Part shown: positions 1 to 64,000 of the stretch, piece by piece | Layout of the letters: each line of letters opens with the position of its first letter | Numbering within the stretch: the first letter of the stretch is position 1 | Source: Sphingopyxis soli | GTDB lineage: Bacteria > Pseudomonadota > Alphaproteobacteria > Sphingomonadales > Sphingomonadaceae | Assembly (NCBI RefSeq): GCF_018682675.1 | Contig: NZ_JAFMTR010000051.1 | Location: 1 to 64,000 of the forward strand | Length of the DNA: 64,000 nt | Direction of reading: 5' to 3' | Translations under genes and position numbers: made by a program | The notes under the pieces: model-generated | What the model was told of the DNA's origin: nothing | Databases searched by the model: none | The model's input: the letters and a program-made list of their open reading frames with translations, nothing else

Positions 1-71
1 TCCGGACTCGATCCGGAATCCATTTTTCCAGCGCTGCGCGAATGGACCCCGGATCAAGTCCGGAGTGACGA
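1..71. repeat. Intergenic palindromic repeat, copy A
   Basis: The sequence opens with CCGGACTCGATCCGG and closes with CCGGATCAAGTCCGG, two arms that pair imperfectly into a long hairpin around a GCGCTGCGCGAATGG centre. A second copy with the same order of blocks lies at 14802-14874. It belongs to the kind of extragenic palindrome scattered through alphaproteobacterial genomes. It may begin before the window. No gene is seen between it and position 154. Confidence 0.7.
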
Positions 72-153
72 GACAAGGAAGGACAACTTCCGGTCGCCAG
101 CCGACGATCAAGAAAACATTGCACGCCCTTCCGTCCCGCCCCACCTTCCGCCT

Positions 154-2562
154 ATGCCTCTCCCCGCGCCCTTCCACGACTGGTTCGCCGCGCGCGGGTG
201 GCGGCTCAGGCAGCATCAGGCCGCGATGCTGGCGGCTGAGCAGCGCGGCGAGAGCGCGCTGCTCGTTGCCGCGACGGGGGCGGGCAAGACCTTGTCGGGG
301 TTCCTGCCGAGCCTTGTCGACCTGGCCGCGAACCCGACGGACCGGCTGCACACGCTCTATGTGTCGCCGCTGAAGGCGCTCGCCGCCGACGTCGAGCGCA
401 ACCTCACCGCGCCGATTGCGGAGATGGGCCTCGACATCAGCGTCGAGAGCCGCAGCGGCGATACCTCGTCCGACAAGAAGGCGCGGCAGCGGAGCCGGCC
501 GCCGAACATCCTGCTGACGACCCCCGAATCGCTGTCGCTGCTGCTATCCTATCCCGACAGCTTCACCATGTTCGCCGATCTGAAGACCGTGGTGATCGAC
601 GAAATCCATGCCTTCGCGCCCGGCAAGCGCGGCGATCTGCTCAGTCTGGCGCTCGCCCGGCTTCAGCACATCGCGCCCGGCCTGCGCCGCGTCGGCCTGT
701 CGGCGACGATCGCCGATCCGGTGCAATATGCCGGCTGGCTGGCTCCCGACGCCGATGCCGGGAAGGTCACGCTGGTCGAGGGCGAGGCGGGCGCCGATCC
801 CGACATCGCCATATTGCTGCCCGCGGGCGCGGTGCCGTGGGCGGGGCATTCGGGGCGCTGGGCGGTGCATCAGGTGATGGAGGTCGTCGCGGCGAACCGC
901 ACGACGATCATCTTCTGCAACACGCGCGGCCTCGCCGAACTGATCTTTCAGGAATTGTGGAAGGTCAACGACCTGTCGCTGCCGATCGCGATCCACCACG
1001 GCAGCCTCGACCGCGAGGCGCGCCAGCGCGCCGAAGCCGCGATGGCCGAAGGACGGCTGCGCGCGCTCGTCGCGACGTCGAGCCTCGACCTCGGGCTCGA
1101 CTGGGGCGATGTCGATTGCGTGATCCAGATGGGAGCGCCCAAGGGCAGCTCGCGGCTGCTCCAGCGGATCGGGCGCGCGAACCACCGGCTCGACGAGCCG
1201 AGCCGGGCGCTGATCGTTCCCGGCAACCGCTTCGAATATCTGGAGGCGCGCGCCGCGCTCGACGCGGTCGAGGCGGGCGAGCGCGACGCCGACCGCTTCC
1301 GCCCCGGCGCGCTCGACGTGCTCGCGCAGCATGTGATGGCGCTCGCCTGCGCGGCGCCGTTCAGGGAGGAGGTGCTGCTGGGCGAGATCCGCAGCGCGGC
1401 GCCCTATCGCTGGGTCGATGCCGGGACCTTCGGCCGCCTGCTCGGTTTCGTGCGCGACGGCGGCTATGCGCTCAAAAGCTACGACCGGTTCCGGCGTCTG
1501 GCGCCCGACGGCCACGGCGGCTGGCGGATCGCGCATCCGAAGCTCGCGGCGCAGCACCGGCTCAACGCCGGGATCATCGTCGATGCGCCGACGCTCGATG
1601 TGCGCTTCAGGAACGGGCGCCGATTGGGCAGCGTCGAGGAATATTTCGCGAGCACGCTGGTGACCGGGGACACCTTTGCCTTCGCAGGCCTGAGCCTCGA
1701 GGTAGAGAGCATCCGCGACACCGACCTGATCGTGCGGGCGACGACGCGGCCCGCGCGCATTCCCTCCTATGTCGGCGCGCGCATGGCGCTGTCGACGCGG
1801 CTCGCCGACCGCGTGCGCGGCTTCCTCGCCGATCCGGCAAGCTGGCGGCGTTTTCCCGAGGATGTGCGCTTCTGGCTGGAGATGCAGCAATTGCGGTCGG
1901 TGCTGCCGCGCCCCGGCGAGCTGCTCGTCGAGACCTTCCCGCACGAGGGGCATCATTATCTGGTCTGCTACCCCTTCGAGGGGTGGAACGCGCATCAGTC
2001 GCTCGGCATGCTGATCACCAAGCGGATGGAGCGCGCGGGGCTGCAGCCGCTGGGTTTCGTCGCGTCGGACTATGCGCTCGCCATCTGGTCGCTGCGCCCG
2101 GTCCTGCATCCCGAAAATCTGTTCGATGCCGAAATATTGTCCGAAGAATTCGTCGAATGGGTCGAAAATTCGCACCTGCTGAAGCGCGCCTTTCGCGAGG
2201 TCGCGGTGATCGGCGGCCTCATCGAACGCCAGCATCCGGGCAAGCGCAAGACGGGCAAGCAGGTCACTTTCTCGACCGACCTGATCTTCGACGTGCTGCG
2301 CAAATATGAGCCCGACCATCTGCTGCTCGAGGCCGCCTGGGCCGACGCGCGCGAGCGGCTGACCGACGTCGCGCGGCTCGGCGACCTGCTCGACCGCGCG
2401 GCCGGGACGATGGTGCACCAGCGGCTCGACCGGATCAGCCCGCTCGCGATCCCGGTGCTGGTGCTGATCGGGCGCGAGAATGTCGCGGCATCGGACCTCG
2501 ACGACGCGCTGCTTGGCGAACTGGCCGATACGCTGGCCGAGGCGGCGATGCGCGCCGATTAG
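154..2562 (+). CDS. Ligase-associated DNA damage response DEXH-box helicase (Lhr-core family)
   Basis: This is a superfamily 2 ATP-dependent helicase of 802 residues. Walker A (AATGAGKT) is at about residues 39-46, the DEIH box at about 149-152, then LSATI, and motif VI as QRIGRANHR. After the two RecA-like lobes come the winged-helix and C-terminal regions typical of Lhr-core proteins. The family acts with an ATP-dependent DNA ligase, an exonuclease and PdeM in a bacterial DNA repair set. PdeM is present 1.2 kb downstream on the same strand; the ligase and exonuclease are not in this window and could lie just left of it. The ATG start has no obvious ribosome binding site, so it could differ slightly. 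Confidence 0.93.
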   Translation: MPLPAPFHDWFAARGWRLRQHQAAMLAAEQRGESALLVAATGAGKTLSGFLPSLVDLAANPTDRLHTLYVSPLKALAADVERNLTAPIAEMGLDISVESRSGDTSSDKKARQRSRPPNILLTTPESLSLLLSYPDSFTMFADLKTVVIDEIHAFAPGKRGDLLSLALARLQHIAPGLRRVGLSATIADPVQYAGWLAPDADAGKVTLVEGEAGADPDIAILLPAGAVPWAGHSGRWAVHQVMEVVAANRTTIIFCNTRGLAELIFQELWKVNDLSLPIAIHHGSLDREARQRAEAAMAEGRLRALVATSSLDLGLDWGDVDCVIQMGAPKGSSRLLQRIGRANHRLDEPSRALIVPGNRFEYLEARAALDAVEAGERDADRFRPGALDVLAQHVMALACAAPFREEVLLGEIRSAAPYRWVDAGTFGRLLGFVRDGGYALKSYDRFRRLAPDGHGGWRIAHPKLAAQHRLNAGIIVDAPTLDVRFRNGRRLGSVEEYFASTLVTGDTFAFAGLSLEVESIRDTDLIVRATTRPARIPSYVGARMALSTRLADRVRGFLADPASWRRFPEDVRFWLEMQQLRSVLPRPGELLVETFPHEGHHYLVCYPFEGWNAHQSLGMLITKRMERAGLQPLGFVASDYALAIWSLRPVLHPENLFDAEILSEEFVEWVENSHLLKRAFREVAVIGGLIERQHPGKRKTGKQVTFSTDLIFDVLRKYEPDHLLLEAAWADARERLTDVARLGDLLDRAAGTMVHQRLDRISPLAIPVLVLIGRENVAASDLDDALLGELADTLAEAAMRAD

Positions 2563-2657
2563 CGCCCCGATCCGGCCCGGTATCGTAACCGGCGTTTCGC
2601 TTGCCGCGAAAGACGAGGAGGCGTAGATTGGCGCAAAATATAGCGAGGATGCCTGCG

Positions 2658-3686
2658 ATGACCCATGTTTCGAAGCGGTCCGTCCCTTGGGCGCTTTTGC
2701 TCGCCGCGCCGTTGCTGGCCGGCGCATCGCCCGCCCCGGCCGAGCCGGCCGCCGCACCCGCGGTGCCGCCCGGCACGACGATCGATCCGCCGGTCGTGGT
2801 GACCCCGATCGTCCAGCCCTTCGACCTCGACGCGACGCGGCGGATGGCGGTGCAGGTCATGGTCGGCGGTCAGGGGCCCTTTTCCTTCCTCGTCGACACC
2901 GGCGCCGAGCGCACGGTGATCGCGCGCGAACTCGCCGAGCGGCTGAAGCTGGTCGAGGGCGAGAAGCTGCGCCTCGCGACGATCGGCGGGTCCGCGACGG
3001 TGGCGAGCTACCGCATCGCCGCGCTGCAGATGGCCGACCTTCATCTTGCCGCCGTCGATGCGCCCGCCTTTTCGGGGCGCCACATCGGCGCCGCCGGGCT
3101 GATCGGCGTCGACATGCTCGAGGAACGGCGAATCCTGATCGATTTCCGCAAGCAGAGCATGCAGATTCTCGAAACGCGCAAGCAGTCGCGGCCGCTCATC
3201 CGCGACGATGATGCGATCGTCGTGATGGCGCGCAACTCGGCCGGGCGGCTGATCCTGTCCGACGCGCGGCTCGACGGAAAGCGGATCGACGTGATCGTCG
3301 ACACCGGCGCGCAGACCAGCGTCGGCAACCTTGCCCTGCAAAAGCTGGTGATGAGCCGCCGCGCGAACCGGCTGCCGCTGATCGAGTCGACCCTCGACGC
3401 GGTGTCGGGCGAGGCGGTGCCGGCGTTGCGCACGGCGATCAAGCGGATCGTGATCACCGGCATGGACGTCAACGACCTGCCGGTAAGCTTCGCCGACAGC
3501 CAGGCCTTTCGCGCGCTCGGGCTGGAGGACCGGCCCGCGCTGCTGCTGGGGATGGACAGCCTCGCGCTGTTCGACCGGGTCGAGATCGACTTCCCGAACA
3601 AGCGCGTCGTCTTCGATCTGCCCGACGGCGCGAGCCGCGACACGAAACTCCGCCTTGCCGCGAATATGGCGGTGCGCGGAAGCTAA
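2658..3686 (+). CDS. Secreted retropepsin-like aspartyl protease family protein, two DTGA motifs
   Basis: The 342-residue product begins with a signal peptide (basic start, then a LLLAAPLLAGASPAPA stretch). It carries two retroviral-type aspartyl protease motifs, FLVDTGAERT near residue 77 and VIVDTGAQTS near residue 213, so one chain could form the two-lobed active site that retropepsins make by dimerisation. It is probably exported to the periplasm. The frame is open upstream to 2601, but the ATG at 2658 is preferred because GCGAGG lies about ten bases before it and the signal peptide follows directly. It lies between two DNA-repair genes, but a role in repair is unlikely for an exported protein. 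Substrate unknown. Confidence 0.8.
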   Translation: MTHVSKRSVPWALLLAAPLLAGASPAPAEPAAAPAVPPGTTIDPPVVVTPIVQPFDLDATRRMAVQVMVGGQGPFSFLVDTGAERTVIARELAERLKLVEGEKLRLATIGGSATVASYRIAALQMADLHLAAVDAPAFSGRHIGAAGLIGVDMLEERRILIDFRKQSMQILETRKQSRPLIRDDDAIVVMARNSAGRLILSDARLDGKRIDVIVDTGAQTSVGNLALQKLVMSRRANRLPLIESTLDAVSGEAVPALRTAIKRIVITGMDVNDLPVSFADSQAFRALGLEDRPALLLGMDSLALFDRVEIDFPNKRVVFDLPDGASRDTKLRLAANMAVRGS

Positions 3687-3736
3687 CCGCGGACTGGGGA
3701 GTTGCCCGCGGGCGCCAGCGGCGCCATAGCGGGGCG

Positions 3737-4447
3737 ATGTCCGTCGCCTTCGATTTTGCTGGCCACAGCTTTCGGATGCTCGCCGATCGCGCGCTGTTCT
3801 GGCCGCGGCACGGCGCGCTGGTCGTCGCCGACCTGCACCTCGAAAAGGCGAGCTGGTACGCCGCGCACGGCCAGCCGCTGCCCCCTTATGACAGCCACGA
3901 CACGCTCGACCGGCTGGCAAGGCTGGTCGCCGACACCGGCGCGCGCCAGCTGTGGTGCCTTGGCGACAGTTTCCACGACCGCGACGCCGCCGCGCGCATC
4001 GCGCCCGCGGTCGCCGGGCGGCTGCTGAACCATGCCGCGGCGACGAAGCTCGTGTGGATCGCGGGCAATCACGACGGCCTTTCGGGCGGCGCGTGGGGCG
4101 GCGAGGTCGCCGACGAACTGGAGAGAGACGGGATCGTGTTTCGCCACCAGAGCGAGGCGCAGGAAAGCCGGCCCGAAATCTCGGGGCATTTCCACCCCAA
4201 ACTGCGGCTGAGCCTGCGCGGGCGCCCCGTGTCGCGCCCCTGTTTTGCAGGCGATGCGCAGCGATTGATCCTGCCCGCCTTCGGCAGCCTGACCGGCGGC
4301 CTTGCGGCCGAAGATTCTGCAATCGCCCGCAATTTCACCGGACCCTATCGGGCGATGCTCGTCGCACGCGGACGCTTGCTGTCGATTCCATGCCGCGGCG
4401 TGGGCGACAATGACGTTACGGAAAGCCGGATCGCCGCGCGCCGCTGA
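3737..4447 (+). CDS. pdeM: Ligase-associated DNA damage response endonuclease PdeM
   Basis: This 236-residue calcineurin-like metallophosphoesterase has the metal-binding motif series in order: DLHLEK near residue 31, GDSFHD near 75, GNHDG near 110 and GHFHP near 150. PdeM proteins are phosphodiesterases/endonucleases that co-occur with Lhr-core helicase and ATP-dependent ligase, and the helicase gene is close upstream on the same strand. The gene starts 50 bases after the protease gene and could share its transcript. The assignment is firm at family level; the in vivo DNA substrate is not visible from the sequence. Confidence 0.9.
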   Translation: MSVAFDFAGHSFRMLADRALFWPRHGALVVADLHLEKASWYAAHGQPLPPYDSHDTLDRLARLVADTGARQLWCLGDSFHDRDAAARIAPAVAGRLLNHAAATKLVWIAGNHDGLSGGAWGGEVADELERDGIVFRHQSEAQESRPEISGHFHPKLRLSLRGRPVSRPCFAGDAQRLILPAFGSLTGGLAAEDSAIARNFTGPYRAMLVARGRLLSIPCRGVGDNDVTESRIAARR

Positions 4448-4605
4448 CCCGTCCGGCGTGTGGCGCACCGCTGCCCCGCCTGTGGCCAAAAAGCATCACC
4501 CCCCGAAAAACGACGCAAATGCAGGCCTCCGGCTGGATCGGCGGATCAATTTCGATATGTTCGGCAGGCAACAAAAATAATGAAATGTTGAGAGGAGTGC
4601 CCGTT

Positions 4606-7395
4606 ATGACAACTTCTTCCCTTCGTGCCGCGCGCCTTTTGCGCAGCAGCGCGCTTGGCGTATCGATCGCCGTAGCCGCCGTTTCGGTCCCCGCCTTTGC
4701 GCAGGATGCCGCCGACACCACCGACGACAGCGCCGACGCGCCGATCGTCGTCACGGCGCAGGGCCGCGCCCAGCTGCTGTCCGACGTGCCGGTCGCGATT
4801 TCGGCGGTCAGCGCCGAAACGCTGCAGAACAGCGGCGCGAACGACATCCGCCAGCTGAACCAGGTCGCCCCGTCGCTGCTCGTCTCCTCGACCGGTTCGG
4901 AAGCGAACGGCTCGGCGCGTATCCGCGGCATCGGCACGGTCGGCGACAACCCCGGCCTCGAAAGCTCGGTTCCGGTGTTCATCGACGGCGTCTATCGCTC
5001 GCGGTCCGGGATCGGCCTCAACGAACTCGGCGAAATCGACCGCATCGAGGTGCAGCGCGGCCCGCAGGGCACGCTCGGCGGCCGCAACTCGTCGGCGGGC
5101 CTGATCAGCATCTATTCGAAGAAGCCCGACTTCAACTTCGGCGCCAATGGCGAGATCACCTATGGCAATTATGACTATTGGCGCCTCGCCGGCAGCGTCA
5201 CCGGCCCGATCGGCGACACGCTCGCCGCGCGCCTCGACGGCGTGTGGGTGAAGCGCGACGGCTTCTACAATGACACCAACAACAATCGCGACGTCAACAA
5301 CCGCGACCGCTATTTCCTGCGCGGCCAGCTGTTGTTCGAGCCGACCGACGCGCTGTCGGTCCGGCTGATCGCCGACTATACCTATCGCGACGAGGAATGC
5401 TGCGCGGCGACCTATGTCAGTTCGTCGGTCAATCCGTACATCGGCAACCTCAACAATCCCGGCGTGCCCGCAAGCGCGACGACGAACAATATCGTGCGCG
5501 TGCTCGCCGACCTCGGCCAGCCGCTGGCGGCGTTCAACCAGGGCTATAGCCGCAATATCTCGGTCACCCCGGGACGCAGCTTTGCCGGCAAGACGAAAGA
5601 CTACGGCTTCTCGGGCCAGATCGACTATGATCTCGGCGGCGCGACGCTGACCTCGATCACCGCCTACCGCGAATATCGCTCCGGCCAGGCGGGCGACGTC
5701 GACTATAATGCGGTCGACATCCTCTATCGCGCCCCGAGCGACGACGCCTATCGCCAGTTCCACACCTTCACCCAGGAGCTGCGCCTGCAGGGCGAGGCGT
5801 TCGACGGCAAGCTCGACTGGCTGGTCGGCGGCTTCTATGCCAACGAAAAGCTGCGCGTGCGCGACAACCTGCGCTTCGGCAGCCAATATGGCCGCTTCGC
5901 GAACTGCCGCATCATCTCGGGCGGCGGCCTCGCCGGCCTCTATTCGCCCACCAACCCGCTCTGCGTTGTTCCGGGCGTCGGACCCGCGACGATCGCAGGC
6001 GCCAGCGGCGCATCGGGGCCCGACATTCTCGCCGCCTTCACCGCGCTCGACGGTCTCAACGACCGCGGCAGCATCAACGACGTCTATCGTCAGAATGGCG
6101 AGAATTGGGCGCTCTTCACGCACAATATCTTCCACATCACCGACACGCTCGATTTCACGTTCGGGCTGCGGTACACGAACGACAAGAAGAAGTTCTCGGC
6201 GACCTTCACCAACGACAACACGGTTTGCACCACGGTGCAGGGACTCGTTCTCGACGATCTGTCGAGCACGAACGCGACCGCGCGCGCGCTCGCCGGCGCC
6301 CTCATCGGCCTCAGCTGCCAAGGCAATTCGACCGCCGAACTCAACAATGTGTCGATCAACGACAAGCGGAGCGAGGACGAATTCACCGGCACGGCTATCC
6401 TGTCGTTCAAGCCGGTCGACGACCTGATGGTCTATGCGAGCTACTCGCGCGGCTACAAGGCAGGTGGCTTCAACCTCGACGGGTCGGCGCTGAAGTCCCC
6501 GATCCTGCCGTTCGCGGCCACCCCGGGCGGCGCGCAATCGCTGGTCGGCAACCTGCAGTTCGATCCGGAAACGGTGAACAGCTACGAGCTGGGCGCCAAA
6601 TATTCGAGCGGTCCGTTCAGCGCCGGGCTGACCTTCTTCCGGTCGGACTTCTCGAGCTTCCAGCTCAATACGTTCAACGGCACGGTCTTCCTCGTCCAGA
6701 ACATCAACGGCTGTTCGAGCAGCCTGAACGGCGGCGACCGCGACCAAAGCAAGTTCACCGGCGCACCGAACTATAATGCGGCGGCGGCGACCACGGGCGC
6801 CTGCCCGTCGGACGACGTCGGTTACGGTGTGCGCTCGCAGGGCTTCGAGCTCGAAGCCTCGCTGGTCCCCGCGCGCAGCTTCCGCATGACCGCGGGGCTG
6901 ACCTATGCCCGCACCAAATATCGCGGCAATCTGGTCGGTAATGATTCGGGCGCTCCGCTCGATCAGGCGCTGCGCCTGCTTCCCGGCAACAACCTGTCGA
7001 ACGCGCCCGAACTGGTCGCGACGAGCAGCATCGCCTGGACCCCCGATATCGGCAGCAGCGGGCTCACCGGCCTCGTCTATATCGATGGCCGCATGACCAG
7101 CGACTATAACACCGGTTCCGACCTGTTCCCGCAGAAGGAACAGAATGGCTATGCGATCTTCAACGCCCGCATCGGCCTGCGCGGTCCCGACGAGAAATGG
7201 GGCATCGAATTCTGGGGCCAGAATATCTTCAACAAGCAATATGCCCAGGTGGCGTTCAACTCGCCGTTCCAGGAAGGCGGCACGTCGACCGGCACCGCCT
7301 TCGCCGACCCGCAATATCCGGGCGGCCGCCAGCTCTTCTCGCAGTTCCTTGCCGAGCCGCGGACCTATGGCGTGACGCTGCGCGGCAAATTCTGA
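4606..7395 (+). CDS. TonB-dependent outer membrane receptor
   Basis: This 929-residue outer membrane transporter has a signal peptide ending near AFAQDA and a TonB box-like segment (APIVVTAQGR). A plug domain contains IRGIGTVGDNPG and VQRGPQGTLGGRNSSAG. The beta-barrel ends in YGVTLRGKF, with the terminal aromatic residue used for barrel assembly. The frame is open from 4519, but the ATG at 4606 is chosen because AGAGGAG lies eight bases before it and the signal peptide begins there. The gene stands alone, with no nearby transport or catabolic genes that would indicate a substrate, and ends at a strong terminator. Ligand unknown. Confidence 0.93.
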   Translation: MTTSSLRAARLLRSSALGVSIAVAAVSVPAFAQDAADTTDDSADAPIVVTAQGRAQLLSDVPVAISAVSAETLQNSGANDIRQLNQVAPSLLVSSTGSEANGSARIRGIGTVGDNPGLESSVPVFIDGVYRSRSGIGLNELGEIDRIEVQRGPQGTLGGRNSSAGLISIYSKKPDFNFGANGEITYGNYDYWRLAGSVTGPIGDTLAARLDGVWVKRDGFYNDTNNNRDVNNRDRYFLRGQLLFEPTDALSVRLIADYTYRDEECCAATYVSSSVNPYIGNLNNPGVPASATTNNIVRVLADLGQPLAAFNQGYSRNISVTPGRSFAGKTKDYGFSGQIDYDLGGATLTSITAYREYRSGQAGDVDYNAVDILYRAPSDDAYRQFHTFTQELRLQGEAFDGKLDWLVGGFYANEKLRVRDNLRFGSQYGRFANCRIISGGGLAGLYSPTNPLCVVPGVGPATIAGASGASGPDILAAFTALDGLNDRGSINDVYRQNGENWALFTHNIFHITDTLDFTFGLRYTNDKKKFSATFTNDNTVCTTVQGLVLDDLSSTNATARALAGALIGLSCQGNSTAELNNVSINDKRSEDEFTGTAILSFKPVDDLMVYASYSRGYKAGGFNLDGSALKSPILPFAATPGGAQSLVGNLQFDPETVNSYELGAKYSSGPFSAGLTFFRSDFSSFQLNTFNGTVFLVQNINGCSSSLNGGDRDQSKFTGAPNYNAAAATTGACPSDDVGYGVRSQGFELEASLVPARSFRMTAGLTYARTKYRGNLVGNDSGAPLDQALRLLPGNNLSNAPELVATSSIAWTPDIGSSGLTGLVYIDGRMTSDYNTGSDLFPQKEQNGYAIFNARIGLRGPDEKWGIEFWGQNIFNKQYAQVAFNSPFQEGGTSTGTAFADPQYPGGRQLFSQFLAEPRTYGVTLRGKF

Positions 7396-7416
7396 TCGCG
7401 TAGGCAGGGTTACGGG

Positions 7417-7455
7417 AACCGCCCGCTCGCTTGCGCGAACGGGCGGTTTCTTTTT
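7417..7455 (+). terminator. Rho-independent terminator after the TonB-dependent receptor
   Basis: AACCGCCCG at 7417-7425 pairs with CGGGCGGTT at 7440-7448, followed by TCTTTTT. It starts 22 bases after the receptor stop codon. It is the clearest intrinsic terminator in the window. Confidence 0.9.
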
Positions 7456-7592
7456 GTCCCACGCGAAGCCGCGAAGATCACGATTCCGGGCCGACAGGCC
7501 CCTTATATGATCATCGTCGCGCCCCCCGCGACACGGCGGAAAAGAGCCGCTTTGCGGCCGACACCATCTCTTCGCGTCTTCGTGTGAAACAG

Positions 7593-8624
7593 TCAGCGCG
7601 CCCGCGCAGCCTGATGCGCGATGTCGGTCATCAGCTTGCGGAACAGCACCGCGCCCGCGGTGCCCGAGGATTTGAGCGCGCGCTCGCAATCGAGCAGCCG
7701 CGTCATCAGCCGCGCGACGCGGACCGAATCCCAGATGTGGAGCTGCGCGGTCACCGCGTCGCGTTCTTTCCAGAAGACGCCGCTGCTCTTCGCCGCGACG
7801 ACGGTCGCGGGGTGGGCTCCGGCATCAACCTCTGCCCGCAGCCGCGCGAGCTGCATCGCGCGGATGCCGAGCGCGCGGATGATGCGGATCTCGGCGACGC
7901 CGACCGCCGCCGCGGTGCTCAGCATCTCGGGCAGGTCGCGCACCTTGCCGCCGAGCGCGACGTTGATGCATTCGCTGACATCTTCCTCGTGCGTCGCGGC
8001 ACCGAGCGCGGCGATGTCGGCGGGTGTCACCTGCCGCTGCCGGTCGGGCGCGGCGTCGAGGTAGAGCGCGATCTTCTCGATCTCGCGGCGCATCAGCGCC
8101 TGGTCGCCCGAGACGAGGTCGACGAGCAATTGCGCCTCGGCATTGGCGAGCCGCAGCCCCTGTTCCTGCGCCGCGGCCATCGCGATGCCGACGAGCGCGC
8201 GGCGGTCGGGCTGGTAGCAGATCGCCGCCACCGCATGGTCCGACCCTTCGACCAGTTTGACGAGCTTCGACTTAGCGGTGACCGACGCGCCGGTCGCGAT
8301 CACCGGGTTGATGACGGTGTCGGCCGCGAGCAGCGCCTCGACCGCGGCGAGACTGTCGTCGCCGTTGCCCGGGATTTCGAGCCGGATCACGCGTGCGGGC
8401 GAAAAGAGCGACATCGACGCCGCCTCGGCGGCGAGCAGCGACGGATCCTGCGACAGCTGCGCGCCGGTAAGGTCCAGCCGTTCGGCGTCCTTGCCGGCCA
8501 GCCCGATCAGATGCTGCGCGACCGCGCCCATCGTCGCCTCGTCGGGCCCGGTGAGGAGCGCGAAGCGAACCGCGGGATCGAGGCGGGTCTGGCGTTCGAA
8601 GTCGGCGGGCTTGACGCTCTTCAC
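7593..8624 (-). CDS. holA: DNA polymerase III subunit delta
   Basis: This 343-residue protein is the clamp-loader delta subunit, which opens the beta sliding clamp. The N-terminal part has the family pattern, including FALLTGPDEA, the LDLTG and SMSLFSPARVIRLE stretches, and later NAEAQLLVDLVSGD and LRREIEKIALY-like segments. The GTG at 8624 is chosen: it is four bases after the lptE stop and begins the conserved VKSVKPADFERQ segment. The open frame runs further upstream inside lptE but lacks homology-like sequence. Translational coupling to lptE is likely. The order leuS-lptE-holA is conserved in alphaproteobacteria. Confidence 0.9.
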   Translation of the reverse strand: MKSVKPADFERQTRLDPAVRFALLTGPDEATMGAVAQHLIGLAGKDAERLDLTGAQLSQDPSLLAAEAASMSLFSPARVIRLEIPGNGDDSLAAVEALLAADTVINPVIATGASVTAKSKLVKLVEGSDHAVAAICYQPDRRALVGIAMAAAQEQGLRLANAEAQLLVDLVSGDQALMRREIEKIALYLDAAPDRQRQVTPADIAALGAATHEEDVSECINVALGGKVRDLPEMLSTAAAVGVAEIRIIRALGIRAMQLARLRAEVDAGAHPATVVAAKSSGVFWKERDAVTAQLHIWDSVRVARLMTRLLDCERALKSSGTAGAVLFRKLMTDIAHQAARAR

Positions 8625-8628
8625 GAGC

Positions 8629-9180
8629 CTAGCCGCCAGGCGCCGCCGGCGGGTCGGCGGACTCGCCGCCGCCACGGTTCGCGAACACCGCGAGCCGTGC
8701 GACGATCTGGTCGGCGACGCCCGAGGCGAGCCGTTCGAGCGCGGTCGATTCGGCGGCGATCGTTGCATATTCGCTGCCGACGACGTCGATCCCGGCGTCC
8801 TGCGCCGCGGTCGCGTCGAGCAACACCTCGCCCGACGCGGCGTTGACGAGCTGGTAGCGCGCGCGCAGCGTCCGCCGCTCGCGCGTCACGGCATCGTCGG
8901 CGCGGACGCCGAAGCCGGTAATCGAATCCTCGAGCCGCACGTCGAGCCGCAGCCGTTTGCCCGCGCCATGCCCGGCCTGCGTCGCCTGCAACCGGTCGCG
9001 GAGCGCGTTACGGACCAGCCAGCCCGAATGCCCCTCGATCGGCGCGACGTCGACGTCGGCGAGCACCTGCGCCACCGCACCCTTGCTGCCGTTCGCATAG
9101 AGCGGGCGCAGGCCGCAGCCGCCGAGCGCCAGCGAGGCGGCAACAAGCGAGGAGACGAGAAGACTACGCATCTTAAGCAC
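8629..9180 (-). CDS. lptE: LPS assembly lipoprotein LptE
   Basis: This 183-residue outer membrane lipoprotein plugs and supports the LptD translocon that delivers lipopolysaccharide to the cell surface. The signal sequence ends in the lipobox LGGC (Cys22), followed by GLRPLY, a hallmark of the family's start. The rest is an alpha/beta domain with an Asn/Arg-rich stretch typical of RlpB/LptE. The start is GTG at 9180, with AAGGG seven bases before it; an ATG at 9171 is also possible. It lies between leuS and holA in the usual alphaproteobacterial arrangement. Confidence 0.88.
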   Translation of the reverse strand: MLKMRSLLVSSLVAASLALGGCGLRPLYANGSKGAVAQVLADVDVAPIEGHSGWLVRNALRDRLQATQAGHGAGKRLRLDVRLEDSITGFGVRADDAVTRERRTLRARYQLVNAASGEVLLDATAAQDAGIDVVGSEYATIAAESTALERLASGVADQIVARLAVFANRGGGESADPPAAPGG

Positions 9181-9194
9181 CAGTAACCCTTATT

Positions 9195-9274
9195 CCGTTC
9201 GTGTCGAGCGAAGTCGAGACACCCGGAAGGCAAGCCCGAACGATGGGCATCTCGACTTCGCTCGATGCGAACGG
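9195..9274. repeat. Inverted intergenic repeat of the CGACTTCGCTCGA type
   Basis: CCGTTCG at 9195-9201 and CGAACGG at 9268-9274 form the outer arms. Inside them, CGAGCGAAGTCGAGA pairs with TCTCGACTTCGCTCG. The centre is about 30 bases. It fills most of the gap between leuS and lptE, so it could form a stable stem in their shared transcript. Confidence 0.75.
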
Positions 9275-9292
9275 AGATGGAGATGCCAGCCC

Positions 9293-11857
9293 TTACGGAA
9301 CGATATTCACCAAACGGTCGGGGACCACAATCACCTTCTTCGGCGCGGCCCCGCCAAGCAGTTCGACGATGCGCGGGCGCGCGAGCGCCGCGGCTTCGGC
9401 GGCGCCCTTGTCGATCCCCTTCGCAAGCGTCATCGTGTCGCGCAGCTTGCCCGCGACCTGGATCGCGATCGTCACCTCGTCGTCGACGAGCAGCGCGGGA
9501 TCGGCGACCGGCCATGCGGCGTCGGCGATCATCGCGGTCGTGCGCTGGCCTTCCGGCAGCGCCGCCCACGCCTCTTCGGCAAGGTGCGGCATCATCGGCG
9601 CGACGAGCAGGATCAGCGTCCGGCACGCCTCGGCGCGGGTCGCCGACGGCGGCGCCTTTTCGATCTCGTTCGCGAGCGCGTGGATCTTTGCGACCGCCTT
9701 GTTGAAACCCAGCGCCTCGATATCGGCCGCAACCCCCGCGATCGCCTGATGCAGCTTGCGCGCAAGTGCCCGGTCCTCGCCGCCGTCACCGGCATTTTCG
9801 GTCTCGCCAAAGATCCGCCACAGGCGCTGGACGAAGCGCCACGCGCCCTCGATCCCGGCCTCGCTCCACGGCAGGTCGCGCTCGGGCGGGCTGTCGGAGA
9901 GCATGAACCAGCGCGCGGCGTCGGCGCCGTACTGGTCGAGGATGGCGTCGGGATCGACGACATTCTTTTTCGACTTCGACATCTTGATCACGCGGCCGAC
10001 ATCGACCGGAGCGCCATCGGCCGCCAGCGTCGCGCCGTCGGCGGTGCGGACGATCTCGTCGGGGGTGAAGAAGACCGGCGCATGGCCCTCGCCCTGGTCG
10101 CGGCTATAGGTTTCGTGCGTCACCATCCCCTGCGTGAACAGGCTGGCGAAGGGTTCCTCGATGTCGATCATCCCCAGCTTGTTCAGCGCGCGGGTCCAGA
10201 AGCGCGCGTAGAGCAGATGCAGAATCGCATGTTCGATGCCGCCGATATACTGGTCGACCGGCAGCCAGCGGCGGATGACGTCGGGATCGAACGGCTTGTC
10301 CGCGGGCGCCGAGGCGAAGCGCAGGAAATACCAGCTCGAATCGACGAAAGTGTCGAGCGTGTCGGTCTCGCGCACCGCGTCGCCGCCGCAGCTCGGACAG
10401 GCGACATGCTTCCACGTCGGATGGCGGTCCAGGGGGTTGCCGGGGACCGAGAAATCGGCGTCCTCGGGCAGCACGACGGGAAGCTGGCTCTTCGGCACCG
10501 GCACCAGCCCGCACGCGTCGCAATGGATGAACGGGATCGGGGTGCCCCAGTAGCGCTGGCGCGAGACGCCCCAGTCGCGCAGGCGCCACACGGTCGTGCC
10601 CTTGCCCCAGCCCTCATGCTCGGCGCGCGCGATGATCGCGGCCTTGGCTTCCTCGATCGTCATGCCGTCGAGGAAATGGCTGTTCACCAGCTTGCCGGGA
10701 CCAACATAGGCCTCGTCGCCGTGGAAAACCTGTCCGGTCTCGTCGCCGTCGGCAATCACGCGGTGGACGGGCAGGCCATATTTGCGCGAGAAATCAAGGT
10801 CGCGCTGGTCGTGCGCCGGGCAGCCGAAGATCGCGCCGGTGCCATAATCCATCAGCACATAGTTCACGACCCAAACCGGCAAATGCCAGTTCGGATCGAG
10901 GGGGTGTTCGACCGACAAGCCGGTGTCGAAGCCCATCTTCTCGGCGGTGTCGAGCTGTTCGGCGGCGGTGCCCTGACGCCGGCACTCCTCGATGAACGCC
11001 GCCAGTTCGGGCGAATCCTTCGCGAGGCGCTCGGCGAGCGGATGGTCGGGCGAGATCGCTGCGAAGCTCGCGCCATAGAGCGTGTCGGGGCGCGTCGTGA
11101 AGACGTCGAAGCCCGGCGCGCCGCCGGCCATGCGGAAGCTGAATTCGAGCCCCTGCGACTTGCCGATCCAGTTTTCCTGCATCAGCCGCACCTTGTCGGG
11201 CCACTGGTCGAGACCCTTCAGCCCTTCGAGCAATTCGTCGGCGAAGTCGGTGATCTTGAGGAACCACTGCGACAATTTCTTCTTTTCAACCAGCGCGCCC
11301 GAGCGCCAGCCGCGCCCGTCGATCACCTGCTCGTTCGCGAGCACGGTCATGTCGACGGGATCCCAGTTGACGTAGCTTTCCTTGCGCGTGACGAGCCCCG
11401 CCGCGTGCATGTCGAGGAACAGCGCCTGTTCCTGCCCGTAATAGTCGGGTTCGCAGGTCGCGAGCTCGCGGCTCCAGTCGATCGCGAGGCCGAGGCGCTT
11501 CAGCTGCGCGCGCATCGACGCGATATTGTCGCGCGTCCAGCCGCCCGGCGCGACGCCCTTTTCCATCGCAGCATTTTCCGCGGGCATGCCGAACGCATCC
11601 CAGCCCATCGGGTGAAGGACGTCGTGGCCGGTCATCCGCTTGAAGCGCGCGAGCACGTCGCCCATCGCATAATTGCGGACATGCCCCATATGGATGCGCC
11701 CCGAGGGATAGGGGAACATCTCGAGGATATAGGCCTTCGGCTTGGCGGCCCCATCGGCATTCTGGGAGTCGGTGGTGACAAAGCTGTTCGCGGCGTCCCA
11801 GGCGGCCTGCCAGCGGGCATCGGCGGCGAGAGCGCCAAAGCGCGTTTCGCGGGTCAT
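9293..11857 (-). CDS. leuS: Leucine-tRNA ligase
   Basis: Leucyl-tRNA synthetase, 854 residues, a normal length for the bacterial type. The HIGH motif appears as PSGRIHMGH near residue 50 and the KMSKS motif as KMSKSKKN near residue 622. The editing domain lies between them, including a zinc-like knuckle with paired Cys (CDACG and CPSCGG). The C-terminal anticodon-binding region follows. It charges tRNA-Leu and edits mischarged products in the cytoplasm. The ATG start follows a short region carrying a palindromic repeat. It is read with lptE and holA downstream. Confidence 0.97.
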
Positions 11858-11892
11858 TGGTCAGTTACCCCGTTGATACGATCAAACATGGA

Positions 11893-11970
11893 CGTCATCC
11901 CGGCGGAAGCCGGGATCTCGCCGGTGCGTCAGAACGCGAGGGTGAGATCCCGGCCTTCGCCGGGATGACG
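11893..11970. repeat. Inverted intergenic repeat of the CGTCATCCCGG type
   Basis: CGTCATCCCGGC begins the element and GCCGGGATGACG ends it, with the inner blocks GAAGCCGGGATCTC and GAGATCCCGGCCTTC also pairing. The loop is about 22 bases. It occupies almost the whole gap between the DUF3576 gene and leuS. Confidence 0.75.
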
Positions 11971-11979
11971 AAAACTGCG

Positions 11980-12441
11980 TCAGCCTTCGATGGCCGAGCG
12001 GCGGAGGTCGCGGGCGCGGGTGAGGATGATTTCCTCGAGCTTCTGCACCGTCGCCGCCTGCACCGGCGCGTCGACCCAGGCGCCGCCCTGCGACACCTGG
12101 CGCGACGCCGCGACACGCAGCGCATCGGCGCGCAGGTCGCGGTCGAGGATCGACACCGTCACCTTCATGCGCTCGCCCGGGTTCGACGGATTCGCGTACC
12201 AGTCGGTGATGATCACCCCGCCCGACGAGTCGGCCTGGAGCAGCGGCATGAAAGAGAGCGCGTCGAGCGACGCGCGCCACAGATAGGAGTTCACGCCGAT
12301 CGTCGTCACCTGCGACGCGGCGAGGTCGGCCTTCGGCTTTTCCTTGCCGGCGCAGGCCGACAGGCCGAGCGCGGCGAGCCCGAGCAGCGCCAGCGCAGCC
12401 GGACGACGGCCGAACGTGGCAGGGACGGGAAGCTGGAACAT
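11980..12441 (-). CDS. DUF3576 family lipoprotein
   Basis: The 153-residue product has a signal sequence ending in the lipobox LSAC, so it should be lipid-modified and envelope-attached. The mature part begins VTTIGVNSYLWRASLDAL, contains VIITDWYANPSNPGERMK, and ends in a helix with EEIILTRARDLR. This is the DUF3576 family, which alphaproteobacteria carry directly upstream of leuS. The ATG at 12441 is preferred over a longer frame because the signal peptide starts there. Function is not established; the linkage to leuS-lptE hints at an outer-membrane-related role only. Confidence 0.82.
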   Translation of the reverse strand: MFQLPVPATFGRRPAALALLGLAALGLSACAGKEKPKADLAASQVTTIGVNSYLWRASLDALSFMPLLQADSSGGVIITDWYANPSNPGERMKVTVSILDRDLRADALRVAASRQVSQGGAWVDAPVQAATVQKLEEIILTRARDLRRSAIEG

Positions 12442-12719
12442 GCCGGAACACCTTATATTTGGGCGTCGCCTGCCCGATCGGGGCACGGACGCGTGCGGAA
12501 TTTGCAAGCGTCTCTATCGCCCTTGTTCCCGGGCCGCAAGCGCGGCAATCGCCTCTTTTCCGCCGTTCATCGCGCGGTCATCAACGCGTCGCACTGTGGT
12601 GTCAACGCAACAGCTTCGGCGAAAAGCCGGAACGGCGGGATCATTCGTTCGCGAATCACTGGAATTTTCGGGGCCGCAGGCCTATCTGGGGATTCGATTG
12701 GGGTTGGAGTCGCAGTCTA

Positions 12720-13439
12720 ATGGCGCGGAAATCGCGACATCTCTGGAAGTCCGGGCTGGTCGCCGCTGCGGCGATTTCGGTCGCGCTTCCGCCTGCGCTC
12801 GCGGCGATGACCCGCGCCGACCGCATCCGCGACACCCAGCTGTCGGAAACGCTGCTCGGCCAGTTCACCCCGGCATCGGGCGATCCGCGCCTGATCGCGC
12901 GCTACGCCAAAATGTCGGCCGAAGCGCGCAGCAGCTTCAGCTTCACCCCTGCCTTGACCGACGAGGGCCGCCGGAACCGGGCGATCACCGTCGTGATCCG
13001 CAGCCGCGACGACACGTCGAGCGCCGCGCGCACCGCCGCGCTGACCGCCGGCCGCGCCAAGGCGCCGATCACGGTCGCGCCCGTCGCCTATGACCTTGGC
13101 GCGTCGGTCGGCTTCCAGAAATTCGTCACCCCGGCGCTGCCGCGCGGCATCGACCTCAAAAATCTGCCGGTCGCGCGCGAACCCGAACAGCTCGCCGAAA
13201 AGAAATCGCGCTTCGCAACACGCGTCCTCAGCCGGCCGAGCGATCCCGCCGGCGCGACCGACCGCGTCACCGCGCCCGGCGACGACCAGAATGTCGATGT
13301 CGTCAGCAGCTATCGCCTGACGAAGAATATCGATGTGACGGCCGGCGTCCGCTATCGCACCGACGACCGCGCGCAGCCGCTGACCGACGCGCGCCGCGAC
13401 AGCCAGGCGGTCTATGTCGGCACAGCCTTCCGCTTCTGA
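12720..13439 (+). CDS. Exported protein of unknown function with beta-barrel-like C-terminus
   Basis: I do not recognise a family. The 239-residue product has a basic start and a hydrophobic signal segment (SGLVAAAAISVALPPALA), then a low-complexity region rich in Arg, Ala and Asp. It finishes with alternating segments NVDVVSSYRLTKNIDVTAG and YVGTAFRF. The terminal Phe and amphipathic strands resemble the end of outer membrane barrel proteins, but the protein is short for a full barrel. The ATG at 12720 has GGAG about ten bases upstream. Its last 28 bases overlap the convergent thiamine-phosphate-synthase-like gene. Confidence 0.7.
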   Translation: MARKSRHLWKSGLVAAAAISVALPPALAAMTRADRIRDTQLSETLLGQFTPASGDPRLIARYAKMSAEARSSFSFTPALTDEGRRNRAITVVIRSRDDTSSAARTAALTAGRAKAPITVAPVAYDLGASVGFQKFVTPALPRGIDLKNLPVAREPEQLAEKKSRFATRVLSRPSDPAGATDRVTAPGDDQNVDVVSSYRLTKNIDVTAGVRYRTDDRAQPLTDARRDSQAVYVGTAFRF

Positions 13440-14041
13440 CCTGTCCGGCGTTTCGCCGCTTTGTGATCCCACGCATCGATTGCTGCCCAGCCGGGTTTGA
13501 TGCCGCTTGCGCGCTGGAGCGCGCGCGCCCGCGCGGATGTCAGCCCGCCGAGCGCGATGGCTTTCCCGCCCGCGAGCCGCGCCAGTCGCAGCCATTGGGC
13601 GCGGCCCAGCGCGGGGGCGCCGGGGTGCGAGCGCGTCGGGTGGAGCGGAGAAATGAAGGCCCCGTGCGCGGCCGCGCGCCGCGCCGCGCGCGCCTCGCCC
13701 GCGTCGTGAACCGGCATGGTGACGACCAGACCGAGGCGATGCGCCTGCCGCGCGCGCGCGGCCATCGGCTGGCGGAGATGGACGCCATCGGCGCCCCACC
13801 GGCGTGCCAGCGCGGGCGATCCCGCGAGCAGGACCATCAGCTTGCGGGTCCGTGCAATGCGCAGGAGCCGCCGGACCAGCCGCCAGCGCAATCGCGCCGG
13901 CAGCGCGTCGTGGCGCACGACGATGCCGCTGCCCGGCGGCACGATCGCTGCCAGCGCGCGCATCCCGGCCGCAAGCCGCTCGTCGCTGAACAGCCATATC
14001 GCAGGCAGGTTTCGGGAGCAGGAGGGGTGGCGTCCGACCAT
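13412..14041 (-). CDS. Thiamine phosphate synthase-like protein (ThiE/TenI fold)
   Basis: The 209-residue protein follows the ThiE pattern: WLFSDERL at the start, GADGVHLRQ in the middle, then FISPLHPTRSHPGAPALG and AIALGGLT near the end, matching the phosphate-binding loops of the TIM-barrel enzyme. ThiE joins the pyrimidine and thiazole halves of thiamine; TenI relatives aromatise the thiazole. No other thiamine genes are nearby, so which activity applies is open. The frame extends to 14095, but the ATG at 14041 removes an unconserved Arg-rich start. The lysine-rich C-terminus overlaps the end of the convergent exported-protein gene by 28 bases. Confidence 0.8.
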   Translation of the reverse strand: MVGRHPSCSRNLPAIWLFSDERLAAGMRALAAIVPPGSGIVVRHDALPARLRWRLVRRLLRIARTRKLMVLLAGSPALARRWGADGVHLRQPMAARARQAHRLGLVVTMPVHDAGEARAARRAAAHGAFISPLHPTRSHPGAPALGRAQWLRLARLAGGKAIALGGLTSARARALQRASGIKPGWAAIDAWDHKAAKRRTGQKRKAVPT

Positions 14042-14097
14042 CGCCCTTCCTATAGGCGCGTCGCGGGCGCGCGCAACGCGCCGATCGAGGATCAAAT

Positions 14098-14757
14098 ATG
14101 AGCGACGCTGCTGAAAGGCTGGCCGAAGTAAGGGCGAATATCGCGGGTGCGGCGAAGCGCGCGCAGCGCGAGCCCGCCGGGATCGAACTGATCGCGGTGT
14201 CGAAGACGCACGAGGCCGCGGCGATCCGCCCGCTGATCGCCGCGGGCCAGCATCATTTCGGCGAGAATCGCGTGCAGGAAGCGGCGGCCAAATGGCCCGC
14301 GCTGCGCGCCGAGACCCCCGGGATCGTGCTGCACCTGATCGGCCAGCTCCAGTCGAACAAGGCCGAGGAAGCGGTGGCGCTGTTCGACGCGATCCATTCG
14401 GTCGACCGCTCGTCGCTGGTGCAGGCGCTTGCCAAGGCCTGCGCCAAGGCGGGCAAGCAGCCGCAGCTCTTCGTGCAGGTCAATATCGGCGACGAGGAGC
14501 AGAAGGGCGGCTGCGCCGTTGCCGCCCTGCCCGCCTTGCTCGCGGAGGCGCGCGACGCGGGGCTCAAGATCGACGGCCTGATGGCGATCCCGCCCGCAAC
14601 GCAAGAACCCGCGCCCTATTTCGCATTGCTCGACGAGCTTGCCGAACGCCACGGCCTGGCGCTGCGCTCGATGGGGATGAGCGGCGATTATGAAACCGCG
14701 GTGATGCTGGGCGCGACGCATGTCCGCGTCGGCACGGCGCTGTTCGGCGCGCGTTGA
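14098..14757 (+). CDS. YggS family pyridoxal 5'-phosphate-binding protein (PLP homeostasis)
   Basis: A 219-residue single-domain alanine-racemase-fold protein. Lys36 in AVSKTHEAAA is the PLP Schiff-base lysine, followed by HHFGENRVQEA, HLIGQLQSNKA, IHSVDRSSL and the phosphate-binding SMGMSGDYETAV segment near the end. The family buffers PLP and affects amino acid and keto acid balance without known catalysis. The gene is divergent from the thiamine-phosphate-synthase-like gene with about 56 bases between starts, so two cofactor-related genes share a promoter region. It is followed by a palindromic repeat. Confidence 0.93.
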   Translation: MSDAAERLAEVRANIAGAAKRAQREPAGIELIAVSKTHEAAAIRPLIAAGQHHFGENRVQEAAAKWPALRAETPGIVLHLIGQLQSNKAEEAVALFDAIHSVDRSSLVQALAKACAKAGKQPQLFVQVNIGDEEQKGGCAVAALPALLAEARDAGLKIDGLMAIPPATQEPAPYFALLDELAERHGLALRSMGMSGDYETAVMLGATHVRVGTALFGAR

Positions 14758-14801
14758 GGTTGGCGCGAATCGGCCGGAACCTAGCATATCTTTCATCGTA
14801 A

Positions 14802-14874
14802 TCCCGGACTCGATCCGGGAACCAATCCTTCAGCGCTGCGTGAATGGACCCCGGGTCAAGCCCGGGGGTAACGA
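14802..14874. repeat. Intergenic palindromic repeat, copy B
   Basis: Same block order as copy A at 1-71: CCCGGACTCGATCCGGG, then CAGCGCTGCGTGAATGGAC, then CCGGGTCAAGCCCGG. The arms can fold back on each other. Downstream, 14875-14986 holds no gene; it contains CTGTATT (14941-14947) facing AATACAG (14956-14962), a short inverted repeat of unknown use. Confidence 0.75.
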
Positions 14875-14986
14875 ACGAAGAAAACGACGGCTTTCTACCC
14901 CAAAACCGCCTTTCAAGTGCATATCGACAACGCCCCCAGGCTGTATTATACAAACAATACAGTTCGGAGTGCCGATGCCGCGTGCC

Positions 14987-15472
14987 TTAGAAAATCCCCG
15001 ACGCCAGCCCCTCCGCCAATGCGGCGCCAAGATTGCGCGCTTCGGCGAGGTGGTTCGCGGGGATCGTCTTGGGCGCGAGGATGGCTTCGGGCGTCTGCGC
15101 ATCGGTGTTCACGATCACCGGATCGGCGACGCGCCTCAGCCGCCAGCCGGTCGCGATGCGGTCGAGCTGGCGCTGGGCGCCCGCGCCGTCCGAGCCCGCG
15201 CAGATGATCGTCGCATAGGGGCGCCCTTCGAGCCTGCCGAGGCAGGGATAATAGCAACGGTCGAACATCTCCTTCATCGCGCCCGACAGTGCCGCAAGAT
15301 TTTCTGGCCCGACAAACAGGTAACCGCCCGCCGCGAGCAGATCGTCGGGCGCAACCTCGTCCGCCGCGAGCAGCCGCGCGCTCCCCGCCCCATCGGCGGC
15401 CGCGCGCGCAAGCGCTTCGCTGCCGCCGGTGCGGCTGTGCCAGGCGATCAGCAGGTGCGGCGCGTCGGCCAT
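14987..15472 (-). CDS. Flavodoxin-like / NAD(P)H-dependent oxidoreductase family protein
   Basis: The 161-residue protein has a flavodoxin-type nucleotide fold. It starts LLIAWHSRTGGSEALARA, which fits the FMN phosphate loop. GGYLFVGPENLAALSGAMKEMFDRCYY follows, resembling the flavin-contact loops of NADPH-dependent FMN reductases and WrbA relatives, and then ATIICAGSDGAG. The ATG at 15472 is preferred over a longer frame because the fold begins there. It is divergent from the alkylsulfatase-like gene with about 60 bases between starts. The physiological partner is unknown. Confidence 0.78.
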   Translation of the reverse strand: MADAPHLLIAWHSRTGGSEALARAAADGAGSARLLAADEVAPDDLLAAGGYLFVGPENLAALSGAMKEMFDRCYYPCLGRLEGRPYATIICAGSDGAGAQRQLDRIATGWRLRRVADPVIVNTDAQTPEAILAPKTIPANHLAEARNLGAALAEGLASGIF

Positions 15473-15534
15473 GCCGCGATGCTTGCCAAGCCCCGCGGCG
15501 CGGCGCAAGCTGCCCCGAAACAGGGGAGGATAAC

Positions 15535-17496
15535 ATGCGCCGACTGACCGCCGCGCTGCTTGCCAGCTCGATACCGTTCGCCGCGATCGCGCAGGATGCC
15601 GCGAGCGACGCCACGCGCACCGCGCAGGCCGAAATCGCCAGGCGCCTGCCGCTCGACGACCCGCGCGACGAAGCCAATGTGCGGCGCGGCAAGCTTGCCG
15701 AGATTCCGGGCGGGGTGATTCTCGACAAGCAAGGCAAGACGGTGTGGGACCGGCGGCCCTATGAATTTCTGCAATCGAAGGACGCGCCCGACACGGTGAA
15801 CCCGTCGCTGTGGCGGCAGGCGCGGCTCGACGCGGTGCACGGATTGTTCGAGGTGGTGCCGGGGAGGATCTGGCAGATCCGCGGCTACGACCTGTCGGTG
15901 ATGACGATCATCCGCGGCAAGAGCGGCTGGATCGTCGTCGACCCCTTGCTGTCAGAAGAAACGGCCGCCGCGGGGTGGAAGCTGTTCGCCGAGACGGTCG
16001 AGGCGAAGGACAAGGCGCTGCCGATCAGGGCGGTGATCTTCAGCCACAGCCACAGCGACCATTTCGGCGGGGTCGGCGGGATCGTCACCCCCGAACAGGT
16101 GAAGGCGGGCAAGGTCCGCATCATCGCGCCGCACGGCTTCTCGGAAGAAGCGACATCCGAGAACGTCCTTGCCGGCACCGCGATGGGGCGGCGCGCGCTC
16201 TATATGTTCGGGTCGATCGTGCCGCCCGGCGTGCGGGGTCAGGTCGACACCGGGCTGGGGCCGAAACTGTCGTCGGGGACGATCGGCTATATGGAGCCGA
16301 CCGAGACGGTGTCGGAGAAAGGCGGCACGCTGACGATCGACGGGCTGGTTTTCGAGTTCCTCGACGCGGGGGGCACCGAGGCGCCGTCGGAGTTCGTTTT
16401 CTATATCCCCGCATACAAGGCGCTGCACACGACCGAGGTCGTGACGCACACGCTGCACAATGTGCTGACGCTGCGCGGCGCACAGGTGCGCGACGCGCTG
16501 CACTGGTCGAAGGTGATCGACGCGATGCTGCTCAAATGGGGCGGCAAGGCCGAGGTCGCGATGGCGTCGCATCACTGGCCGACGTGGGGCGCGGGCGAGG
16601 TCAGCGAGTTGCTGGCGAACCAGCGCGACGCCTATCGCTATGTGCACGACCGGACCTTGTTCCTCGCCAACAAGGGCGCGACCTTGCACGAGCTTGCCGA
16701 TCAGACCGCCGAGGCGCCGGTGCAGGGCAGCGATTTCGGCACGCGCGGCTATTATGGCACGCTCAACCACGACATGAAGGCGACGTACCAGCGCTATTTC
16801 GGCTGGTGGGACGGCAATCCGGCGAATTTCAACCCGTTGCCGCCCGAACAGTCGGCGCCGAAATATGTCGCGCTCGCCGGCGGCGCCGACAAATTGCTCG
16901 CCGCGGGGAGGGACGCGATCAGGGCGGGCGACTACCGCTGGGCGGCGGAACTGCTGAACAAGCTGGTGTTCGCCGAACCCGGCAACAAGGACGCGCGCGC
17001 GGCGCTCGCCTCGGCCTATGACCAGATGGGCTATCAGGCCGAGTCCGGCGCGTGGCGGAACTATTATCTTGCCGCCGCCGCGAGCCTGCGCGGCAATGCG
17101 GTCGAAAGCATTTCGGGCAACGGCCAGAGTCGCAGCTTCGTCAGCGCGATCCCGACCGGCGTCTTCTTCGACGCGCTCGCGACGCGGTTCGACGCAGCGA
17201 AGGGCGCGGCCCTCAAAGGCACCTTCCAGTTCATCCTGCCCGACAGCAAGGAGGCCGTCGCGGTGGTCGTCGGCGGCGGGGTCGAGTTTCCGCGCTATGG
17301 CGTCACCGACGCGGCGCCGACCGCGACGATCACCATCGATCGCAAGACGCTCGACGATGTGATGCTGGGGCAGGCGCAGTTCCCGGCACTGATGCAGTCG
17401 GGCGCGATCAGGATCGACGGCGACCGCATGGCGTTCCTTTCCTGGTTCGCGCTGCACCCGCCGCAGGACCCGCGCTTCAATATAGTTGTGCCCTGA
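15535..17496 (+). CDS. Alkyl sulfatase-type metallo-beta-lactamase superfamily hydrolase, exported
   Basis: This 653-residue protein has a signal peptide (LTAALLASSIPFAAIAQDA) and a metallo-beta-lactamase domain whose metal motif reads FSHSHSDHFGG near residues 165-175. Further ligand-type segments are HTTEVVTHTLHN and ASHHWPTWG. A helical dimerisation region (about residues 440-520) and a C-terminal SCP2-like domain follow. This is the layout of SdsA1/YjcS secondary and primary alkylsulfatases, which release sulfate from alkyl sulfate esters in the periplasm. AGGGGAGGA lies just before the ATG. No sulfur-assimilation genes are adjacent, so the natural substrate is open. Confidence 0.9.
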   Translation: MRRLTAALLASSIPFAAIAQDAASDATRTAQAEIARRLPLDDPRDEANVRRGKLAEIPGGVILDKQGKTVWDRRPYEFLQSKDAPDTVNPSLWRQARLDAVHGLFEVVPGRIWQIRGYDLSVMTIIRGKSGWIVVDPLLSEETAAAGWKLFAETVEAKDKALPIRAVIFSHSHSDHFGGVGGIVTPEQVKAGKVRIIAPHGFSEEATSENVLAGTAMGRRALYMFGSIVPPGVRGQVDTGLGPKLSSGTIGYMEPTETVSEKGGTLTIDGLVFEFLDAGGTEAPSEFVFYIPAYKALHTTEVVTHTLHNVLTLRGAQVRDALHWSKVIDAMLLKWGGKAEVAMASHHWPTWGAGEVSELLANQRDAYRYVHDRTLFLANKGATLHELADQTAEAPVQGSDFGTRGYYGTLNHDMKATYQRYFGWWDGNPANFNPLPPEQSAPKYVALAGGADKLLAAGRDAIRAGDYRWAAELLNKLVFAEPGNKDARAALASAYDQMGYQAESGAWRNYYLAAAASLRGNAVESISGNGQSRSFVSAIPTGVFFDALATRFDAAKGAALKGTFQFILPDSKEAVAVVVGGGVEFPRYGVTDAAPTATITIDRKTLDDVMLGQAQFPALMQSGAIRIDGDRMAFLSWFALHPPQDPRFNIVVP

Positions 17497-17521
17497 CACG
17501 CCAACCGACTAACGGAGGATC

Positions 17522-18049
17522 ATGACCGACACCGCTGCCGCGCCCACCGACCCCTTCGCGCCCGACGCGCTCAACGCGAGCGAGGGGCTGGGTCCGGTCG
17601 ATCCCGCCTATGGCCATGTCCTGCGCATCACGACGGCGCTCAACATGCTGCCGCTGGCGATCGGCGCGACGCTGTTCGACCTGCTCGTGATGCCGCGAAT
17701 CGGTGGACCGACGGGGCTCGTCAGCGTCGCCGCGTGGCTGTTCGCGGCGATCGCCATCGTCACCTTTCCCGCGCGCCGCGTTTCGCGCTGGGGCTACCGG
17801 ATCGGCGAAGGGCAACTCCGCGTTGCGCGCGGCTGGCTGTTCCGCACCGACACGATCGTCCCCTTCGTGCGCGTCCAGCATATCGACGTCGGGCAGGGAC
17901 CGGTCGAGCGCTGGTTCGGCCTCTCGCACCTTGTCGTCCACACTTCGGGCACGCATAACAGCACCGTCACCCTGCCCGGCCTGCAGGCCGACCTCGCCGC
18001 CGCGATGCGCGAGACGATCCGCCGCCACATCCAGACCGACTTTGCATGA
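17522..18049 (+). CDS. Bacterial PH-domain membrane protein, YdbS-like
   Basis: This 175-residue protein has two hydrophobic segments near residues 38-80 and then a bPH2 domain, with the typical YRIGEGQLRVARGWLFRTDTIVPFVRVQHIDVGQGPVER progression (a first-layer pattern of PH-like strands). YdbS and YdbT are usually encoded as a pair in many bacteria; their function is not settled. The GGAGG 17514-17519 site precedes the ATG. The stop overlaps the next ATG by four bases, so the two proteins are probably translated together and form a complex. Confidence 0.82.
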   Translation: MTDTAAAPTDPFAPDALNASEGLGPVDPAYGHVLRITTALNMLPLAIGATLFDLLVMPRIGGPTGLVSVAAWLFAAIAIVTFPARRVSRWGYRIGEGQLRVARGWLFRTDTIVPFVRVQHIDVGQGPVERWFGLSHLVVHTSGTHNSTVTLPGLQADLAAAMRETIRRHIQTDFA

Positions 18050-19560
18050 GCGACGCCGCCGCCCTTCCCGCGGCCGCCGACGAGCCGCATTGGCAGCGGC
18101 TGCATCCGGCGACGCTGGCCCTCGCGCTTGTCCGGATCGGGCCGCGCTCGCTGCAGTTTCTGCCCGCGGTCGCGGCGCTTGGCTTCACCGGCAACTGGGT
18201 CTGGATCGTCCCTGCAATCCTCGCCTATCTGCTGATCGCGTTCGCCGCCGCCTGTCTGCAATGGATGCGATTTCGCTTCATCGTCGGCGACGACGCGGTG
18301 GTGATAGAAAGCGGCGTGCTGTCGCGCCAGCATCGCACCATCCCCTTCGACCGCATCCAGGACGTCAGCATCGAACAGGGGTTGGTGTCGCGCGCGCTCG
18401 GCATCGCCAAGGTCGGGTTCGAAACGGGCGCGGGCGGCAAGGAAAATGATGCGCATCTCGACGCGATCGGGCTCGACGCGGCGCAGGCGCTGCGCACGAC
18501 GATCCGCGCGCATCGCAGCACGCCCGTCGCGGCGCCCGCGGCGGATGCCCCCGAATCGGCCCCCGCGCCCGCCGAGGACCGGCTGCTCTTCGCCATGGGG
18601 CCCCGCCGGCTGCTCGTCGCCGGGCTGTTCAACTTCTCGCTCGCCGCGCTCGCGGTCGTCGGCGGCGGTATGCAATTCTTCGACAATCTGCTGCCGTTCG
18701 ATTTCAACATCTTCAATCCCGCCGACTGGATCGACATCGCCGGGCGCTACGGACTCGACAGCTGGCTGCTCGCGCACCGCTGGATCGCCGGGATCGGCGC
18801 CGCGATCTCGCTGCTGTTCATCGGTTTCGCGAGCGGCGTCGCGACGATGATGTTCGCCAACTGGGATTTCCACCTGACGCGCGAGCCGCGCGCGCTCCGC
18901 CGCACGCGCGGGCTGACGACGCGCACCGACGTCGCGGTGCCGGTGAAGCGCGTACAGGCGGCGATCCTTGTGACCGGCTGGCTGCGCAAGCGCTTCGGCT
19001 GGCACGAGCTGCGCCTGCAGAGCCTCGCGAGCGACGGCGAGAAGGAGCGCGACCATCAGGTCGTTCCCTTCGGCCGGATCGAGGAGATCGACCCGGTTCT
19101 GGGCGAGGTCGCGATCCGCCGACCCGATGATGCGCAGGCGTGGCAGCACAGCCACCGCATCGTCGCATTGGGTCCGATCATCGGCGCGACCGCCGCGACG
19201 ATCGGCGGCGGCATCGCGCTCTATCTCGGCAATGCCGTCGGCTGGCTCGGGATCGTCGCCGCGCCGCTGATCGCGCTGATCGCCCTCTGGGCGGCGCGCT
19301 ATCATCTGTGGGCCGATATCGGCGACCAGGTCGCGATCCGCCGCGGCTGGTGGAAGCCGAAGATGACCTTGCTGCCGCACGCGTCGGTGCAGAGCGTCGA
19401 CCTCAAGACCGACTTCATCCTCCGCCCCTTCGGCCTCGCGACGCTCGTCTTCGGGGTACCGGGCGGCAGCAGCCTTGCCAGCCACGAGATTCCGGCGATC
19501 CCGCTCGGCGTCGCACAGGATTTGCGCAGCCGCATCCTTGCGGCAGGGCTGCGGCAATGA
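18046..19560 (+). CDS. Bacterial PH-domain membrane protein, YdbT-like, with repeated bPH2 domains
   Basis: The 504-residue protein has alternating pairs of membrane segments and PH-like domains. RFIVGDDAVVIESGVLSR and IPFDRIQDVSIEQG mark the first. A middle domain carries TRTDVAVPVKRVQA. The third has DQVAIRRGWWKPKM and LLPHASVQSVDLK. Membrane pairs lie near residues 38-70, 195-270 and 360-420. It starts in a four-base overlap with the YdbS-like gene and ends in a four-base overlap with recJ, so all three form one transcript. Specific role unknown. Confidence 0.82.
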   Translation: MSDAAALPAAADEPHWQRLHPATLALALVRIGPRSLQFLPAVAALGFTGNWVWIVPAILAYLLIAFAAACLQWMRFRFIVGDDAVVIESGVLSRQHRTIPFDRIQDVSIEQGLVSRALGIAKVGFETGAGGKENDAHLDAIGLDAAQALRTTIRAHRSTPVAAPAADAPESAPAPAEDRLLFAMGPRRLLVAGLFNFSLAALAVVGGGMQFFDNLLPFDFNIFNPADWIDIAGRYGLDSWLLAHRWIAGIGAAISLLFIGFASGVATMMFANWDFHLTREPRALRRTRGLTTRTDVAVPVKRVQAAILVTGWLRKRFGWHELRLQSLASDGEKERDHQVVPFGRIEEIDPVLGEVAIRRPDDAQAWQHSHRIVALGPIIGATAATIGGGIALYLGNAVGWLGIVAAPLIALIALWAARYHLWADIGDQVAIRRGWWKPKMTLLPHASVQSVDLKTDFILRPFGLATLVFGVPGGSSLASHEIPAIPLGVAQDLRSRILAAGLRQ

Positions 19561-21338
19561 CCGAAGCTGCGCTGGGCATCACCCACTCGATCAGCGGCCA
19601 GCCGTGGCACTGGCGGCGGACCAGTGCGTCAATGGGGGGCGGCGAGAGGGGCGGCGAAAGCCTCGCGCCCGACGATCTCGTCACGCAATTGCTGATGGCG
19701 CGCGGGGTGCCGCGCGATGATATCGAGCGCCAGCGTACCCCGACCCTGCGCGGATTCATGCCCGACCCCTCGCTGTTCCGCGACATGGACGCCGCCGCCG
19801 CGCGGCTCGCCGATGCGGTCGAGCGCCAAGAGGCGGTGACGATCTTCGGTGATTACGACGTCGATGGCGCGACCTCGGCGGCGCTGCTCGTCCGCCTGCT
19901 CCGCGCGCTCGACGTCCCCGTCGGCGCGTACATTCCCGACCGGCTGATGGAGGGATATGGCCCGTCGGGCGCCGCGCTGGTCAAGATCGGCGAGGCGGGA
20001 TCGAAGCTGGTCGTCACGGTCGATTGCGGCGCACAGGCATTTGACGCGATCGCCGAGGCCAAGGCGGCGGGGATCGAGGTGATCGTCGTCGACCATCACC
20101 AGTGCGCGACCATGCTTCCGCAGGCCTTTGCGGTGGTGAACCCGAACCGGCTCGACGAGGAACCCGACGCGGCGGTCCACGGCAATCTCGCCGCGGTCGG
20201 GGTTGCCTTTCTGCTCGGCGCGGCGTTGCTGCGCACCCTGCGCGCGCGCGGCCATTTCGCCATCCGCGCCGAACCACAGCTGATCGAGCTGCTCGACCTT
20301 GTCGCGCTCGGCACCGTCGCCGACGTTGCGCGGCTGACGGGTTTCAACCGCGCGCTGGTGACGCAGGGGCTGAAGGTGATGGCGAAGCGCGCCAACATCG
20401 GCATGGCGGCGCTGATGGACGCCGCGCGGCTGACCAGGCCGCCGACCGCGAGCGACATGGGCTTTGCGCTGGGGCCGCGGATCAACGCAGGCGGGCGCGT
20501 CGGCAAGTCGGACCTCGGCGTCCGGCTGCTGACGACGAGCGATCCGCAAGAGGCGGCCGAAATCGCGCAGGAGCTCAATCGCCTCAACGAGGAGCGCCGC
20601 GCGATCGAGGCGGCAGTGCTCGACCAGGCGATCGAGGCGAGCGCCGCTTGCGCCAACGCCCCCGTCGCGATCGTCGCGGGCGATGGCTGGCACCCCGGGG
20701 TGATCGGCATCGTCGCGGGGCGGCTCAAGGAAAAGCTGCACCGCCCCGCGATCGTCATTGCGGTCGATGCCGACGGCGTCGGCAAGGGTTCGGGGCGCTC
20801 GATCTCGGGCGTCGACCTCGGCGCCGCGATCCTCGCCGCGAAGGAGACGGGGCTGCTCGTCGCGGGCGGCGGCCATGCGATGGCGGCGGGGCTGACCGTC
20901 GAGAAGGACAAGGTCGATGCGCTCGGCGCCTTCCTGAACGAGCGATTGGCGGCGGACGTCGAGCGCGCGAGCGGGGACAAGTCGCTGCTGATCGACGCGG
21001 TGCTCGCGCCGCGCGGGATCAATCCCTTGTGGTGCGACGCGATCGAGAGCGCCGGGCCCTATGGCGCCGGCTGGCCCGCGCCGCGCGTCGCGACGGGACC
21101 GGTGCGAATCGTCGAATCGGGGATCGTCGGCACCGACCATCTCCGCCTGATCGTCGCGGGCGAGGATGGCGCGCGGTTCAAGGCGATCGCCTTTCGCGCC
21201 GCCGAGACCGATCTGGGGCAGACGCTGCTGAACGCGCGCGGGCGCAAATTGTGGCTCGCGGGACGCGCCAAGCGCGACGATTGGGGCAGCCGCCCCGCCG
21301 CCGAACTGCACCTCGAGGATGCCGCGTGGGCCGACTGA
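19557..21338 (+). CDS. recJ: Single-stranded-DNA-specific exonuclease RecJ
   Basis: A 593-residue DHH-superfamily 5'-3' exonuclease acting in recombination and mismatch repair. DYDVDGATSAALL near residue 98 and VVDHHQC near residue 178 are the phosphoesterase motifs. GRINAGGRVGKSDLGVRLL follows, and GGHAMAAGL near residue 438 is the DHHA1 nucleic-acid-binding motif. A C-terminal OB-type domain follows (WPAPRVATGPVRI). The ATG at 19557 overlaps the stop of the PH-domain gene by four bases; the longer open frame is read-through into that gene. A GGCTGGC/GCCAGCC hairpin at 21340-21357 follows the stop but has no T tract. Confidence 0.95.
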   Translation: MTEAALGITHSISGQPWHWRRTSASMGGGERGGESLAPDDLVTQLLMARGVPRDDIERQRTPTLRGFMPDPSLFRDMDAAAARLADAVERQEAVTIFGDYDVDGATSAALLVRLLRALDVPVGAYIPDRLMEGYGPSGAALVKIGEAGSKLVVTVDCGAQAFDAIAEAKAAGIEVIVVDHHQCATMLPQAFAVVNPNRLDEEPDAAVHGNLAAVGVAFLLGAALLRTLRARGHFAIRAEPQLIELLDLVALGTVADVARLTGFNRALVTQGLKVMAKRANIGMAALMDAARLTRPPTASDMGFALGPRINAGGRVGKSDLGVRLLTTSDPQEAAEIAQELNRLNEERRAIEAAVLDQAIEASAACANAPVAIVAGDGWHPGVIGIVAGRLKEKLHRPAIVIAVDADGVGKGSGRSISGVDLGAAILAAKETGLLVAGGGHAMAAGLTVEKDKVDALGAFLNERLAADVERASGDKSLLIDAVLAPRGINPLWCDAIESAGPYGAGWPAPRVATGPVRIVESGIVGTDHLRLIVAGEDGARFKAIAFRAAETDLGQTLLNARGRKLWLAGRAKRDDWGSRPAAELHLEDAAWAD

Positions 21339-21461
21339 CGGCTGGCTCCCGCCAGCCGGGGGTGGACGGCCGACGCGAACACCGGCGACGGCGCAATAAA
21401 TTCGCGCGCGCGCTTGACCGCGCGGGAACGCCCGTCTAAGGCGCCGCTTCACCGATTTGAC

Positions 21462-21537
21462 GGCCCCTTCGTCTAGCGGTCTAGGACGTCGCCCTTTCAC
21501 GGCGAAAACACGGGTTCGAGTCCCGTAGGGGTCACCA
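21462..21537 (+). tRNA. tRNA-Glu (anticodon TTC)
   Basis: A 76-base cloverleaf with encoded CCA. The acceptor stem GGCCCCT pairs with AGGGGTC. The anticodon arm TCGCC/GGCGA closes the loop CTTTCAC, giving anticodon TTC at 21496-21498. The T loop contains GGTTCGAGTCC. It reads GAA codons. Confidence 0.95.
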
Positions 21538-21602
21538 CGGTACAGACGGGCAGGGTGCAGGCGGGCGGTCGGCCCCTTCCCTCCGATACATCCGACCGAC
21601 AC

Positions 21603-21677
21603 GGCCCCTTCGTCTAGCGGTCAGGACGCGGCCCTCTCACGGCTGAAACACGGGTTCGATTCCCGTAGGGGTCACCA
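21603..21677 (+). tRNA. tRNA-Glu (anticodon CTC)
   Basis: A 75-base tRNA with encoded CCA and the same acceptor and T arms as its neighbour. The anticodon arm CGGCC/GGCTG closes CTCTCAC, giving anticodon CTC at 21636-21638, which reads GAG. The two Glu tRNAs are 65 bases apart and likely arose by duplication and divergence. Confidence 0.95.
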
Positions 21678-21843
21678 GCCAGCAAAATTTCAGACTCCCC
21701 CGCCCGCGGCGGACCCGTCGGTGCAGGCTCAATCCCCTCTGACCACGGGGCGGAAAAAGACCGGCATTCTGGCCGATCGGGAGCCGACGGGGCGCAAGCG
21801 CCGCCGCAATTGATCCGGGTAGCCGTCGCCGCTGTCGCATCAC

Positions 21844-21940
21844 AAAAAGAAGGGGCCGGGGCAGCGCAGCCGCCCCGGCCCCACCACCGAACTGTCCTGA
21901 CCCGGGTCGCAGAAGATCAGGAGGCAATTCGTGCGGTTGA
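21844..21940 (-). ncRNA. Candidate small RNA with terminator and CCTCCT segment
   Basis: Read on the minus strand, a perfect 11-bp hairpin (GGGGCCGGGGC at 21872-21882, GCCCCGGCCCC at 21852-21862) is followed by TTCTTTTTGTG, a good intrinsic terminator with no protein gene before it. Just upstream are CCTCCT (21919-21924) and a second possible hairpin, CCTGATC with GGTCAGG. A 5' anti-Shine-Dalgarno segment, a short stem and a terminator are the layout of several alphaproteobacterial regulatory RNAs. On the plus strand the same AGGAGG could serve a 41-codon GTG reading frame at 21931-22056, so the interpretation is open. The rest of 21678-22206 shows no recognisable gene. Confidence 0.35.
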
Positions 21941-22206
21941 GCCGATGGACAGGGCCGCGGCATCCGGCGCCGGCCAGCCCGATCCATCGCGATGTCGTTG
22001 CGCCCCCGCGCGCCGGGTGGTCGTTCGTACGCCTCCGGCCGTTGCGTCACCCCTAGGTCGGCTCCGGCCGGCGTGCTACCCAATGTTTGTTGGGGTCGAC
22101 CGGCGCCCGGTCCGTTCGGGGGAGAAACGGGGCCGCTTGCCGCGCGGCATTGGAAAACCAGTCGAAATTTGACTTTGCTTGGCGGTCACGCGACACAGGT
22201 CGGCGC

Positions 22207-24456
22207 ATGTCGATCATCTCACGGATAGGCTGGGTGCTCTTGCTGATCGCGGCGCTGTCGGCTCCCGCCGCGGCATCGGAGCAGGCGATCCCGACGATCG
22301 AGCTCAGCGCCGGCGCCGATGGCCCCGCGGTCGCGCCCTATGTCCGCTATGCGAAGGATCCCGGCGCGCCCGACGGGCGGGGCCTTGCCGCGATCCTGGC
22401 GGCGCCGCTCGCAGCCGTACAGGGACAGAGCGTCCATTTCGGTCCGCCGGGCGCGCGGACGATCGTCGCGGTCAAGGTTCGTAACGCCAGCGACGCGCAA
22501 GGGAGCTGGATCTTCACCACCGGGCGCGGATCGCTCAAATATTTCCGCCTCTACGAGGTCACGGACGGCCGGTTCGACCTGATCGTCGACGGCACCGACG
22601 CCGAGGCTGCGCGCGAGAATCTGCTTAGTTATCAGGCGTTCAGCACCGAATTCGTGCTCGATCCCGGACAGCAAAAGCTTCTGCTGATCGACTTCGTGTC
22701 CGAAAATTCGACCTATATGCCGCTCAAGATCCAGACCTATGGCAGCTTCTTCAAGGACCGGCGCGCGAACATCGCGCTGGTGTCGGGGGTCGTGCTGGGG
22801 GTCGCGGTCCTGATCTTTCTGAATTTCCTCTTCTTCTCGATCACCGGGCACCGCGAATTCGTGTGGCTCGCGGTCGCGCAGACCTTTTTCGCGATCAACA
22901 CGATCCATTCGGAAGGCTATTTCACCATCTTCTTCCTTTCCGACAATCCGCTGACCAGCGTCGGGATCGAGGATATGTTCAAATGCGGCTTCGCGGGGGC
23001 CATGGCGCAATTCGCGCGCAGTTTCATCGGCACCGCGACGCGATTTCCGAAGACCGACGTCGCGCTCCGCGTCCTGATCGGCGCGGCGCTGGCGCTGATG
23101 GCGCTGCAGCCCGGCCTCGCGCTCTATCCGCCTGGCTTCCGGCACAGCCTGCACATCGGTTGCTGGATCATCGCGGTCGCCGGCGCCCTGTTTCTGCCGT
23201 TTGTCGGCTATGCCGCAATGAAGCGCATCGGGCGACAGCTCTGGCCGCTGTTCGTCGGCTGGGCCAGCCTCGCGCTCTTCATCGTCTATGCCGCGATCGC
23301 GTCGATGGGGGTGTTCGCCTGGTTGCCGATCAACTGGCACCTCGCGGGGCCGGTCGGGCTGTTCGAATCGCTGATGGCGACGCTAGCGCTCGGCCTCAAC
23401 CTCAAGAAGATCCAGGCCGACAAGCTCGCCGCCGACGAAGCCTATGCGCGCGAGCTCGCCGGACGCCTCGCGGTCAGCGAGCGCGCCGCGCGCCTCGCCG
23501 AGGAAAAGGCCTTCGCGCTCGAAACCGTGCACAGCCAGAACGCGCTGCTCCATGCCTCGGGGCATGACAGCAAGCAGGTCATCCTCGCGCTGAACAGCGC
23601 GGTCGACGTGTTGAAGCGCGACCCGGCGGCGAACGGCGAGTTGACCGCGATGCTGCAAAGCTCGGCCGATTATCTGGGCGAAATCGTGTCGACGACGATG
23701 TCGGGCGCCAACATCGTCGGCAGCGAGGATGATTTCGTCGCGCTCGGCGCCTTCAGCGGGGCAGCGCTGGTCGAGCCGCTGCAGATGATGTTCCGCGCGC
23801 CGTTCGCCGCCAAGGGACTGACCCTTGCGGTCCGGGTCGACACCAACATCATGCTTGTTTCGGACAAGCCGCTGTTGATGCGGGTGCTCGCGAACCTGAT
23901 CAGCAACAGCTATCAATATACGGCGAAGGGCGGCGCCACATTGACGCTGGACCGCGAAGGCGAAGAGGCCGTGATCCGCCTCTCCGACACCGGCAGCGGG
24001 ATGCCCGCCGACATCGTCCGCGCCCTCAACGCAGCGGACGGCCGGCGCGTCCGCGCCGACGCGCGCGCGGCGGGCTCGGGGTCGGGGTTCCATTCGGCGA
24101 AGCGGCTGATCGGGGCGCTCGGCGGGTCGCTGGCGATCACCGCCTCGGACGGCGGCGGCACGACGATCGCCGTCCGGCTTCCCGCCGCCTACGCCGCGAT
24201 CACCCCCTGTCCGGCGGAGGAGCTCCAGGCGGCCCTGCCCGGCTGGCGCATTCTCGACTTCGACGAGCGCGCCGCGTTCGATGCCGCGCTCGCCGCGGCC
24301 GAAGGTTCCAGACGCGGGATCGCCGCGCTGACCTATGACGACACGACGGTCACGCGCGGTCGGCTCAGCGAGCTTGTCGGCCTGATGATCCTGAAACCGC
24401 CGTGCCGCGAGCTGATGCGCCACCCGCTCGTCGTGCGCGGGTCAGAGCAGCTTTAG
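22207..24456 (+). CDS. Membrane sensor histidine kinase with 7TMR-DISM input domains
   Basis: The 749-residue protein has a signal sequence, then a periplasmic jelly-roll domain (DISMED2-like) to about residue 185. Seven hydrophobic segments follow to about residue 400, then a coiled coil. The kinase core has HDSKQV with His453 as the likely phosphoacceptor, the N box NLISNSYQYT, DTGSGMP, and GSGSGFHSAKRL. After the ATPase domain come about 85 residues ending ILKPPCRELMRH, which look like a worn receiver-type domain. DISM sensors often respond to carbohydrate-like or small ligands, but none can be named here. It converges on a LuxR-type response regulator, overlapping its end by 15 bases, and the two probably form a pair. 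Confidence 0.87.
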   Translation: MSIISRIGWVLLLIAALSAPAAASEQAIPTIELSAGADGPAVAPYVRYAKDPGAPDGRGLAAILAAPLAAVQGQSVHFGPPGARTIVAVKVRNASDAQGSWIFTTGRGSLKYFRLYEVTDGRFDLIVDGTDAEAARENLLSYQAFSTEFVLDPGQQKLLLIDFVSENSTYMPLKIQTYGSFFKDRRANIALVSGVVLGVAVLIFLNFLFFSITGHREFVWLAVAQTFFAINTIHSEGYFTIFFLSDNPLTSVGIEDMFKCGFAGAMAQFARSFIGTATRFPKTDVALRVLIGAALALMALQPGLALYPPGFRHSLHIGCWIIAVAGALFLPFVGYAAMKRIGRQLWPLFVGWASLALFIVYAAIASMGVFAWLPINWHLAGPVGLFESLMATLALGLNLKKIQADKLAADEAYARELAGRLAVSERAARLAEEKAFALETVHSQNALLHASGHDSKQVILALNSAVDVLKRDPAANGELTAMLQSSADYLGEIVSTTMSGANIVGSEDDFVALGAFSGAALVEPLQMMFRAPFAAKGLTLAVRVDTNIMLVSDKPLLMRVLANLISNSYQYTAKGGATLTLDREGEEAVIRLSDTGSGMPADIVRALNAADGRRVRADARAAGSGSGFHSAKRLIGALGGSLAITASDGGGTTIAVRLPAAYAAITPCPAEELQAALPGWRILDFDERAAFDAALAAAEGSRRGIAALTYDDTTVTRGRLSELVGLMILKPPCRELMRHPLVVRGSEQL

Positions 24457-25059
24457 CTCCTGCGCACGCTCGACGATCTTGCGGTTGTTCGGCACGTCGA
24501 GCTTGCGGCGGAGTTCGGCGATATGGAACGATACCGTCGGCTGCGCGATCGACAGCCGGTACGAGATTTCCTTGTTGCTCTCGCCCTGCGCCAGATAATG
24601 CAGGATCGCCATCTGGCGCGACGACAGGGTTACGGGCGCAGCGCTGTACTTGCCGAGCGCCTCCTCCATATGCGGCGACAGATAGACGTCGCCCGCCAGC
24701 GCGGCGTCGCAGGCGGCGATGATTTCCTCGGCCGGGTCGGCCTTGCTCACCGCGGCGCGCGCGCCGAGTTTCAGCGCGTAATCGACCTCGCCATAGCCCG
24801 ATTCGCCGGTCAGGATGATCACCGTCATGTCGCGCGACCCGACGATTTCGGCGAGGATGTTGATCCCGCGCACGTCGGGCATGTTGAGGTCGAGAATGAC
24901 GAGGTCGACCGGCTGCGACTGGACGAAGGCGGCGACCGTCGCCCCGCGGTCGAGCGCACCGACCACCGAAAAGCGCGGATGCGCCGAAAAAAGCAGCCGG
25001 AGCCCGCTCTGCGTGAGCGGGTGATCGTCGACGATCAAGATCCTGTGCGTGTCGCTCAT
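24442..25059 (-). CDS. LuxR/NarL-family response regulator
   Basis: The 205-residue protein has an N-terminal receiver (ILIVDDHPLTQSG, phosphoacceptor Asp in LVILDLNMPD, Thr in VIILTGES, Lys in AAVSKADP). A C-terminal LuxR-type helix-turn-helix follows (LSSRQMAILHYLAQGESNKEISYRLSIAQPTVSFHI). The ATG at 25059 has GGGAGG just upstream; the frame is open further but unconserved. It is convergent with the 7TM sensor kinase, its likely partner. The 196 bases between this gene and the next hold only its promoter region. Confidence 0.92.
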   Translation of the reverse strand: MSDTHRILIVDDHPLTQSGLRLLFSAHPRFSVVGALDRGATVAAFVQSQPVDLVILDLNMPDVRGINILAEIVGSRDMTVIILTGESGYGEVDYALKLGARAAVSKADPAEEIIAACDAALAGDVYLSPHMEEALGKYSAAPVTLSSRQMAILHYLAQGESNKEISYRLSIAQPTVSFHIAELRRKLDVPNNRKIVERAQELKLL

Positions 25060-25255
25060 CGCCCTCCCGCCCCGATCGGACCGCACATCGATGCCCCAGA
25101 CGGACAAGCGCCCGCAACCCCAATAAATTTGAGGCAGGGCACGCGGTAATATTGGAAAAGTCGCGCACTCGAAGCGACTCGAAGCCCCGACCTCCGCCCT
25201 GGAAGCGGGCGCCAACAGGCTCGGGTCGGGCCCTAAGCCATCCCCGCAGCCCCGG

Positions 25256-25921
25256 TCATGCCGTTTCCTTGGCGCCATCCACTTGATCGATCGGCGCCCA
25301 CCGCTCGGGGTGCCGGCCATAGGCGCGGAGGAACAGGATCGCGGCAAGCCGCGCGCGGGCGTCCTTCTGCTTCGGCGTCGGCGGGTTGGTGAGACCCCAC
25401 AGGCTCTCGAAATGGAAATTCGATGCGGCCAGCGCGACGAGGTCGTCGCCCGCCTGCCAATAATCGTCGGTCCAGAGAAGGTCGCCGAAATTGGTGCGCA
25501 GATAGTCGGCGATACTCTTCTGCGTCCGGCGCGGGCCGCGTTCGAAGAAGATGCGCACCAGTTCGGGATTGCGTTCGGACATCGGACTGATCAGCCGGAA
25601 CATCTGCACCGCGATCGGCGCGGTCATGCGTTCGATGATCGTCCGCGACAGATGCGTCAGCTGATCGAGCGGCGAATCGCCAGCGGCCGAAAAATCGATG
25701 CCGCCGCGAATCCCGGCCGCCGTATCCTCGACGACCGCGGCGAATAACTCCTCCTTCGACGGGAAATAGGACCAGAGGGTGCGCTTGGACCCGCCGAGCT
25801 GCGCCGCGATGGCCGACATCGACGCGCCCTCGAAGCCCTTCTCGAAAAAATGCTCGCGCGCGACAGCGATGATCTGGGCGCGCTTCTGGAGCCGCTGGCT
25901 CTCTCTCTTACCAATTTTCAT
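25256..25921 (-). CDS. TetR/AcrR-family transcriptional repressor of the adjacent efflux operon
   Basis: The 221-residue regulator has an N-terminal helix-turn-helix (IIAVAREHFFEKGFEGASMSAIAAQLGGSKRTLWSYF) and a TetR C-terminal ligand domain. The ATG at 25921 is chosen because the family fold begins directly after it. It is divergent from the efflux operon. The shared 245-bp region carries several GGTAC half-sites, two of them as GGTAC-N6-GTACC palindromes around the operon promoter, and one (25933-25938) next to its own start. It therefore probably represses both the pump and itself until a toxic compound binds. Confidence 0.9.
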   Translation of the reverse strand: MKIGKRESQRLQKRAQIIAVAREHFFEKGFEGASMSAIAAQLGGSKRTLWSYFPSKEELFAAVVEDTAAGIRGGIDFSAAGDSPLDQLTHLSRTIIERMTAPIAVQMFRLISPMSERNPELVRIFFERGPRRTQKSIADYLRTNFGDLLWTDDYWQAGDDLVALAASNFHFESLWGLTNPPTPKQKDARARLAAILFLRAYGRHPERWAPIDQVDGAKETA

Positions 25922-26078
25922 CCCGTCAATATGGTACCAGCCCCCACCCTTTGCAAGAGAGGAAAATCCCGAATGGGGTACTGCATCGTTGCACATTCTC
26001 TGCATTCCGGTACCATATCATGACTGAATTTATCGCATAATGCCGCATATCATGTTGAAATTTATGGTGTTATATAAA

Positions 26079-26094
26079 GGTACCGCGTAGTACC
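26079..26094. promoter_or_regulatory. Operator palindrome 1 (GGTAC-N6-GTACC)
   Basis: GGTACCGCGTAGTACC, a perfect 5-bp inverted repeat with six-base spacer, ten bases upstream of a TTGACA -35 element. Probably bound by the divergent TetR regulator. Related single sites GGTACC are at 25933-25938 and 26009-26014. Confidence 0.7.
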
Positions 26095-26103
26095 ATTTTT
26101 GGA

Positions 26104-26132
26104 TTGACATTCGGGGCACGAATCGCGATTTA
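26104..26132 (+). promoter_or_regulatory. Probable sigma70-type promoter of the efflux operon
   Basis: TTGACA at 26104-26109 and GATTTA at 26127-26132, separated by 17 bases. It is placed 35 bases upstream of the first efflux gene and flanked on both sides by GGTAC palindromes. Confidence 0.65.
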
Positions 26133-26135
26133 AAG

Positions 26136-26151
26136 GGTACTGAATAGTACC
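26136..26151. promoter_or_regulatory. Operator palindrome 2 (GGTAC-N6-GTACC)
   Basis: GGTACTGAATAGTACC has the same arms and spacer length as the palindrome 57 bases upstream. It covers the expected transcription start just after the -10 element, where a bound repressor would block initiation. Confidence 0.72.
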
Positions 26152-26166
26152 TCAAAGGAATCGACG

Positions 26167-27591
26167 ATGATCGTAACCCGCTTCGGCGGGCTGGCCATGC
26201 TCATGACCAGCGCCGCCACTTTGACCGCCTGCGCCTCGGTCCCCGACCTCGGTGCGCGCCCCGAAACCCGTGCGCCGGAAACCATCGCCAGCGCCGCAAG
26301 CCTGGGCGGCGACGCCGGTGTCTGGCCCGCCGACGGCTGGTGGAAAGGCTATGGCGATGCCCAGCTCGACGCGCTGATGCAGGAAGCGATCGCCGGATCG
26401 CCCGACCTGCGCATGGCTTCGGCGCGACTCCGCAAGGCGCAGGCCTATGCCCGTCAGGCGGGCGCAGCACTGCTGCCGCAAATCGATGGGACGAGCAGCG
26501 CGGGCTTCGTCCAGCAGAGCGAGAATAACGGCGTCCCCGCGCAATTCGTCCCCGACGGCTGGGAAGACACCGCGAAGACCGGGCTCTCCTTCTCGCTCGA
26601 CCTCGATCTGTGGGGCAAGAACCGCGCGACGCTCGCCGCCGCGAAAGCCGATGCGCTGGCGGCGGCCTATGAGGTGCAGGAAGCGCGGAGCGCACTGACC
26701 GCCGCGCTCGCCGGCAGCTATGCCGAACTCGCCCGGCTTCATGCCCAGCGCGACGTGCTCGACCGCACGGTGCAGAACCGGCTCGAGACGCTGAAGCTCG
26801 TCGGCGACCGCGTCTATGCCGGGCTCGACAATCAGGCCGCGCTCAAGCAGGCGCGCTCGCGCGTTCCCGCCGCCAGGGCCGAGCTCGCCGCAACCGACGA
26901 AGCGATCGCGCTGACGAAGAACAGCATCGCCGAACTCACCGGCGCCGGTCCCGACCGCGCGCTGACGATCGGCCGCCCCGCGGTCGCGCTCGCCGCCGTC
27001 CGCGGCGTCCCCGCCAATGCGTCGATCGACCTGATCGGCCGCCGTCCCGACATCGCTGCGGCGCTCGCCGGTGTCGATGCGCAGACGAGCCGGATCAAGG
27101 CGGCGCGTGCCGCCTTCTATCCGAACATCAGCCTTACCGGGCTGATCGGTTTGCAGGCGCTCGGCATCGGCAATCTCGCCGACAGCGGCTCGCTCTATGG
27201 CAGTGCCGGCCCCGCGATCAGCCTGCCGGTCTTCCACGGCGGCGCGATCAGCGCGCAATATCGCGGCACGCGGGCGCAATATGACGAAGCCGTCGCGCGC
27301 TACGACGCGACCGTGATCGGCGCGCTCCACGATGTCGCCGACACGCTGGTCAGCCGCCGCGCGCTCGCCGAACGGCTGAGCCTGTCGCTGGCTTCGCTCA
27401 AGGATGCCGAGGCCGCGCACGACCTTTCGCGCCAGCGCTACGAGCGCGGACTCGCCTCCTATCTCGATGTGCTCAGCAACGAGGAAAATGTCCTGCAGGC
27501 GAGGCGTTCGGTCGCCGACCTCCAGGCGCGCGTCTTCACGCTCGACGTCCAGATGGTCCGCTCGCTCGGCGGCGGATTCACCAAAGCCTGA
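26167..27591 (+). CDS. NodT/OprM-type outer membrane efflux factor
   Basis: The 474-residue outer membrane channel of a tripartite pump has an N-terminal signal with a Cys in LTACASVPDL, consistent with lipidation. PDGWWKGYGDAQLDALMQEA opens the first coiled-coil repeat. Two repeats of the TolC-like helical barrel follow, with the family landmarks RADIAAALAG-like (RRPDIAAALAG) and FYPNISLTGLIG. It docks with the HlyD-type adaptor encoded downstream. It is the first gene of an operon whose promoter carries TetR-type operators. Confidence 0.93.
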   Translation: MIVTRFGGLAMLMTSAATLTACASVPDLGARPETRAPETIASAASLGGDAGVWPADGWWKGYGDAQLDALMQEAIAGSPDLRMASARLRKAQAYARQAGAALLPQIDGTSSAGFVQQSENNGVPAQFVPDGWEDTAKTGLSFSLDLDLWGKNRATLAAAKADALAAAYEVQEARSALTAALAGSYAELARLHAQRDVLDRTVQNRLETLKLVGDRVYAGLDNQAALKQARSRVPAARAELAATDEAIALTKNSIAELTGAGPDRALTIGRPAVALAAVRGVPANASIDLIGRRPDIAAALAGVDAQTSRIKAARAAFYPNISLTGLIGLQALGIGNLADSGSLYGSAGPAISLPVFHGGAISAQYRGTRAQYDEAVARYDATVIGALHDVADTLVSRRALAERLSLSLASLKDAEAAHDLSRQRYERGLASYLDVLSNEENVLQARRSVADLQARVFTLDVQMVRSLGGGFTKA

Positions 27592-27631
27592 TCCTCTCCC
27601 CTCCCAACCACCAAAGGAAAGACCCATCCCC

Positions 27632-27790
27632 ATGAATAGCAATGTCAAAAATCCGAAGCGCCAGCGCGCGCTGCGCTGGCTGGGCTACGGCCTGCTGCTC
27701 AAGCTCGCGCTCGTTGGCGGCGCCTGGCTGTTCGCCGCAACCGCCCAGCAGATCATGACCACCCCCCCTCTGATCATTTCCGCACGATGA
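27632..27790 (+). CDS. Small single-span membrane protein in the efflux operon
   Basis: The 52-residue product has a very basic N-terminus (NVKNPKRQRALRW) and one hydrophobic helix of about 20 residues (YGLLLKLALVGGAWLFAAT), then a short polar tail. The ATG at 27632 has AAAGGAAAG upstream. It sits between the outer membrane factor (40 bases away) and the adaptor (18 bases away). Its placement, start signal and membrane-helix pattern support a real gene. Positive residues at the start predict a cytoplasmic N-terminus. Family not recognised; it could be an accessory subunit of the pump. Confidence 0.7.
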   Translation: MNSNVKNPKRQRALRWLGYGLLLKLALVGGAWLFAATAQQIMTTPPLIISAR

Positions 27791-27808
27791 TTTCCAAAGG
27801 ACAGACCG

Positions 27809-28999
27809 ATGACTCAAGTAGCTTTTCTCGACCATGCCGATGATTTCCGCGACGACGGCGCGCGGGCCACCGAACCGACGATCAACGCGAACGAGGCCGC
27901 GACCTCGGCCAGGCGCAAGAAGCTGTTTGCCGCGCTCGGCGGCGCGGTGCTCCTCGCCGGTGCCGGTTACTGGCTGCTCGCCGACGGCGATCTGGTCGCG
28001 ACCGACAATGCCTATGTCGCCGCGGACTCGGCGCAGGTAACCCCGCTTGTCTCGGGCGCGGTGGTCAAGGTGTTCGTCGTCAACACGCAGAATGTGAAGC
28101 GCGGCGATATCCTGATCCAGCTCGACGACACCGACGCCAGACTGGCGCTGGCGCGCGCCGAGGCCGATTATGCCCGCGCCCGCCGCCAGTTCGGCCAGGC
28201 GGTCGCGACCAGCAGCTCGCTGGCCGGACAGGTCAGCGCCGGTGCGGCCTCGATCGGTCAGGCAGAGGCGCAGGTGCAGATCGCGACTGCAGCGCTGGCC
28301 AAGGCGCGCATCGACCTCGACCGCCGCGCCGGCATTGCCGACGGCGGCGCGGTGTCGGGCGAGGAACTGACCGTCGTCCGCAACGCCTATGCCGCCGCGC
28401 AGGGCAATCTGGCGCAGGCGAAGGCCGGGCTGGCCCAGGCCGTCGCCTCGCGCAATTCGGCGTCGGGCTCGCTCGCCGCGAACAATGCGATGATCGCGGG
28501 CGTTTCGGTCAACAACCACCCCGATGTGCTCGCCGCCAAGGCGAAGCTCGATCAGGCGCGTATCGACCTGGAACGCACGGTGATCCGCGCGCCCGTCGAC
28601 GGCGTCGTCACCAACAAGCAAGTGCAGGTCGGCCAGCGCGTTTCGGCGGGCAGCGTCGCGATGACGATCGTTCCGATCGGCGCCGTCTATGTCGACGCCA
28701 ACTTCAAGGAAGGCCAGCTCGAACGCGTTCGCGTCGGCCAGCCGGTCGAGCTCGTCTCCGACCTCTATGGGTCGGACGTCGTCTTCCACGGCCGCGTCGA
28801 GGGCTTTTCGGGCGGTACCGGTTCGGCGTTCGCGCTGATCCCCGCGCAGAATGCGACGGGCAACTGGATCAAGGTGGTCCAGCGCCTGCCGGTGCGCGTC
28901 TCGCTCGATCCGAAGGAGCTCAAGCGGCATCCGTTGCGCGTCGGCCTGTCGATGGAGGCCGAGATCGACGTCGCAAGCCGCCGGAAGGACGTCCGGTGA
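27809..28999 (+). CDS. HlyD/EmrA-family membrane fusion protein
   Basis: The 396-residue periplasmic adaptor has a cytoplasmic tail, one membrane helix near residues 35-55, and the half-lipoyl motif pair (ATDNAYVAADSAQVTPLVSG near residue 65 and IRAPVDGVVTNKQVQVGQ near residue 260). A long coiled-coil hairpin lies between the motifs, and beta-barrel segments follow. It links the MFS pump encoded next with the outer membrane factor. AAAGGA precedes the ATG. Its stop overlaps the GTG start of the pump gene by four bases, giving coupled translation. Confidence 0.93.
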   Translation: MTQVAFLDHADDFRDDGARATEPTINANEAATSARRKKLFAALGGAVLLAGAGYWLLADGDLVATDNAYVAADSAQVTPLVSGAVVKVFVVNTQNVKRGDILIQLDDTDARLALARAEADYARARRQFGQAVATSSSLAGQVSAGAASIGQAEAQVQIATAALAKARIDLDRRAGIADGGAVSGEELTVVRNAYAAAQGNLAQAKAGLAQAVASRNSASGSLAANNAMIAGVSVNNHPDVLAAKAKLDQARIDLERTVIRAPVDGVVTNKQVQVGQRVSAGSVAMTIVPIGAVYVDANFKEGQLERVRVGQPVELVSDLYGSDVVFHGRVEGFSGGTGSAFALIPAQNATGNWIKVVQRLPVRVSLDPKELKRHPLRVGLSMEAEIDVASRRKDVR

Positions 29000-30555
29000 G
29001 CGCGGCGGGCACCCAGCACTCCGGCGCCGGGGACCACAGCTCGACGATCCTGACGGGCAGCATGTTGCTGCTCGCCGGGGCGGTGCTCGCGGTCAGCAAC
29101 TTCATGGTCGTGCTCGATACCACGATCGCGAACGTGTCGGTCGCGCATATCGCCGGCGGCCTCGGCATCTCCTCCTCGGAGGGAACATGGGTGATCACAT
29201 CCTATGCCGTGGCCGAGGCGATCTGCGTGCCGCTCACCGGATGGCTCTCGCGGCGCCTCGGCACCGTGCGGCTGTTCGCGGGCGGGATGCTCGGCTTCGG
29301 CATCTTCTCCTTCCTCTGCGGCACCGCGACCAGCCTCACCATGCTCGTCGCCTTCCGTATCGGGCAGGGGATTTGCGGCGGGCCGCTGATGGCGCTCAGT
29401 CAGACCCTGCTGCTGCGGGTCTTTCCCAAGGACAAACATGCGATGACGATGGGGATTTGGGCGATGACGACGCTGACCGCGCCGATCTTCGGCCCGATCC
29501 TGGGCGGCACCATCTCCGACAGCTGGGGCTGGCACTGGATCTTCTTCATCAACGTCCCCGTTGCGGCGATCTGCGCCTTCACGGCGTGGACGGTGCTGCG
29601 CAAAGCGGAGACCGAGAAGGTGAACGAGCCCGTCGACGGTTTCGGGCTGGTTCTGCTCGTCCTCTGGGTCGGTGCGTTGCAGCTGATGCTCGATCTCGGG
29701 CGCGAACATGACTGGTTCAGCGCGGACATCATCGTCCAGCTCGCCATCATCGCGATCATCGGCTTCGCGAGCTTCCTGATCTGGGAGCTGACGCACGACA
29801 GGCCCGTGGTCGACCTTCGGCCTTTCCGCCACCGCGGCTTCACCGTGGCGGTCATCGCATTGGTGTTCGCTTACGGCACCTTCTTCGCAAGCCTGGTGGT
29901 GATCCCGCAATGGTTGCAGGGCGCGATGGGCTACACCGCGACCTGGGCCGGCTATGCCACCGCGTTCAACGGCGTGGCGGCGGTGCTGATGGCGCCGGTC
30001 GTCGCGAAGCGGATGACCGAGGTCGATCCGCGCCGGCTCGTCTTCATCGGCGTGCTCTGGCTCGGCGGCACCTCGCTGCTCCGCGTCTTCTGGTGGAACA
30101 GCGGCGCCGACTTCTGGACGCTGGCGCTCCCCCAGTTGATCCAGGGCGCGGGCATGCCCTTCTTCTTCGTGCCTTTGACGACCATCGCCCTCGGCGCGGT
30201 CGACGAAGAGGAAACGGCCTCGGCGGCGGGGGTGATGAACTTCCTGCGGACGATGGCCGGGGCCGTCGCCGTCGCGATCTCGACGACGCTCTGGTACGAC
30301 GGCGCGCAGGAAAAGCGCGACGGCCTCTCGGGCGTCCTCCACGGCACGCAGGCGGCGATCGATGGGCTGATGGCCAAGGGCTACAGCCTCGAGCAGGCCC
30401 GCCAGATCATCAGCCAGATGGTCGACAAGGAAAGCGTCGCGCTGGCGACAGGGCAGACCTTCGTCTGGGCCGCGTTCGTCTTCGCTGCCGCCGCCTCGAT
30501 CATCTGGCTTGCCCCGCGGCCGACGCGCGCCGTGGATACCAGTTCGGTGCACTGA
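28996..30555 (+). CDS. DHA2-family MFS multidrug transporter, EmrB-type
   Basis: The 519-residue proton-driven exporter has about 14 membrane helices, the DHA2 size class. Motif-C-like and early-loop landmarks are visible: VVLDTTIANV in helix 1, GTWVITSYAVAEAICVPLTG in helix 2, and GWHWIFFINVPV in helix 6. The start is GTG in a GTGA overlap with the adaptor gene. Together with the adaptor and outer membrane factor it forms an EmrAB-TolC-like pump for hydrophobic toxic compounds. The exact substrates cannot be read from sequence. Confidence 0.93.
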   Translation: MSAAGTQHSGAGDHSSTILTGSMLLLAGAVLAVSNFMVVLDTTIANVSVAHIAGGLGISSSEGTWVITSYAVAEAICVPLTGWLSRRLGTVRLFAGGMLGFGIFSFLCGTATSLTMLVAFRIGQGICGGPLMALSQTLLLRVFPKDKHAMTMGIWAMTTLTAPIFGPILGGTISDSWGWHWIFFINVPVAAICAFTAWTVLRKAETEKVNEPVDGFGLVLLVLWVGALQLMLDLGREHDWFSADIIVQLAIIAIIGFASFLIWELTHDRPVVDLRPFRHRGFTVAVIALVFAYGTFFASLVVIPQWLQGAMGYTATWAGYATAFNGVAAVLMAPVVAKRMTEVDPRRLVFIGVLWLGGTSLLRVFWWNSGADFWTLALPQLIQGAGMPFFFVPLTTIALGAVDEEETASAAGVMNFLRTMAGAVAVAISTTLWYDGAQEKRDGLSGVLHGTQAAIDGLMAKGYSLEQARQIISQMVDKESVALATGQTFVWAAFVFAAAASIIWLAPRPTRAVDTSSVH

Positions 30556-30571
30556 CCTGCATCGTGCGGAA

Positions 30572-30614
30572 GTTCCGGGCGGGCACCTCCCCCTGCCCCC
30601 CGCCCGCCCGGAAC
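30572..30614 (+). terminator. Hairpin after the efflux operon
   Basis: GTTCCGGGCGGGC at 30572-30584 and GCCCGCCCGGAAC at 30602-30614 form a perfect 13-bp stem with a C-rich 17-base loop. It begins 16 bases after the pump stop codon. There is no T tract, so termination is likely but not assured. Confidence 0.6.
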
Positions 30615-30755
30615 GACCATCGTCGGCGCGAGCCGGTCGACCGCTCCCCCCGTGTCGGTCGGCTCGCGTTCGATCCTTCGCCCCGCAATCAAGCCGAAAC
30701 GCGATTCTGCGTCACAGGATTTTTGCACCCGAAATCAAGCAACAAGGATTATGTC

Positions 30756-32798
30756 ATGACCAATATTCCCAACCGAAACCGCCGCGCCGGATACGGCAAA
30801 GCCGCCGCGCTGTGGCTGCTTTTTGCCGGCGCATCGCTCGTCGCCATGGAACATCCCGCCGACGCCGCGACCACCGCGACGACCGCTACGATTGCGGTCG
30901 ACAACACACCGCCCGCGATCGTCTTCGCCTTCGAGCCGACGGTCATGGTGCATATCGACGGCAAGCCCGTGCTTCGCGACATGAAGTCGGCGGGCGTCCG
31001 GCGCGTCGTCAACACGCGCGCGCTGCTGGTCCGGGCAGGCAATCTTTACTATCTGCGCGTCGGCGGCCGCTGGCTGACCGCAACCGCGCTGAACGCCCGC
31101 TGGACGCTGGCCCGCGACGTGCCTGCCAATGTGACCTGGGCGCTGAACGAAGCCACATCGCACAAGCTGGCCGATCCGATGGACAAGACGGCGGACGATG
31201 TCGCCGCGCTGCTGCGCACCGGCCGCGCGCCGGTGATCGTCGTGCGCAGCGACGCTGCCGAGCTGATCGCCATATCGGGCGAGCCGCAATTCGCGCCGAT
31301 CGCGGGCACGACGCTCGCCTATGTCGCGAACACGCGCGCCGACGTCTTTGTCACCGCGAACACCAACTGGTATCTGCTGCTGTCGGGACGCTGGTTCGTC
31401 GCGCCGTCGGCGAAGGGGCCATGGACTTATGTCGCGCCCGACAGGCTGCCCGCCGACTTCGCGCGCATCCCCGCCGACAGCCCCAAGGGCGTGGTCCTCG
31501 CATCGGTTGCCGGGACGCCGCAGGCGAAGGCGGCAATCGCCAGCAACAGCATCCCGCAGACCGCGACGGTCGATCGCAAGCAGGCAAGCTTCACCGCGAC
31601 TTATGACGGCAATCCCGAATTCCGCGCCGTGACGGGGACCGGTCTTACCTACGCGCGCAATGCGGCGGTGCCGGTGATCGGCGTCGATGCCAGCCACTAT
31701 TACGCCGTTTCGAATGGCGTCTGGTTCGCCGCGTCGTCGCCGCACGGTCCGTGGGTGGTCGCGACCAGCGTCGCGCCCGCAATCTATACGATCCCGGCCA
31801 GCTCGCCGCTCCATTTTGTGACCTATGTCCGCGTCTATGGGGTCAGCGGCGACAGCGTTCTGGTCGGCTATACGCCCGGCTATTACGGCATCGTGTCGAC
31901 CGGAACCGTCGTCGTCTATGGCACCGGCTATCGCTGCACCGCGTGGGTCGGTTCGGTCTGGTATGGCTGTCCCGCCACTTACGCGCCCGCCGCCTATTGG
32001 TATGGCGGCGCCTATCCCGTCGCGGGGGCGTGGAACGTCTATGGCCAGTGGGGCAATGCCGTCGTCGCGGGCACCGCGGCGGCATGGGCCAATCCGTGGA
32101 CCGGCAATTACGGCCGCGCGGTGGAAGGCGGCTATTACAACCAGGCGACCGGTGGAGGCGGGGTCGGACAGGCGGCGGTCAACACCAACGCCTATACCGG
32201 CACCACCACCGCGGTGGCGCGCGGTGTGCGCTACAATCCCGAAACAGGCCGTGTCGTCGCGAACGAAGGCGTCGCAGCCTATAACCCCTATACGGGACAG
32301 GCGGGCGCCGCGAACCACCGCGAGGTCTATAATAGCAACACCGGCCGCCAGACGAGCATGGCGGGCGCGGCGGGTGTCGGCCCGGAAGGCGCGGGCGCGG
32401 TCGGCGGATTCTCGACGACGGGTTCCGGCGGCAACGCTGCGGGCGTCGGCGGCGTCACTTACGACCGTGACAGCGGCACGGTGAACGCCGGTGGCGCGGT
32501 CAAGGTCGGCGACGATGTCTATGCCGGGAAAAATGGCGACGTCTATCAAAAGACCGACAGCGGCTGGGAACAGGTGGAGCGCAGCACGGCGCAGCGGCAG
32601 AATGGGCAGCGATCGTCCGGCACGACGACCGGGCCGGTGGACCGCGGCACCGGCAGCAAGGCCGCCTCGACCAGCCGTCAGCGACCCGAACGCGGCAGCA
32701 TCGGAAACGGCGGGATCACCGGCGCCAAGGGTGGCAGCCGTCCTGCGATCGGCGGCGGCGGTCGCCCCGCGAAGGGCGGCCGTCCCCGCAAGCGGTGA
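30756..32798 (+). CDS. Large secreted protein with Tyr/Trp-Gly-Pro-Trp repeats, function unknown
   Basis: The 680-residue product has a signal peptide ending near ADAATT. The N-terminal half holds three related segments of the form aromatic-Tyr...G.WF.A....GPW, near residues 95-125, 203-240 and 313-348. The middle is rich in Gly, Tyr, Trp and Ala and may be membrane- or wall-interacting. The last third is a Gly/Ser/Arg-rich low-complexity tail with repeats such as YNPETGRV and YNPYTGQA and ends with basic residues. AAGGA lies before the ATG. Such proteins are sometimes annotated as carbohydrate-binding family V/XII-like. It lies 200 bases behind the pump operon, separated by a strong hairpin. 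Surface role inferred only. Confidence 0.75.
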   Translation: MTNIPNRNRRAGYGKAAALWLLFAGASLVAMEHPADAATTATTATIAVDNTPPAIVFAFEPTVMVHIDGKPVLRDMKSAGVRRVVNTRALLVRAGNLYYLRVGGRWLTATALNARWTLARDVPANVTWALNEATSHKLADPMDKTADDVAALLRTGRAPVIVVRSDAAELIAISGEPQFAPIAGTTLAYVANTRADVFVTANTNWYLLLSGRWFVAPSAKGPWTYVAPDRLPADFARIPADSPKGVVLASVAGTPQAKAAIASNSIPQTATVDRKQASFTATYDGNPEFRAVTGTGLTYARNAAVPVIGVDASHYYAVSNGVWFAASSPHGPWVVATSVAPAIYTIPASSPLHFVTYVRVYGVSGDSVLVGYTPGYYGIVSTGTVVVYGTGYRCTAWVGSVWYGCPATYAPAAYWYGGAYPVAGAWNVYGQWGNAVVAGTAAAWANPWTGNYGRAVEGGYYNQATGGGGVGQAAVNTNAYTGTTTAVARGVRYNPETGRVVANEGVAAYNPYTGQAGAANHREVYNSNTGRQTSMAGAAGVGPEGAGAVGGFSTTGSGGNAAGVGGVTYDRDSGTVNAGGAVKVGDDVYAGKNGDVYQKTDSGWEQVERSTAQRQNGQRSSGTTTGPVDRGTGSKAASTSRQRPERGSIGNGGITGAKGGSRPAIGGGGRPAKGGRPRKR

Positions 32799-32806
32799 CG
32801 GTTCGG

Positions 32807-32832
32807 GCGAGGGCGCACCGGTGCGCCCTCGC
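32807..32832. terminator. Perfect palindrome between convergent genes
   Basis: A 26-bp perfect palindrome centred between 32819 and 32820 with arms starting GCGAGGGCGCAC. It sits in the 45-base gap between the secreted repeat protein and a convergent TetR gene, so it could stop transcription from both sides. No T tract on either strand. Confidence 0.6.
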
Positions 32833-32843
32833 CTGCCGCGGCC

Positions 32844-33506
32844 CTATCGATTTCCGTTCAAAAGCCCGATCGCGCGGTCGAGTTCTTGCCCGATACGCGC
32901 GGCGTCGCTCAGCCGCGCGCGGTTTGCCGCATCGACGCCGAGCCCGCCGAGCCCCAGCGCGATCATGTCCGACAGCATTGCGGCGACCTCGGCGCGAGCG
33001 GCCTCCTGCTCGATCAGCCCGCCCATCAGCGCTTGGCAGCAGCCGAGCCAGAAGAGCACCCCCGCGCGCCCGGCGGCGGGTACCAGCCGATGCGCCGCGC
33101 CGACGGCGCCGAGGTCGGCGATGACGCCGCGGTTGAGCACATGCTGCTCGAGCGTCATGCCGCGCGCACTGCGCATCAGCACCGCCGCGCGCTTGCGCTC
33201 GCTGAGGGCAAAGGCGGCGGCGCCGATCATCCCGCCGCACAGCCGCGCCAGCGGGTCGCGCTCATCGGCGTTGAGCGCGCCGATCAGCGCCTCGATATCG
33301 CTGCGGATCGCCTCGGCAATCGCATTCGCAAAACCATATTTGTCGCCGAAATGATTGAAAAAGGATCCTTTTGCGACCCCGGCGGCGGCGACCAGTTCGT
33401 CGATCGCGATGGCATCGATCGGCCGGTCGGCGAGCAGGTCCAGCCCCGCGTCGAGCAGGGCGGTCCGGGTCCGCGCGGCGCGGGGGGAGAGGGCTTCGCT
33501 CGTCAT
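32844..33506 (-). CDS. TetR/AcrR-family transcriptional regulator of the aromatic operon
   Basis: The 220-residue regulator has an N-terminal helix-turn-helix with IAIDELVAAAGVAKGSFFNHFGDKYGF, the TetR signature. A C-terminal domain with a Cys pair (WLGCCQALMGG) probably binds an inducer. It is divergent from the VOC-FAH-hydroxylase operon, and the 70-bp shared region holds two GTTGAC-type palindromes. Repression of that operon and of itself, relieved by an aromatic compound, is the simplest model. Confidence 0.9.
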   Translation of the reverse strand: MTSEALSPRAARTRTALLDAGLDLLADRPIDAIAIDELVAAAGVAKGSFFNHFGDKYGFANAIAEAIRSDIEALIGALNADERDPLARLCGGMIGAAAFALSERKRAAVLMRSARGMTLEQHVLNRGVIADLGAVGAAHRLVPAAGRAGVLFWLGCCQALMGGLIEQEAARAEVAAMLSDMIALGLGGLGVDAANRARLSDAARIGQELDRAIGLLNGNR

Positions 33507-33517
33507 CTTCGCTCACA

Positions 33518-33535
33518 GTTGACTAAATGGTCATA
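33518..33535. promoter_or_regulatory. TetR-type operator, proximal to the regulator
   Basis: GTTGACTAAATGGTCATA, an imperfect copy of the GTTGAC-N6-GTCAAC palindrome that follows nine bases away. It lies 12 bases upstream of the regulator's start codon. Confidence 0.6.
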
Positions 33536-33543
33536 TTCGCTTA

Positions 33544-33561
33544 GTTGACCGGATAGTCAAC
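33544..33561. promoter_or_regulatory. TetR-type operator, proximal to the aromatic operon
   Basis: GTTGACCGGATAGTCAAC is a perfect 6-bp inverted repeat with six-base spacer, 15 bases upstream of the VOC gene start. The two palindromes are spaced 26 bases centre to centre. Confidence 0.72.
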
Positions 33562-33576
33562 AGCGAGTCGCGAACG

Positions 33577-34596
33577 ATGAGCATTACACGGGCAGAGGAT
33601 ATCGCGCATGTGCGCTTCGCCGCGCCGGACCTCGGCGCGATGCGGACATTTCTCGAGGATTTCGGGCTCGCCTGTTTCGAGGAGCAGGGCGTGCTCTACG
33701 GCCGCGGGTCCGACGGCGCGCCCTTTGCCCACGCGACGGTCGCGGGGAATGCAGGCTTCGCCGGCCTCGCCTTTCGGGTCGGCAGCCTCGCCGACCTCGA
33801 GGCATTGGCGGCCGCCGATGGCGTCGCGGTCGAGGCATCGGCCGCGCCGGGCGGCGGCCATGTCGTCCGCCTCGCCGACCCCGATGGCAACCGCGTCGAA
33901 GCCGTCACCGGACAGGCATGGGGAGAGCCGGTTTCACCCGACCGCGAAGCCCCTTTCAATTCGGTCGCGGCGCGCCGCCGCTTGCGCGCGCCCGTGCGCA
34001 TCGCGCAGCGGCCCTCGCGCGTCCGGCGTCTCGGTCATGTGGTGCTGAACGTCGCGGACTTTCGTCGGTCGGAGGCGTGGTACAAGGCGCGCTTCGGCTT
34101 CATCACCTCCGACGAGATCGAGGCGGCGCCGGGGCTCGCGATCGGCGCCTTCATGCGCTGCGACCGCGGCGACACGCCGACCGATCACCACACGCTGTTC
34201 CTCGCCCAGCTGCCGCCCGGCCCCGGCTTCAACCACGCCGCGTTCGAGGTCGAGGGTCTCGACGACCTGATGGCCGGCCACGAGCATCTGAAGCGCGCCG
34301 GGCGCACCGCCGCATGGGGCGTCGGGCGCCATGTGCTCGGCAGCCAGATCTTCGACTATTGGAAGGATCCCTGGGGGCACGAACTCGAGCATTGGACCGA
34401 CGGCGACCTGTTCGCCGCCGCCGACGGTTCGCGCCTGTCGACCATGCGCGACCTGTTGGGCGTGCAATGGGGGGCGCCCTTCCCCGCGCTCGCCGGCAAG
34501 CGCGCGCCGAAGCCCGAGACCATCGGCAGGCTGCTTGCCCTCCGGCTCCGCTTCAAGGCGCTGTTCCGCCGCAAACCCAAGGATATCGCAGCATGA
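33577..34596 (+). CDS. Two-domain VOC protein, extradiol ring-cleavage dioxygenase-like
   Basis: The 339-residue protein has two vicinal-oxygen-chelate modules. The C-terminal one holds the metal triad expected of type I extradiol dioxygenases: His154 (RLGHVVLN), His220 (FNHAAFEVEG) and Glu271 in GHELEHW. The N-terminal module lacks a full triad, as usual. These enzymes open catechol rings next to the hydroxyl groups using Fe(II). It is the first gene of an operon with a fumarylacetoacetase-like hydrolase and an FAD hydroxylase, overlapping the next gene by four bases. The C-terminal 40 residues are basic. The catechol substrate is not known. Confidence 0.87.
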   Translation: MSITRAEDIAHVRFAAPDLGAMRTFLEDFGLACFEEQGVLYGRGSDGAPFAHATVAGNAGFAGLAFRVGSLADLEALAAADGVAVEASAAPGGGHVVRLADPDGNRVEAVTGQAWGEPVSPDREAPFNSVAARRRLRAPVRIAQRPSRVRRLGHVVLNVADFRRSEAWYKARFGFITSDEIEAAPGLAIGAFMRCDRGDTPTDHHTLFLAQLPPGPGFNHAAFEVEGLDDLMAGHEHLKRAGRTAAWGVGRHVLGSQIFDYWKDPWGHELEHWTDGDLFAAADGSRLSTMRDLLGVQWGAPFPALAGKRAPKPETIGRLLALRLRFKALFRRKPKDIAA

Positions 34597-35426
34597 AAAT
34601 CGCAACCTACGAACAGAATGGCGCCGCGCGCATCGGCATCGTTCGCGGCGAGACGATCGTCGACACCGGCTTTCCCGGCAGCATGATCGATCTGATCGCG
34701 CGCTGGGACGAGCTGCGCCCCGCCTTCGAAGCGCTCGACGACCGCGGCGCGCTATCGCTTGCCGCGGTAACACTGGCCGCCCCCATCGCGCGCCCCGGCA
34801 AGATATTCGCGATCGGCCTCAACTATGCCGACCATATCGCCGAATCGAAGATGGAGACGCCGCAGCGGCAGGTCTGGTTCACCAAGGCGCAGACCTCGAT
34901 CAACGGCCCCTTCGCCCCGATCCTGATCGCGAAAAATACCTTCACCGCCGACTATGAGGTCGAACTGGTCGCGGTGATCGGCAAACGCGGCAAGCATATT
35001 CCCGCGACGCAGGCGCACGAGCATGTCTTCGGCTATTGCGTCGGCAACGATGTGACCGAACGCATGTGGCAGCATGCGGGGCCGCAATGGTCGCTCGGAA
35101 AGTCGTTCGACACGCACGCCCCGATCGGGCCGTGGATCACGACGGCAGACGAAGTCGACCCGCACGCCCTGGACCTCCGCTGCCTTGTGAACGGCGAGCT
35201 GCGCCAATCGTCGAACACCCGTCATCTGGTCTTCGACCTGTGGCAGCAGATCGAGCATCTTTCGGCGGCGATGACGCTCGAACCCGGCGACCTCGTCTTC
35301 ACCGGCACGCCCGGCGGCGTCGGCGCCGCAATGGACCCGCGCCGGTTCCTGAAGCCCGGCGACGTCGTGCGCTGCGAAATCGACGGGCTCGGCGCGATCG
35401 AGGGGGCGATGGAGGCGGAGGCGTGA
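34593..35426 (+). CDS. Fumarylacetoacetate hydrolase-family protein
   Basis: A 277-residue enzyme of the FAH/acylpyruvase fold. KIFAIGLNYADHIAES and QVWFTKAQTSINGP are the entry to the active site. DYEVELVAVIG supplies metal-binding Glu residues, and GYCVGNDVTER and FTGTPGGVG follow. Relatives hydrolyse or decarboxylate diketo acids made after aromatic ring opening. The ATG lies in an ATGA overlap with the VOC gene, and the stop overlaps the next GTG, so the three products are made together. Hydrolase versus hydratase/decarboxylase activity cannot be decided here. Confidence 0.9.
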   Translation: MKIATYEQNGAARIGIVRGETIVDTGFPGSMIDLIARWDELRPAFEALDDRGALSLAAVTLAAPIARPGKIFAIGLNYADHIAESKMETPQRQVWFTKAQTSINGPFAPILIAKNTFTADYEVELVAVIGKRGKHIPATQAHEHVFGYCVGNDVTERMWQHAGPQWSLGKSFDTHAPIGPWITTADEVDPHALDLRCLVNGELRQSSNTRHLVFDLWQQIEHLSAAMTLEPGDLVFTGTPGGVGAAMDPRRFLKPGDVVRCEIDGLGAIEGAMEAEA

Positions 35427-36973
35427 GCAGCAGCACCAAAGCCGACTCCTGCGACGTCCTGATCGTCGGCGCCGGGCCAACCGGGCTTACGCTTGCGCTG
35501 CTGCTCGCGCGGCGTGGCGTGACGGTCATCGTCGCCGAGCGCGCCACCGAGCCTTACGCCCTGCCACGCGCCGCGCATATCGATCACCAGATCCTCCGCG
35601 TCTTTCAGGAACTCGGCATCGCCGAAGCCATCGTCGCGACGTGCCGCCACAGCCCGCGCTATGATTTCGTGACCGCCGACGGGCAGGTGCTGCTTCGCCT
35701 CGACGGGGCGGACAGGATCGCGGCGGGCGGCTGGCATAGCGCGAACATGATCCATCAGCCGTCGATCGAGCGGCTGTTGCGCGAGGCCGTTGCGGCACAG
35801 CCGAATATCGAGCTACGCGCGGGATGGCGGCTGACCGGCCTCGGCGGCGGTTGCGACGCTCCGGCGGCGGAGTTCGCGACGGAGCAAGGCGCGCAGCTCG
35901 TTCGGCCCCGCTTTCTTGTAGGTGCCGACGGTGCGCGCAGCACCGTGCGCGACCTGGCCGGCATCGGCATCGACGACCTCGATTTCGACGAAAGCTGGTT
36001 GATCGTCGACACGATCGTAAACGACGTATCGCGGCTTCCCGAGGTCAATCTGCAGGTTTGCGATCCCACGCGCCCGACGACGTGCGTGCTGATGGGCGAA
36101 GGGCGTCACCGCTGGGAATTCATGGTGAAGCCGGGCGAAACGCCCGACGACCTGCTCGACGACCCCATGATCGGACGCCTGCTCGAACCTTGGGATGTCG
36201 CGGGCGCAGTCGAGATCGAACGCAAGGCGGTCTATCGTTTTTCGGCGCGGATCGCCGAACAGTGGCAGCGGGGCGCCATCTTCCTCGCAGGGGACGCCGC
36301 GCACCAGATGCCGCCATTTGCCGGTCAGGGCTTGTGTTCGGGCATTCGCGACGCGGCCAATCTCGCGTGGAAAATCGCCGCTGTCGTAAAGGGCGAAGCC
36401 GCCGCGGCCATCCTCGAGACCTACCAGCCCGAGCGCGAGCCCAACGTCCGCGCGATCGTCGGTCTCGCGATGATGATGGGTCGGACGGTGTGCATCACCG
36501 ATCCCGACGCGGCAGCCGCCCGCGACGCGCAGATGCTCGCGGCGCGCGCCGCCAATCCGCAGTCGGCCGCGGCGGCGGCCTTTCCCGATATTCTGACCGG
36601 CCTGATCCACGCGGGCACGCCGGGCGCGGGAAGCTATTTTCCGCAGCCCAAAGCGGGGCCGAGGCGGCTCGACGATCTGCTGGGCCCGGGACCTTGGGTC
36701 GTCGCGCGGGAAACCCCGCCGTCCAGCAGCGCCGTGCCCTGCTATTCGCTCGATGACATCGAACCTTTTGGCGCCGAAGTCCGGCACTGGCTCGATGACC
36801 ATGGCGCCGAGGCAGTGCTCGTCCGAGCCGACCGCTATGTGTTCGGCAGCGGGCCGGCGGACGAACTGACGGCGCGATACCTTGCGGATCTGCGCGGGCA
36901 TCCGGCGGCACGCAGCGGCCAGGGTCGGGATCCGGCGATTTCGGATCGCGGCATTGCTTCAGTCTCGCGGTAA
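35423..36973 (+). CDS. FAD-dependent aromatic monooxygenase, MhpA-like
   Basis: The 516-residue group A flavoprotein hydroxylase has the Rossmann motif VGAGPTGLTLALLL near residue 15. The second FAD/NADPH fingerprint is FLVGADGARSTVRDL near residue 170, and the GD motif is FLAGDAAHQMPPFAGQG near residue 290. A thioredoxin-like C-terminal region follows. Family members such as MhpA hydroxylate phenolic rings to catechols, which fits the extradiol dioxygenase gene upstream. The start is GTG in a GTGA overlap. The 195 bases after the stop carry no gene and lead to an attachment site. Confidence 0.9.
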   Translation: MSSSTKADSCDVLIVGAGPTGLTLALLLARRGVTVIVAERATEPYALPRAAHIDHQILRVFQELGIAEAIVATCRHSPRYDFVTADGQVLLRLDGADRIAAGGWHSANMIHQPSIERLLREAVAAQPNIELRAGWRLTGLGGGCDAPAAEFATEQGAQLVRPRFLVGADGARSTVRDLAGIGIDDLDFDESWLIVDTIVNDVSRLPEVNLQVCDPTRPTTCVLMGEGRHRWEFMVKPGETPDDLLDDPMIGRLLEPWDVAGAVEIERKAVYRFSARIAEQWQRGAIFLAGDAAHQMPPFAGQGLCSGIRDAANLAWKIAAVVKGEAAAAILETYQPEREPNVRAIVGLAMMMGRTVCITDPDAAAARDAQMLAARAANPQSAAAAAFPDILTGLIHAGTPGAGSYFPQPKAGPRRLDDLLGPGPWVVARETPPSSSAVPCYSLDDIEPFGAEVRHWLDDHGAEAVLVRADRYVFGSGPADELTARYLADLRGHPAARSGQGRDPAISDRGIASVSR

Positions 36974-37168
36974 CGAGCCCGAAGGAAGAGGCACTCGCGC
37001 CGCCCATCCCGGGCTTCCGCAACACGATGTTCACTGGCGACAAGGCCACCCTCGCGACCGCCTTCACGTCAGCGGCGTGACGCCGGTGTCGGAATTTCTC
37101 GCTGACCTGGAAGGCCGACAAGGCCCCAAACCGCCACACATATGCAGCGAAGTTTCGAGAGCCGCAGA

Positions 37169-37216
37169 AAATGGCGCACCCGAAGGGATTCGAACCCCTG
37201 GCCTCTGCCTTCGGAG
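37169..37216. repeat. Left attachment site (orphan tRNA-Arg 3' fragment)
   Basis: Identical over 48 bases to 61019-61066. It contains the T arm, acceptor strand and CCA of tRNA-Arg but breaks off at the anticodon loop, so it is not a functional tRNA. Sequence differs on both sides of the repeat, as expected for a site-specific crossover core. Confidence 0.88.
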
Positions 37217-37399
37217 CGGGTACTAACAGGCTACGCTATTCAACGCCAGAGCCTGTTTTCCTACTCTAAGATACTCATATTTCATCGGAAAGATGAAAAT
37301 CGCTGCTGCCGATGCTAACCTAGGCCCGCCGAGAATACACCCCCTGTTGCTTACGCGGTGCTTTCGCGGAAGCAGTACGGTTCGAAGAGGTTGCAGCCT

Positions 37400-38758
37400 A
37401 TGGGCAGGATCACAAAACGCCTTGTAGAGGCGGCTGTCGCCGAGGTGAAGGATTATATCATCTGGGACGATGAATTGCCGGGTTTCGGTATCCGGATATT
37501 CGCGTCTGGCAAGCGCAGCTACATCATCCAGTATCGCACCCAGGGACGATCCCGGCGTCTGACGATCGGCATGCACGGCATCTGGACCCCCGAAATGGCG
37601 CGCCGGGAAGCACGCATTCAACTGGGCCGCGTGGCTCAAGGCGAAGACCCGCAGGAAGAGCGACAGATCGACAGGCAGGCGATCACGGTCAAGGAGCTTT
37701 GCGCCTTGTATCTGACCGACCTCAACGCCGGGCTTATTATCGGCAAAGGTGGGCGGCCGAAGAAGCAATCGACCATCGACACCGATACGGGTCGCATGCA
37801 CCGCCACATCGTGCCGCTGCTTGGACCGCGGCGGGTCAAGGATCTGGACAAGGCCGACATTAACAAGGCGATGAAAGACATCATGGCCGGTAGGACAGCG
37901 GTCAGCGTCAAGACAGCGAAATTGCGAGGCAAGGCTATTGTGCGAGGCGGAGCTGGAACCGCCGCCAGAACGATTGGCTTGCTTGGAGGCATCCTGACCT
38001 ATGCCGTCGAGGCCGGGATCATCGAAACCAATCCGGCGTTCGGTATCCGCAAACCGAAGGACAATGTTCGCGACCGTCGGTTGTCGGAGGCCGAGTACCG
38101 CTTGATCGGTACCAAACTTCGCGAAGCGGAGATCGATGGGCAATATGCGATAGCTGCACAGATTATCAGACTGCTGGCGCTTACCGGTTGTCGTCGTAGC
38201 GAACTCACCAAGCTCCGGTGGAGCGAAGTCGACATCGAAAGCAGCTGCCTTCGCCTCGAAGATAGCAAGGAAGGAAAATCAGTTCGGCCCGTCGGCTTGC
38301 CGGTCATTGAATGCCTGCAACAACAGAGGGTGTCCGATGCTCGAACCTATGTATTCCCGGGCACCGGCCGCGACAACGCCTTCGGAGCCCTTCCCGATCA
38401 CTGGACGAAGATACTCGGCGGATGCGGTCTGGACGACATCACACCTCATGTGCTGCGGCATAGTTTCGCCAGTATAGCGAATGATCTTGGCTTTACTGAG
38501 ACCACGGTTGCAGCGCTTCTAGGGCATGCCAAGGGGTCGGTGACCGGCCGCTATATCCACACGATAGATGCCGCGCTCATCGCAGCCGCAGACACGGTTG
38601 CCGGATATATCCAAGGCCTTCTTGATGGAGCCCATTACAAGCTGACGGCTTACGCACTCGACCATACTTCTCGAAAGCAAGCTCTTGCGAGCTTTCTGGC
38701 GGCCGCTGTTGCAGAGGAGCCCGCCGCCGACGCGAGCGGAGAATCTCTCGCCGCTTGA
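37400..38758 (+). CDS. Tyrosine-type site-specific integrase
   Basis: A 452-residue recombinase. An N-terminal arm-binding domain (DUF4102-like: DDELPGFGIRIFASGKRSYIIQY) and a core-binding SAM-like domain precede the catalytic domain. Catalytic residues are visible: Arg in LTGCRRSELTKLRW, the HxxR box in HVLRHSFAS, His in LLGHAKGSVTGRYIH, and Tyr in GRYIH. The ATG at 37400 has AAGAGG nine bases upstream; a GTG at 37358 is an alternative. It lies 180 bases from the left attachment site and is very likely the enzyme that inserted the element into tRNA-Arg. Base composition is less GC-rich than the flanking operons. Confidence 0.93.
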   Translation: MGRITKRLVEAAVAEVKDYIIWDDELPGFGIRIFASGKRSYIIQYRTQGRSRRLTIGMHGIWTPEMARREARIQLGRVAQGEDPQEERQIDRQAITVKELCALYLTDLNAGLIIGKGGRPKKQSTIDTDTGRMHRHIVPLLGPRRVKDLDKADINKAMKDIMAGRTAVSVKTAKLRGKAIVRGGAGTAARTIGLLGGILTYAVEAGIIETNPAFGIRKPKDNVRDRRLSEAEYRLIGTKLREAEIDGQYAIAAQIIRLLALTGCRRSELTKLRWSEVDIESSCLRLEDSKEGKSVRPVGLPVIECLQQQRVSDARTYVFPGTGRDNAFGALPDHWTKILGGCGLDDITPHVLRHSFASIANDLGFTETTVAALLGHAKGSVTGRYIHTIDAALIAAADTVAGYIQGLLDGAHYKLTAYALDHTSRKQALASFLAAAVAEEPAADASGESLAA

Positions 38759-38799
38759 GGGGGCAAGGTCACGCCCATAGCCAGAACCGTTCCTTTGAT

Positions 38800-38817
38800 C
38801 GGGCCAATTATGGCCCG
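38800..38817. promoter_or_regulatory. Hairpin between integrase and AlpA-like gene
   Basis: CGGGCCA at 38800-38806 and TGGCCCG at 38811-38817 form a 7-bp stem with ATTA loop, just before the CAAGGAG site of the next gene. It may be an operator or an attenuating hairpin for the downstream excisionase-like gene. Confidence 0.35.
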
Positions 38818-38834
38818 GTTACAAGGAGTAAGAC

Positions 38835-39131
38835 ATGTCCAATGACATCAAACGGTCGATAACCGACACGACGATCACGCCTCGTTATGTGACGACGCCG
38901 GATGCAGCCATACACCTCGGCCTATCGCCTCGAACTCTCGAGAAGCATCGATGCTACGGTACTGGCCCGACATATCGCAAGCTGGGCGGCCGGGTGGTCT
39001 ACGCGATCGACGATCTTGATGCGTGGGCCGAGCTTGGAACGCGGCGGTCGACCTCAGATCCGGGTTTGGGCGAGGTGAGACCAGCCAAACATGGCTCGCC
39101 TCATGCACCCGTCAAAGCAGTGAAGAATTAG
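38835..39131 (+). CDS. AlpA/excisionase-type helix-turn-helix protein
   Basis: A 98-residue protein with a winged helix-turn-helix of the HTH_17/MerR type: YVTTPDAAIHLGLSPRTLEKHRCYGTGPTY followed by KLGGRVVYAIDDLDAW. Such proteins serve as excisionases or integrase regulators in integrative elements, and this one directly follows the integrase. AAGGAG lies eight bases before the ATG. The remaining 30 residues are polar and unconserved. The 126 bases after it hold no gene. Confidence 0.85.
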   Translation: MSNDIKRSITDTTITPRYVTTPDAAIHLGLSPRTLEKHRCYGTGPTYRKLGGRVVYAIDDLDAWAELGTRRSTSDPGLGEVRPAKHGSPHAPVKAVKN

Positions 39132-39257
39132 CCAAGCAATATATGAGCCGGCATCGGTATATTCGGTGCCGGCTTTGGACCTACCGGCTGCTTCTGGCCG
39201 AAACCAGACTTTCCGCTAAGCGATGAGGCGACGGCAAAAGCGGCCCATAAGCGCTCG

Positions 39258-39878
39258 CTATCGCGGCGCGTCGAGCTGGATGATCGTCGCCATCCGCACC
39301 AGATCGGACAATGTCTTCGCCTGCATCTTCATCATCGCATTCGCGCGGTAGACCTCGACCGTCCGCGCGCTAATTGAAAGATCGAAAGCGATGGCCTTGT
39401 TCGCCTTGCCGGCAACAAGACCGTCGACGACTTCCCGCTCACGCGCCGAAAGTGCGGCCATCCGTTCGAGGATTGCCTGCCGTTCGGCCCGCGCACTTTC
39501 GCTCCCGGCCTGCACCGTCAGCGCGCGCCGGATGGCGCCGAGCATGACCTCGTCATCGAACGGCTTCTCGATGAAATCGGCGACACCCGCCTTCATGGCC
39601 TGAATGGCGAGCGGAACATCGGCATGGCCGGTGATCATGATGACCGGGACTGCCACGCCTCGCGCCTTCAGCGCCTCGACCAGCTCGATACCGCTCGTGC
39701 CCGGCATCCGCACATCGGTCACCACGCACGCGCCTTCGAGCGGCGGCGAGGCTTTCAGGAACGCATCGGCGGACGCGAAACCCCGGACGCGAATTTCGGC
39801 ACAATCGAGAAGAAACTCGAGCGAGCCTCGAGCGCCGTCGTCATCGTCGATCACATAGACGATCGGATCACTCGCCAT
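39258..39878 (-). CDS. fixJ: FixJ-family response regulator
   Basis: The 206-residue protein has a receiver with [18 protein letters not shown], the phosphoacceptor Asp in [12 protein letters not shown], Thr in VIMITGHAD and Lys in [11 protein letters not shown] linker and a LuxR-type helix-turn-helix follow ([37 protein letters not shown]). This is the FixJ order and length. The ATG at 39878 has GAGGAG seven bases upstream; the adjacent ATG at 39881 is possible. Its start lies inside the end of the fixL-like gene, so the pair is translationally coupled. It should be phosphorylated by that sensor under low oxygen. Confidence 0.92.
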
Positions 39879-41412
39879 CATATAACTCCTCTTGACCCAT
39901 CCTCGGCAAGGTGAAGCTGAACTGTGCCCCGCCGCCAGGTGCCGGATCGACCCAAATCTTTCCGCCATGCGCTTCGATGATCGTGCGCGAGATCGACAAG
40001 CCCACGCCCATGCCGGTCCGCTTCGTGGTTATGAAGGGCTGAAACAATTGCGCCGCGACGGCCGGGGCAATGCCGGGGCCATTGTCGGTCACGGTGACCC
40101 GGGCCATGTCACCATCGGCCTCGATCGCTATCGTCAGCTTGCGGTCCCCGGCAGCCGTTTCGGCAAAGGCGTCGACCGCGTTGCGTACGAGGTTCAGCAC
40201 CACCTGCTGTATCTGTACCTTGTCCACGAGCACCAGATCGACGGCGGTATCGAAGGCGAAGCGAATGCGAATATCATGTTCGCGCGCGCCGACCAGCGCA
40301 AGCGCACTCGCCTCCTCGACCAGCTGGGGCAGGTTTTCGACGGCGCGCTCAGTCTCGCCGCGCGCCACGAAATCGCGCAGGCGCCGGATGATATCGCCTG
40401 CGCGAAGCGCTTCCGCCGCGGCTTTTTCGACGGCCTCTGACAGCCGATCGTGCGGGACGTCCTCGCGCGCAAGCAGCATCCGGCTGCCCTTCAGATAGTT
40501 GGCTATCGCCGAAAGCGGCTGGTTGATCTCGTGCGCGAGCGCCGAAGCCATCTCGCCCAGGCTGGTGAGGCGGGACATATGGACGAGTTCGTTCTGCAGC
40601 TCCTGTAACCGCGCCTCGGCCTGCTGGCGTTCGGTGAGGTCGCGAATGAAGCCGGTAAAGAAGCGCTCACCGCCTGCTCGCATCTCGCCCACCGACAATT
40701 CGATAGGGAAAGTCGAGCCGTCGTGCCGTTCGCCGACGACGAGCCGCCCCATGCCGATGATCCGTTTCTCACCCGTCCGGTAATAGCGATCGAGATATTC
40801 GTCATGCGCGGCGCGATAGGGCTCGGGCATCAGCATCCGGACATTTTTCCCTACCGCCTCGTCCGCTCGCCAGCCGAACATGCGCTCCGCCGCGGGGCTG
40901 AAATCGCGGATCGCACCCGCCTCGTCGATCACCACCATGGCGTCGGGGACGGTTTCGAGGATCGAACGCAAATGCGCCTCGCGGTCCGCCAGCGCCGCGG
41001 CACCCTCTTCGGTTTCGACACGGGCATGCTGAAACCACTCGCCGCCCAGCGAGATCGCGAGCGAAATCACAAAGAAAGAGCCGGCGGCAATCAGGCTGCC
41101 GCCCTCGACAGGCGCGATTCGGCTGTCGCACCACAAGCCCGTCGCCACGCCGGCCAGAGCCGCCAGAGTGCCCGCGCGGAGCCCCGAAAGCGCGCCCGCG
41201 ACCACGACCCCCGGCACGAAAAAGATGAAGGTCGCGCGCTGCCCGAGCTCCGTAGCGAACAGCAGGCGCACCGCCACGCCGCCGGCGACGAAAAGCAGGG
41301 CGATGCCGAAGGCCGCGAGCACGGGGAGGCGCGGAAGGAAACGGCTCGTCAGACGAGCACGGCGCACCTCCGGTAAATCCCTTAGGGGAGATACGGTAAG
41401 GACATCATCCAA
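39868..41412 (-). CDS. fixL: FixL-like heme PAS oxygen-sensing histidine kinase
   Basis: About 514 residues. Four membrane segments (about residues 30-135) precede a PAS domain with [20 protein letters not shown] and [19 protein letters not shown]. His203 in AAHDEY and Arg223 in IIGMGR are 20 residues apart, exactly the spacing of heme-ligand His200 and distal Arg220 in Bradyrhizobium FixL. The kinase domain has [29 protein letters not shown] and [10 protein letters not shown]. FixL autophosphorylates when oxygen leaves the heme. The start is uncertain: TTG at 41412 has GAGGAG nine bases upstream, GTG at 41367 lacks spacing to its GGAG, and a longer ATG frame would overlap the oxidase gene. 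The gene is divergent from the alternative oxidase. Confidence 0.92.
41373..41396. promoter_or_regulatory. Palindromic site before the alternative oxidase, candidate FixJ site
   Basis: Centre TCCCTTAGGGGA (41378-41389), flanked by GTAAA and GATACGG. It lies about 100 bases upstream of the oxidase start, and inside or just before the fixL-like gene depending on its start. The TCCC/TTA content recalls FixJ-bound promoter sites in rhizobia, but the match is by eye only. Confidence 0.4.
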
Positions 41413-41492
41413 ATTTCCGCGCTCCTCGTTCCGGCCTATTTCGTCCCCATCGACGGCATCACTACCCCTGCCGCCGGAACGGAGATGTTCCA

Positions 41493-42182
41493 ATGACTGC
41501 ACCTTTCATCGATCTCAGCGTTCATCACAACCCCAAGGGTCTGTCCGATCGCGTCGCCTATGGCTTCACCAAGGTCCTGCGCTGGTGCGCCGACACCTTT
41601 TTCGCCGAGCGTTACGGACACCGCGCTGTCGTCTTGGAAACGGTCGCTGCGGTTCCGGGGATGGTGGGCGCGACAATCAACCATCTCGCCTGTCTCCGCC
41701 GCATGTGCGACGACAAGGGCTGGATCAAGACGCTCATGGACGAGGCCGAGAATGAGCGCATGCACCTCATGACCTTCATCGAGATTTCCAAGCCGACGCT
41801 CTTCGAACGGGCCGTAATCATCGGCGTGCAATGGGTGTTCTATATCTGCTTCTTCGCGCTCTACCTGATCAGTTCCAAGACGGCGCACCGCGTCGTGGGC
41901 TATTTCGAGGAAGAGGCGGTGATCAGCTACACGCATTATCTCGCCGAGATCGACGAAGGCCGCAGCGCCAATGTGCCGGCACCGAAAATCGCGAAGGACT
42001 ATTGGGGCCTCCCCGCCGATGCGACGCTACGCGATGTCGTCCTGGTGGTTCGCGCCGACGAAGCGCACCACCGCGACGTCAACCACGGCTTCGCCAACGA
42101 GCTTGCCGGCCTGCCCGTCGGCCCGGTGGCCGAGTGCCCGCCGCACGTGACGCTGGAACCCAACTGGAAGAAGGCTGCCTGA
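41493..42182 (+). CDS. aox: Alternative (cyanide-insensitive) ubiquinol oxidase
   Basis: The 229-residue di-iron membrane oxidase passes electrons from ubiquinol to oxygen without pumping protons. Iron ligands are all visible: Glu49 in [10 protein letters not shown], Glu88 and His91 in NERMH, Glu in FEEEAV near 139-141, and Glu190 with His193 in [21 protein letters not shown] precedes the ATG. AOX resists nitric oxide and cyanide, which block heme-copper oxidases. It is divergent from a FixL-type sensor and heads an operon with two globins and a DUF1971 protein. Bacterial AOX is uncommon and usually accessory, fitting its place in a mobile element. Confidence 0.95.
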
Positions 42183-42210
42183 CCGCGGCTCCGGGCAACG
42201 GAGGAAGGAC

Positions 42211-42555
42211 ATGGACCACCCTGTGATACTCTTCGCGAGCGATCCTGCCCTTCTTTCCGCACTCCGGTTTTCGCTGACGCTCGAAGGGTTCGACGTTCGC
42301 GGCGACGCCGAACGCCCCACAAGCCGAATGTGCCTGGTCATCGACCAGGGTTTTCGCGGCGACGGACTGGCATGGCTCGCCAGCCTCCGCGCGGAGGGGA
42401 ACGCGTCGCCGGCCATTCTGCTTGTGACGCACCCTGACCGCACCCTCCGCGCCTCCGCCGCGGCGCTCGGCGCCCGGCTGATCGAAAAGCCGCTGACGGG
42501 CGACGAACTGACGGACGCCCTGACCGATATCCTGACCTATCATCCCGCCGCCTGA
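42211..42555 (+). CDS. Stand-alone receiver-domain protein, possible FixT-like modulator
   Basis: A 114-residue protein made only of a receiver fold. Asp45 in CLVIDQGF fits the phosphoacceptor, Thr73 in LLVTHPD the switch residue, and Lys93 in LIEKPL the conserved lysine. Only one acidic residue (Asp11) is at the usual acidic-pair site. There is no output domain. FixT proteins of Sinorhizobium and Caulobacter are small receiver-like inhibitors of FixL, and this gene is in the operon facing fixL. Unlike the Fe-S-binding Caulobacter FixT it has a single Cys (Cys41). It could also be a phosphate sink. Confidence 0.75.
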   Translation: MDHPVILFASDPALLSALRFSLTLEGFDVRGDAERPTSRMCLVIDQGFRGDGLAWLASLRAEGNASPAILLVTHPDRTLRASAAALGARLIEKPLTGDELTDALTDILTYHPAA

Positions 42556-42590
42556 CAGCCGCGGCACCAATCGAGACAAAGGAACACAGC

Positions 42591-43040
42591 ATGCGCACCG
42601 CCTCTCCCCATGCCATGACCATCGTCAAATCGACCGCGCCGGCACTTGAGAAGCATGGCGTCGAGATCACTACCGCCATGTACGCGCGGCTCTTTCGGGA
42701 TCCCGCCATCGAGGCCCTGTTCGACAAGGCCGCGCAGAGCAGCGGCGAGCAGCCGCGACGGCTTGCCGGTGCGATCCTTGCCTACGCCCGCAACATCGAC
42801 AAGCTCGCGAACCTTCGCCCGGCCGTCTCGCGAATGGTCGCGCGCCATGTCGAAACCGGCGTCAAGGCCGAGCATTATCCCTATGTCGCCGAAGCCTTGC
42901 TTCCTGCGATCCGCGATGTACTCGGCCCCGATGTCGCGACCGACGAGGTGCTGGCGGCCTGGGGCGAAGCCTATTGGATGCTCGCCGACATTCTCATCGC
43001 CGCAGAGGCGCAAGCCTATGAAGACGCCGTGGCGGCCTGA
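42591..43040 (+). CDS. Single-domain globin related to flavohemoglobin
   Basis: A 149-residue globin. The proximal heme His is in SRMVARHVETGVKAEHYPYV, the standard F-helix segment of flavohemoglobins and Vitreoscilla-type hemoglobin. AAWGEAYWMLADILIAAE matches the H helix. There is no reductase domain, so it would need a separate electron donor. Members bind oxygen and can oxidise nitric oxide to nitrate. It is the third gene of the oxidase operon, 35 bases after the receiver gene, and one base before the next globin gene. Confidence 0.9.
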   Translation: MRTASPHAMTIVKSTAPALEKHGVEITTAMYARLFRDPAIEALFDKAAQSSGEQPRRLAGAILAYARNIDKLANLRPAVSRMVARHVETGVKAEHYPYVAEALLPAIRDVLGPDVATDEVLAAWGEAYWMLADILIAAEAQAYEDAVAA

Positions 43041-43041
43041 T

Positions 43042-43437
43042 ATGGAAGACAGGATGAGACTTGAGCTCTCGGAGCAGGACCTCACGAAACTCGTTCCGGA
43101 ATTTTACGCGCGCGTCAGGGCCGATCCGGTTCTGGGTCCAATTTTCGATGGCGCAATCGACGACTGGGACGAGCATATTGAAAAGTTGCAGGCCTTCTGG
43201 TCGTCCGTCATGCTCACGAGCGGGCGGTATAAGGGGCAACCGATGGTCGCCCATCTGCGCCACGAAGGCGCCATGAGTGCGGCCAATTTCGACCGCTGGC
43301 TCGCCTTGTGGCAAAAGACGACGGGGGATATTCTCGACCCGGACAATGCAGCCGCACTTCAGGCGAAGGCGGCGCGGATCGCCGAGAGCTTGCAGCTTGG
43401 CGTCCAGTTTCAGAGCGAACGATTGGCGAGATCGTGA
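43042..43437 (+). CDS. Group III truncated hemoglobin
   Basis: A 131-residue 2-on-2 globin. The group III pattern is visible: LVPEFYARVRADPVLGPIF at the start, HIEKLQAFWSSVMLTSGRYKG, then the proximal His in AHLRHEGAMSAANFDRWLALW. Group III members occur with NO- and microaerobic-response genes, but their reaction is unsettled. The ATG at 43042 begins one base after the previous stop; an in-frame ATG at 43054 has the better GGAAGACAGG upstream. The stop overlaps the next GTG by four bases. Confidence 0.92.
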   Translation: MEDRMRLELSEQDLTKLVPEFYARVRADPVLGPIFDGAIDDWDEHIEKLQAFWSSVMLTSGRYKGQPMVAHLRHEGAMSAANFDRWLALWQKTTGDILDPDNAAALQAKAARIAESLQLGVQFQSERLARS

Positions 43438-43721
43438 CGAAAGCCTTGCCCGCCGGTCTGCAATCCTACAAGCGGACCGCCACATTCACCGAAGCGACGA
43501 CACCCGCCGCCTTGATGAACGATCATTCGACGAAAGAGGGCGTCTGGGGCTTGATTCACGTCGAAGAGGGCAGCTTGTACTATCTGGTGACCGATAGCCA
43601 GCGCCAGTCCTCCCAACAAATCCTGACATCCGATTGTGGTCCAGGCATTGTGGAACCGACGATAATACACAAGGTGGAGATCATCGGGCGGGTGCGGTTC
43701 TTCGTCGAGTTTCTGCGCTGA
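43434..43721 (+). CDS. DUF1971 (cupin-like) protein
   Basis: A 95-residue protein of the DUF1971 family, a compact beta-sandwich often fused to or placed near tellurite-resistance-like and nitric-oxide-response genes. The pattern LPAGLQSYKRTATF at the start, MNDHSTKEGVWGLIHVEEGSL in the middle and VRFFVEFLR at the end is characteristic. It starts with GTG in a GTGA overlap with the truncated hemoglobin. A longer open frame upstream is only read-through in another frame. Pairing of this family with group III hemoglobins is common, suggesting a shared function that is not yet known. The 154 bases after it hold no gene. Confidence 0.85.
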   Translation: MTKALPAGLQSYKRTATFTEATTPAALMNDHSTKEGVWGLIHVEEGSLYYLVTDSQRQSSQQILTSDCGPGIVEPTIIHKVEIIGRVRFFVEFLR

Positions 43722-43875
43722 GGCATCGAGGCAGCGGCTGGCCGGGAGCCGACTGGCAGCTTTGCATTGCGGTACCAGGTAAGCGGACGAAAGTAGCTAT
43801 TATGACCGTCACCACGGGTTCCGGGCCAGCGATTGGCGGTCGCGCCGCAGCCAGTCTTCTGCATTCGCGGCACTC

Positions 43876-45615
43876 TCAATTGCGCCGATCTTCGGCAATT
43901 CGATGAAATTTTCGTGCCTTCAAAAGGTCCTGCCGCGAGAGAATTCCAACCACTCGCCGGGAAACGGGCTCGACGATAGGAATCCGGCCAAATCCGGTCT
44001 CGACGATCAAATCGGCGATCGCACCGATTGGCGCGTCCGGGTAAGCAAAAGGCAGGCCGGCATCGGAAATGGCGTCGGACAATGTCGCCGTGAGGAGCGT
44101 CTCGCCCGCTTGCCAGCGCAGCGCATCGGTGCGCGACACAAGTCCGATCAGACTGCCCTCCTCATCGACAATGGGATAGCTTCGATGCGTAGCGCGGGTC
44201 TGGAAGAAGTCGAGCGCCTCGCCTACACGCAGATCGCCTTTCAGCGTGGCGGGATCGCGTGTCATGATCTGATCGGCCTGGAACAGCGCTAGCGGATCGA
44301 CGCTATATTCCTGAACGATGTGGCGGCCGCGGCGCGCGATCTTCTCGGTCAGGATCGATCGCCGGATGAGCAGCACGCTGACCGCATAGGCGGAACCCGC
44401 GGCAGCGACGGTAAAGGGTAGCGCATCGAAATGTCCGGTTACCTCGGCCGCGAAGAGTGCGCCCATCAGCGGTGCTCTCATCGCGCCGCTCAAAATGCCT
44501 GCCATACCGATCATCGCCCAGAAGCCGGCGTCGCCCGGCAACATCTGCCCCGCAAGGTATCCGGCTGCTCCGCCCAGGATCAGCAGCGGTGCCAGCACGC
44601 CGCCGGACGTGCCCGAACCGAGCGCGATCAGCCAGACGAGCGCCTTGACGACCATCAGCGCGATAACGACCCGGAGCGCGAGCGAGCTATCGAGCAGCGC
44701 CTGAATGCTCGCATAGCCGGCCCCGAGAACATGCTTGTCGATCAGGCCGCCGATACCCACCGCAACCGCGCCTATGGCAGGCCACCACATCCAGTGGACG
44801 GGTAGCCGCTGGAACAGGTCCTCGGTTAGATAGAGCGTCGACGAGATGAATGCCGAAAGGAGGCCGGTGACGATGCCGATCGCAGCAGCTCCACCGGCCA
44901 ATTCCGCCGATGCGGGCATCGCCGCGTCAAAGGGAAACATCGGTCCAACGCCGATAAGCGATGGCCGCGCCGTCCACGCGACAAGAACCGCGGCGACGAG
45001 CGGCACGAAGCTGCGCGGCTTCCATTCGAAGAGGAGAACTTCGATCGCGAGCAGGATCGCAGCGAGCGGGGTGTTGAAAATGGCCGTCATGCCGGCGGCG
45101 GCGCCGGCCACCAGTAACGTCTTGCGCTCCGCGGCGCTCAACCGGAAGCGCTGCGCAAAGAGCGAGCCGATGGCGCCCCCCGTCATGATGATCGGCCCCT
45201 CCGCACCGAAGGGGCCGCCGCTGCCGATCGAGATTGCCGAAGAAACCGGCTTCAAGACAGCGACCTTCAGCGACAGGCGGCTCTCGCCGAATAGGATCGC
45301 CTCGATCGCCTCTGGGATGCCGTGGCCCCTGATCTTGTCTGAGCCGAACCGTGCCATGACGCCAACGAACAGGCTTCCGAGAACAGGGACGAACATCGTA
45401 CCGAACCCGAGCGCCGAATCGATAATCTCGGTCGGCGCGGTGGACAGACGACCGAACCAGAACAGGTTCGTCATCAATGCGATCGCCCTAATGAGGAGCC
45501 ACGCCCCGCCCGTCGCTCCAATGCCCACAACCAGTGCCATCACCGCCAGAAGCAGCATCCGGCGATCCGCGCTATGATCGGCCAGACGGTGGCGCCTGTC
45601 TGCGTGGGCGGGCAT
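43876..45615 (-). CDS. ClC-family chloride channel/antiporter with CBS domains
   Basis: The 579-residue protein has about a dozen membrane segments followed by two CBS domains. The anion-pore motifs are GSGGPFGAEGPI near residue 145, which includes the gating Glu, and GSGTSGGVLAP near residue 350. CBS segments read IMTRDPATLKGDLRVGEAL and ADLIVETGFGRIPIVE. CBS pairs usually sense nucleotides. The ATG at 45615 has CCGGAG eight bases upstream; an ATG at 45651 lacks a binding site. It is divergent from a MarR regulator. Members export or exchange chloride, fluoride or nitrate; the ion is not certain. Confidence 0.9.
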   Translation of the reverse strand: MPAHADRRHRLADHSADRRMLLLAVMALVVGIGATGGAWLLIRAIALMTNLFWFGRLSTAPTEIIDSALGFGTMFVPVLGSLFVGVMARFGSDKIRGHGIPEAIEAILFGESRLSLKVAVLKPVSSAISIGSGGPFGAEGPIIMTGGAIGSLFAQRFRLSAAERKTLLVAGAAAGMTAIFNTPLAAILLAIEVLLFEWKPRSFVPLVAAVLVAWTARPSLIGVGPMFPFDAAMPASAELAGGAAAIGIVTGLLSAFISSTLYLTEDLFQRLPVHWMWWPAIGAVAVGIGGLIDKHVLGAGYASIQALLDSSLALRVVIALMVVKALVWLIALGSGTSGGVLAPLLILGGAAGYLAGQMLPGDAGFWAMIGMAGILSGAMRAPLMGALFAAEVTGHFDALPFTVAAAGSAYAVSVLLIRRSILTEKIARRGRHIVQEYSVDPLALFQADQIMTRDPATLKGDLRVGEALDFFQTRATHRSYPIVDEEGSLIGLVSRTDALRWQAGETLLTATLSDAISDAGLPFAYPDAPIGAIADLIVETGFGRIPIVEPVSRRVVGILSRQDLLKARKFHRIAEDRRN

Positions 45616-45652
45616 AGACAAACTCCGGATGAACAGTGAGAGGCCGCCCATT

Positions 45653-45669
45653 ATGTCGTATTACGATAT
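45653..45669. promoter_or_regulatory. MarR-type operator between the ClC and MarR genes
   Basis: ATGTCGTATTACGATAT, a palindrome broken at one base pair around TCGTA-T-TACGA (45656-45666). It lies in the 75-bp divergent region, 38 bases from the ClC start and 22 from the MarR start, where one dimer could control both genes. Confidence 0.6.
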
Positions 45670-45690
45670 TTCTCAATCCCGTTTCGCTCG

Positions 45691-46104
45691 ATGAGCAAAG
45701 ATCCTGCCGCGCTCGATGACGCCGATTATGCGGCGCTGGCCGATTTCCGTGCGACGATCCGCATTTTTCTCGCGTTCAGCGAAGGCGAAGCCGCCAAGGC
45801 CGGCCTCTCCCCCAGGCAGCATCAAGCGCTGCTCGCGATACGCGGCGTACCGCGCGGCGAAGCCACCGTCGGCTATCTCGCGCAGCGCCTGATTCTGCGG
45901 CCGCACACCGTATCGGAGCTGGCGAAGCGGCTTTCGGCTCTGGGACTGCTGGCCGGCGAAGCCCCCCAGGGCGATCGCCGCAAACTCGTGTTGCACCTGA
46001 CGCCCAAGGCCGAAAATCTGCTGCGGGCACTGTCGGCGGCGCATCAGCAGGAGATACGGCGCATCAAGCCGTTGCTTTCCGACCTCCTCGACAGGTTCGG
46101 ATGA
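45691..46104 (+). CDS. MarR-family transcriptional regulator
   Basis: The 137-residue winged-helix regulator has the MarR recognition helix region ATVGYLAQRLILRPHTVSELAKRLSALGLL and the wing QGDRRKLVLHLTPKAENLL. The ligand is unknown. It is divergent from the ClC transporter with a palindrome between them, and it is followed 117 bases later by the HPP gene. It therefore probably controls ion transport genes on the element. No redox-active Cys is present in the fold, so oxidant sensing by Cys is unlikely. Confidence 0.9.
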   Translation: MSKDPAALDDADYAALADFRATIRIFLAFSEGEAAKAGLSPRQHQALLAIRGVPRGEATVGYLAQRLILRPHTVSELAKRLSALGLLAGEAPQGDRRKLVLHLTPKAENLLRALSAAHQQEIRRIKPLLSDLLDRFG

Positions 46105-46221
46105 TCGCGCGCAAGCAACCGACGAAGACTGGGCGCTTCATGCCGCACAAATAATGCTTTCTTTGCGGACGATCGGCGATGCGCCAAGGCGCGCGCCGGA
46201 TATATTCAAGGGTCTTCTCCT

Positions 46222-46950
46222 GTGCGTTTCGATTGGTTGCGTTTCCATCCACGGCTAGCCGGTGCCCGGTCGAGCGATCGTCTGGCGGCATCACTGGGAG
46301 CACTTGCGGCTATCCTAATTGTCGCGTTGACGAGCGCTGCGCTGTTGGCGAGCCTCACTCCGATATGGCTTGTCGCACCGATCGGCGCATCGGCGGTCCT
46401 CGTGTTTGCCGTGCCCGCCAGCCCGCTGGCTCAACCCTGGCCCGTGATCGGGGGCAATATTCTGTCGGCACTGGCAGGCGTCGTCGTGGCAAATTCCGCA
46501 ACCTCGCACGAGTTGGCTGCAGCCCTCGCGGTCGGGCTTGCGATTGCCGTCATGTCTATGGCGCGCTGCCTCCACCCACCCGGAGGTGCTGCCGCCCTCA
46601 CCGCCGTCATAGGCGGACCAGCGGTTCACGCGCTCGGCTGGAACTTTCCCATTCTGGCGGTCGGACTGAATTCCATCCTTCTGGTCGCGGCAGGAATTGC
46701 GTTTCACCGCTTCTCGGGCCATTCCTATCCCCACCGCGCGATCCCTGCTTCAGGCAACTTCCAATCGATTGATCGAAGAAGCCTCGATGCTGCCGATGTC
46801 GAAGCCGTGCTCGACGAGCTCGGTGAGTCCTTCGATATCGACATCGATGATCTCGCAGTGATCGTCCGTGCTGTCGAACGGCGCGCCGCAACACGAGAGC
46901 AACTCTTGGGCGAAACCGGCCAGCGCTCGTATATCAGCCGCGCTGCCTGA
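46222..46950 (+). CDS. HPP-family integral membrane protein
   Basis: A 242-residue protein with a short basic N-terminus, four or more membrane helices, and the HPP hallmark CLHPPGGAAALTAVIGG near residue 115, plus APIGASAVLVFAVP earlier. The final 70 residues are soluble and acidic (FDIDIDDLAVIVRAVERRAATREQLLG). HPP proteins are often near nitrogen-oxide and anion genes, and plant members transport nitrite, so anion transport is plausible. It starts with GTG at 46222 and shares its strand with the MarR gene. Function in this organism is not known. Confidence 0.85.
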   Translation: MRFDWLRFHPRLAGARSSDRLAASLGALAAILIVALTSAALLASLTPIWLVAPIGASAVLVFAVPASPLAQPWPVIGGNILSALAGVVVANSATSHELAAALAVGLAIAVMSMARCLHPPGGAAALTAVIGGPAVHALGWNFPILAVGLNSILLVAAGIAFHRFSGHSYPHRAIPASGNFQSIDRRSLDAADVEAVLDELGESFDIDIDDLAVIVRAVERRAATREQLLGETGQRSYISRAA

Positions 46951-47511
46951 TCTGGCTGCGCAAACGGGACGGCAGCACCTGCTTGCGTGAGATGAAGAAT
47001 GCCACCAAACCGGATATGAAGCAAATGACTATGAGGCGGCAGCGAGAGCTGAAGCGCGCTAGCTAGAGCGCGAGTGGCGAGAAGACCCGTACTGGCCGAT
47101 GGCGGACGGTCTGCAGCTAGGGCAGTCATTGTCAAAAGCGGATATTGCGGAACACGCTGCTTCTGGAAACGGATGTTCCCTTTTTCATGATGCCGAGAGC
47201 GGGCAGATTCCGTAGTCGATATTGCCTTCGCTTCGATCAACAAGTCGACGTCTTATGGCCCGCCGCATTTGCCGGACCTTGACGCTGCGCGATCGAGGAG
47301 GTCGAGGCGATCGTGCATACGGCCGACCCGAAAGTGCCGGTCGCCCTTGTGTCGGAGGCGATGGCGGCAACCCGATGGTCAGGCGCTGCTCAGACAGGCC
47401 CGTGGCGGCGACACGCGGATATTCCAGAAAGAGGCCCCGCTCGGCATAAGCGGCGGTAGAGCAAGCCACGCGCCCGGCGCAACCAATGCGAGGAGAGATA
47501 ACGTGTGACTT
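46951..47511. other. Gene-poor stretch with coding-like debris
   Basis: No intact gene is supported in these 561 bases. Short frames with coding-like composition exist, such as one reading ADPKVPVALVSEAMAATRW near 47317-47380, but they are cut by stop codons and frame changes and match no family I recognise. It separates the respiratory module from the glucan-utilisation module and looks like the remains of a lost gene or a junction. Confidence 0.5.
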
Positions 47512-49554
47512 TCATAGGTCGGGACTGAGCCGCATCGCCGCGCCGCCGCCCGGCGCGAGCCATAGGCGGTAGTGGTCGCCCTTCTTCACCTTGACCATGT
47601 CATAGGCGATCCGGTGCCGCGCGTCGGTCAGATAGGTCGCGCCCTCGCCATCCTTATAGACCTTCGCGGTGTAGGTCTTGCCGGGTTCGAGAAAGTCGAA
47701 GCTCAGGTCGAGGGTCCGTTCGGTCGCATCGTTGACCCCGCCGACATACCAGTCCGCACTCGCACCATCCTTGCGCGCGAAGATCGCAAAATCGCCGACT
47801 TCTCCAGCGATCAGGTGGCTTTGCGACCAGTCGGCCGGAACCTTGGAAATGAAATCGAGCTCGCGCGGAAATTTCTCCAGCGTTTCGGGAAAATCGGCCG
47901 CCATCTGGATCGGCGAATAGATGGCGAGATAGAGGCCGAGCTGCTTCGCCAGCGTCGAAGCAAGCGGTGTATGGTTCGCCCCCTCGAGGCTGAGCACCCC
48001 GGGGGTGAAGTCCATCGGACCCGACAGCATCCGCGTATAGACGAGCGTCGGTTCGTGATCGGGACCGTTGGCGAAGGCGCCCCAGGCATTATATTCCATG
48101 CCCCGGGCACCTTCGCGTGCGACCCAGTTGGGATAGGTGCGGCGAAGGCCGGTGTCCTTGACCGGCTCGTGCGGATTCACCGCGATATGATATTTAGCCG
48201 CGGTCTCGACGACCTTCAGATGATGATGCACCTGTCGCTGGCCGTCGTGCCATTCCATCGCGACGCTGTCGGGGGTGTCGCCCGGCGCGATGATGCCGCC
48301 CGCGTCGGCGACATAGCCGGTCTTGATCGTCCCGACGCCAAGCCGCCCGTAAAGCCTCATCGCATCGTCGAGCTGCGCCTCGTAAACCTTTATATTCCCG
48401 CCGGTTTCATGATGCCCGATCAGCTGGACATGCTTCGCGCGGGCATAGTCGGTGACCGCCTTCAAGTCGAAATCGGGGGTCGCCTCGGTAAAGCTGAACT
48501 CGTCGCCGTGGCCGAACCAGTTGCCGTTCCAGCCCTTGTTCCAGCCCTCGACCAGCACGCCGCCGAACCCGTGCTTCGCCGCGAAATCGATCGTCGCCTT
48601 CGTGCGTTCGGTCGTCGCGCCGTGCTTTGGCCCCTCGGCCCATGTCCAGTCGCCGCGGATCATCCCCCACCAGATGCCGACATATTTCATCGGCTTGAAC
48701 CAGCTAACATCGCCCAGCTTGTTCGGTTCGTTGAGATTGAGCTCGAGGTCGCTTTCGACCAGCCCCGCCGCGCTGCCTGCAATACGGATCGTGCGCCACG
48801 GCGTCGCGAACGGAAGGTCGCGGACGACGCGCGGTCCTTTCGACGAAGGCGCCAGCGTGGCGCGGAATTTCTGCCCTTCGGCGCGCTTCAGCCACATCCC
48901 CGAATAGTCGACGAGCGCTGCCTCGTGGAACGACAGGTGCGTCCCGTCGTCGAGCCGCACGGTCATCGGCGTGTGCGCGGTGGCGACGGCATCGACCGGC
49001 GTCTTCTGATAGACTTGTTCGTACCGGTTCCACTCGCCGGCGGTGATCCACCACGCCGTGCCCTTGGGCACCAGGTCGAACTCGGTGATCTCGTCGGCTA
49101 TTTTCGCGGTCTTGAGCCCCGCCTGTTCGGGGAGTTCGTAGCGAAAGCCGATGCCGTCGTCGAACAGGCGGAAACGGACGTTCATCGCGTGGCCGCCCCA
49201 GCTTTCGTTCTGGCGCAGGCGAACGAGCAGTTCATTGTGGTGGTCGCGCACAAAGCGGCGTTCGCCCCACGGCTGTTCCCAGCGGCTGTCGGCGCTGGCG
49301 CGCTCGACACCCTGAATCGCGAAGCCGCGTTGCAGGCCGATCCCGTCGGTGAGCAGGAAGCCGAGCTTCGACGGCGCGAACAGCAATTGCCCCTTGCGCG
49401 ACAGCGACCAGGTCGGGCGCTGGTCGTTGTCGGTCGCGACGGTCAGCACCAGGCTACCATCGGGCGAGGTCGCGGTGACCGACGCGGGCGCCTCCTGCGC
49501 GAAGGCGGGCGACGCGGCGAGAAGCGCGAGCGGGGCAAGGCGAAGCATGGACAT
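47512..49554 (-). CDS. Glycoside hydrolase family 97 enzyme, SusB-like
   Basis: A 680-residue protein with a signal peptide (LRLAPLALLAASPAFAQ). It starts with a beta-sandwich, continues with a (beta/alpha)8 catalytic domain, and ends with a C-terminal sandwich, the GH97 layout. Landmarks include YVGIWWGM, GGVLVEGWNKGW, LIGHHETGG, and IAVNPHEPVKDTGLRRTYPN, which hold the calcium and catalytic residues; the inverting or retaining class cannot be settled by eye. GH97 alpha-glucosidases cut short maltooligosaccharides in the periplasm. The ATG at 49554 overlaps the preceding GH13 stop in TGATG. It is last in the operon. Confidence 0.9.
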   Translation of the reverse strand: MSMLRLAPLALLAASPAFAQEAPASVTATSPDGSLVLTVATDNDQRPTWSLSRKGQLLFAPSKLGFLLTDGIGLQRGFAIQGVERASADSRWEQPWGERRFVRDHHNELLVRLRQNESWGGHAMNVRFRLFDDGIGFRYELPEQAGLKTAKIADEITEFDLVPKGTAWWITAGEWNRYEQVYQKTPVDAVATAHTPMTVRLDDGTHLSFHEAALVDYSGMWLKRAEGQKFRATLAPSSKGPRVVRDLPFATPWRTIRIAGSAAGLVESDLELNLNEPNKLGDVSWFKPMKYVGIWWGMIRGDWTWAEGPKHGATTERTKATIDFAAKHGFGGVLVEGWNKGWNGNWFGHGDEFSFTEATPDFDLKAVTDYARAKHVQLIGHHETGGNIKVYEAQLDDAMRLYGRLGVGTIKTGYVADAGGIIAPGDTPDSVAMEWHDGQRQVHHHLKVVETAAKYHIAVNPHEPVKDTGLRRTYPNWVAREGARGMEYNAWGAFANGPDHEPTLVYTRMLSGPMDFTPGVLSLEGANHTPLASTLAKQLGLYLAIYSPIQMAADFPETLEKFPRELDFISKVPADWSQSHLIAGEVGDFAIFARKDGASADWYVGGVNDATERTLDLSFDFLEPGKTYTAKVYKDGEGATYLTDARHRIAYDMVKVKKGDHYRLWLAPGGGAAMRLSPDL

Positions 49555-51188
49555 CAATGGTCGATCCGGATCCAGAGGGCACCGCAAGGCGGCAGGGTGT
49601 CGGCGTCGGCGCCATTGAGCGCCACGATCGGCATTCCGCCGCGATGCTGGGCAGCAATGTCGATGGACGCGCCGCCGAGGTTGAAGAGGCAGCGGATCGT
49701 TTCGCCTTCGGCCACGCGGTCGAAGGCCAGCAGGTCGCCCTCGGCCACCCAGCCGCCGTCGCGGCCGTGACGGAGCGCGGGGTGCGCTGCCCGCAGCGCG
49801 ACGAGCCGCCGCGTCAGGTTGAGCAGCGAGGCGGGGTCGCCATCCTGCCGGTCGACCGCGAGGCCGGCGTGCGCGTCGCCGAGGGGTAGCCACGGGCTGG
49901 CAGACGAAAATCCGGCATGCGCCGCATCCGCTGCCCACGGCAAAGGCGTCCGCGCGCCGTCGCGCGACAGGGTCAGCGGCCAGTTCTTCAGCGCCTCGGG
50001 ATCCTTGACCATCTCGAACGGGATATCGACCTGATCGAGCCCCAGTTCCTCGCCATTATAGATGATGATGTTGCCGCGCAGCGCACATAGCAGCACCATC
50101 TTCATGCGCGAATAGGCGGTGGCATCGACGCCGGCGGGCGTCCAGCGCGACACCGCGCGCGGCGCATCGTGGTTTTCGAAGGCCCAGCTCGGCCAGCCGA
50201 TACCCGGCGCGTCGGGCCATTGCTCGGCAGCTTCGCGAACGAGCTTCGGCGTCAGCCGGTCCGCGTAGAGGAAGTCGAAACCATAGGCGCTGTTCAGGCG
50301 CCGGTCGCCCGCGGTGAACAGCTTCATCTCGCGCACCGCATCGTCGCCGCCGACCTCGGCGACGGTGAAGCTGCCGCCATATTCGTCGGTCAGCGCGCGA
50401 ATGCGCTCAAGGAACAGCGGAATGTCGGGATGCGACTGGTTGTGGATTTTCAGCTGGAAATCGAACGGCCGGGTGCGGACCTTGTTCGACGGCGGCGCCG
50501 GCGGATTGTCGCGCAATTCGGGATCGTGCATCGCAAAATTGATCGCGTCGATGCGGAACCCGTCGACGCCGCGATCGAGCCAGAAGCGGACCACGTCGAG
50601 CAATGCATCCTGAACCGCGCGGTTGTGGACGTTGAGCTGCGGCTGGGTCCCGAGGAAATTGTGCATATAATATTGGCCGCGCCGCGCGTCCCACGTCCAT
50701 GCCGGACCGCCGAACACCGACTGCCAGTTGGTGGGCGGCGAGCCGTCGGGCTTCGCATCGGCCCAGACATACCAGTCGGCCATCGCATTGTCCCTGCTCG
50801 CGCGGCTGGTCGCGAACCAATCGTGTCGGTCCGACGTGTGCGCAAAGACAAGGTCGGTCGTCACCTTCAGACCCAGCGCGTGCGCGCGCGCGACGAGCGC
50901 ATCGAAATCGTCGAGCGTTCCGAAGATCGGATCGACACCGCAATAATCAGAAATATCGTATCCGAAATCGTCCATTGGCGAGGGATAGAAGGGCGACAGC
51001 CAGATGGCGTCGACACCCAGCGAGGCGACATAATCGAGCCGCGCGGTGATGCCCGCCAGATCACCGATCCCGTCGCCGTTCGAATCTGCAAAGCTGCGCG
51101 GATAAATCTGGTAGATCGCCGCGCCCTTCCACCACGGCAGGTCGGCGACGGCGTGCGGCTGTGGGGCAAGGCTATGGTTCGTCGTCAC
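49554..51188 (-). CDS. GH13 alpha-glucosidase
   Basis: A 544-residue alpha-amylase-family enzyme with no signal peptide, so probably cytoplasmic. The GH13 regions are AIYQIYPRSFADSNGDGIGDL, DLVFAHTS, GFRIDAINF (nucleophile Asp), VAEVGG (acid/base Glu) and FENHDAPR (third Asp). This resembles GH13 subfamily alpha-glucosidases of Caulobacter and Xanthomonas maltose loci, which release glucose from maltose and related sugars after uptake. It is the fourth gene of the operon, after the exported amylase (15-base gap), with its stop overlapping the GH97 start. Confidence 0.92.
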   Translation of the reverse strand: MTTNHSLAPQPHAVADLPWWKGAAIYQIYPRSFADSNGDGIGDLAGITARLDYVASLGVDAIWLSPFYPSPMDDFGYDISDYCGVDPIFGTLDDFDALVARAHALGLKVTTDLVFAHTSDRHDWFATSRASRDNAMADWYVWADAKPDGSPPTNWQSVFGGPAWTWDARRGQYYMHNFLGTQPQLNVHNRAVQDALLDVVRFWLDRGVDGFRIDAINFAMHDPELRDNPPAPPSNKVRTRPFDFQLKIHNQSHPDIPLFLERIRALTDEYGGSFTVAEVGGDDAVREMKLFTAGDRRLNSAYGFDFLYADRLTPKLVREAAEQWPDAPGIGWPSWAFENHDAPRAVSRWTPAGVDATAYSRMKMVLLCALRGNIIIYNGEELGLDQVDIPFEMVKDPEALKNWPLTLSRDGARTPLPWAADAAHAGFSSASPWLPLGDAHAGLAVDRQDGDPASLLNLTRRLVALRAAHPALRHGRDGGWVAEGDLLAFDRVAEGETIRCLFNLGGASIDIAAQHRGGMPIVALNGADADTLPPCGALWIRIDH

Positions 51189-51203
51189 GCGTCGTTTTTC
51201 CGC

Positions 51204-53012
51204 TTAGTCTTTGGCCTGGCATATGGCGGTACCGAAGGCGGGGAGAGTGAGGAACAGGCTGCCCGGCGCGGCGGCTTGCGCCGGACAGTCGCCAAGGAGC
51301 GACGTAAAGGCCGCGCTCCTCATGTCGATGGCAATATTGGCCGAGACGGGCGTTGCAGACGTATTGAACGCCAGCAACACCTCGCGGCCGGAGTCGGGAT
51401 CGAACCGCGAGACCGCGAGCAAGCCGGGCTTTTCCGAAATGGCGCGCAGCTTCGTCGTCCCGTGCAGCAGCGCGGGCGTCTTGCGGCGGATCGCCGAAAG
51501 CGCCGCGATCTCGCGGTAGAGCGGATGGGCCGGGTCGAAATTGGCCGACGCGGTGGTCGCATCGGTGCCGATCAGGTCGTTGTCGTTATAGACGTCGACC
51601 GTCGAGGCGAACATGTCCTCGCGCGCGAGCTGGTCGCCTCCGTCGGACACGAAACCCTGCTCGTCGCCATAATAGATCGTCGGGACACCGCGCAGCGTCA
51701 GCAGCATGGCATGACCCAGCATCACGCGCTTCAGCAGTTCGTCGGCGCTCGCACCGGGGTTTTCCTGCTTCACGAACATCGCGAAGCGGCCCATGTCGTG
51801 GTTGCCGAGGAAGGTCGGGAGTTGCAGCGCCGCGGCCGGCCCGCCCTTGTACAGAACATCGCCGTCGAGCAGCCGTTCGAAGACGGCGGTTCCGGTTGTT
51901 CCGCCGACCGCATCGATCACCGCGCGAGCGAAGCTGAAGTCGAGCACCGCCGGCAGTCCGGCGACGCGCGTGTGGCGCGCCAGCGATCCGGGATCGACCG
52001 CGTCGTTATAGACTTCGCCAAAGATGTGGAAATTCGGAATCCCGCGCGCCTTTGCGCGGGCCAGCATCGCTGGAACGAAAGCCTGCCAGAATTCGGGGTT
52101 CACATGCTTCGCGGTGTCGATACGGAATCCGTCGATCCCGAATGCGTCGATCCAGCGGCCATAGATGTCGATGAAACCCTGTACGACCTTCGGATTCTCG
52201 GTCGCCAGATCGTCGAGACCGGCGAAATCGCCATAAAGCGCGGACTCGCCGACCCAGTCGCTGTTGCCCCGATTATGATAATAGATCGGATCGTTCAGCC
52301 ACGCCGGAACCTTGGCGTTTTCCTCACCCTTCGGCACGACAGCCGTGTAGGCGAAAGACGGGTCGGTCAGCTTGGCCCAGTTTTCGGGCGAGGAATCCTG
52401 ATCGCCGGCGAAGCCCGGGTTGATCGGCGCCCCGTTCACCCCGCCGCGGCGCGAATAAGGATAGTCGGCGAGGCTGCGATATTTATAGCCCTCCGCTTCG
52501 CCTTCGGTGTAGCGAATGACGTCGGCGGTGTGGTTGGTGATGATGTCCATATAGACCTTCATCCCGCGCGCGTGCGCCGCGTCGACGAAAGCCCGGAACT
52601 CGTCATTGGTCCCGAAGTGCGGATCGACGCGCGTGAAATCGGTGACCCAATAGCCGTGATAACCAGCGCTCTCGTCGCCCTTGGGTCCTTGCACCGGCTT
52701 GTTCTTGAAGATGGGGGCGAACCAGATCGCGGTCGCGCCCATCCCCTGGATATAATCGAGCCGCTTCGTCAGCCCGGCAAGATCGCCGCCGTGATAGAAG
52801 CCCTTGGCCGACGGATCGTAACCGGTTGCGAGCCGGTCGCCCGTCAGCCCGCCGCGATCGTTGCGCGGGTCGCCATTCTCGAACCGGTCGGGCAGGACGA
52901 AATAGATCACTTCGTCGGTCGCGGGACGCGCGCGGACGTCGGCGAGGCCGGCCTGCGCCAGCACCGGAAGCGGCGCCAGTATCAGCGCAAGCGCGGCGAG
53001 CCCGCGGATCAC
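51204..53012 (-). CDS. Exported GH13 alpha-amylase
   Basis: A 602-residue alpha-amylase-type enzyme with a clear signal peptide (MIRGLAALALILAPLPVLAQ). Conserved regions: VIYFVLPDRFENGD, DIITNHTAD, GFRIDTAKH with nucleophile Asp, FGEVYND with acid/base Glu, and FLGNHDMGR with the third Asp. It should work in the periplasm or outside the cell, producing maltooligosaccharides for the GH97 and GH13 glucosidases. The ATG lies in a four-base overlap with the halogenase-family stop. Confidence 0.92.
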   Translation of the reverse strand: MIRGLAALALILAPLPVLAQAGLADVRARPATDEVIYFVLPDRFENGDPRNDRGGLTGDRLATGYDPSAKGFYHGGDLAGLTKRLDYIQGMGATAIWFAPIFKNKPVQGPKGDESAGYHGYWVTDFTRVDPHFGTNDEFRAFVDAAHARGMKVYMDIITNHTADVIRYTEGEAEGYKYRSLADYPYSRRGGVNGAPINPGFAGDQDSSPENWAKLTDPSFAYTAVVPKGEENAKVPAWLNDPIYYHNRGNSDWVGESALYGDFAGLDDLATENPKVVQGFIDIYGRWIDAFGIDGFRIDTAKHVNPEFWQAFVPAMLARAKARGIPNFHIFGEVYNDAVDPGSLARHTRVAGLPAVLDFSFARAVIDAVGGTTGTAVFERLLDGDVLYKGGPAAALQLPTFLGNHDMGRFAMFVKQENPGASADELLKRVMLGHAMLLTLRGVPTIYYGDEQGFVSDGGDQLAREDMFASTVDVYNDNDLIGTDATTASANFDPAHPLYREIAALSAIRRKTPALLHGTTKLRAISEKPGLLAVSRFDPDSGREVLLAFNTSATPVSANIAIDMRSAAFTSLLGDCPAQAAAPGSLFLTLPAFGTAICQAKD

Positions 53013-54514
53013 GCCGCCACCGCCGCGCGCGAGGTTGCCGCAAGGAAATCGTCATAGCTCGCCATTTGCGCGACCTCCGCTTCGACCATCGCCGCGACGC
53101 CGGCCATATAGCGCGCGAGGTCGTCGGCGCCGATCCCATCGGCCAGCGGATGCCACGCGCGCGGCGCAATCCCCTGCCCCACCAGCACTTGCAGCCAGCC
53201 GGATTCGGTGAACAGCTCCTCATGCTCGCGAAAGATCAGGCCCTGGGCGAGGAACAGCTCGATCTTCGCCGCGAGCGTGTCGGGAACCGGCATCTCTGCC
53301 CGGTCGCGCCAATAAGCCGTGTCGCGCCGCTCGGTCGCCTTGAAATGCAGGATGATGAAATCGCGGATACGCTCCCACTCGAAGTCGCTCTGCCGGTTGA
53401 ACTCGGCAGCGACAGCGGGGTCGGTCGCGCCCGATGGCAACATCTTGAGCAGCCGCGATATGCCGGCCTGCACCAGATGGATGCTCGTCGATTCGAGCGG
53501 CTCCATGAAGCCGCTGGCCAGTCCAAGCGCAACGACATTGCGGTTCCACATCCGGCGCCGCTTGCCGCTGACGAAGCGCAGCCGGTTCGGTTCCGCCTGC
53601 GCGGGTCCGTCGAGATTGGCAAGCAGGGTCGCGACGGCCTCGTCGTCCGTTACATGGTCCGAACAATAGACATAGCCATTGCCGATCCGGTGCTGCAGCG
53701 GGATACGCCACTGCCAACCCGCGTCGCGCGTCGTTGCCCCGGTCCACGGTAGCTGCGGCGTGGCACCGTGCGCGCACGGCACCGCCACCGCGCGATTGTT
53801 GAGGAGCCAGTGCGACCAGTCCTCATATCCGGTTTCGAGCGCGCCCTCGATCAGCAGGCCCCGGAAACCCGAACAGTCGATGAAGAAATCGCCCTCGACA
53901 GACCGCCCGTCATCGAGTGCGACGCCGGTGACATCGCCGGTCTCGCCATTCAGACGGACATCGACCACTTTCCCCTCGATCCGCTCGACACCGGCGGTTT
54001 CGGCGCGGCGGCGGAGAAAGGCGGCGTAGAGCGCGGCGTCGAAATGATATGCATAGGGCATCTCGAGCAGGTGCGGCGACGTGCGAGGCGCGCCGCGCTG
54101 CATCCGCCGCGCATATGCGGCCCGCTCGTTGAGCGAATAATGGTCGAGCGGTTCGGCCACCCCGGTCGCCCACGCGCGCAACCAATAGTGATGGAACTCA
54201 AGCAGGCCGAGCCCGCGCCCGATCGCCCCGAAGGCGTGCATGTAGCGATGACCAGGCCGCGTCCAGCCGTTGAATTCGATGCCGAGCTTGATCGTGCCCT
54301 GCGTCGCGGCAAGAAACTCATCCTCGTCGATTCCGAGCGCGTCGTTGAAGAGACGGATCTGCGGGATCGTCGCTTCGCCGACTCCGACGGTCGCGATCGC
54401 GTCGGATTCGACCAGCCGGACCGACCAGCTCGCCGGCAGGAAATGGCGCAAACAGGCCGCGGCCATCCAGCCCGCCGTGCCTCCGCCGATGATAATTAGC
54501 CGCATGGGGGACAT
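53009..54514 (-). CDS. Flavin-dependent tryptophan halogenase-family protein
   Basis: A 501-residue protein of the FADH2-dependent halogenase family. The FAD motif GGGTAGWMAA is at the start, the catalytic-type Lys in GTIKLGIEF near residue 80, and the WxWxIP box in GWQWRIPLQHR near residue 265. SGFMEPLESTSIHL closes the flavin site. Such genes recur in TonB-receptor carbohydrate loci of Caulobacter, Xanthomonas and sphingomonads, where no halogenated product is known. The ATG at 54514 has AGAGG upstream; 54505 is less likely. It follows the receptor gene after a hairpin and overlaps the amylase gene by four bases. Confidence 0.88.
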   Translation of the reverse strand: MSPMRLIIIGGGTAGWMAAACLRHFLPASWSVRLVESDAIATVGVGEATIPQIRLFNDALGIDEDEFLAATQGTIKLGIEFNGWTRPGHRYMHAFGAIGRGLGLLEFHHYWLRAWATGVAEPLDHYSLNERAAYARRMQRGAPRTSPHLLEMPYAYHFDAALYAAFLRRRAETAGVERIEGKVVDVRLNGETGDVTGVALDDGRSVEGDFFIDCSGFRGLLIEGALETGYEDWSHWLLNNRAVAVPCAHGATPQLPWTGATTRDAGWQWRIPLQHRIGNGYVYCSDHVTDDEAVATLLANLDGPAQAEPNRLRFVSGKRRRMWNRNVVALGLASGFMEPLESTSIHLVQAGISRLLKMLPSGATDPAVAAEFNRQSDFEWERIRDFIILHFKATERRDTAYWRDRAEMPVPDTLAAKIELFLAQGLIFREHEELFTESGWLQVLVGQGIAPRAWHPLADGIGADDLARYMAGVAAMVEAEVAQMASYDDFLAATSRAAVAA

Positions 54515-54548
54515 AAGATCAGCCTCTGCCCTGTAGCGCAACAAGAGG

Positions 54549-54578
54549 ACGGGGGCGGCGCGATCCGGCCGCCCCCGT
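54549..54578 (-). terminator. Strong intergenic hairpin between receptor and halogenase-family gene
   Basis: ACGGGGGCGGC at 54549-54559 pairs with GCCGCCCCCGT at 54568-54578 (11 bp, 8-base loop). On the minus strand it is followed by CCTCTTGTTG, not a clean T tract. It may partially stop transcription so that the receptor is made in excess over the enzymes, or protect the receptor mRNA 3' end. Confidence 0.5.
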
Positions 54579-54588
54579 CAGGGAGGGT

Positions 54589-57414
54589 TCAGAATTTGAA
54601 CGAGGCGCCCGCGAGGTAGCGGCGGCCATAGACCTGATAGTCGATCACCGCCCGGCTATCGCGCGGATCGTCGGTCACGAAGGGCTCGTTCGTCAGGTTC
54701 TGGCCCTGGACAAAGAGCGACAGCCCCTCAAGCGCGCTGCCCGGCTGGAAGTCATAGCCGATCTGCGCGTCGACGATCGTCTCTGCGCGGGCGCGGCGGC
54801 GGACACGGTTGCCACCGAAGCCCGACAGCTCGCCGACGAAGCTCGACCGGTAGCGCGCGCTGACGCGGGCGTTAAAGCCCCATTTCTCGAAATAGGCGGT
54901 GCCGTTGGCGACCCATTTCGAATAGCCGGGGATATCCTGGGCCGGCGCCCCCGGCGTCGGCTGGATCTTGGTCTTCGTATAGGATGCGCCGCCCGTCACG
55001 CCGAATCCGTCGAGCGCCGATACCAGCTCGCCAAGGGGCAAGGTGCCGGCCAGTTCGACGCCGTAAAGCTTGCCGCCTTTGCCGTTGATCGGGACGTTCA
55101 CGGTGCCCAGATAGTTCACGATGATCGGATTGCCGTTCACGTCGAGCCCCGGATCCTGGATCGGATAGCCGGTGAAATCGAAGGCGACGTCCTGATTGTA
55201 GATGTAGCTCTTCAGGTCCTTGTAGAAGAGCTGCACCGCCAGATAGCCCTTCGACCCGAAATATTTCTCGAACGTCAGGTCGGCGGCATTGGCGCGCCAC
55301 GGACGCAGGTCCGGGTTGCCGGCGTCGCCGCGAACGACCGCGCACTGCCGGCCGACGGGGCAGACGCCGCTGCCGACGTCGCCGATCGTCGTGCCATATT
55401 TCAGCGACGCGCGCATGTCGTCGAGGCGCGGACGGATGATCTCGCGCGCCAGGCTGAAGCGGACCACGAAATCGCTGGCGGTACGCAGCGACAGGTTCAG
55501 GCTGGGCAGGACATCGACATAGTCGGTGCTCGCGCGCTGCGGGATGCCCTGGATGTTCGGCGATCCGTTGGCATTCTGGCCGATATAGGCGGCGCTGGCA
55601 CCGTTCGAATTCTGGTCGGTGAAGACCGCCTGCACGCCCACATTCCCGGTCAGCACCGACGAGCCCATTTCCTGGTCGATGTTGGCCTGGAGATAGGTAG
55701 TCATCAGCTTTTCGGACACGTCGTAGGATTTGACCACGACGTCGCCATAGGGATTGGCGACCAGCTGATAGATGCCGGCCGCGAGCAGGTCGCGCGGGTC
55801 ATAGCTGACGACAGGCCCCAGCCCGAGGTACGACAGGTTGGTCGTGCCAAGGCGATATTGTTCGGGGATCGGCACGCTGGTCAGGCCGTCGGTGTTGGCG
55901 ACGAGACCGACGAAGGCTTCGTCGGGGACAAGGCTCTTGCTGCGATCGGTATAGTTCACGCCGAACTGCACCGATTTCAGGAAGCCTTCCAGCTCGCGTT
56001 CGACTTCGACGCGATATTGCCACAGCTCGTCCTTGATGATGCGGTTGTTGTAATAGCCGTCCTGGCCGCCGCGGATGCGCGTGCCGTCGACACCGGTCTG
56101 GTCGCCGCCCCAGCCGAGCGGGCTGGTGAGCTGGATCAGATCATAGTCGCCATAGTTCAGCCCGGGGCTGAACACCGTGCCGTTGCGGTCGCTGGTGAAA
56201 CCGATCGTGTCGGTCGCGCCGACGCCCGCGCCGCGCCCGGTGCCGGCATTGCTTTCGAGGATCAGTTCGTTGCGGTCGGTCTTCGACAGGCTGATATCGG
56301 CGGTGACGTTCCAGCCGTCGCCGCCTTCCCAGCGGTTGTTCCAGCCGAAGCTGTAGAGCTTTGCCTGCCGTTCGAAGACGTCGTTGCGCACGACGCCCTC
56401 GACACTGGTGAAGGTGCCCGACCGCGCGAAGACATATTGGCCGCTGCTGTCGACGTCGGTGACATTGACCCCGGCGCCGCCGAAGGCGAGCGGCAGTTCG
56501 ATGCCGCGCTTGATCTGGTCGTCCTTAAAGTCCGAATAGAAGGCATCGATGGTCGAGGTGAAATTGGGGCTCGGCCGCCACTGCAGCGTGCCCTGCAGGC
56601 CAAGCCGCGTCAGCTGGGTCGAGGTGGCATAGCTTTTCGACCCGCCGATAACCACGGGGTTCGCAGTGGTGCCGTCGCCGGCATAGCCCCACGCGTTGAA
56701 TTCCTGGATCTGATACGGTTCGTCGACATAGCTTGCCGACAATGCGATCCCCAGCGTATCGTTCGCGAACTGATCGACATACACGCCGTTGACGCGGTAG
56801 CCATATTTCTTCGATCCGGCGTTGAGCTTGCCGATTTCGGCCCAGCTGCCGCGCCCGCCGACCGAGATCACGCGCTTGCCATAGTCGAGCGGACGGATCG
56901 TGCGCAGATCGACCGTGCCCGAAAGCCCCTGCCCGACGATCGACGCCATCGGCGTCTTGTAGACGAGCACCTGGTTGATGACCTCGCTGGGATATTGGTC
57001 ATATTCGACCGCGCGGTTGTCGCCGGTCGAGGTCTGTTCGCGGCCGTTGAGCAGCGTGGTCGAGAAGTCGGGCGCGAAGCCGCGGATCGAGATCGCGTTC
57101 GAGCGCCCCGAAACGCGCTGCGAGGTCAGGCCCGGCAGGCGCGCGATCGACTCCGCGATCGAGGCGTCGGGAAGCTTGCCGATATCCTCGGCCGAAATCG
57201 ATTCGACGACCTGGTCGCGCGTTTTCTTGGCGTTGACCGCGCTCTGGAGGCTGGCCGAATAGCCGGTAACGACGATATCGCCCTCGGCGGGCACGTCTTC
57301 AGCCGGCGGCGTGGCGCTGTCTTGCGCCATCGCGGTTCCCGATAGCATCGCTGCCAAGGCAAGGCCGACCGCTACGGTGCTGACGCCGCGGCGAAGGCTG
57401 GTGGAATTAGGCAT
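54589..57414 (-). CDS. TonB-dependent receptor of the maltose/starch locus
   Basis: A 941-residue outer membrane transporter of the Xanthomonas/Caulobacter subclass. The signal peptide ends near GTAMAQDS. A TonB box-like DIVVTGYSASL is followed by the plug with EDIGKLPDASIAESIARLPG and AISIRGFAPDF, and the barrel ends in YLAGASFKF. In this class, MalA-like receptors import maltodextrins. First gene of the minus-strand operon with halogenase, amylase, GH13 and GH97. Its upstream region contains a LacI-type operator shared with the permease gene. Confidence 0.92.
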   Translation of the reverse strand: MPNSTSLRRGVSTVAVGLALAAMLSGTAMAQDSATPPAEDVPAEGDIVVTGYSASLQSAVNAKKTRDQVVESISAEDIGKLPDASIAESIARLPGLTSQRVSGRSNAISIRGFAPDFSTTLLNGREQTSTGDNRAVEYDQYPSEVINQVLVYKTPMASIVGQGLSGTVDLRTIRPLDYGKRVISVGGRGSWAEIGKLNAGSKKYGYRVNGVYVDQFANDTLGIALSASYVDEPYQIQEFNAWGYAGDGTTANPVVIGGSKSYATSTQLTRLGLQGTLQWRPSPNFTSTIDAFYSDFKDDQIKRGIELPLAFGGAGVNVTDVDSSGQYVFARSGTFTSVEGVVRNDVFERQAKLYSFGWNNRWEGGDGWNVTADISLSKTDRNELILESNAGTGRGAGVGATDTIGFTSDRNGTVFSPGLNYGDYDLIQLTSPLGWGGDQTGVDGTRIRGGQDGYYNNRIIKDELWQYRVEVERELEGFLKSVQFGVNYTDRSKSLVPDEAFVGLVANTDGLTSVPIPEQYRLGTTNLSYLGLGPVVSYDPRDLLAAGIYQLVANPYGDVVVKSYDVSEKLMTTYLQANIDQEMGSSVLTGNVGVQAVFTDQNSNGASAAYIGQNANGSPNIQGIPQRASTDYVDVLPSLNLSLRTASDFVVRFSLAREIIRPRLDDMRASLKYGTTIGDVGSGVCPVGRQCAVVRGDAGNPDLRPWRANAADLTFEKYFGSKGYLAVQLFYKDLKSYIYNQDVAFDFTGYPIQDPGLDVNGNPIIVNYLGTVNVPINGKGGKLYGVELAGTLPLGELVSALDGFGVTGGASYTKTKIQPTPGAPAQDIPGYSKWVANGTAYFEKWGFNARVSARYRSSFVGELSGFGGNRVRRRARAETIVDAQIGYDFQPGSALEGLSLFVQGQNLTNEPFVTDDPRDSRAVIDYQVYGRRYLAGASFKF

Positions 57415-57556
57415 AATCGCTCCCCTGTTGCGACGGGATGGTCGGTCGCGCGGCGGCTGGGAAGCGGCGTGTCACGCCGTGGGCATCCTCATCGTCGCGT
57501 GGGTTTTCCCATCGTCGCAGCAGCAATTGAGGCCAAATCGGCGGCGCGGCTATAGG

Positions 57557-57568
57557 GTATACGTATAC
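57557..57568. promoter_or_regulatory. LacI-type operator before the receptor operon
   Basis: GTATACGTATAC, a perfect 12-bp palindrome, 143 bases upstream of the receptor start and 163 bases before the divergent LacI gene. It matches 11 of 12 bases with the site before the permease gene. No other feature was seen in the 316-bp gap 57415-57730. Confidence 0.72.
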
Positions 57569-57730
57569 GCATAATATGCAGGGGGGCGTCCTGCCGCGCA
57601 AATGTCACAGCGACGACAGGTCGCGCTTGCCCGGTACGGGCACGTCGCGCGAGACGATTGGCATCGCCCGCGCCGCCCGCTAATCAGCGGGTAACGGGCT
57701 GGGCACAAGCCGGCCCGAGGGGAGAAGGAT

Positions 57731-58759
57731 ATGGGGCGTCCACCGACGGCCAAGCCCACCAGTTTCGATATCGCCTATCTGGCGGGTGTGTCGCAGCCGA
57801 CCGTCTCGCGCGCGCTTCGCGGAAGCAAGTCGGTGAGCGCCGCGACCCGGGCCAATATCGAGCGGATCGCGCGCGAGCTCAACTATACCGTCGACAAGAA
57901 TGCCTCGAGTCTCCGCTCGCAGCGCACGCACACGCTCGCGCTGCTCTTCTTCGAGGATCCGACGCCCGACGAGTCGATGATCAACCCGTTCTTTCTTTCG
58001 ATGCTCGGCTCGATAACGCGCCAGTGTGCGCTGCGCGGCTATGATCTTCTCATCAGCTTCCAGCAGATGCACAGCGACTGGCACGTCGACTATCAGGACA
58101 GCCACCGTTCGGACGGCATCATCCTGCTTGGTTATGGGGATTATCAGCTCTACCGCGCCAAACTCGAACATCTTGTCGAGATGGGCACGAAATTCGTGCG
58201 CTGGGGATCGGTCGCCGACGACAACATCGGGCTCACCGTCGGCTCGGACAATATCGGTGCCGGCATCCAGGCGGGCGAGCATTTCCTGGAGATCGGGCGG
58301 CGACGGATCGCGTTTCTCGGCGACGCGTCGGACCACGCACCCGAGTTCAAGGACCGATACATGGGGCTGTGCCGCGCGATGGCGACCTCCGGTATCGACG
58401 CGAATCCCGGTTTGCAGGTGAATGCGGTCTCGTCGGAAGAATCGGGCTATGACGCGGCCCGCGCGTTGATCGATCGGGCCATCGGCTTCGACGCGATTTT
58501 CGCGGCCAGCGATCTCATCGCCATCGGCGCGATGCGGGCGCTGAACGAGGCCGGTCTTGCCCTGCCCCGCGACGTCGCGCTGATCGGCTTTGACGACATT
58601 CCGGCGGCCAGCCTCACCTCCCCGACCCTCACGACGGTGATGCAGGACCTCAAGGGTGCGGGCGCCCTGCTCGTCGATGCGCTGCTGCGCCAGATCGACG
58701 GTCAGCCGGTCGAACGGTCGATCCTGCCCACCCGCCTCATCCGCCGCCAGAGCAGCTAG
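57731..58759 (+). CDS. LacI-family transcriptional regulator
   Basis: A 342-residue repressor. An N-terminal helix-turn-helix and hinge (FDIAYLAGVSQPTVSRALRGSKSVSAATRANIERIARELNY) precede a periplasmic-binding-protein-like sugar domain. The C-terminal FDAIFAASDLIAIGAMRALNEAG and GFDDIPAASLTSPTLTTV are typical. GGGGAGAAGG lies just before the ATG. It stands between the receptor operon and the permease gene, each preceded by a GTATACGTATAC-type site. It is therefore the likely maltose-responsive regulator of the whole locus, as MalI/MalR-type proteins are. Confidence 0.92.
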   Translation: MGRPPTAKPTSFDIAYLAGVSQPTVSRALRGSKSVSAATRANIERIARELNYTVDKNASSLRSQRTHTLALLFFEDPTPDESMINPFFLSMLGSITRQCALRGYDLLISFQQMHSDWHVDYQDSHRSDGIILLGYGDYQLYRAKLEHLVEMGTKFVRWGSVADDNIGLTVGSDNIGAGIQAGEHFLEIGRRRIAFLGDASDHAPEFKDRYMGLCRAMATSGIDANPGLQVNAVSSEESGYDAARALIDRAIGFDAIFAASDLIAIGAMRALNEAGLALPRDVALIGFDDIPAASLTSPTLTTVMQDLKGAGALLVDALLRQIDGQPVERSILPTRLIRRQSS

Positions 58760-58782
58760 GGTCAGGACCACAGGGCCGACCC

Positions 58783-58794
58783 TACGTATTCGTA
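58783..58794. promoter_or_regulatory. LacI-type operator before the permease gene
   Basis: GTATTCGTATAC, 11 of 12 bases identical to the operator at 57557-57568, set within ACGTATTCGTATACGT. It lies 24 bases after the LacI stop and 93 bases before the permease start. Confidence 0.7.
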
Positions 58795-58887
58795 TACGTT
58801 TCCGGTACCCGCTTGCTCTTGGGCAAGTCCGCGGCAAGATCACCGCGCCGAAAGAGCCGCCTGCGCGGCCGTGCAGGGAGAGACGTG

Positions 58888-60387
58888 ATGGAGAAGCCTC
58901 GCCAAAGCCGCGCCGGACTTTGGAACATAAATTTCGGCTTCTTCGGCATCCAGATCGGATTCGCGCTGCAGAACGCGAACATGAGCCGCATCTTCCAGTC
59001 GCTCGGCGAGGATATCGAAAAGCTGCCGGGGCTCTGGGTGGCCGCCCCGCTCACCGGGCTGCTCGTCCAGCCGATCGTCGGCCATCTAAGCGACCGGACC
59101 TGGCTCGGCCGACTCGGTCGCCGTCGCCCCTATTTTCTTGCCGGCGCGGTGCTCGCCGCGATCGCGCTCTTCGTCATGCCGCAAAGCCCGTCGATCTGGT
59201 TTGCAGCGACCATGCTGTGGATACTCGACGCTTCGCTCAACGTCTCCATGGAGCCCTTTCGCGCCTTCGTCGGCGACATGTTGCGCGTCGATCAGCATAG
59301 TGCCGGCTATGCGGTGCAAACCGCTTTTATCGGGGCCGGCGCGGTGGCCGGTTCGCTCTTTCCGATGCTGATGGAGGCGATCGGCGTCTCGAACGTCGCG
59401 CCCCCCGGCGAGATCCCGGATACCGTGCGCTACGCGTTCTGGTTCGGCGGTCTTGCGCTCTTTCTTTCGGTGATGTGGACGGTCATCGCGACTAGCGAAT
59501 ATGATCCGGCGCGGATGGCGACGTTCGAGACTCCCGGCGGATCTGACGAACCGGCCGTCAGAGCCCTGGCGTCGCGAAGCCATGGAGCCGGCCTCGGCTG
59601 GGCGGCTGCCGGAGTTTGCGTGATCCTGATCCAGCGCGAGTTCGCGCTGCTGCGCGAGGTGCTGCTGCTCGGCGCCCTGCTGATCGGATACGGGATTGCG
59701 ACGAGCGCAGCGATTGCCCTCGCGCGCCGCGGCAAGGAAAAGAACATGCTGTCGGCGATCGTCGGCGATTTTGCGGGTATGCCGCCCGTCATGAAGCGGC
59801 TGGCGATGGTCCAGTTCTTCAGCTGGTCGGCGCTCTTCGTCATGTGGATCAACACCACGCCGATCGTCGCGCAATATCATTTCGGAACGACCGACGCGGC
59901 GAGTGCTGCCTATCAGACGGCCGCAAATTGGGTGGGGGTCCTGTTTGCGGTTTACAACGGAGTAGCCGCCTTCGCTGCTCTCACCCTTCTCCCACATCTC
60001 TCGCGCCGGATCGGCCAGGCCAGGACGCACATTGCGGGGCTTGCCTGCGGCGCGATCGGCTATGGGAGCTTCTTCCTGATTCGCGACCCCGTACAGCTTG
60101 TCGCGAGCGAGATCTTCATCGGGGCCTTCTGGGCCTCCGTGCTCGCCATGCCCTATGCGATCCTCGCCTCGAGCCTCCCGCAGTCGAAGCTGGGCGTCTA
60201 CATGGGCCTCTTCAATATTTTCGTGGTCGTGCCTCAGCTTCTCGTCGCGACCGTTATGGGGTCGATCATGCAGGCGCTGTTCCCAGGCGAGCCGATCTAC
60301 ACCATGGCCTTTGCGGCGGGCACATTGGTCATCGCGGCCGCGGCAATGATGCGGGTATCGGCGCTGACGAACAAAAGCCCCTCCTGA
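58888..60387 (+). CDS. MFS sugar transporter of the maltose locus (GPH/SUT-like)
   Basis: A 499-residue inner membrane permease with about 12 helices. NINFGFFGIQIGFALQNANM in helix 1 and VQPIVGHLSDRTWLGRLGRRRPYFLAG in the helix 2-3 loop match the maltose/sucrose subgroup found in Caulobacter and Xanthomonas maltose loci (MalY-like). Later helices include FNIFVVVPQLLVATVMG. GGGAGAG lies before the ATG at 58888. It would move maltose or glucose released by the periplasmic enzymes into the cell. It follows the LacI gene and has its own operator. Confidence 0.9.
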   Translation: MEKPRQSRAGLWNINFGFFGIQIGFALQNANMSRIFQSLGEDIEKLPGLWVAAPLTGLLVQPIVGHLSDRTWLGRLGRRRPYFLAGAVLAAIALFVMPQSPSIWFAATMLWILDASLNVSMEPFRAFVGDMLRVDQHSAGYAVQTAFIGAGAVAGSLFPMLMEAIGVSNVAPPGEIPDTVRYAFWFGGLALFLSVMWTVIATSEYDPARMATFETPGGSDEPAVRALASRSHGAGLGWAAAGVCVILIQREFALLREVLLLGALLIGYGIATSAAIALARRGKEKNMLSAIVGDFAGMPPVMKRLAMVQFFSWSALFVMWINTTPIVAQYHFGTTDAASAAYQTAANWVGVLFAVYNGVAAFAALTLLPHLSRRIGQARTHIAGLACGAIGYGSFFLIRDPVQLVASEIFIGAFWASVLAMPYAILASSLPQSKLGVYMGLFNIFVVVPQLLVATVMGSIMQALFPGEPIYTMAFAAGTLVIAAAAMMRVSALTNKSPS

Positions 60388-60395
60388 AATTGTCT

Positions 60396-60665
60396 ATGAC
60401 CCTTTCGTTAAAGCTCGCACCGGACGATCATAGTGAGCAGGTGTTCAAGCAGATTTTGGGTAGCTGCCAGCAGTTTGTCGAGCAGCTCGGCGCGTTGAGA
60501 AACAAATTGAGTGATGCGCATGGCGGGCGTCGCAAGACTAAGCCGGCATCTCGCCGTGCGGAACTCGCAGTCAATCTCGCAGGCTCAATGGCGACGTTTC
60601 TCGTCTCTACATGGGAAGTTCGAACGGCAGGTGAGGCTCAGGTGGGCTCAGAATCCATCCAATGA
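60396..60665 (+). pseudogene. Truncated abortive-infection (Abi_C) gene fragment
   Basis: The 89-codon fragment encodes FKQILGSCQQFVEQLGALRNK, an SDAHGG motif, and RRAELAVNLAGSMATFLVSTWE. This matches the C-terminal Abi_C domain (abortive infection family) found in phage-defence proteins. Complete members are around three times longer, and the N-terminal part is absent: the permease gene ends only eight bases before it. It is therefore a deletion remnant rather than a working gene, although the reading frame is intact from an ATG. It lies 350 bases from the right attachment site. Confidence 0.72.
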
Positions 60666-61018
60666 TGATATGTCGAGCGTCAGCTTTGGGAGCAAGTTCG
60701 ATTTCTGCGCAAACGACCGACATCAGGCGCAAAGTTGCCGTGCCCGAACATTAGAAATTCCGGGCAATCCGCGAGCATGTTTGGCAACAGTCGGCGCGTT
60801 TGAAGGCATTTCCAACGAAGGCAGGGGACGGTCTTCGAAGACCTTCAGAATGCTTCTAAAGTATTGAAATCATGGACCAGCGCTTCCTTGGATTCGGGCC
60901 ACGGCCCTTCAATTTCAGCGCGTAACAGAATTGTTTCACGAACGAGGTGCTTACGCGGCAAAATACCGGCGCGCGAACCCACCTCCGGAACCCAGCCAAG
61001 CAACTGAAATATAAGAAG
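60666..61018. other. Non-coding stretch before the right attachment site
   Basis: No gene is supported here. The base composition is lower in GC than the surroundings. TGCTTACGCGG at 60948-60958 is repeated in the same orientation at 37348-37358, inside the left end, and might be an integrase arm site. Confidence 0.5.
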
Positions 61019-61098
<80 letters not shown>

Positions 61099-61200
61099 CG
61101 GTAGAGCGCGGCCTCTAGCAAGCAAGGGCGCCGCCAGCAATGGCCTATCGACCGCGGCGACCGGATATGCGAAGCGAACGGCAATTTTGGGGGAGAGCCT

Positions 61201-62262
61201 ATGCGCGCATCCGAGCAGAGCTGGCCGATGGCCGCCGACCTTTACGGCGAAATGCAGCTCGAGGCAGCGCCGCCCGCGAAGCGTCGGCTGCGCGACTATC
61301 TGCCCGGCGCCTTCGTCACCGCCATCGCCGCACTCGCCGCCGCGTGGCTCGCCGACCATTATGCCGCGCCGCTGGTGCTGATGGGGCTGCTGATCGGGCT
61401 CGCGATGAGTTTCCTGTCGCAGGACAAGCGCAGCCACGCCGGGCTGGACCTGATGTCGCAGACCGCGCTGCGCATCGGCATCGTCCTCGTCGGCGCGCGG
61501 ATCACCGCCGGCCAGCTCGCCGAACTGGGGCCGCTGCCCTTTGCGCTGCTCGTGCTCATCATGCTCGCGGTGATCATCGCGACGGTGGCGAGCGCGCGCC
61601 TGTTCGGGCAGGACCGGCATTCGGCGCTGCTCGCGGGGGGTGCGACCGCAATTTGCGGCGCGTCGGCGGCGCTCGCGCTCTATTCGCTGATCGGCGACAA
61701 GCGCGTCGATCAGGCGCGTTTCACCCTGACCCTCGTCGGCATCACGGTCGCGAGCGCGCTCGCGATGACGCTTTACCCGATACTCGCGGCCGAACTCGGC
61801 CTGTCGGACCAGCAGGCGGGCTTCCTGATCGGCGCGTCGATTCATGACGTCGCGCAGGCCATCGGCGGCGGCTTCTCCTTTTCCGCTCCGGCGGGCGAGG
61901 TCGCGACGATCGTCAAACTGACGCGCGTCGCGCTGCTCGCGCCGATGCTGATGCTCGTCGGGCTGTGGCTGGCGCGAAGCGGCGAGGCCGATGCCAGAAC
62001 GCGCATTCCGCTGCGCCTGCCATGGTTCATTCTCGGCTTCCTCGCGGTCGCCGCGATCAATTCGCTCGTCGCGATCCCGAAGCCCGTGCAGAGCGCCGCG
62101 AACACCGCCGCACAGGCGCTGCTGCTGCTCGCGATCGTCGCGACCGCGATGAAGGCGCGGCTGCATCTGCTGCTCGACCAGGGATGGCGCAGCTTCGCGC
62201 CGATCGTCGTCGCAACCTTGACCAGCTTCCTGCTTTCGCTGGCCGCCGCGATCAGCCTGTGA
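61201..62262 (+). CDS. YeiH-family putative sulfate exporter (UPF0324)
   Basis: The 353-residue protein has about ten membrane helices. Family landmarks are RIGIVLVGARITAGQL, the GGATAICGASAALAL loop, and GASIHDVAQAIGGGFSFS near residues 210-225. The family has been called putative sulfate exporter, but transport has rarely been shown directly. GGGGGAGAG lies before the ATG. It is the first chromosomal gene after the tRNA-Arg/element junction and is convergent with the DUF3426 gene. Confidence 0.9.
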   Translation: MRASEQSWPMAADLYGEMQLEAAPPAKRRLRDYLPGAFVTAIAALAAAWLADHYAAPLVLMGLLIGLAMSFLSQDKRSHAGLDLMSQTALRIGIVLVGARITAGQLAELGPLPFALLVLIMLAVIIATVASARLFGQDRHSALLAGGATAICGASAALALYSLIGDKRVDQARFTLTLVGITVASALAMTLYPILAAELGLSDQQAGFLIGASIHDVAQAIGGGFSFSAPAGEVATIVKLTRVALLAPMLMLVGLWLARSGEADARTRIPLRLPWFILGFLAVAAINSLVAIPKPVQSAANTAAQALLLLAIVATAMKARLHLLLDQGWRSFAPIVVATLTSFLLSLAAAISL

Positions 62263-62293
62263 CGCCGTGACGTCACCGTAATATTCTGGGATA

Positions 62294-63106
62294 TCAGCCT
62301 TTCGGTAGCGCCCAGCTCACCGTCAGCTGCGTGGCGCGGCGCGGTATATCGAGCTTCGCCTCGCTGAAATTGACCTTCTCGTTCGGCGGCAGCATCCGCA
62401 CCGGCGGCTTGATCGTCCAGCTATAGACGATCGTCCCCTGCGCATCGCGCAGTTCGGCGAGGATCGGCGGCACGCGCTGCTCGCGGTCGGTCGGGTTGAT
62501 GATCACCCCCGACGCGGCGAAATAGATGGTGCCGTCGGCAAGCTCGCGATGATCCTGATTGGGCGGCAGTTCGATCACCAGATCGGGCTCATCGGTCATC
62601 CCGGGAATCCCGAGGCCCTGCGCCCAGCCGGGCAGCCCGAACCAGTAGAGCGCGCCGGTCGCGCCAAGCATCAGCAGCGCCGCGCTCGCCGCGATCAAGG
62701 TCCAGCGCCGCGCCGGATTGCGACGCGGGCGGCGGAAGGGCAACGGCGCATCTTCCACCGGCGGCTGGATCACCGGCGTTTCGGGCGCGGCAAAGGCTTC
62801 GGGCGGCGGCGGCGGGGCAGCCGCGACGGGCTCTTCGACGAAAACCGGTCGTTCGGGCACCGTTTCGGGCGGCGGAGCGGCAGGCGCCGGATCGGGTTCG
62901 CGCACGACGGGGGCAGGTCCGGCCGCAGCCGGTTCGGCGGCCGGCGACGGGGTCGGCGGGGCCGACGGGGCCGCGGCGGCAGGCGCCGCGGGCTCCTGGA
63001 ACCAGCTATGCCGGCAATTCGCGCAGCGTACCGTCCGTCCGGTGGGTCCGATCGCCGTGTCGGGGACGACATAGCGCGTATGGCAGGACGGGCAGGCAAG
63101 GATCAT
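62294..63106 (-). CDS. Zinc-ribbon DUF3426 membrane protein
   Basis: A 270-residue protein. The N-terminal MJ0042-type zinc ribbon has [12 protein letters not shown] and [11 protein letters not shown] (four Cys). A long Pro/Ala/Glu-rich linker to about residue 120 follows. One membrane helix is near residues 135-160, and the C-terminal extracytoplasmic domain is of the DUF3426 type ([20 protein letters not shown]). The linker is probably disordered. Divergent from ftsE, as in many alphaproteobacteria. Its function is not established. Confidence 0.87.
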
Positions 63107-63264
63107 GGCTCCCCTCTAAACATGCCGATTCGCGCGTGGCAAGCTCTGCGTTACGCTTCCCGCTTTACCTCTGTGGACAGGCATGTAACAGCCGGGCGCA
63201 TGAGCGTCGGGGCTGCCATCATCCACGGTTCGTCGGGCGCGCCCGCGCGCGCCATGGAGGCGTC

Positions 63265-63987
63265 ATGACGTCGGCGCCCAGGTCCGGCGGCGCGATGGTC
63301 GAATTCAGCGGCGTCGGGCTGCGCTATGGTCCCGATGCCGAAATATTGTCCGACGTCAGCTTCAACCTTCAACCCGGCAGCTTCTATTTTCTCACCGGCG
63401 CGTCGGGCGCCGGCAAGACCTCGCTGCTCAAGATGCTCTATCTTGCGCAGCGGCCGAGCCGCGGGATCGTGCGGCTGTTCGGCGAGGATCTGGTGTCGAT
63501 GCCACGCCATCGCCTGCCGGGCTTTCGCCGCCGCATCGGGGTCGTCTTCCAGGATTTCCGGCTGATCCCGCATTTGAGCGCGCGCGACAATATCGCCCTC
63601 CCGCTGCGCATCGCGGGGGTGAGCGAGGAGGATCTGTCGGGCCCGGTCGGCGAGATGCTGGGCTGGATCGGGCTCGCCGAGCGCGCCGACGCCTTTCCCC
63701 CGACGCTGTCGGGCGGCGAGCAGCAGCGGGTCGCGATCGCGCGCGCGGTGATCGCGCGGCCGCAGCTTCTCGTCGCCGACGAACCGACGGGTAACGTCGA
63801 TCCCGAGATGGCGACGCGCCTCCTGGGACTGTTCGAGGCATTGAACCGCCTCGGCACCACGGTCGTCGTCGCGACCCACGACATCCACCTGATCAGCCGC
63901 ATCGAGAATGCGCAGATGATGCGGCTCGAAAAGGGGCGCCTGTCCGATCCCACCGGCGCGCTGCGCTATCCGCCGAACCGATCGTGA
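63265..63987 (+). CDS. ftsE: Cell division ATP-binding protein FtsE
   Basis: A 240-residue ABC ATPase of the FtsEX complex, which controls cell-wall hydrolases at the division site. Walker A GASGAGKTS is near residue 50, Q-loop VVFQDFRLIPHLS near 97, signature LSGGEQQRVAIARA near 155, Walker B LLVADEPTGNVDPE near 177, and the H-loop THDIH near 211. GGAGG lies five bases before the ATG at 63265; the longer frame is unconserved. The stop overlaps a GTG that should begin ftsX. Confidence 0.92.
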   Translation: MTSAPRSGGAMVEFSGVGLRYGPDAEILSDVSFNLQPGSFYFLTGASGAGKTSLLKMLYLAQRPSRGIVRLFGEDLVSMPRHRLPGFRRRIGVVFQDFRLIPHLSARDNIALPLRIAGVSEEDLSGPVGEMLGWIGLAERADAFPPTLSGGEQQRVAIARAVIARPQLLVADEPTGNVDPEMATRLLGLFEALNRLGTTVVVATHDIHLISRIENAQMMRLEKGRLSDPTGALRYPPNRS

Positions 63988-64000
63988 AGCAGGGCCGGAA
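63984..64000 (+). CDS. ftsX: FtsX start (truncated by window end)
   Basis: A GTG in a GTGA overlap with the ftsE stop opens a frame that continues to the end of the window. Only the first codons are visible, so identity is inferred from the universal ftsE-ftsX order. Confidence 0.5.

Follow-up and report, generated by a model that had tools for sequence, protein, structure and literature searches.

The gene block at positions 39258-43721 of the window, the 64,000-nucleotide stretch of Sphingopyxis soli DNA analysed here (contig NZ_JAFMTR010000051.1), combines fixJ and fixL with a facing operon for an alternative oxidase (AOX), a single-domain receiver, two globins, and a DUF1971 protein. All of these genes were confirmed where a sequence-only reading had placed them (Table 1). 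It is fairly likely that the block is a transferable, self-contained module for NO-tolerant respiration with its own sensor, in which FixJ directly drives aox and the signal is NO together with low oxygen. Gene content, conservation, linkage, a promoter element, and mobility, all read from the DNA, are the basis of this interpretation. The module would probably let soil and water bacteria respire when NO or low oxygen blocks the usual oxidases. FixLJ is known for heading cascades that govern oxygen responses and nitrogen fixation, and a FixLJ system directly running a NO-resistant oxidase would, if true, break from the textbook FixLJ-FixK layout.

Table 1. Features of the module and of the island that carries it (positions in the window).
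Feature	Position	Strand	Basis or remark
Left att repeat	37169..37216	.	48-bp copy of tRNA-Arg 3' end; 48/48 identical to 61019-61066
Tyrosine integrase	37358..38758	+	Pfam Phage_integrase 2.9e-19
fixJ, response regulator	39258..39878	-	NCBIfam FixJ above cut-off; phospho-acceptor Asp kept in 87/87 relatives
fixL, heme-PAS sensor kinase	39868..41367	-	Start by homology
Putative FixJ-controlled promoter element	41379..41416	+	Core unit TAAGG-N7-CCAAAT at 41397-41414
aox, alternative oxidase	41493..42182	+	Pfam AOX E=2.1e-85
FixT-like single-domain receiver	42211..42555	+	NCBIfam FixT best match, under cut-off
Single-domain flavohemoglobin-type globin	42591..43040	+	Pfam Globin; match to Vitreoscilla Hb 1vhb, E=7.8e-37
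Group III truncated hemoglobin	43042..43437	+	Closest solved structure 2ig3, E=2.8e-14
DUF1971 protein (TehB N-terminal-like)	43434..43721	+	Pfam DUF1971 2.5e-22
ClC-type channel with CBS domains	43876..45651	-	Neighbour, membership uncertain
HPP membrane protein	46222..46950	+	TM_HPP 2.2e-44; occasional companion
Right att	61019..61066	.	Within intact tRNA-Arg(ccg) gene, 61022-61098 (-)

Based on homology with annotated plasmid copies, fixL probably starts with the GTG at 41367 and not at 41502, which would leave a non-coding promoter of 125 bp between fixL and aox; the start of fixJ is probably at 39878. Gaps in the aox operon measure 28 bp (aox to receiver), 35 bp (receiver to globin), and 1 bp (globin to truncated hemoglobin), and the genes of the last pair, truncated hemoglobin and DUF1971, overlap by 4 bp. 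The sensor kinase contains PAS, HisKA, and HATPase domains (Pfam), and the FixL-type heme PAS with exact residue spacing, as proposed earlier, is borne out by comparison with known sequences. Its PAS domain gives a gap-free alignment with FixL of known crystal structure (1dp6, E=1.5e-53), and the heme-pocket residues, the proximal His and two Arg (H200, R206, and R220 by B. japonicum numbering), are kept among the 87 FixL compared, two of which are unaligned at the first two positions (His 85/85, first Arg 84/85, second Arg 87/87). Among the families that it matched, the NCBIfam rhizobial FixL was the best, with a score under the equivalog cut-off of this model made for rhizobial FixL (555 vs 850 bits). 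The genome encodes one FixL at E<=1e-60. FixJ carries Response_reg and GerE domains (Pfam) and passes the NCBIfam FixJ cut-off (278 bits vs 255).

AOX scores 286 bits against the Pfam cut-off of 22.7 and contains the motifs LET, NERMH, FEEEA, and DEAHH at residues 48, 87, 138, and 189, which presumably have the diiron role. What had been listed simply as a receiver can be named more specifically, as it is probably a FixT-like protein and a feedback inhibitor of FixL. Its match to Pfam Response_reg stays below the cut-off (E=0.0033), and its best NCBIfam match, FixT, does so too (35.5 vs 150 bits). All 37 of 37 relatives match FixT at E<=1e-3, but 29 of them match FixJ as well, and with a better top E-value (2.4e-24, compared with 1e-15 for FixT). 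The first globin (149 aa; Pfam Globin 1.1e-10) consists of the globin domain without a reductase domain, and a second globin of this type was not found in the S. soli genome. The other globin matches Pfam Bac_globin at 2.8e-5, and its closest structure, 2ig3, is presumably a Campylobacter protein.

The arrangement of AOX beside FixLJ recurs. In a gene-neighbourhood check, which the sequence-only reading had proposed, fixL and aox were divergent at 59 of the 80 close named loci, and likewise at 30 of 76 AOX loci in a family survey of 74 related genomes; the two sets overlap, with some genomes in both, and each contains one doubtful divergent call (L083 and L164), in which the kinase opposite aox shares only 36% identity. 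A peculiarity of this window is thereby ruled out, and the block of fixJ, fixL, and the aox operon is a recurrent module, not a chance arrangement. Its content varies, as truncated hemoglobin and DUF1971 are both present at only 16 of the 30 FixLJ-type family loci. Of the flanking genes, a CLC gene lies close to one of the 59 named FixLJ-type loci and an HPP gene close to 5/59 named and 4/30 family FixLJ-type loci and to 2/16 NsrR-type loci. At the latter 16 of the 76 family loci, an NsrR-like gene is linked to AOX, in each case with a globin or DUF1971 gene of the same families nearby. FixLJ-type AOX sequences group together in the AOX tree, and this grouping, together with the NsrR-linked loci of the same gene families, suggests a regulator swap between NsrR and FixLJ at the AOX cassette. 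Counting against the FixJ-driven reading, an NsrR-like match occurs in 8 of 29 FixLJ-only genomes at 1e-12, including 4 at 1e-30.

A classical oxygen circuit would offer another explanation, in which FixL senses low O2 only, and AOX and the globins serve micro-oxic respiration or the O2/redox balance. This is improbable but still deserves appreciable weight. In its favour, the sensor has the heme pocket of an O2-sensing FixL, and according to PMC6472365, O2 removal alone (anaerobic cultures without nitrate or of a narG mutant) induces aox of S. granuli 17-fold. However, a low-affinity oxidase, as AOX is characterized in PMC6431628, would be a poor choice at low O2, and related operons are linked to NsrR-like genes. 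Moreover, NO raises S. granuli aox in air (about 5-fold with DETA-NO) and adds to the anaerobic induction, which reaches 70-fold on NO addition and 450-fold with nitrate (PMC6472365). Because of the NsrR linkage and the NO induction of S. granuli aox, the emphasis in the previously proposed low-oxygen and NO role moves from oxygen to NO. FixLJ of S. meliloti is reported as NO-responsive (PMC3820574). In strain TFA of S. granuli, anaerobic aox induction was lost or lowered in fnrN-fixK and narG mutants, which the authors ascribe to less NO (PMC7713065), and Fnr may contribute to this induction.

The earlier suggestion that FixJ acts directly on the oxidase is supported by a putative FixJ-site-like element upstream of aox. 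Of 68 distinct upstreams of the FixLJ type, 43 contain the spaced pattern TAGGG-N7-CCRAAT (mean for shuffled sequences, 0.005) and 53 a relaxed form, leaving 15 without it; with any other spacer length between 3 and 12, no more than 2 match. At the other family AOX loci, the pattern was absent (0/16 NsrR-type, 0/25 unlinked, 0/5 with FixLJ nearby). The pattern was composed after inspection of the same FixLJ-type upstreams, and therefore the two tests with independent queries weigh more. Used as a query, the 33-bp S. meliloti fixK site exceeded the 99th percentile of shuffled sequences in 37 of 69 FixLJ-type upstreams and in none of the 16 NsrR-type and 25 unlinked ones. In its Caulobacterales form the element resembles the S. 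meliloti fixK promoter box for box; in Sphingomonadales, the left half of that site shows no clear excess on its own (3/53), with the two orders separated by hand by locus number. The element and S. meliloti site counts cover upstreams of at least 100 or 200 bases. A genome-wide search with another pattern gave 18 sites in 397 genomes, 17 of them directly upstream of aox (reversed control, 5). No repeats were found in the promoter. Conservation of this region merely as fixL coding sequence was ruled out, because the annotated fixL start lies beyond the promoter and because the element is kept without a facing fixL.

The promoter evidence also bears on the possibility that FixLJ is a mere neighbour with other targets and that NsrR, Fnr, or another regulator drives aox. 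S. granuli TFA has an nsrR gene, a candidate NO regulator of aox, close to its strongest NO-induced operon, and V. fischeri aox is under NsrR, as cited in PMC6472365. In S. soli, however, no NsrR was detected in the genome at E<=1e-12, and the element occurs once in the genome, before aox. The element is also kept where fixLJ is not adjacent: among close AOX relatives with an unlinked locus, 10 of 20 retain it (relaxed form, 13 of 20). Five checked genomes with unlinked aox all have FixL elsewhere, four with the relaxed element. Thus, a mere neighbourhood is very unlikely. Least credible is an inverted circuit with unphosphorylated FixJ as a repressor of aox, since the element resembles the activated S. 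meliloti fixK promoter, although unphosphorylated FixJ of R. palustris reportedly binds and represses nif promoters (PMC13327599).

The module had been called mobile, and its surroundings agree with this. It resides in a 23.9-kb tRNA-Arg island bounded by 48-bp copies of the tRNA gene end with the integrase at one side, and thus shows the hallmarks of a tRNA-integrated genomic island. The DNA at the same tRNA is variable in 17/17 relatives examined. No empty att site was found among them, and none of the 17 shares the left flank, which marks the tRNA-Arg site as a hot spot. The flanks of the module are unrelated between congeners, and the whole module also occurs on conjugative sphingomonad plasmids. 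The absence of fixK and cbb3 oxidase genes noted earlier holds within the window; for cbb3 it does not extend to the genome, where such an operon lies on a different contig. Three COX1-family genes of the genome were read as aa3, bo3-like, and cbb3, leaving no NorB among them.

In the mechanism that we infer for the NO-responsive module, FixL would bind O2 at its heme-PAS domain and be inactive in air. Falling O2, or NO (the presumed main signal) on the heme, would cause FixL to phosphorylate FixJ, which may then bind the putative element, some 96 bp ahead of aox, and switch on the single operon. The predicted AOX would pass quinol electrons to O2, bypassing NO-blocked heme-copper oxidases, while the two globins may clear or buffer NO. 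Feedback from the FixT-like receiver would damp FixL. The module probably originated with the capture, by FixLJ, of a cassette of AOX, globin, and DUF1971 genes that stays under NsrR in relatives. It is quite possible, although we lean slightly toward doubt, that a dedicated NO-sensing FixLJ for one promoter replaced NsrR and then spread via islands and plasmids as a complete unit for sensing, response, and reset, with a phosphorylatable FixT-like receiver serving as brake.

A full-text search, with subscription journals largely outside its scope, retrieved no literature tie between FixLJ and alternative oxidase. The FixL-FixJ-FixK-FixT circuits of S. meliloti and Caulobacter share with the module the heme-PAS kinase, FixJ, a FixT-like receiver encoded downstream of the promoter under control, and a similar FixJ site. 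In contrast to these circuits, the module would target an AOX operon without an intervening fixK, and fixLJ faces its target; the FixJ regulons described for Rhizobiales and Caulobacterales comprise fixK, nifA, and few others (PMC4999443). The 4-Cys Fe-S motif of Caulobacter FixT (PMC7078487) is missing from the window protein, which has a single Cys, and from S. meliloti FixT; aligned parts of 75 receiver relatives contain 0-4 Cys, with four in one relative. S. granuli NBRC 100800 likewise has one AOX adjoining fixLJ, but no FixT, globin, or DUF1971 genes were found in the 10 kb downstream, nor was a separate NsrR-globin cassette found in the 1.18 of about 4.3 Mb searched. The accessible literature on S. 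granuli aox assigns no regulator and does not name FixLJ as one, and the module offers a candidate. The NssR regulon of Campylobacter contains the same globin pair (Cgb and Ctb) under a NO-response regulator, but NssR is of the Crp-Fnr type and the accessible description names no oxidase. NsrR-controlled aox of V. fischeri and the NsrR-linked AOX/globin clusters of Sphingomonadaceae resemble the module in the NO-tolerant oxidase, globins, and DUF1971, yet rely on an Fe-S repressor instead of a two-component heme sensor. Operons of the same kind would be governed within one bacterial family either by an Fe-S repressor or by a heme kinase, which amounts to a natural experiment.

The fixJ-fixL pair and the facing aox operon form a module that is real, recurrent and mobile, its anatomy, conservation, linkage, promoter element and mobility all being visible in sequence. 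The PAS domain of the window FixL aligns without gaps to crystallised FixL, and the heme residues noticed in the sequence-only reading indeed stand at FixL spacing. Among 87 FixL proteins from loci where fixL is divergent from and adjacent to aox (FixLJ type), of which 85 are alignable at the heme histidine and first arginine, the histidine is conserved in 85/85, an arginine at +6 from it in 84/85, and an arginine at +20 in 87/87. The phospho-histidine of FixL and the phospho-acceptor aspartate of FixJ are each present in all 87. In the FixT-like receiver, D11, T/S73 and K93 occur in 75/75 relatives each and D45 in 65/75 (E in 8 more), so the protein may be phosphorylated. The name FixT is a lead only, because the curated cut-off was missed and some relatives are closer to FixJ.

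Genes of the module (window coordinates)
Gene	Position	Strand	Description
fixJ	39258-39878	-	response regulator
fixL	39868-41367	-	PAS, HisKA, HATPase
aox	starts 41493	+	first gene of operon facing fixJ-fixL
FixT-like receiver	starts 42211	+	aox operon
flavohemoglobin-type globin	starts 42591	+	aox operon
group III truncated hemoglobin (trHb)	starts 43042	+	aox operon
DUF1971	starts 43434	+	aox operon

AOX is encoded in 75/397 family genomes, the window's included. The other 76 loci (74 genomes; several loci run into contig ends) were typed by a tblastn search whose queries were the window proteins plus a single NsrR-like protein: 30 are of FixLJ type, 16 have a linked NsrR-like gene (NsrR type), 5 have FixL/FixJ elsewhere nearby, and 25 have neither (unlinked). 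The FixLJ-type loci carry the FixT-like receiver (27), trHb (21), DUF1971 (18) and globin (8), the NsrR-type loci trHb (15), globin (13) and DUF1971 (12), and the unlinked loci trHb (2), DUF1971 (2) and globin (1). The neighbourhood that the earlier reading proposed to search for, AOX beside FixLJ and group III hemoglobin, is recurrent. Two genomes, G316 (loci L118/L143) and G067 (L124/L183), each hold one NsrR-linked and one FixLJ-linked AOX. Among close AOX relatives in named genomes (best 80 of 148 candidates), 59 are of FixLJ type, with hosts in Sphingomonadales and Caulobacterales. A class-wide survey found AOX in 41/385 genomes; within 1.5-kb flanks, a facing FixL occurs at 1 and an NsrR-like gene at 2 of 29 loci, so in this limited view the FixLJ-AOX link seems restricted to Sphingomonadales and Caulobacterales.

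In a quick midpoint-rooted AOX tree (157 rows, 134 distinct; many forks weak), a branch with SH-aLRT 96 takes in all 90 FixLJ-type rows, 25 unlinked and 2 other, and 0/16 NsrR-type rows; a narrower branch holds 112 rows with support 90. Inside the FixLJ-side branch the FixLJ label requires 8 changes. With a root placed at the midpoint, the replacement of NsrR by FixLJ at AOX is inferred rather than read from the tree.

In a visual alignment, the spacers between fixL and aox have CCTCCGG.AA..CCCTTAGGG...GTAGGGACATCATCCAAATTT in common, and the unit TAGGG-N7-CCRAAT is common to both orders. Derived from the same upstreams on which it was counted, this unit occurs in 43/68 distinct FixLJ-type upstreams (shuffled mean 0.005), 10/20 unlinked named relatives, and 0/16 NsrR-type, 0/25 other unlinked and 0/5 other upstreams. 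A relaxed form reaches 53/68 FixLJ-type and 13/20 unlinked named relatives; in the spacer control it gave 0 at spacings 3-6, 8, 9, 11 and 12 and 2 at spacing 10. Across 397 genomes a separate, strict pattern has 18 sites, 17 directly upstream of aox (reversed pattern, 5), and misses some of the FixLJ-type loci (17/31, the window's own included). CSNAATWT, an older motif of rhizobial fixK promoters (PMC4999443, in part), lies 3' of the core in 31/68 FixLJ-type (shuffled mean 0.035), 3/44 unlinked and 0/16 NsrR-type upstreams. The published FixJ site TAAGTAATTTCCCTTA has exactly one copy in the S. meliloti Rm41 pSymA stretch examined, with GTGATCTAACCCAATTT after it. With this S. meliloti 33-mer as query and the 99th percentile of shuffles as threshold, 28/53 Sphingomonadales and 9/16 Caulobacterales FixLJ-type upstreams score above threshold, as do 3/19 unlinked named, 1/5 other, 0/16 NsrR-type and 0/25 unlinked family loci; Brevundimonas upstreams reach up to 19-20/33 identities. 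By themselves, its 17 leftmost bases are distinctive in 10/16 Caulobacterales but only 3/53 Sphingomonadales upstreams. Relatives without adjacent fixLJ have FixL elsewhere in 5/5 genomes examined; none was found at E<=1e-60 in G008 and G157, genomes with other AOX types. At four loci without adjacent fixLJ (L060, L100, L105, L108) the FixJ-like element is kept at aox, with FixL elsewhere in the genome.

Mobility, also proposed earlier, is borne out. Identical 48-bp repeats of a tRNA-Arg 3' end bound 37169-61066, an integrase adjoins the left copy, and G+C is 0.58-0.67 within the island versus mostly 0.65-0.70 on both flanks. The right-flank gene is found in 39/40 genus genomes and has tRNA-Arg(ccg) beside it in 17/17 relatives fetched; the window's left flank is shared by 0/17, although one relative has some similar DNA close to where the att/integrase part begins. 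This tRNA gene (window 61022-61098) is an integration hot spot, with different DNA to its left in 17/17 relatives examined. In the family draw, 3/11 genus genomes have AOX. Sphingopyxis loci have about 3-4.6 kb in common, the module, with almost no flank similarity at the cut-offs used; two modules are 98.7% identical across 4.6 kb, yet their flanks differ. FixL, FixJ and AOX lie together on five plasmid records (a sixth is truncated at the end of its record); both of the plasmids inspected are classed as conjugative, with the complete operon on each. The same island holds a sugar-use cluster (47512-60387; GH97, amylase, TonB-receptor, LacI, MFS), and an S. terrae locus (L035) has, near its module, a GH97 stretch with 93% identity. 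A conjugative plasmid of Phenylobacterium zucineum (L303) bears a FixL-FixJ-receiver operon without AOX.

The window's genome (3.63 Mb, estimated completeness 99.99%) encodes one AOX, 99% identical to that of two Sphingopyxis strains, one FixL (E<=1e-60), no NsrR-like protein at E<=1e-12, and a single flavohemoglobin-type globin, the module's own. Its three COX1-family proteins are read, from their own and neighbouring ORFs, as putative aa3, bo3-like and cbb3 oxidases; NorB belongs to the COX1 Pfam family, and with all three accounted for the genome would therefore have no NorB.

For S. granuli TFA, PMC6472365 reports that anaerobic aox induction is 450-fold with nitrate but 17-fold when nitrate is left out or narG is mutated; it is 70-fold with added NO, and DETA-NO in air gives a rise of about 5-fold. 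The narG and fnrN-fixK mutants both show reduced or no induction, ascribed by the authors to less NO (PMC7713065), so Fnr may contribute in TFA. NsrR is a live alternative as regulator of aox in TFA, which has an nsrR gene; another strain, NBRC 100800, has one AOX, adjoining fixLJ. Beside nsrR, SGRAN_3394, annotated TatC, is the first gene of TFA's most NO-induced operon (PMC6472365, in part). Swit_5297 of pSWIT01 (L301:4547-4930) is also annotated TatC; the same plasmid copy (L134) has a 62% match to the window trHb, and a Pfam search of Swit_5297 returned no family. SGRAN_3394-3396 may therefore be a misnamed trHb/DUF1971/globin cassette; in NBRC 100800, a search covering 1.18 Mb of its genome found no such cassette.

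NO sensing by the module's FixLJ is plausible. NO would be the main signal, FixJ-phosphate would activate aox, and the FixT-like receiver would give feedback; the two globins would remove NO, and AOX would route around blocked oxidases. Sequence comparison strongly suggests that FixLJ directly controls the alternative oxidase, which would be a new form of FixLJ circuitry.
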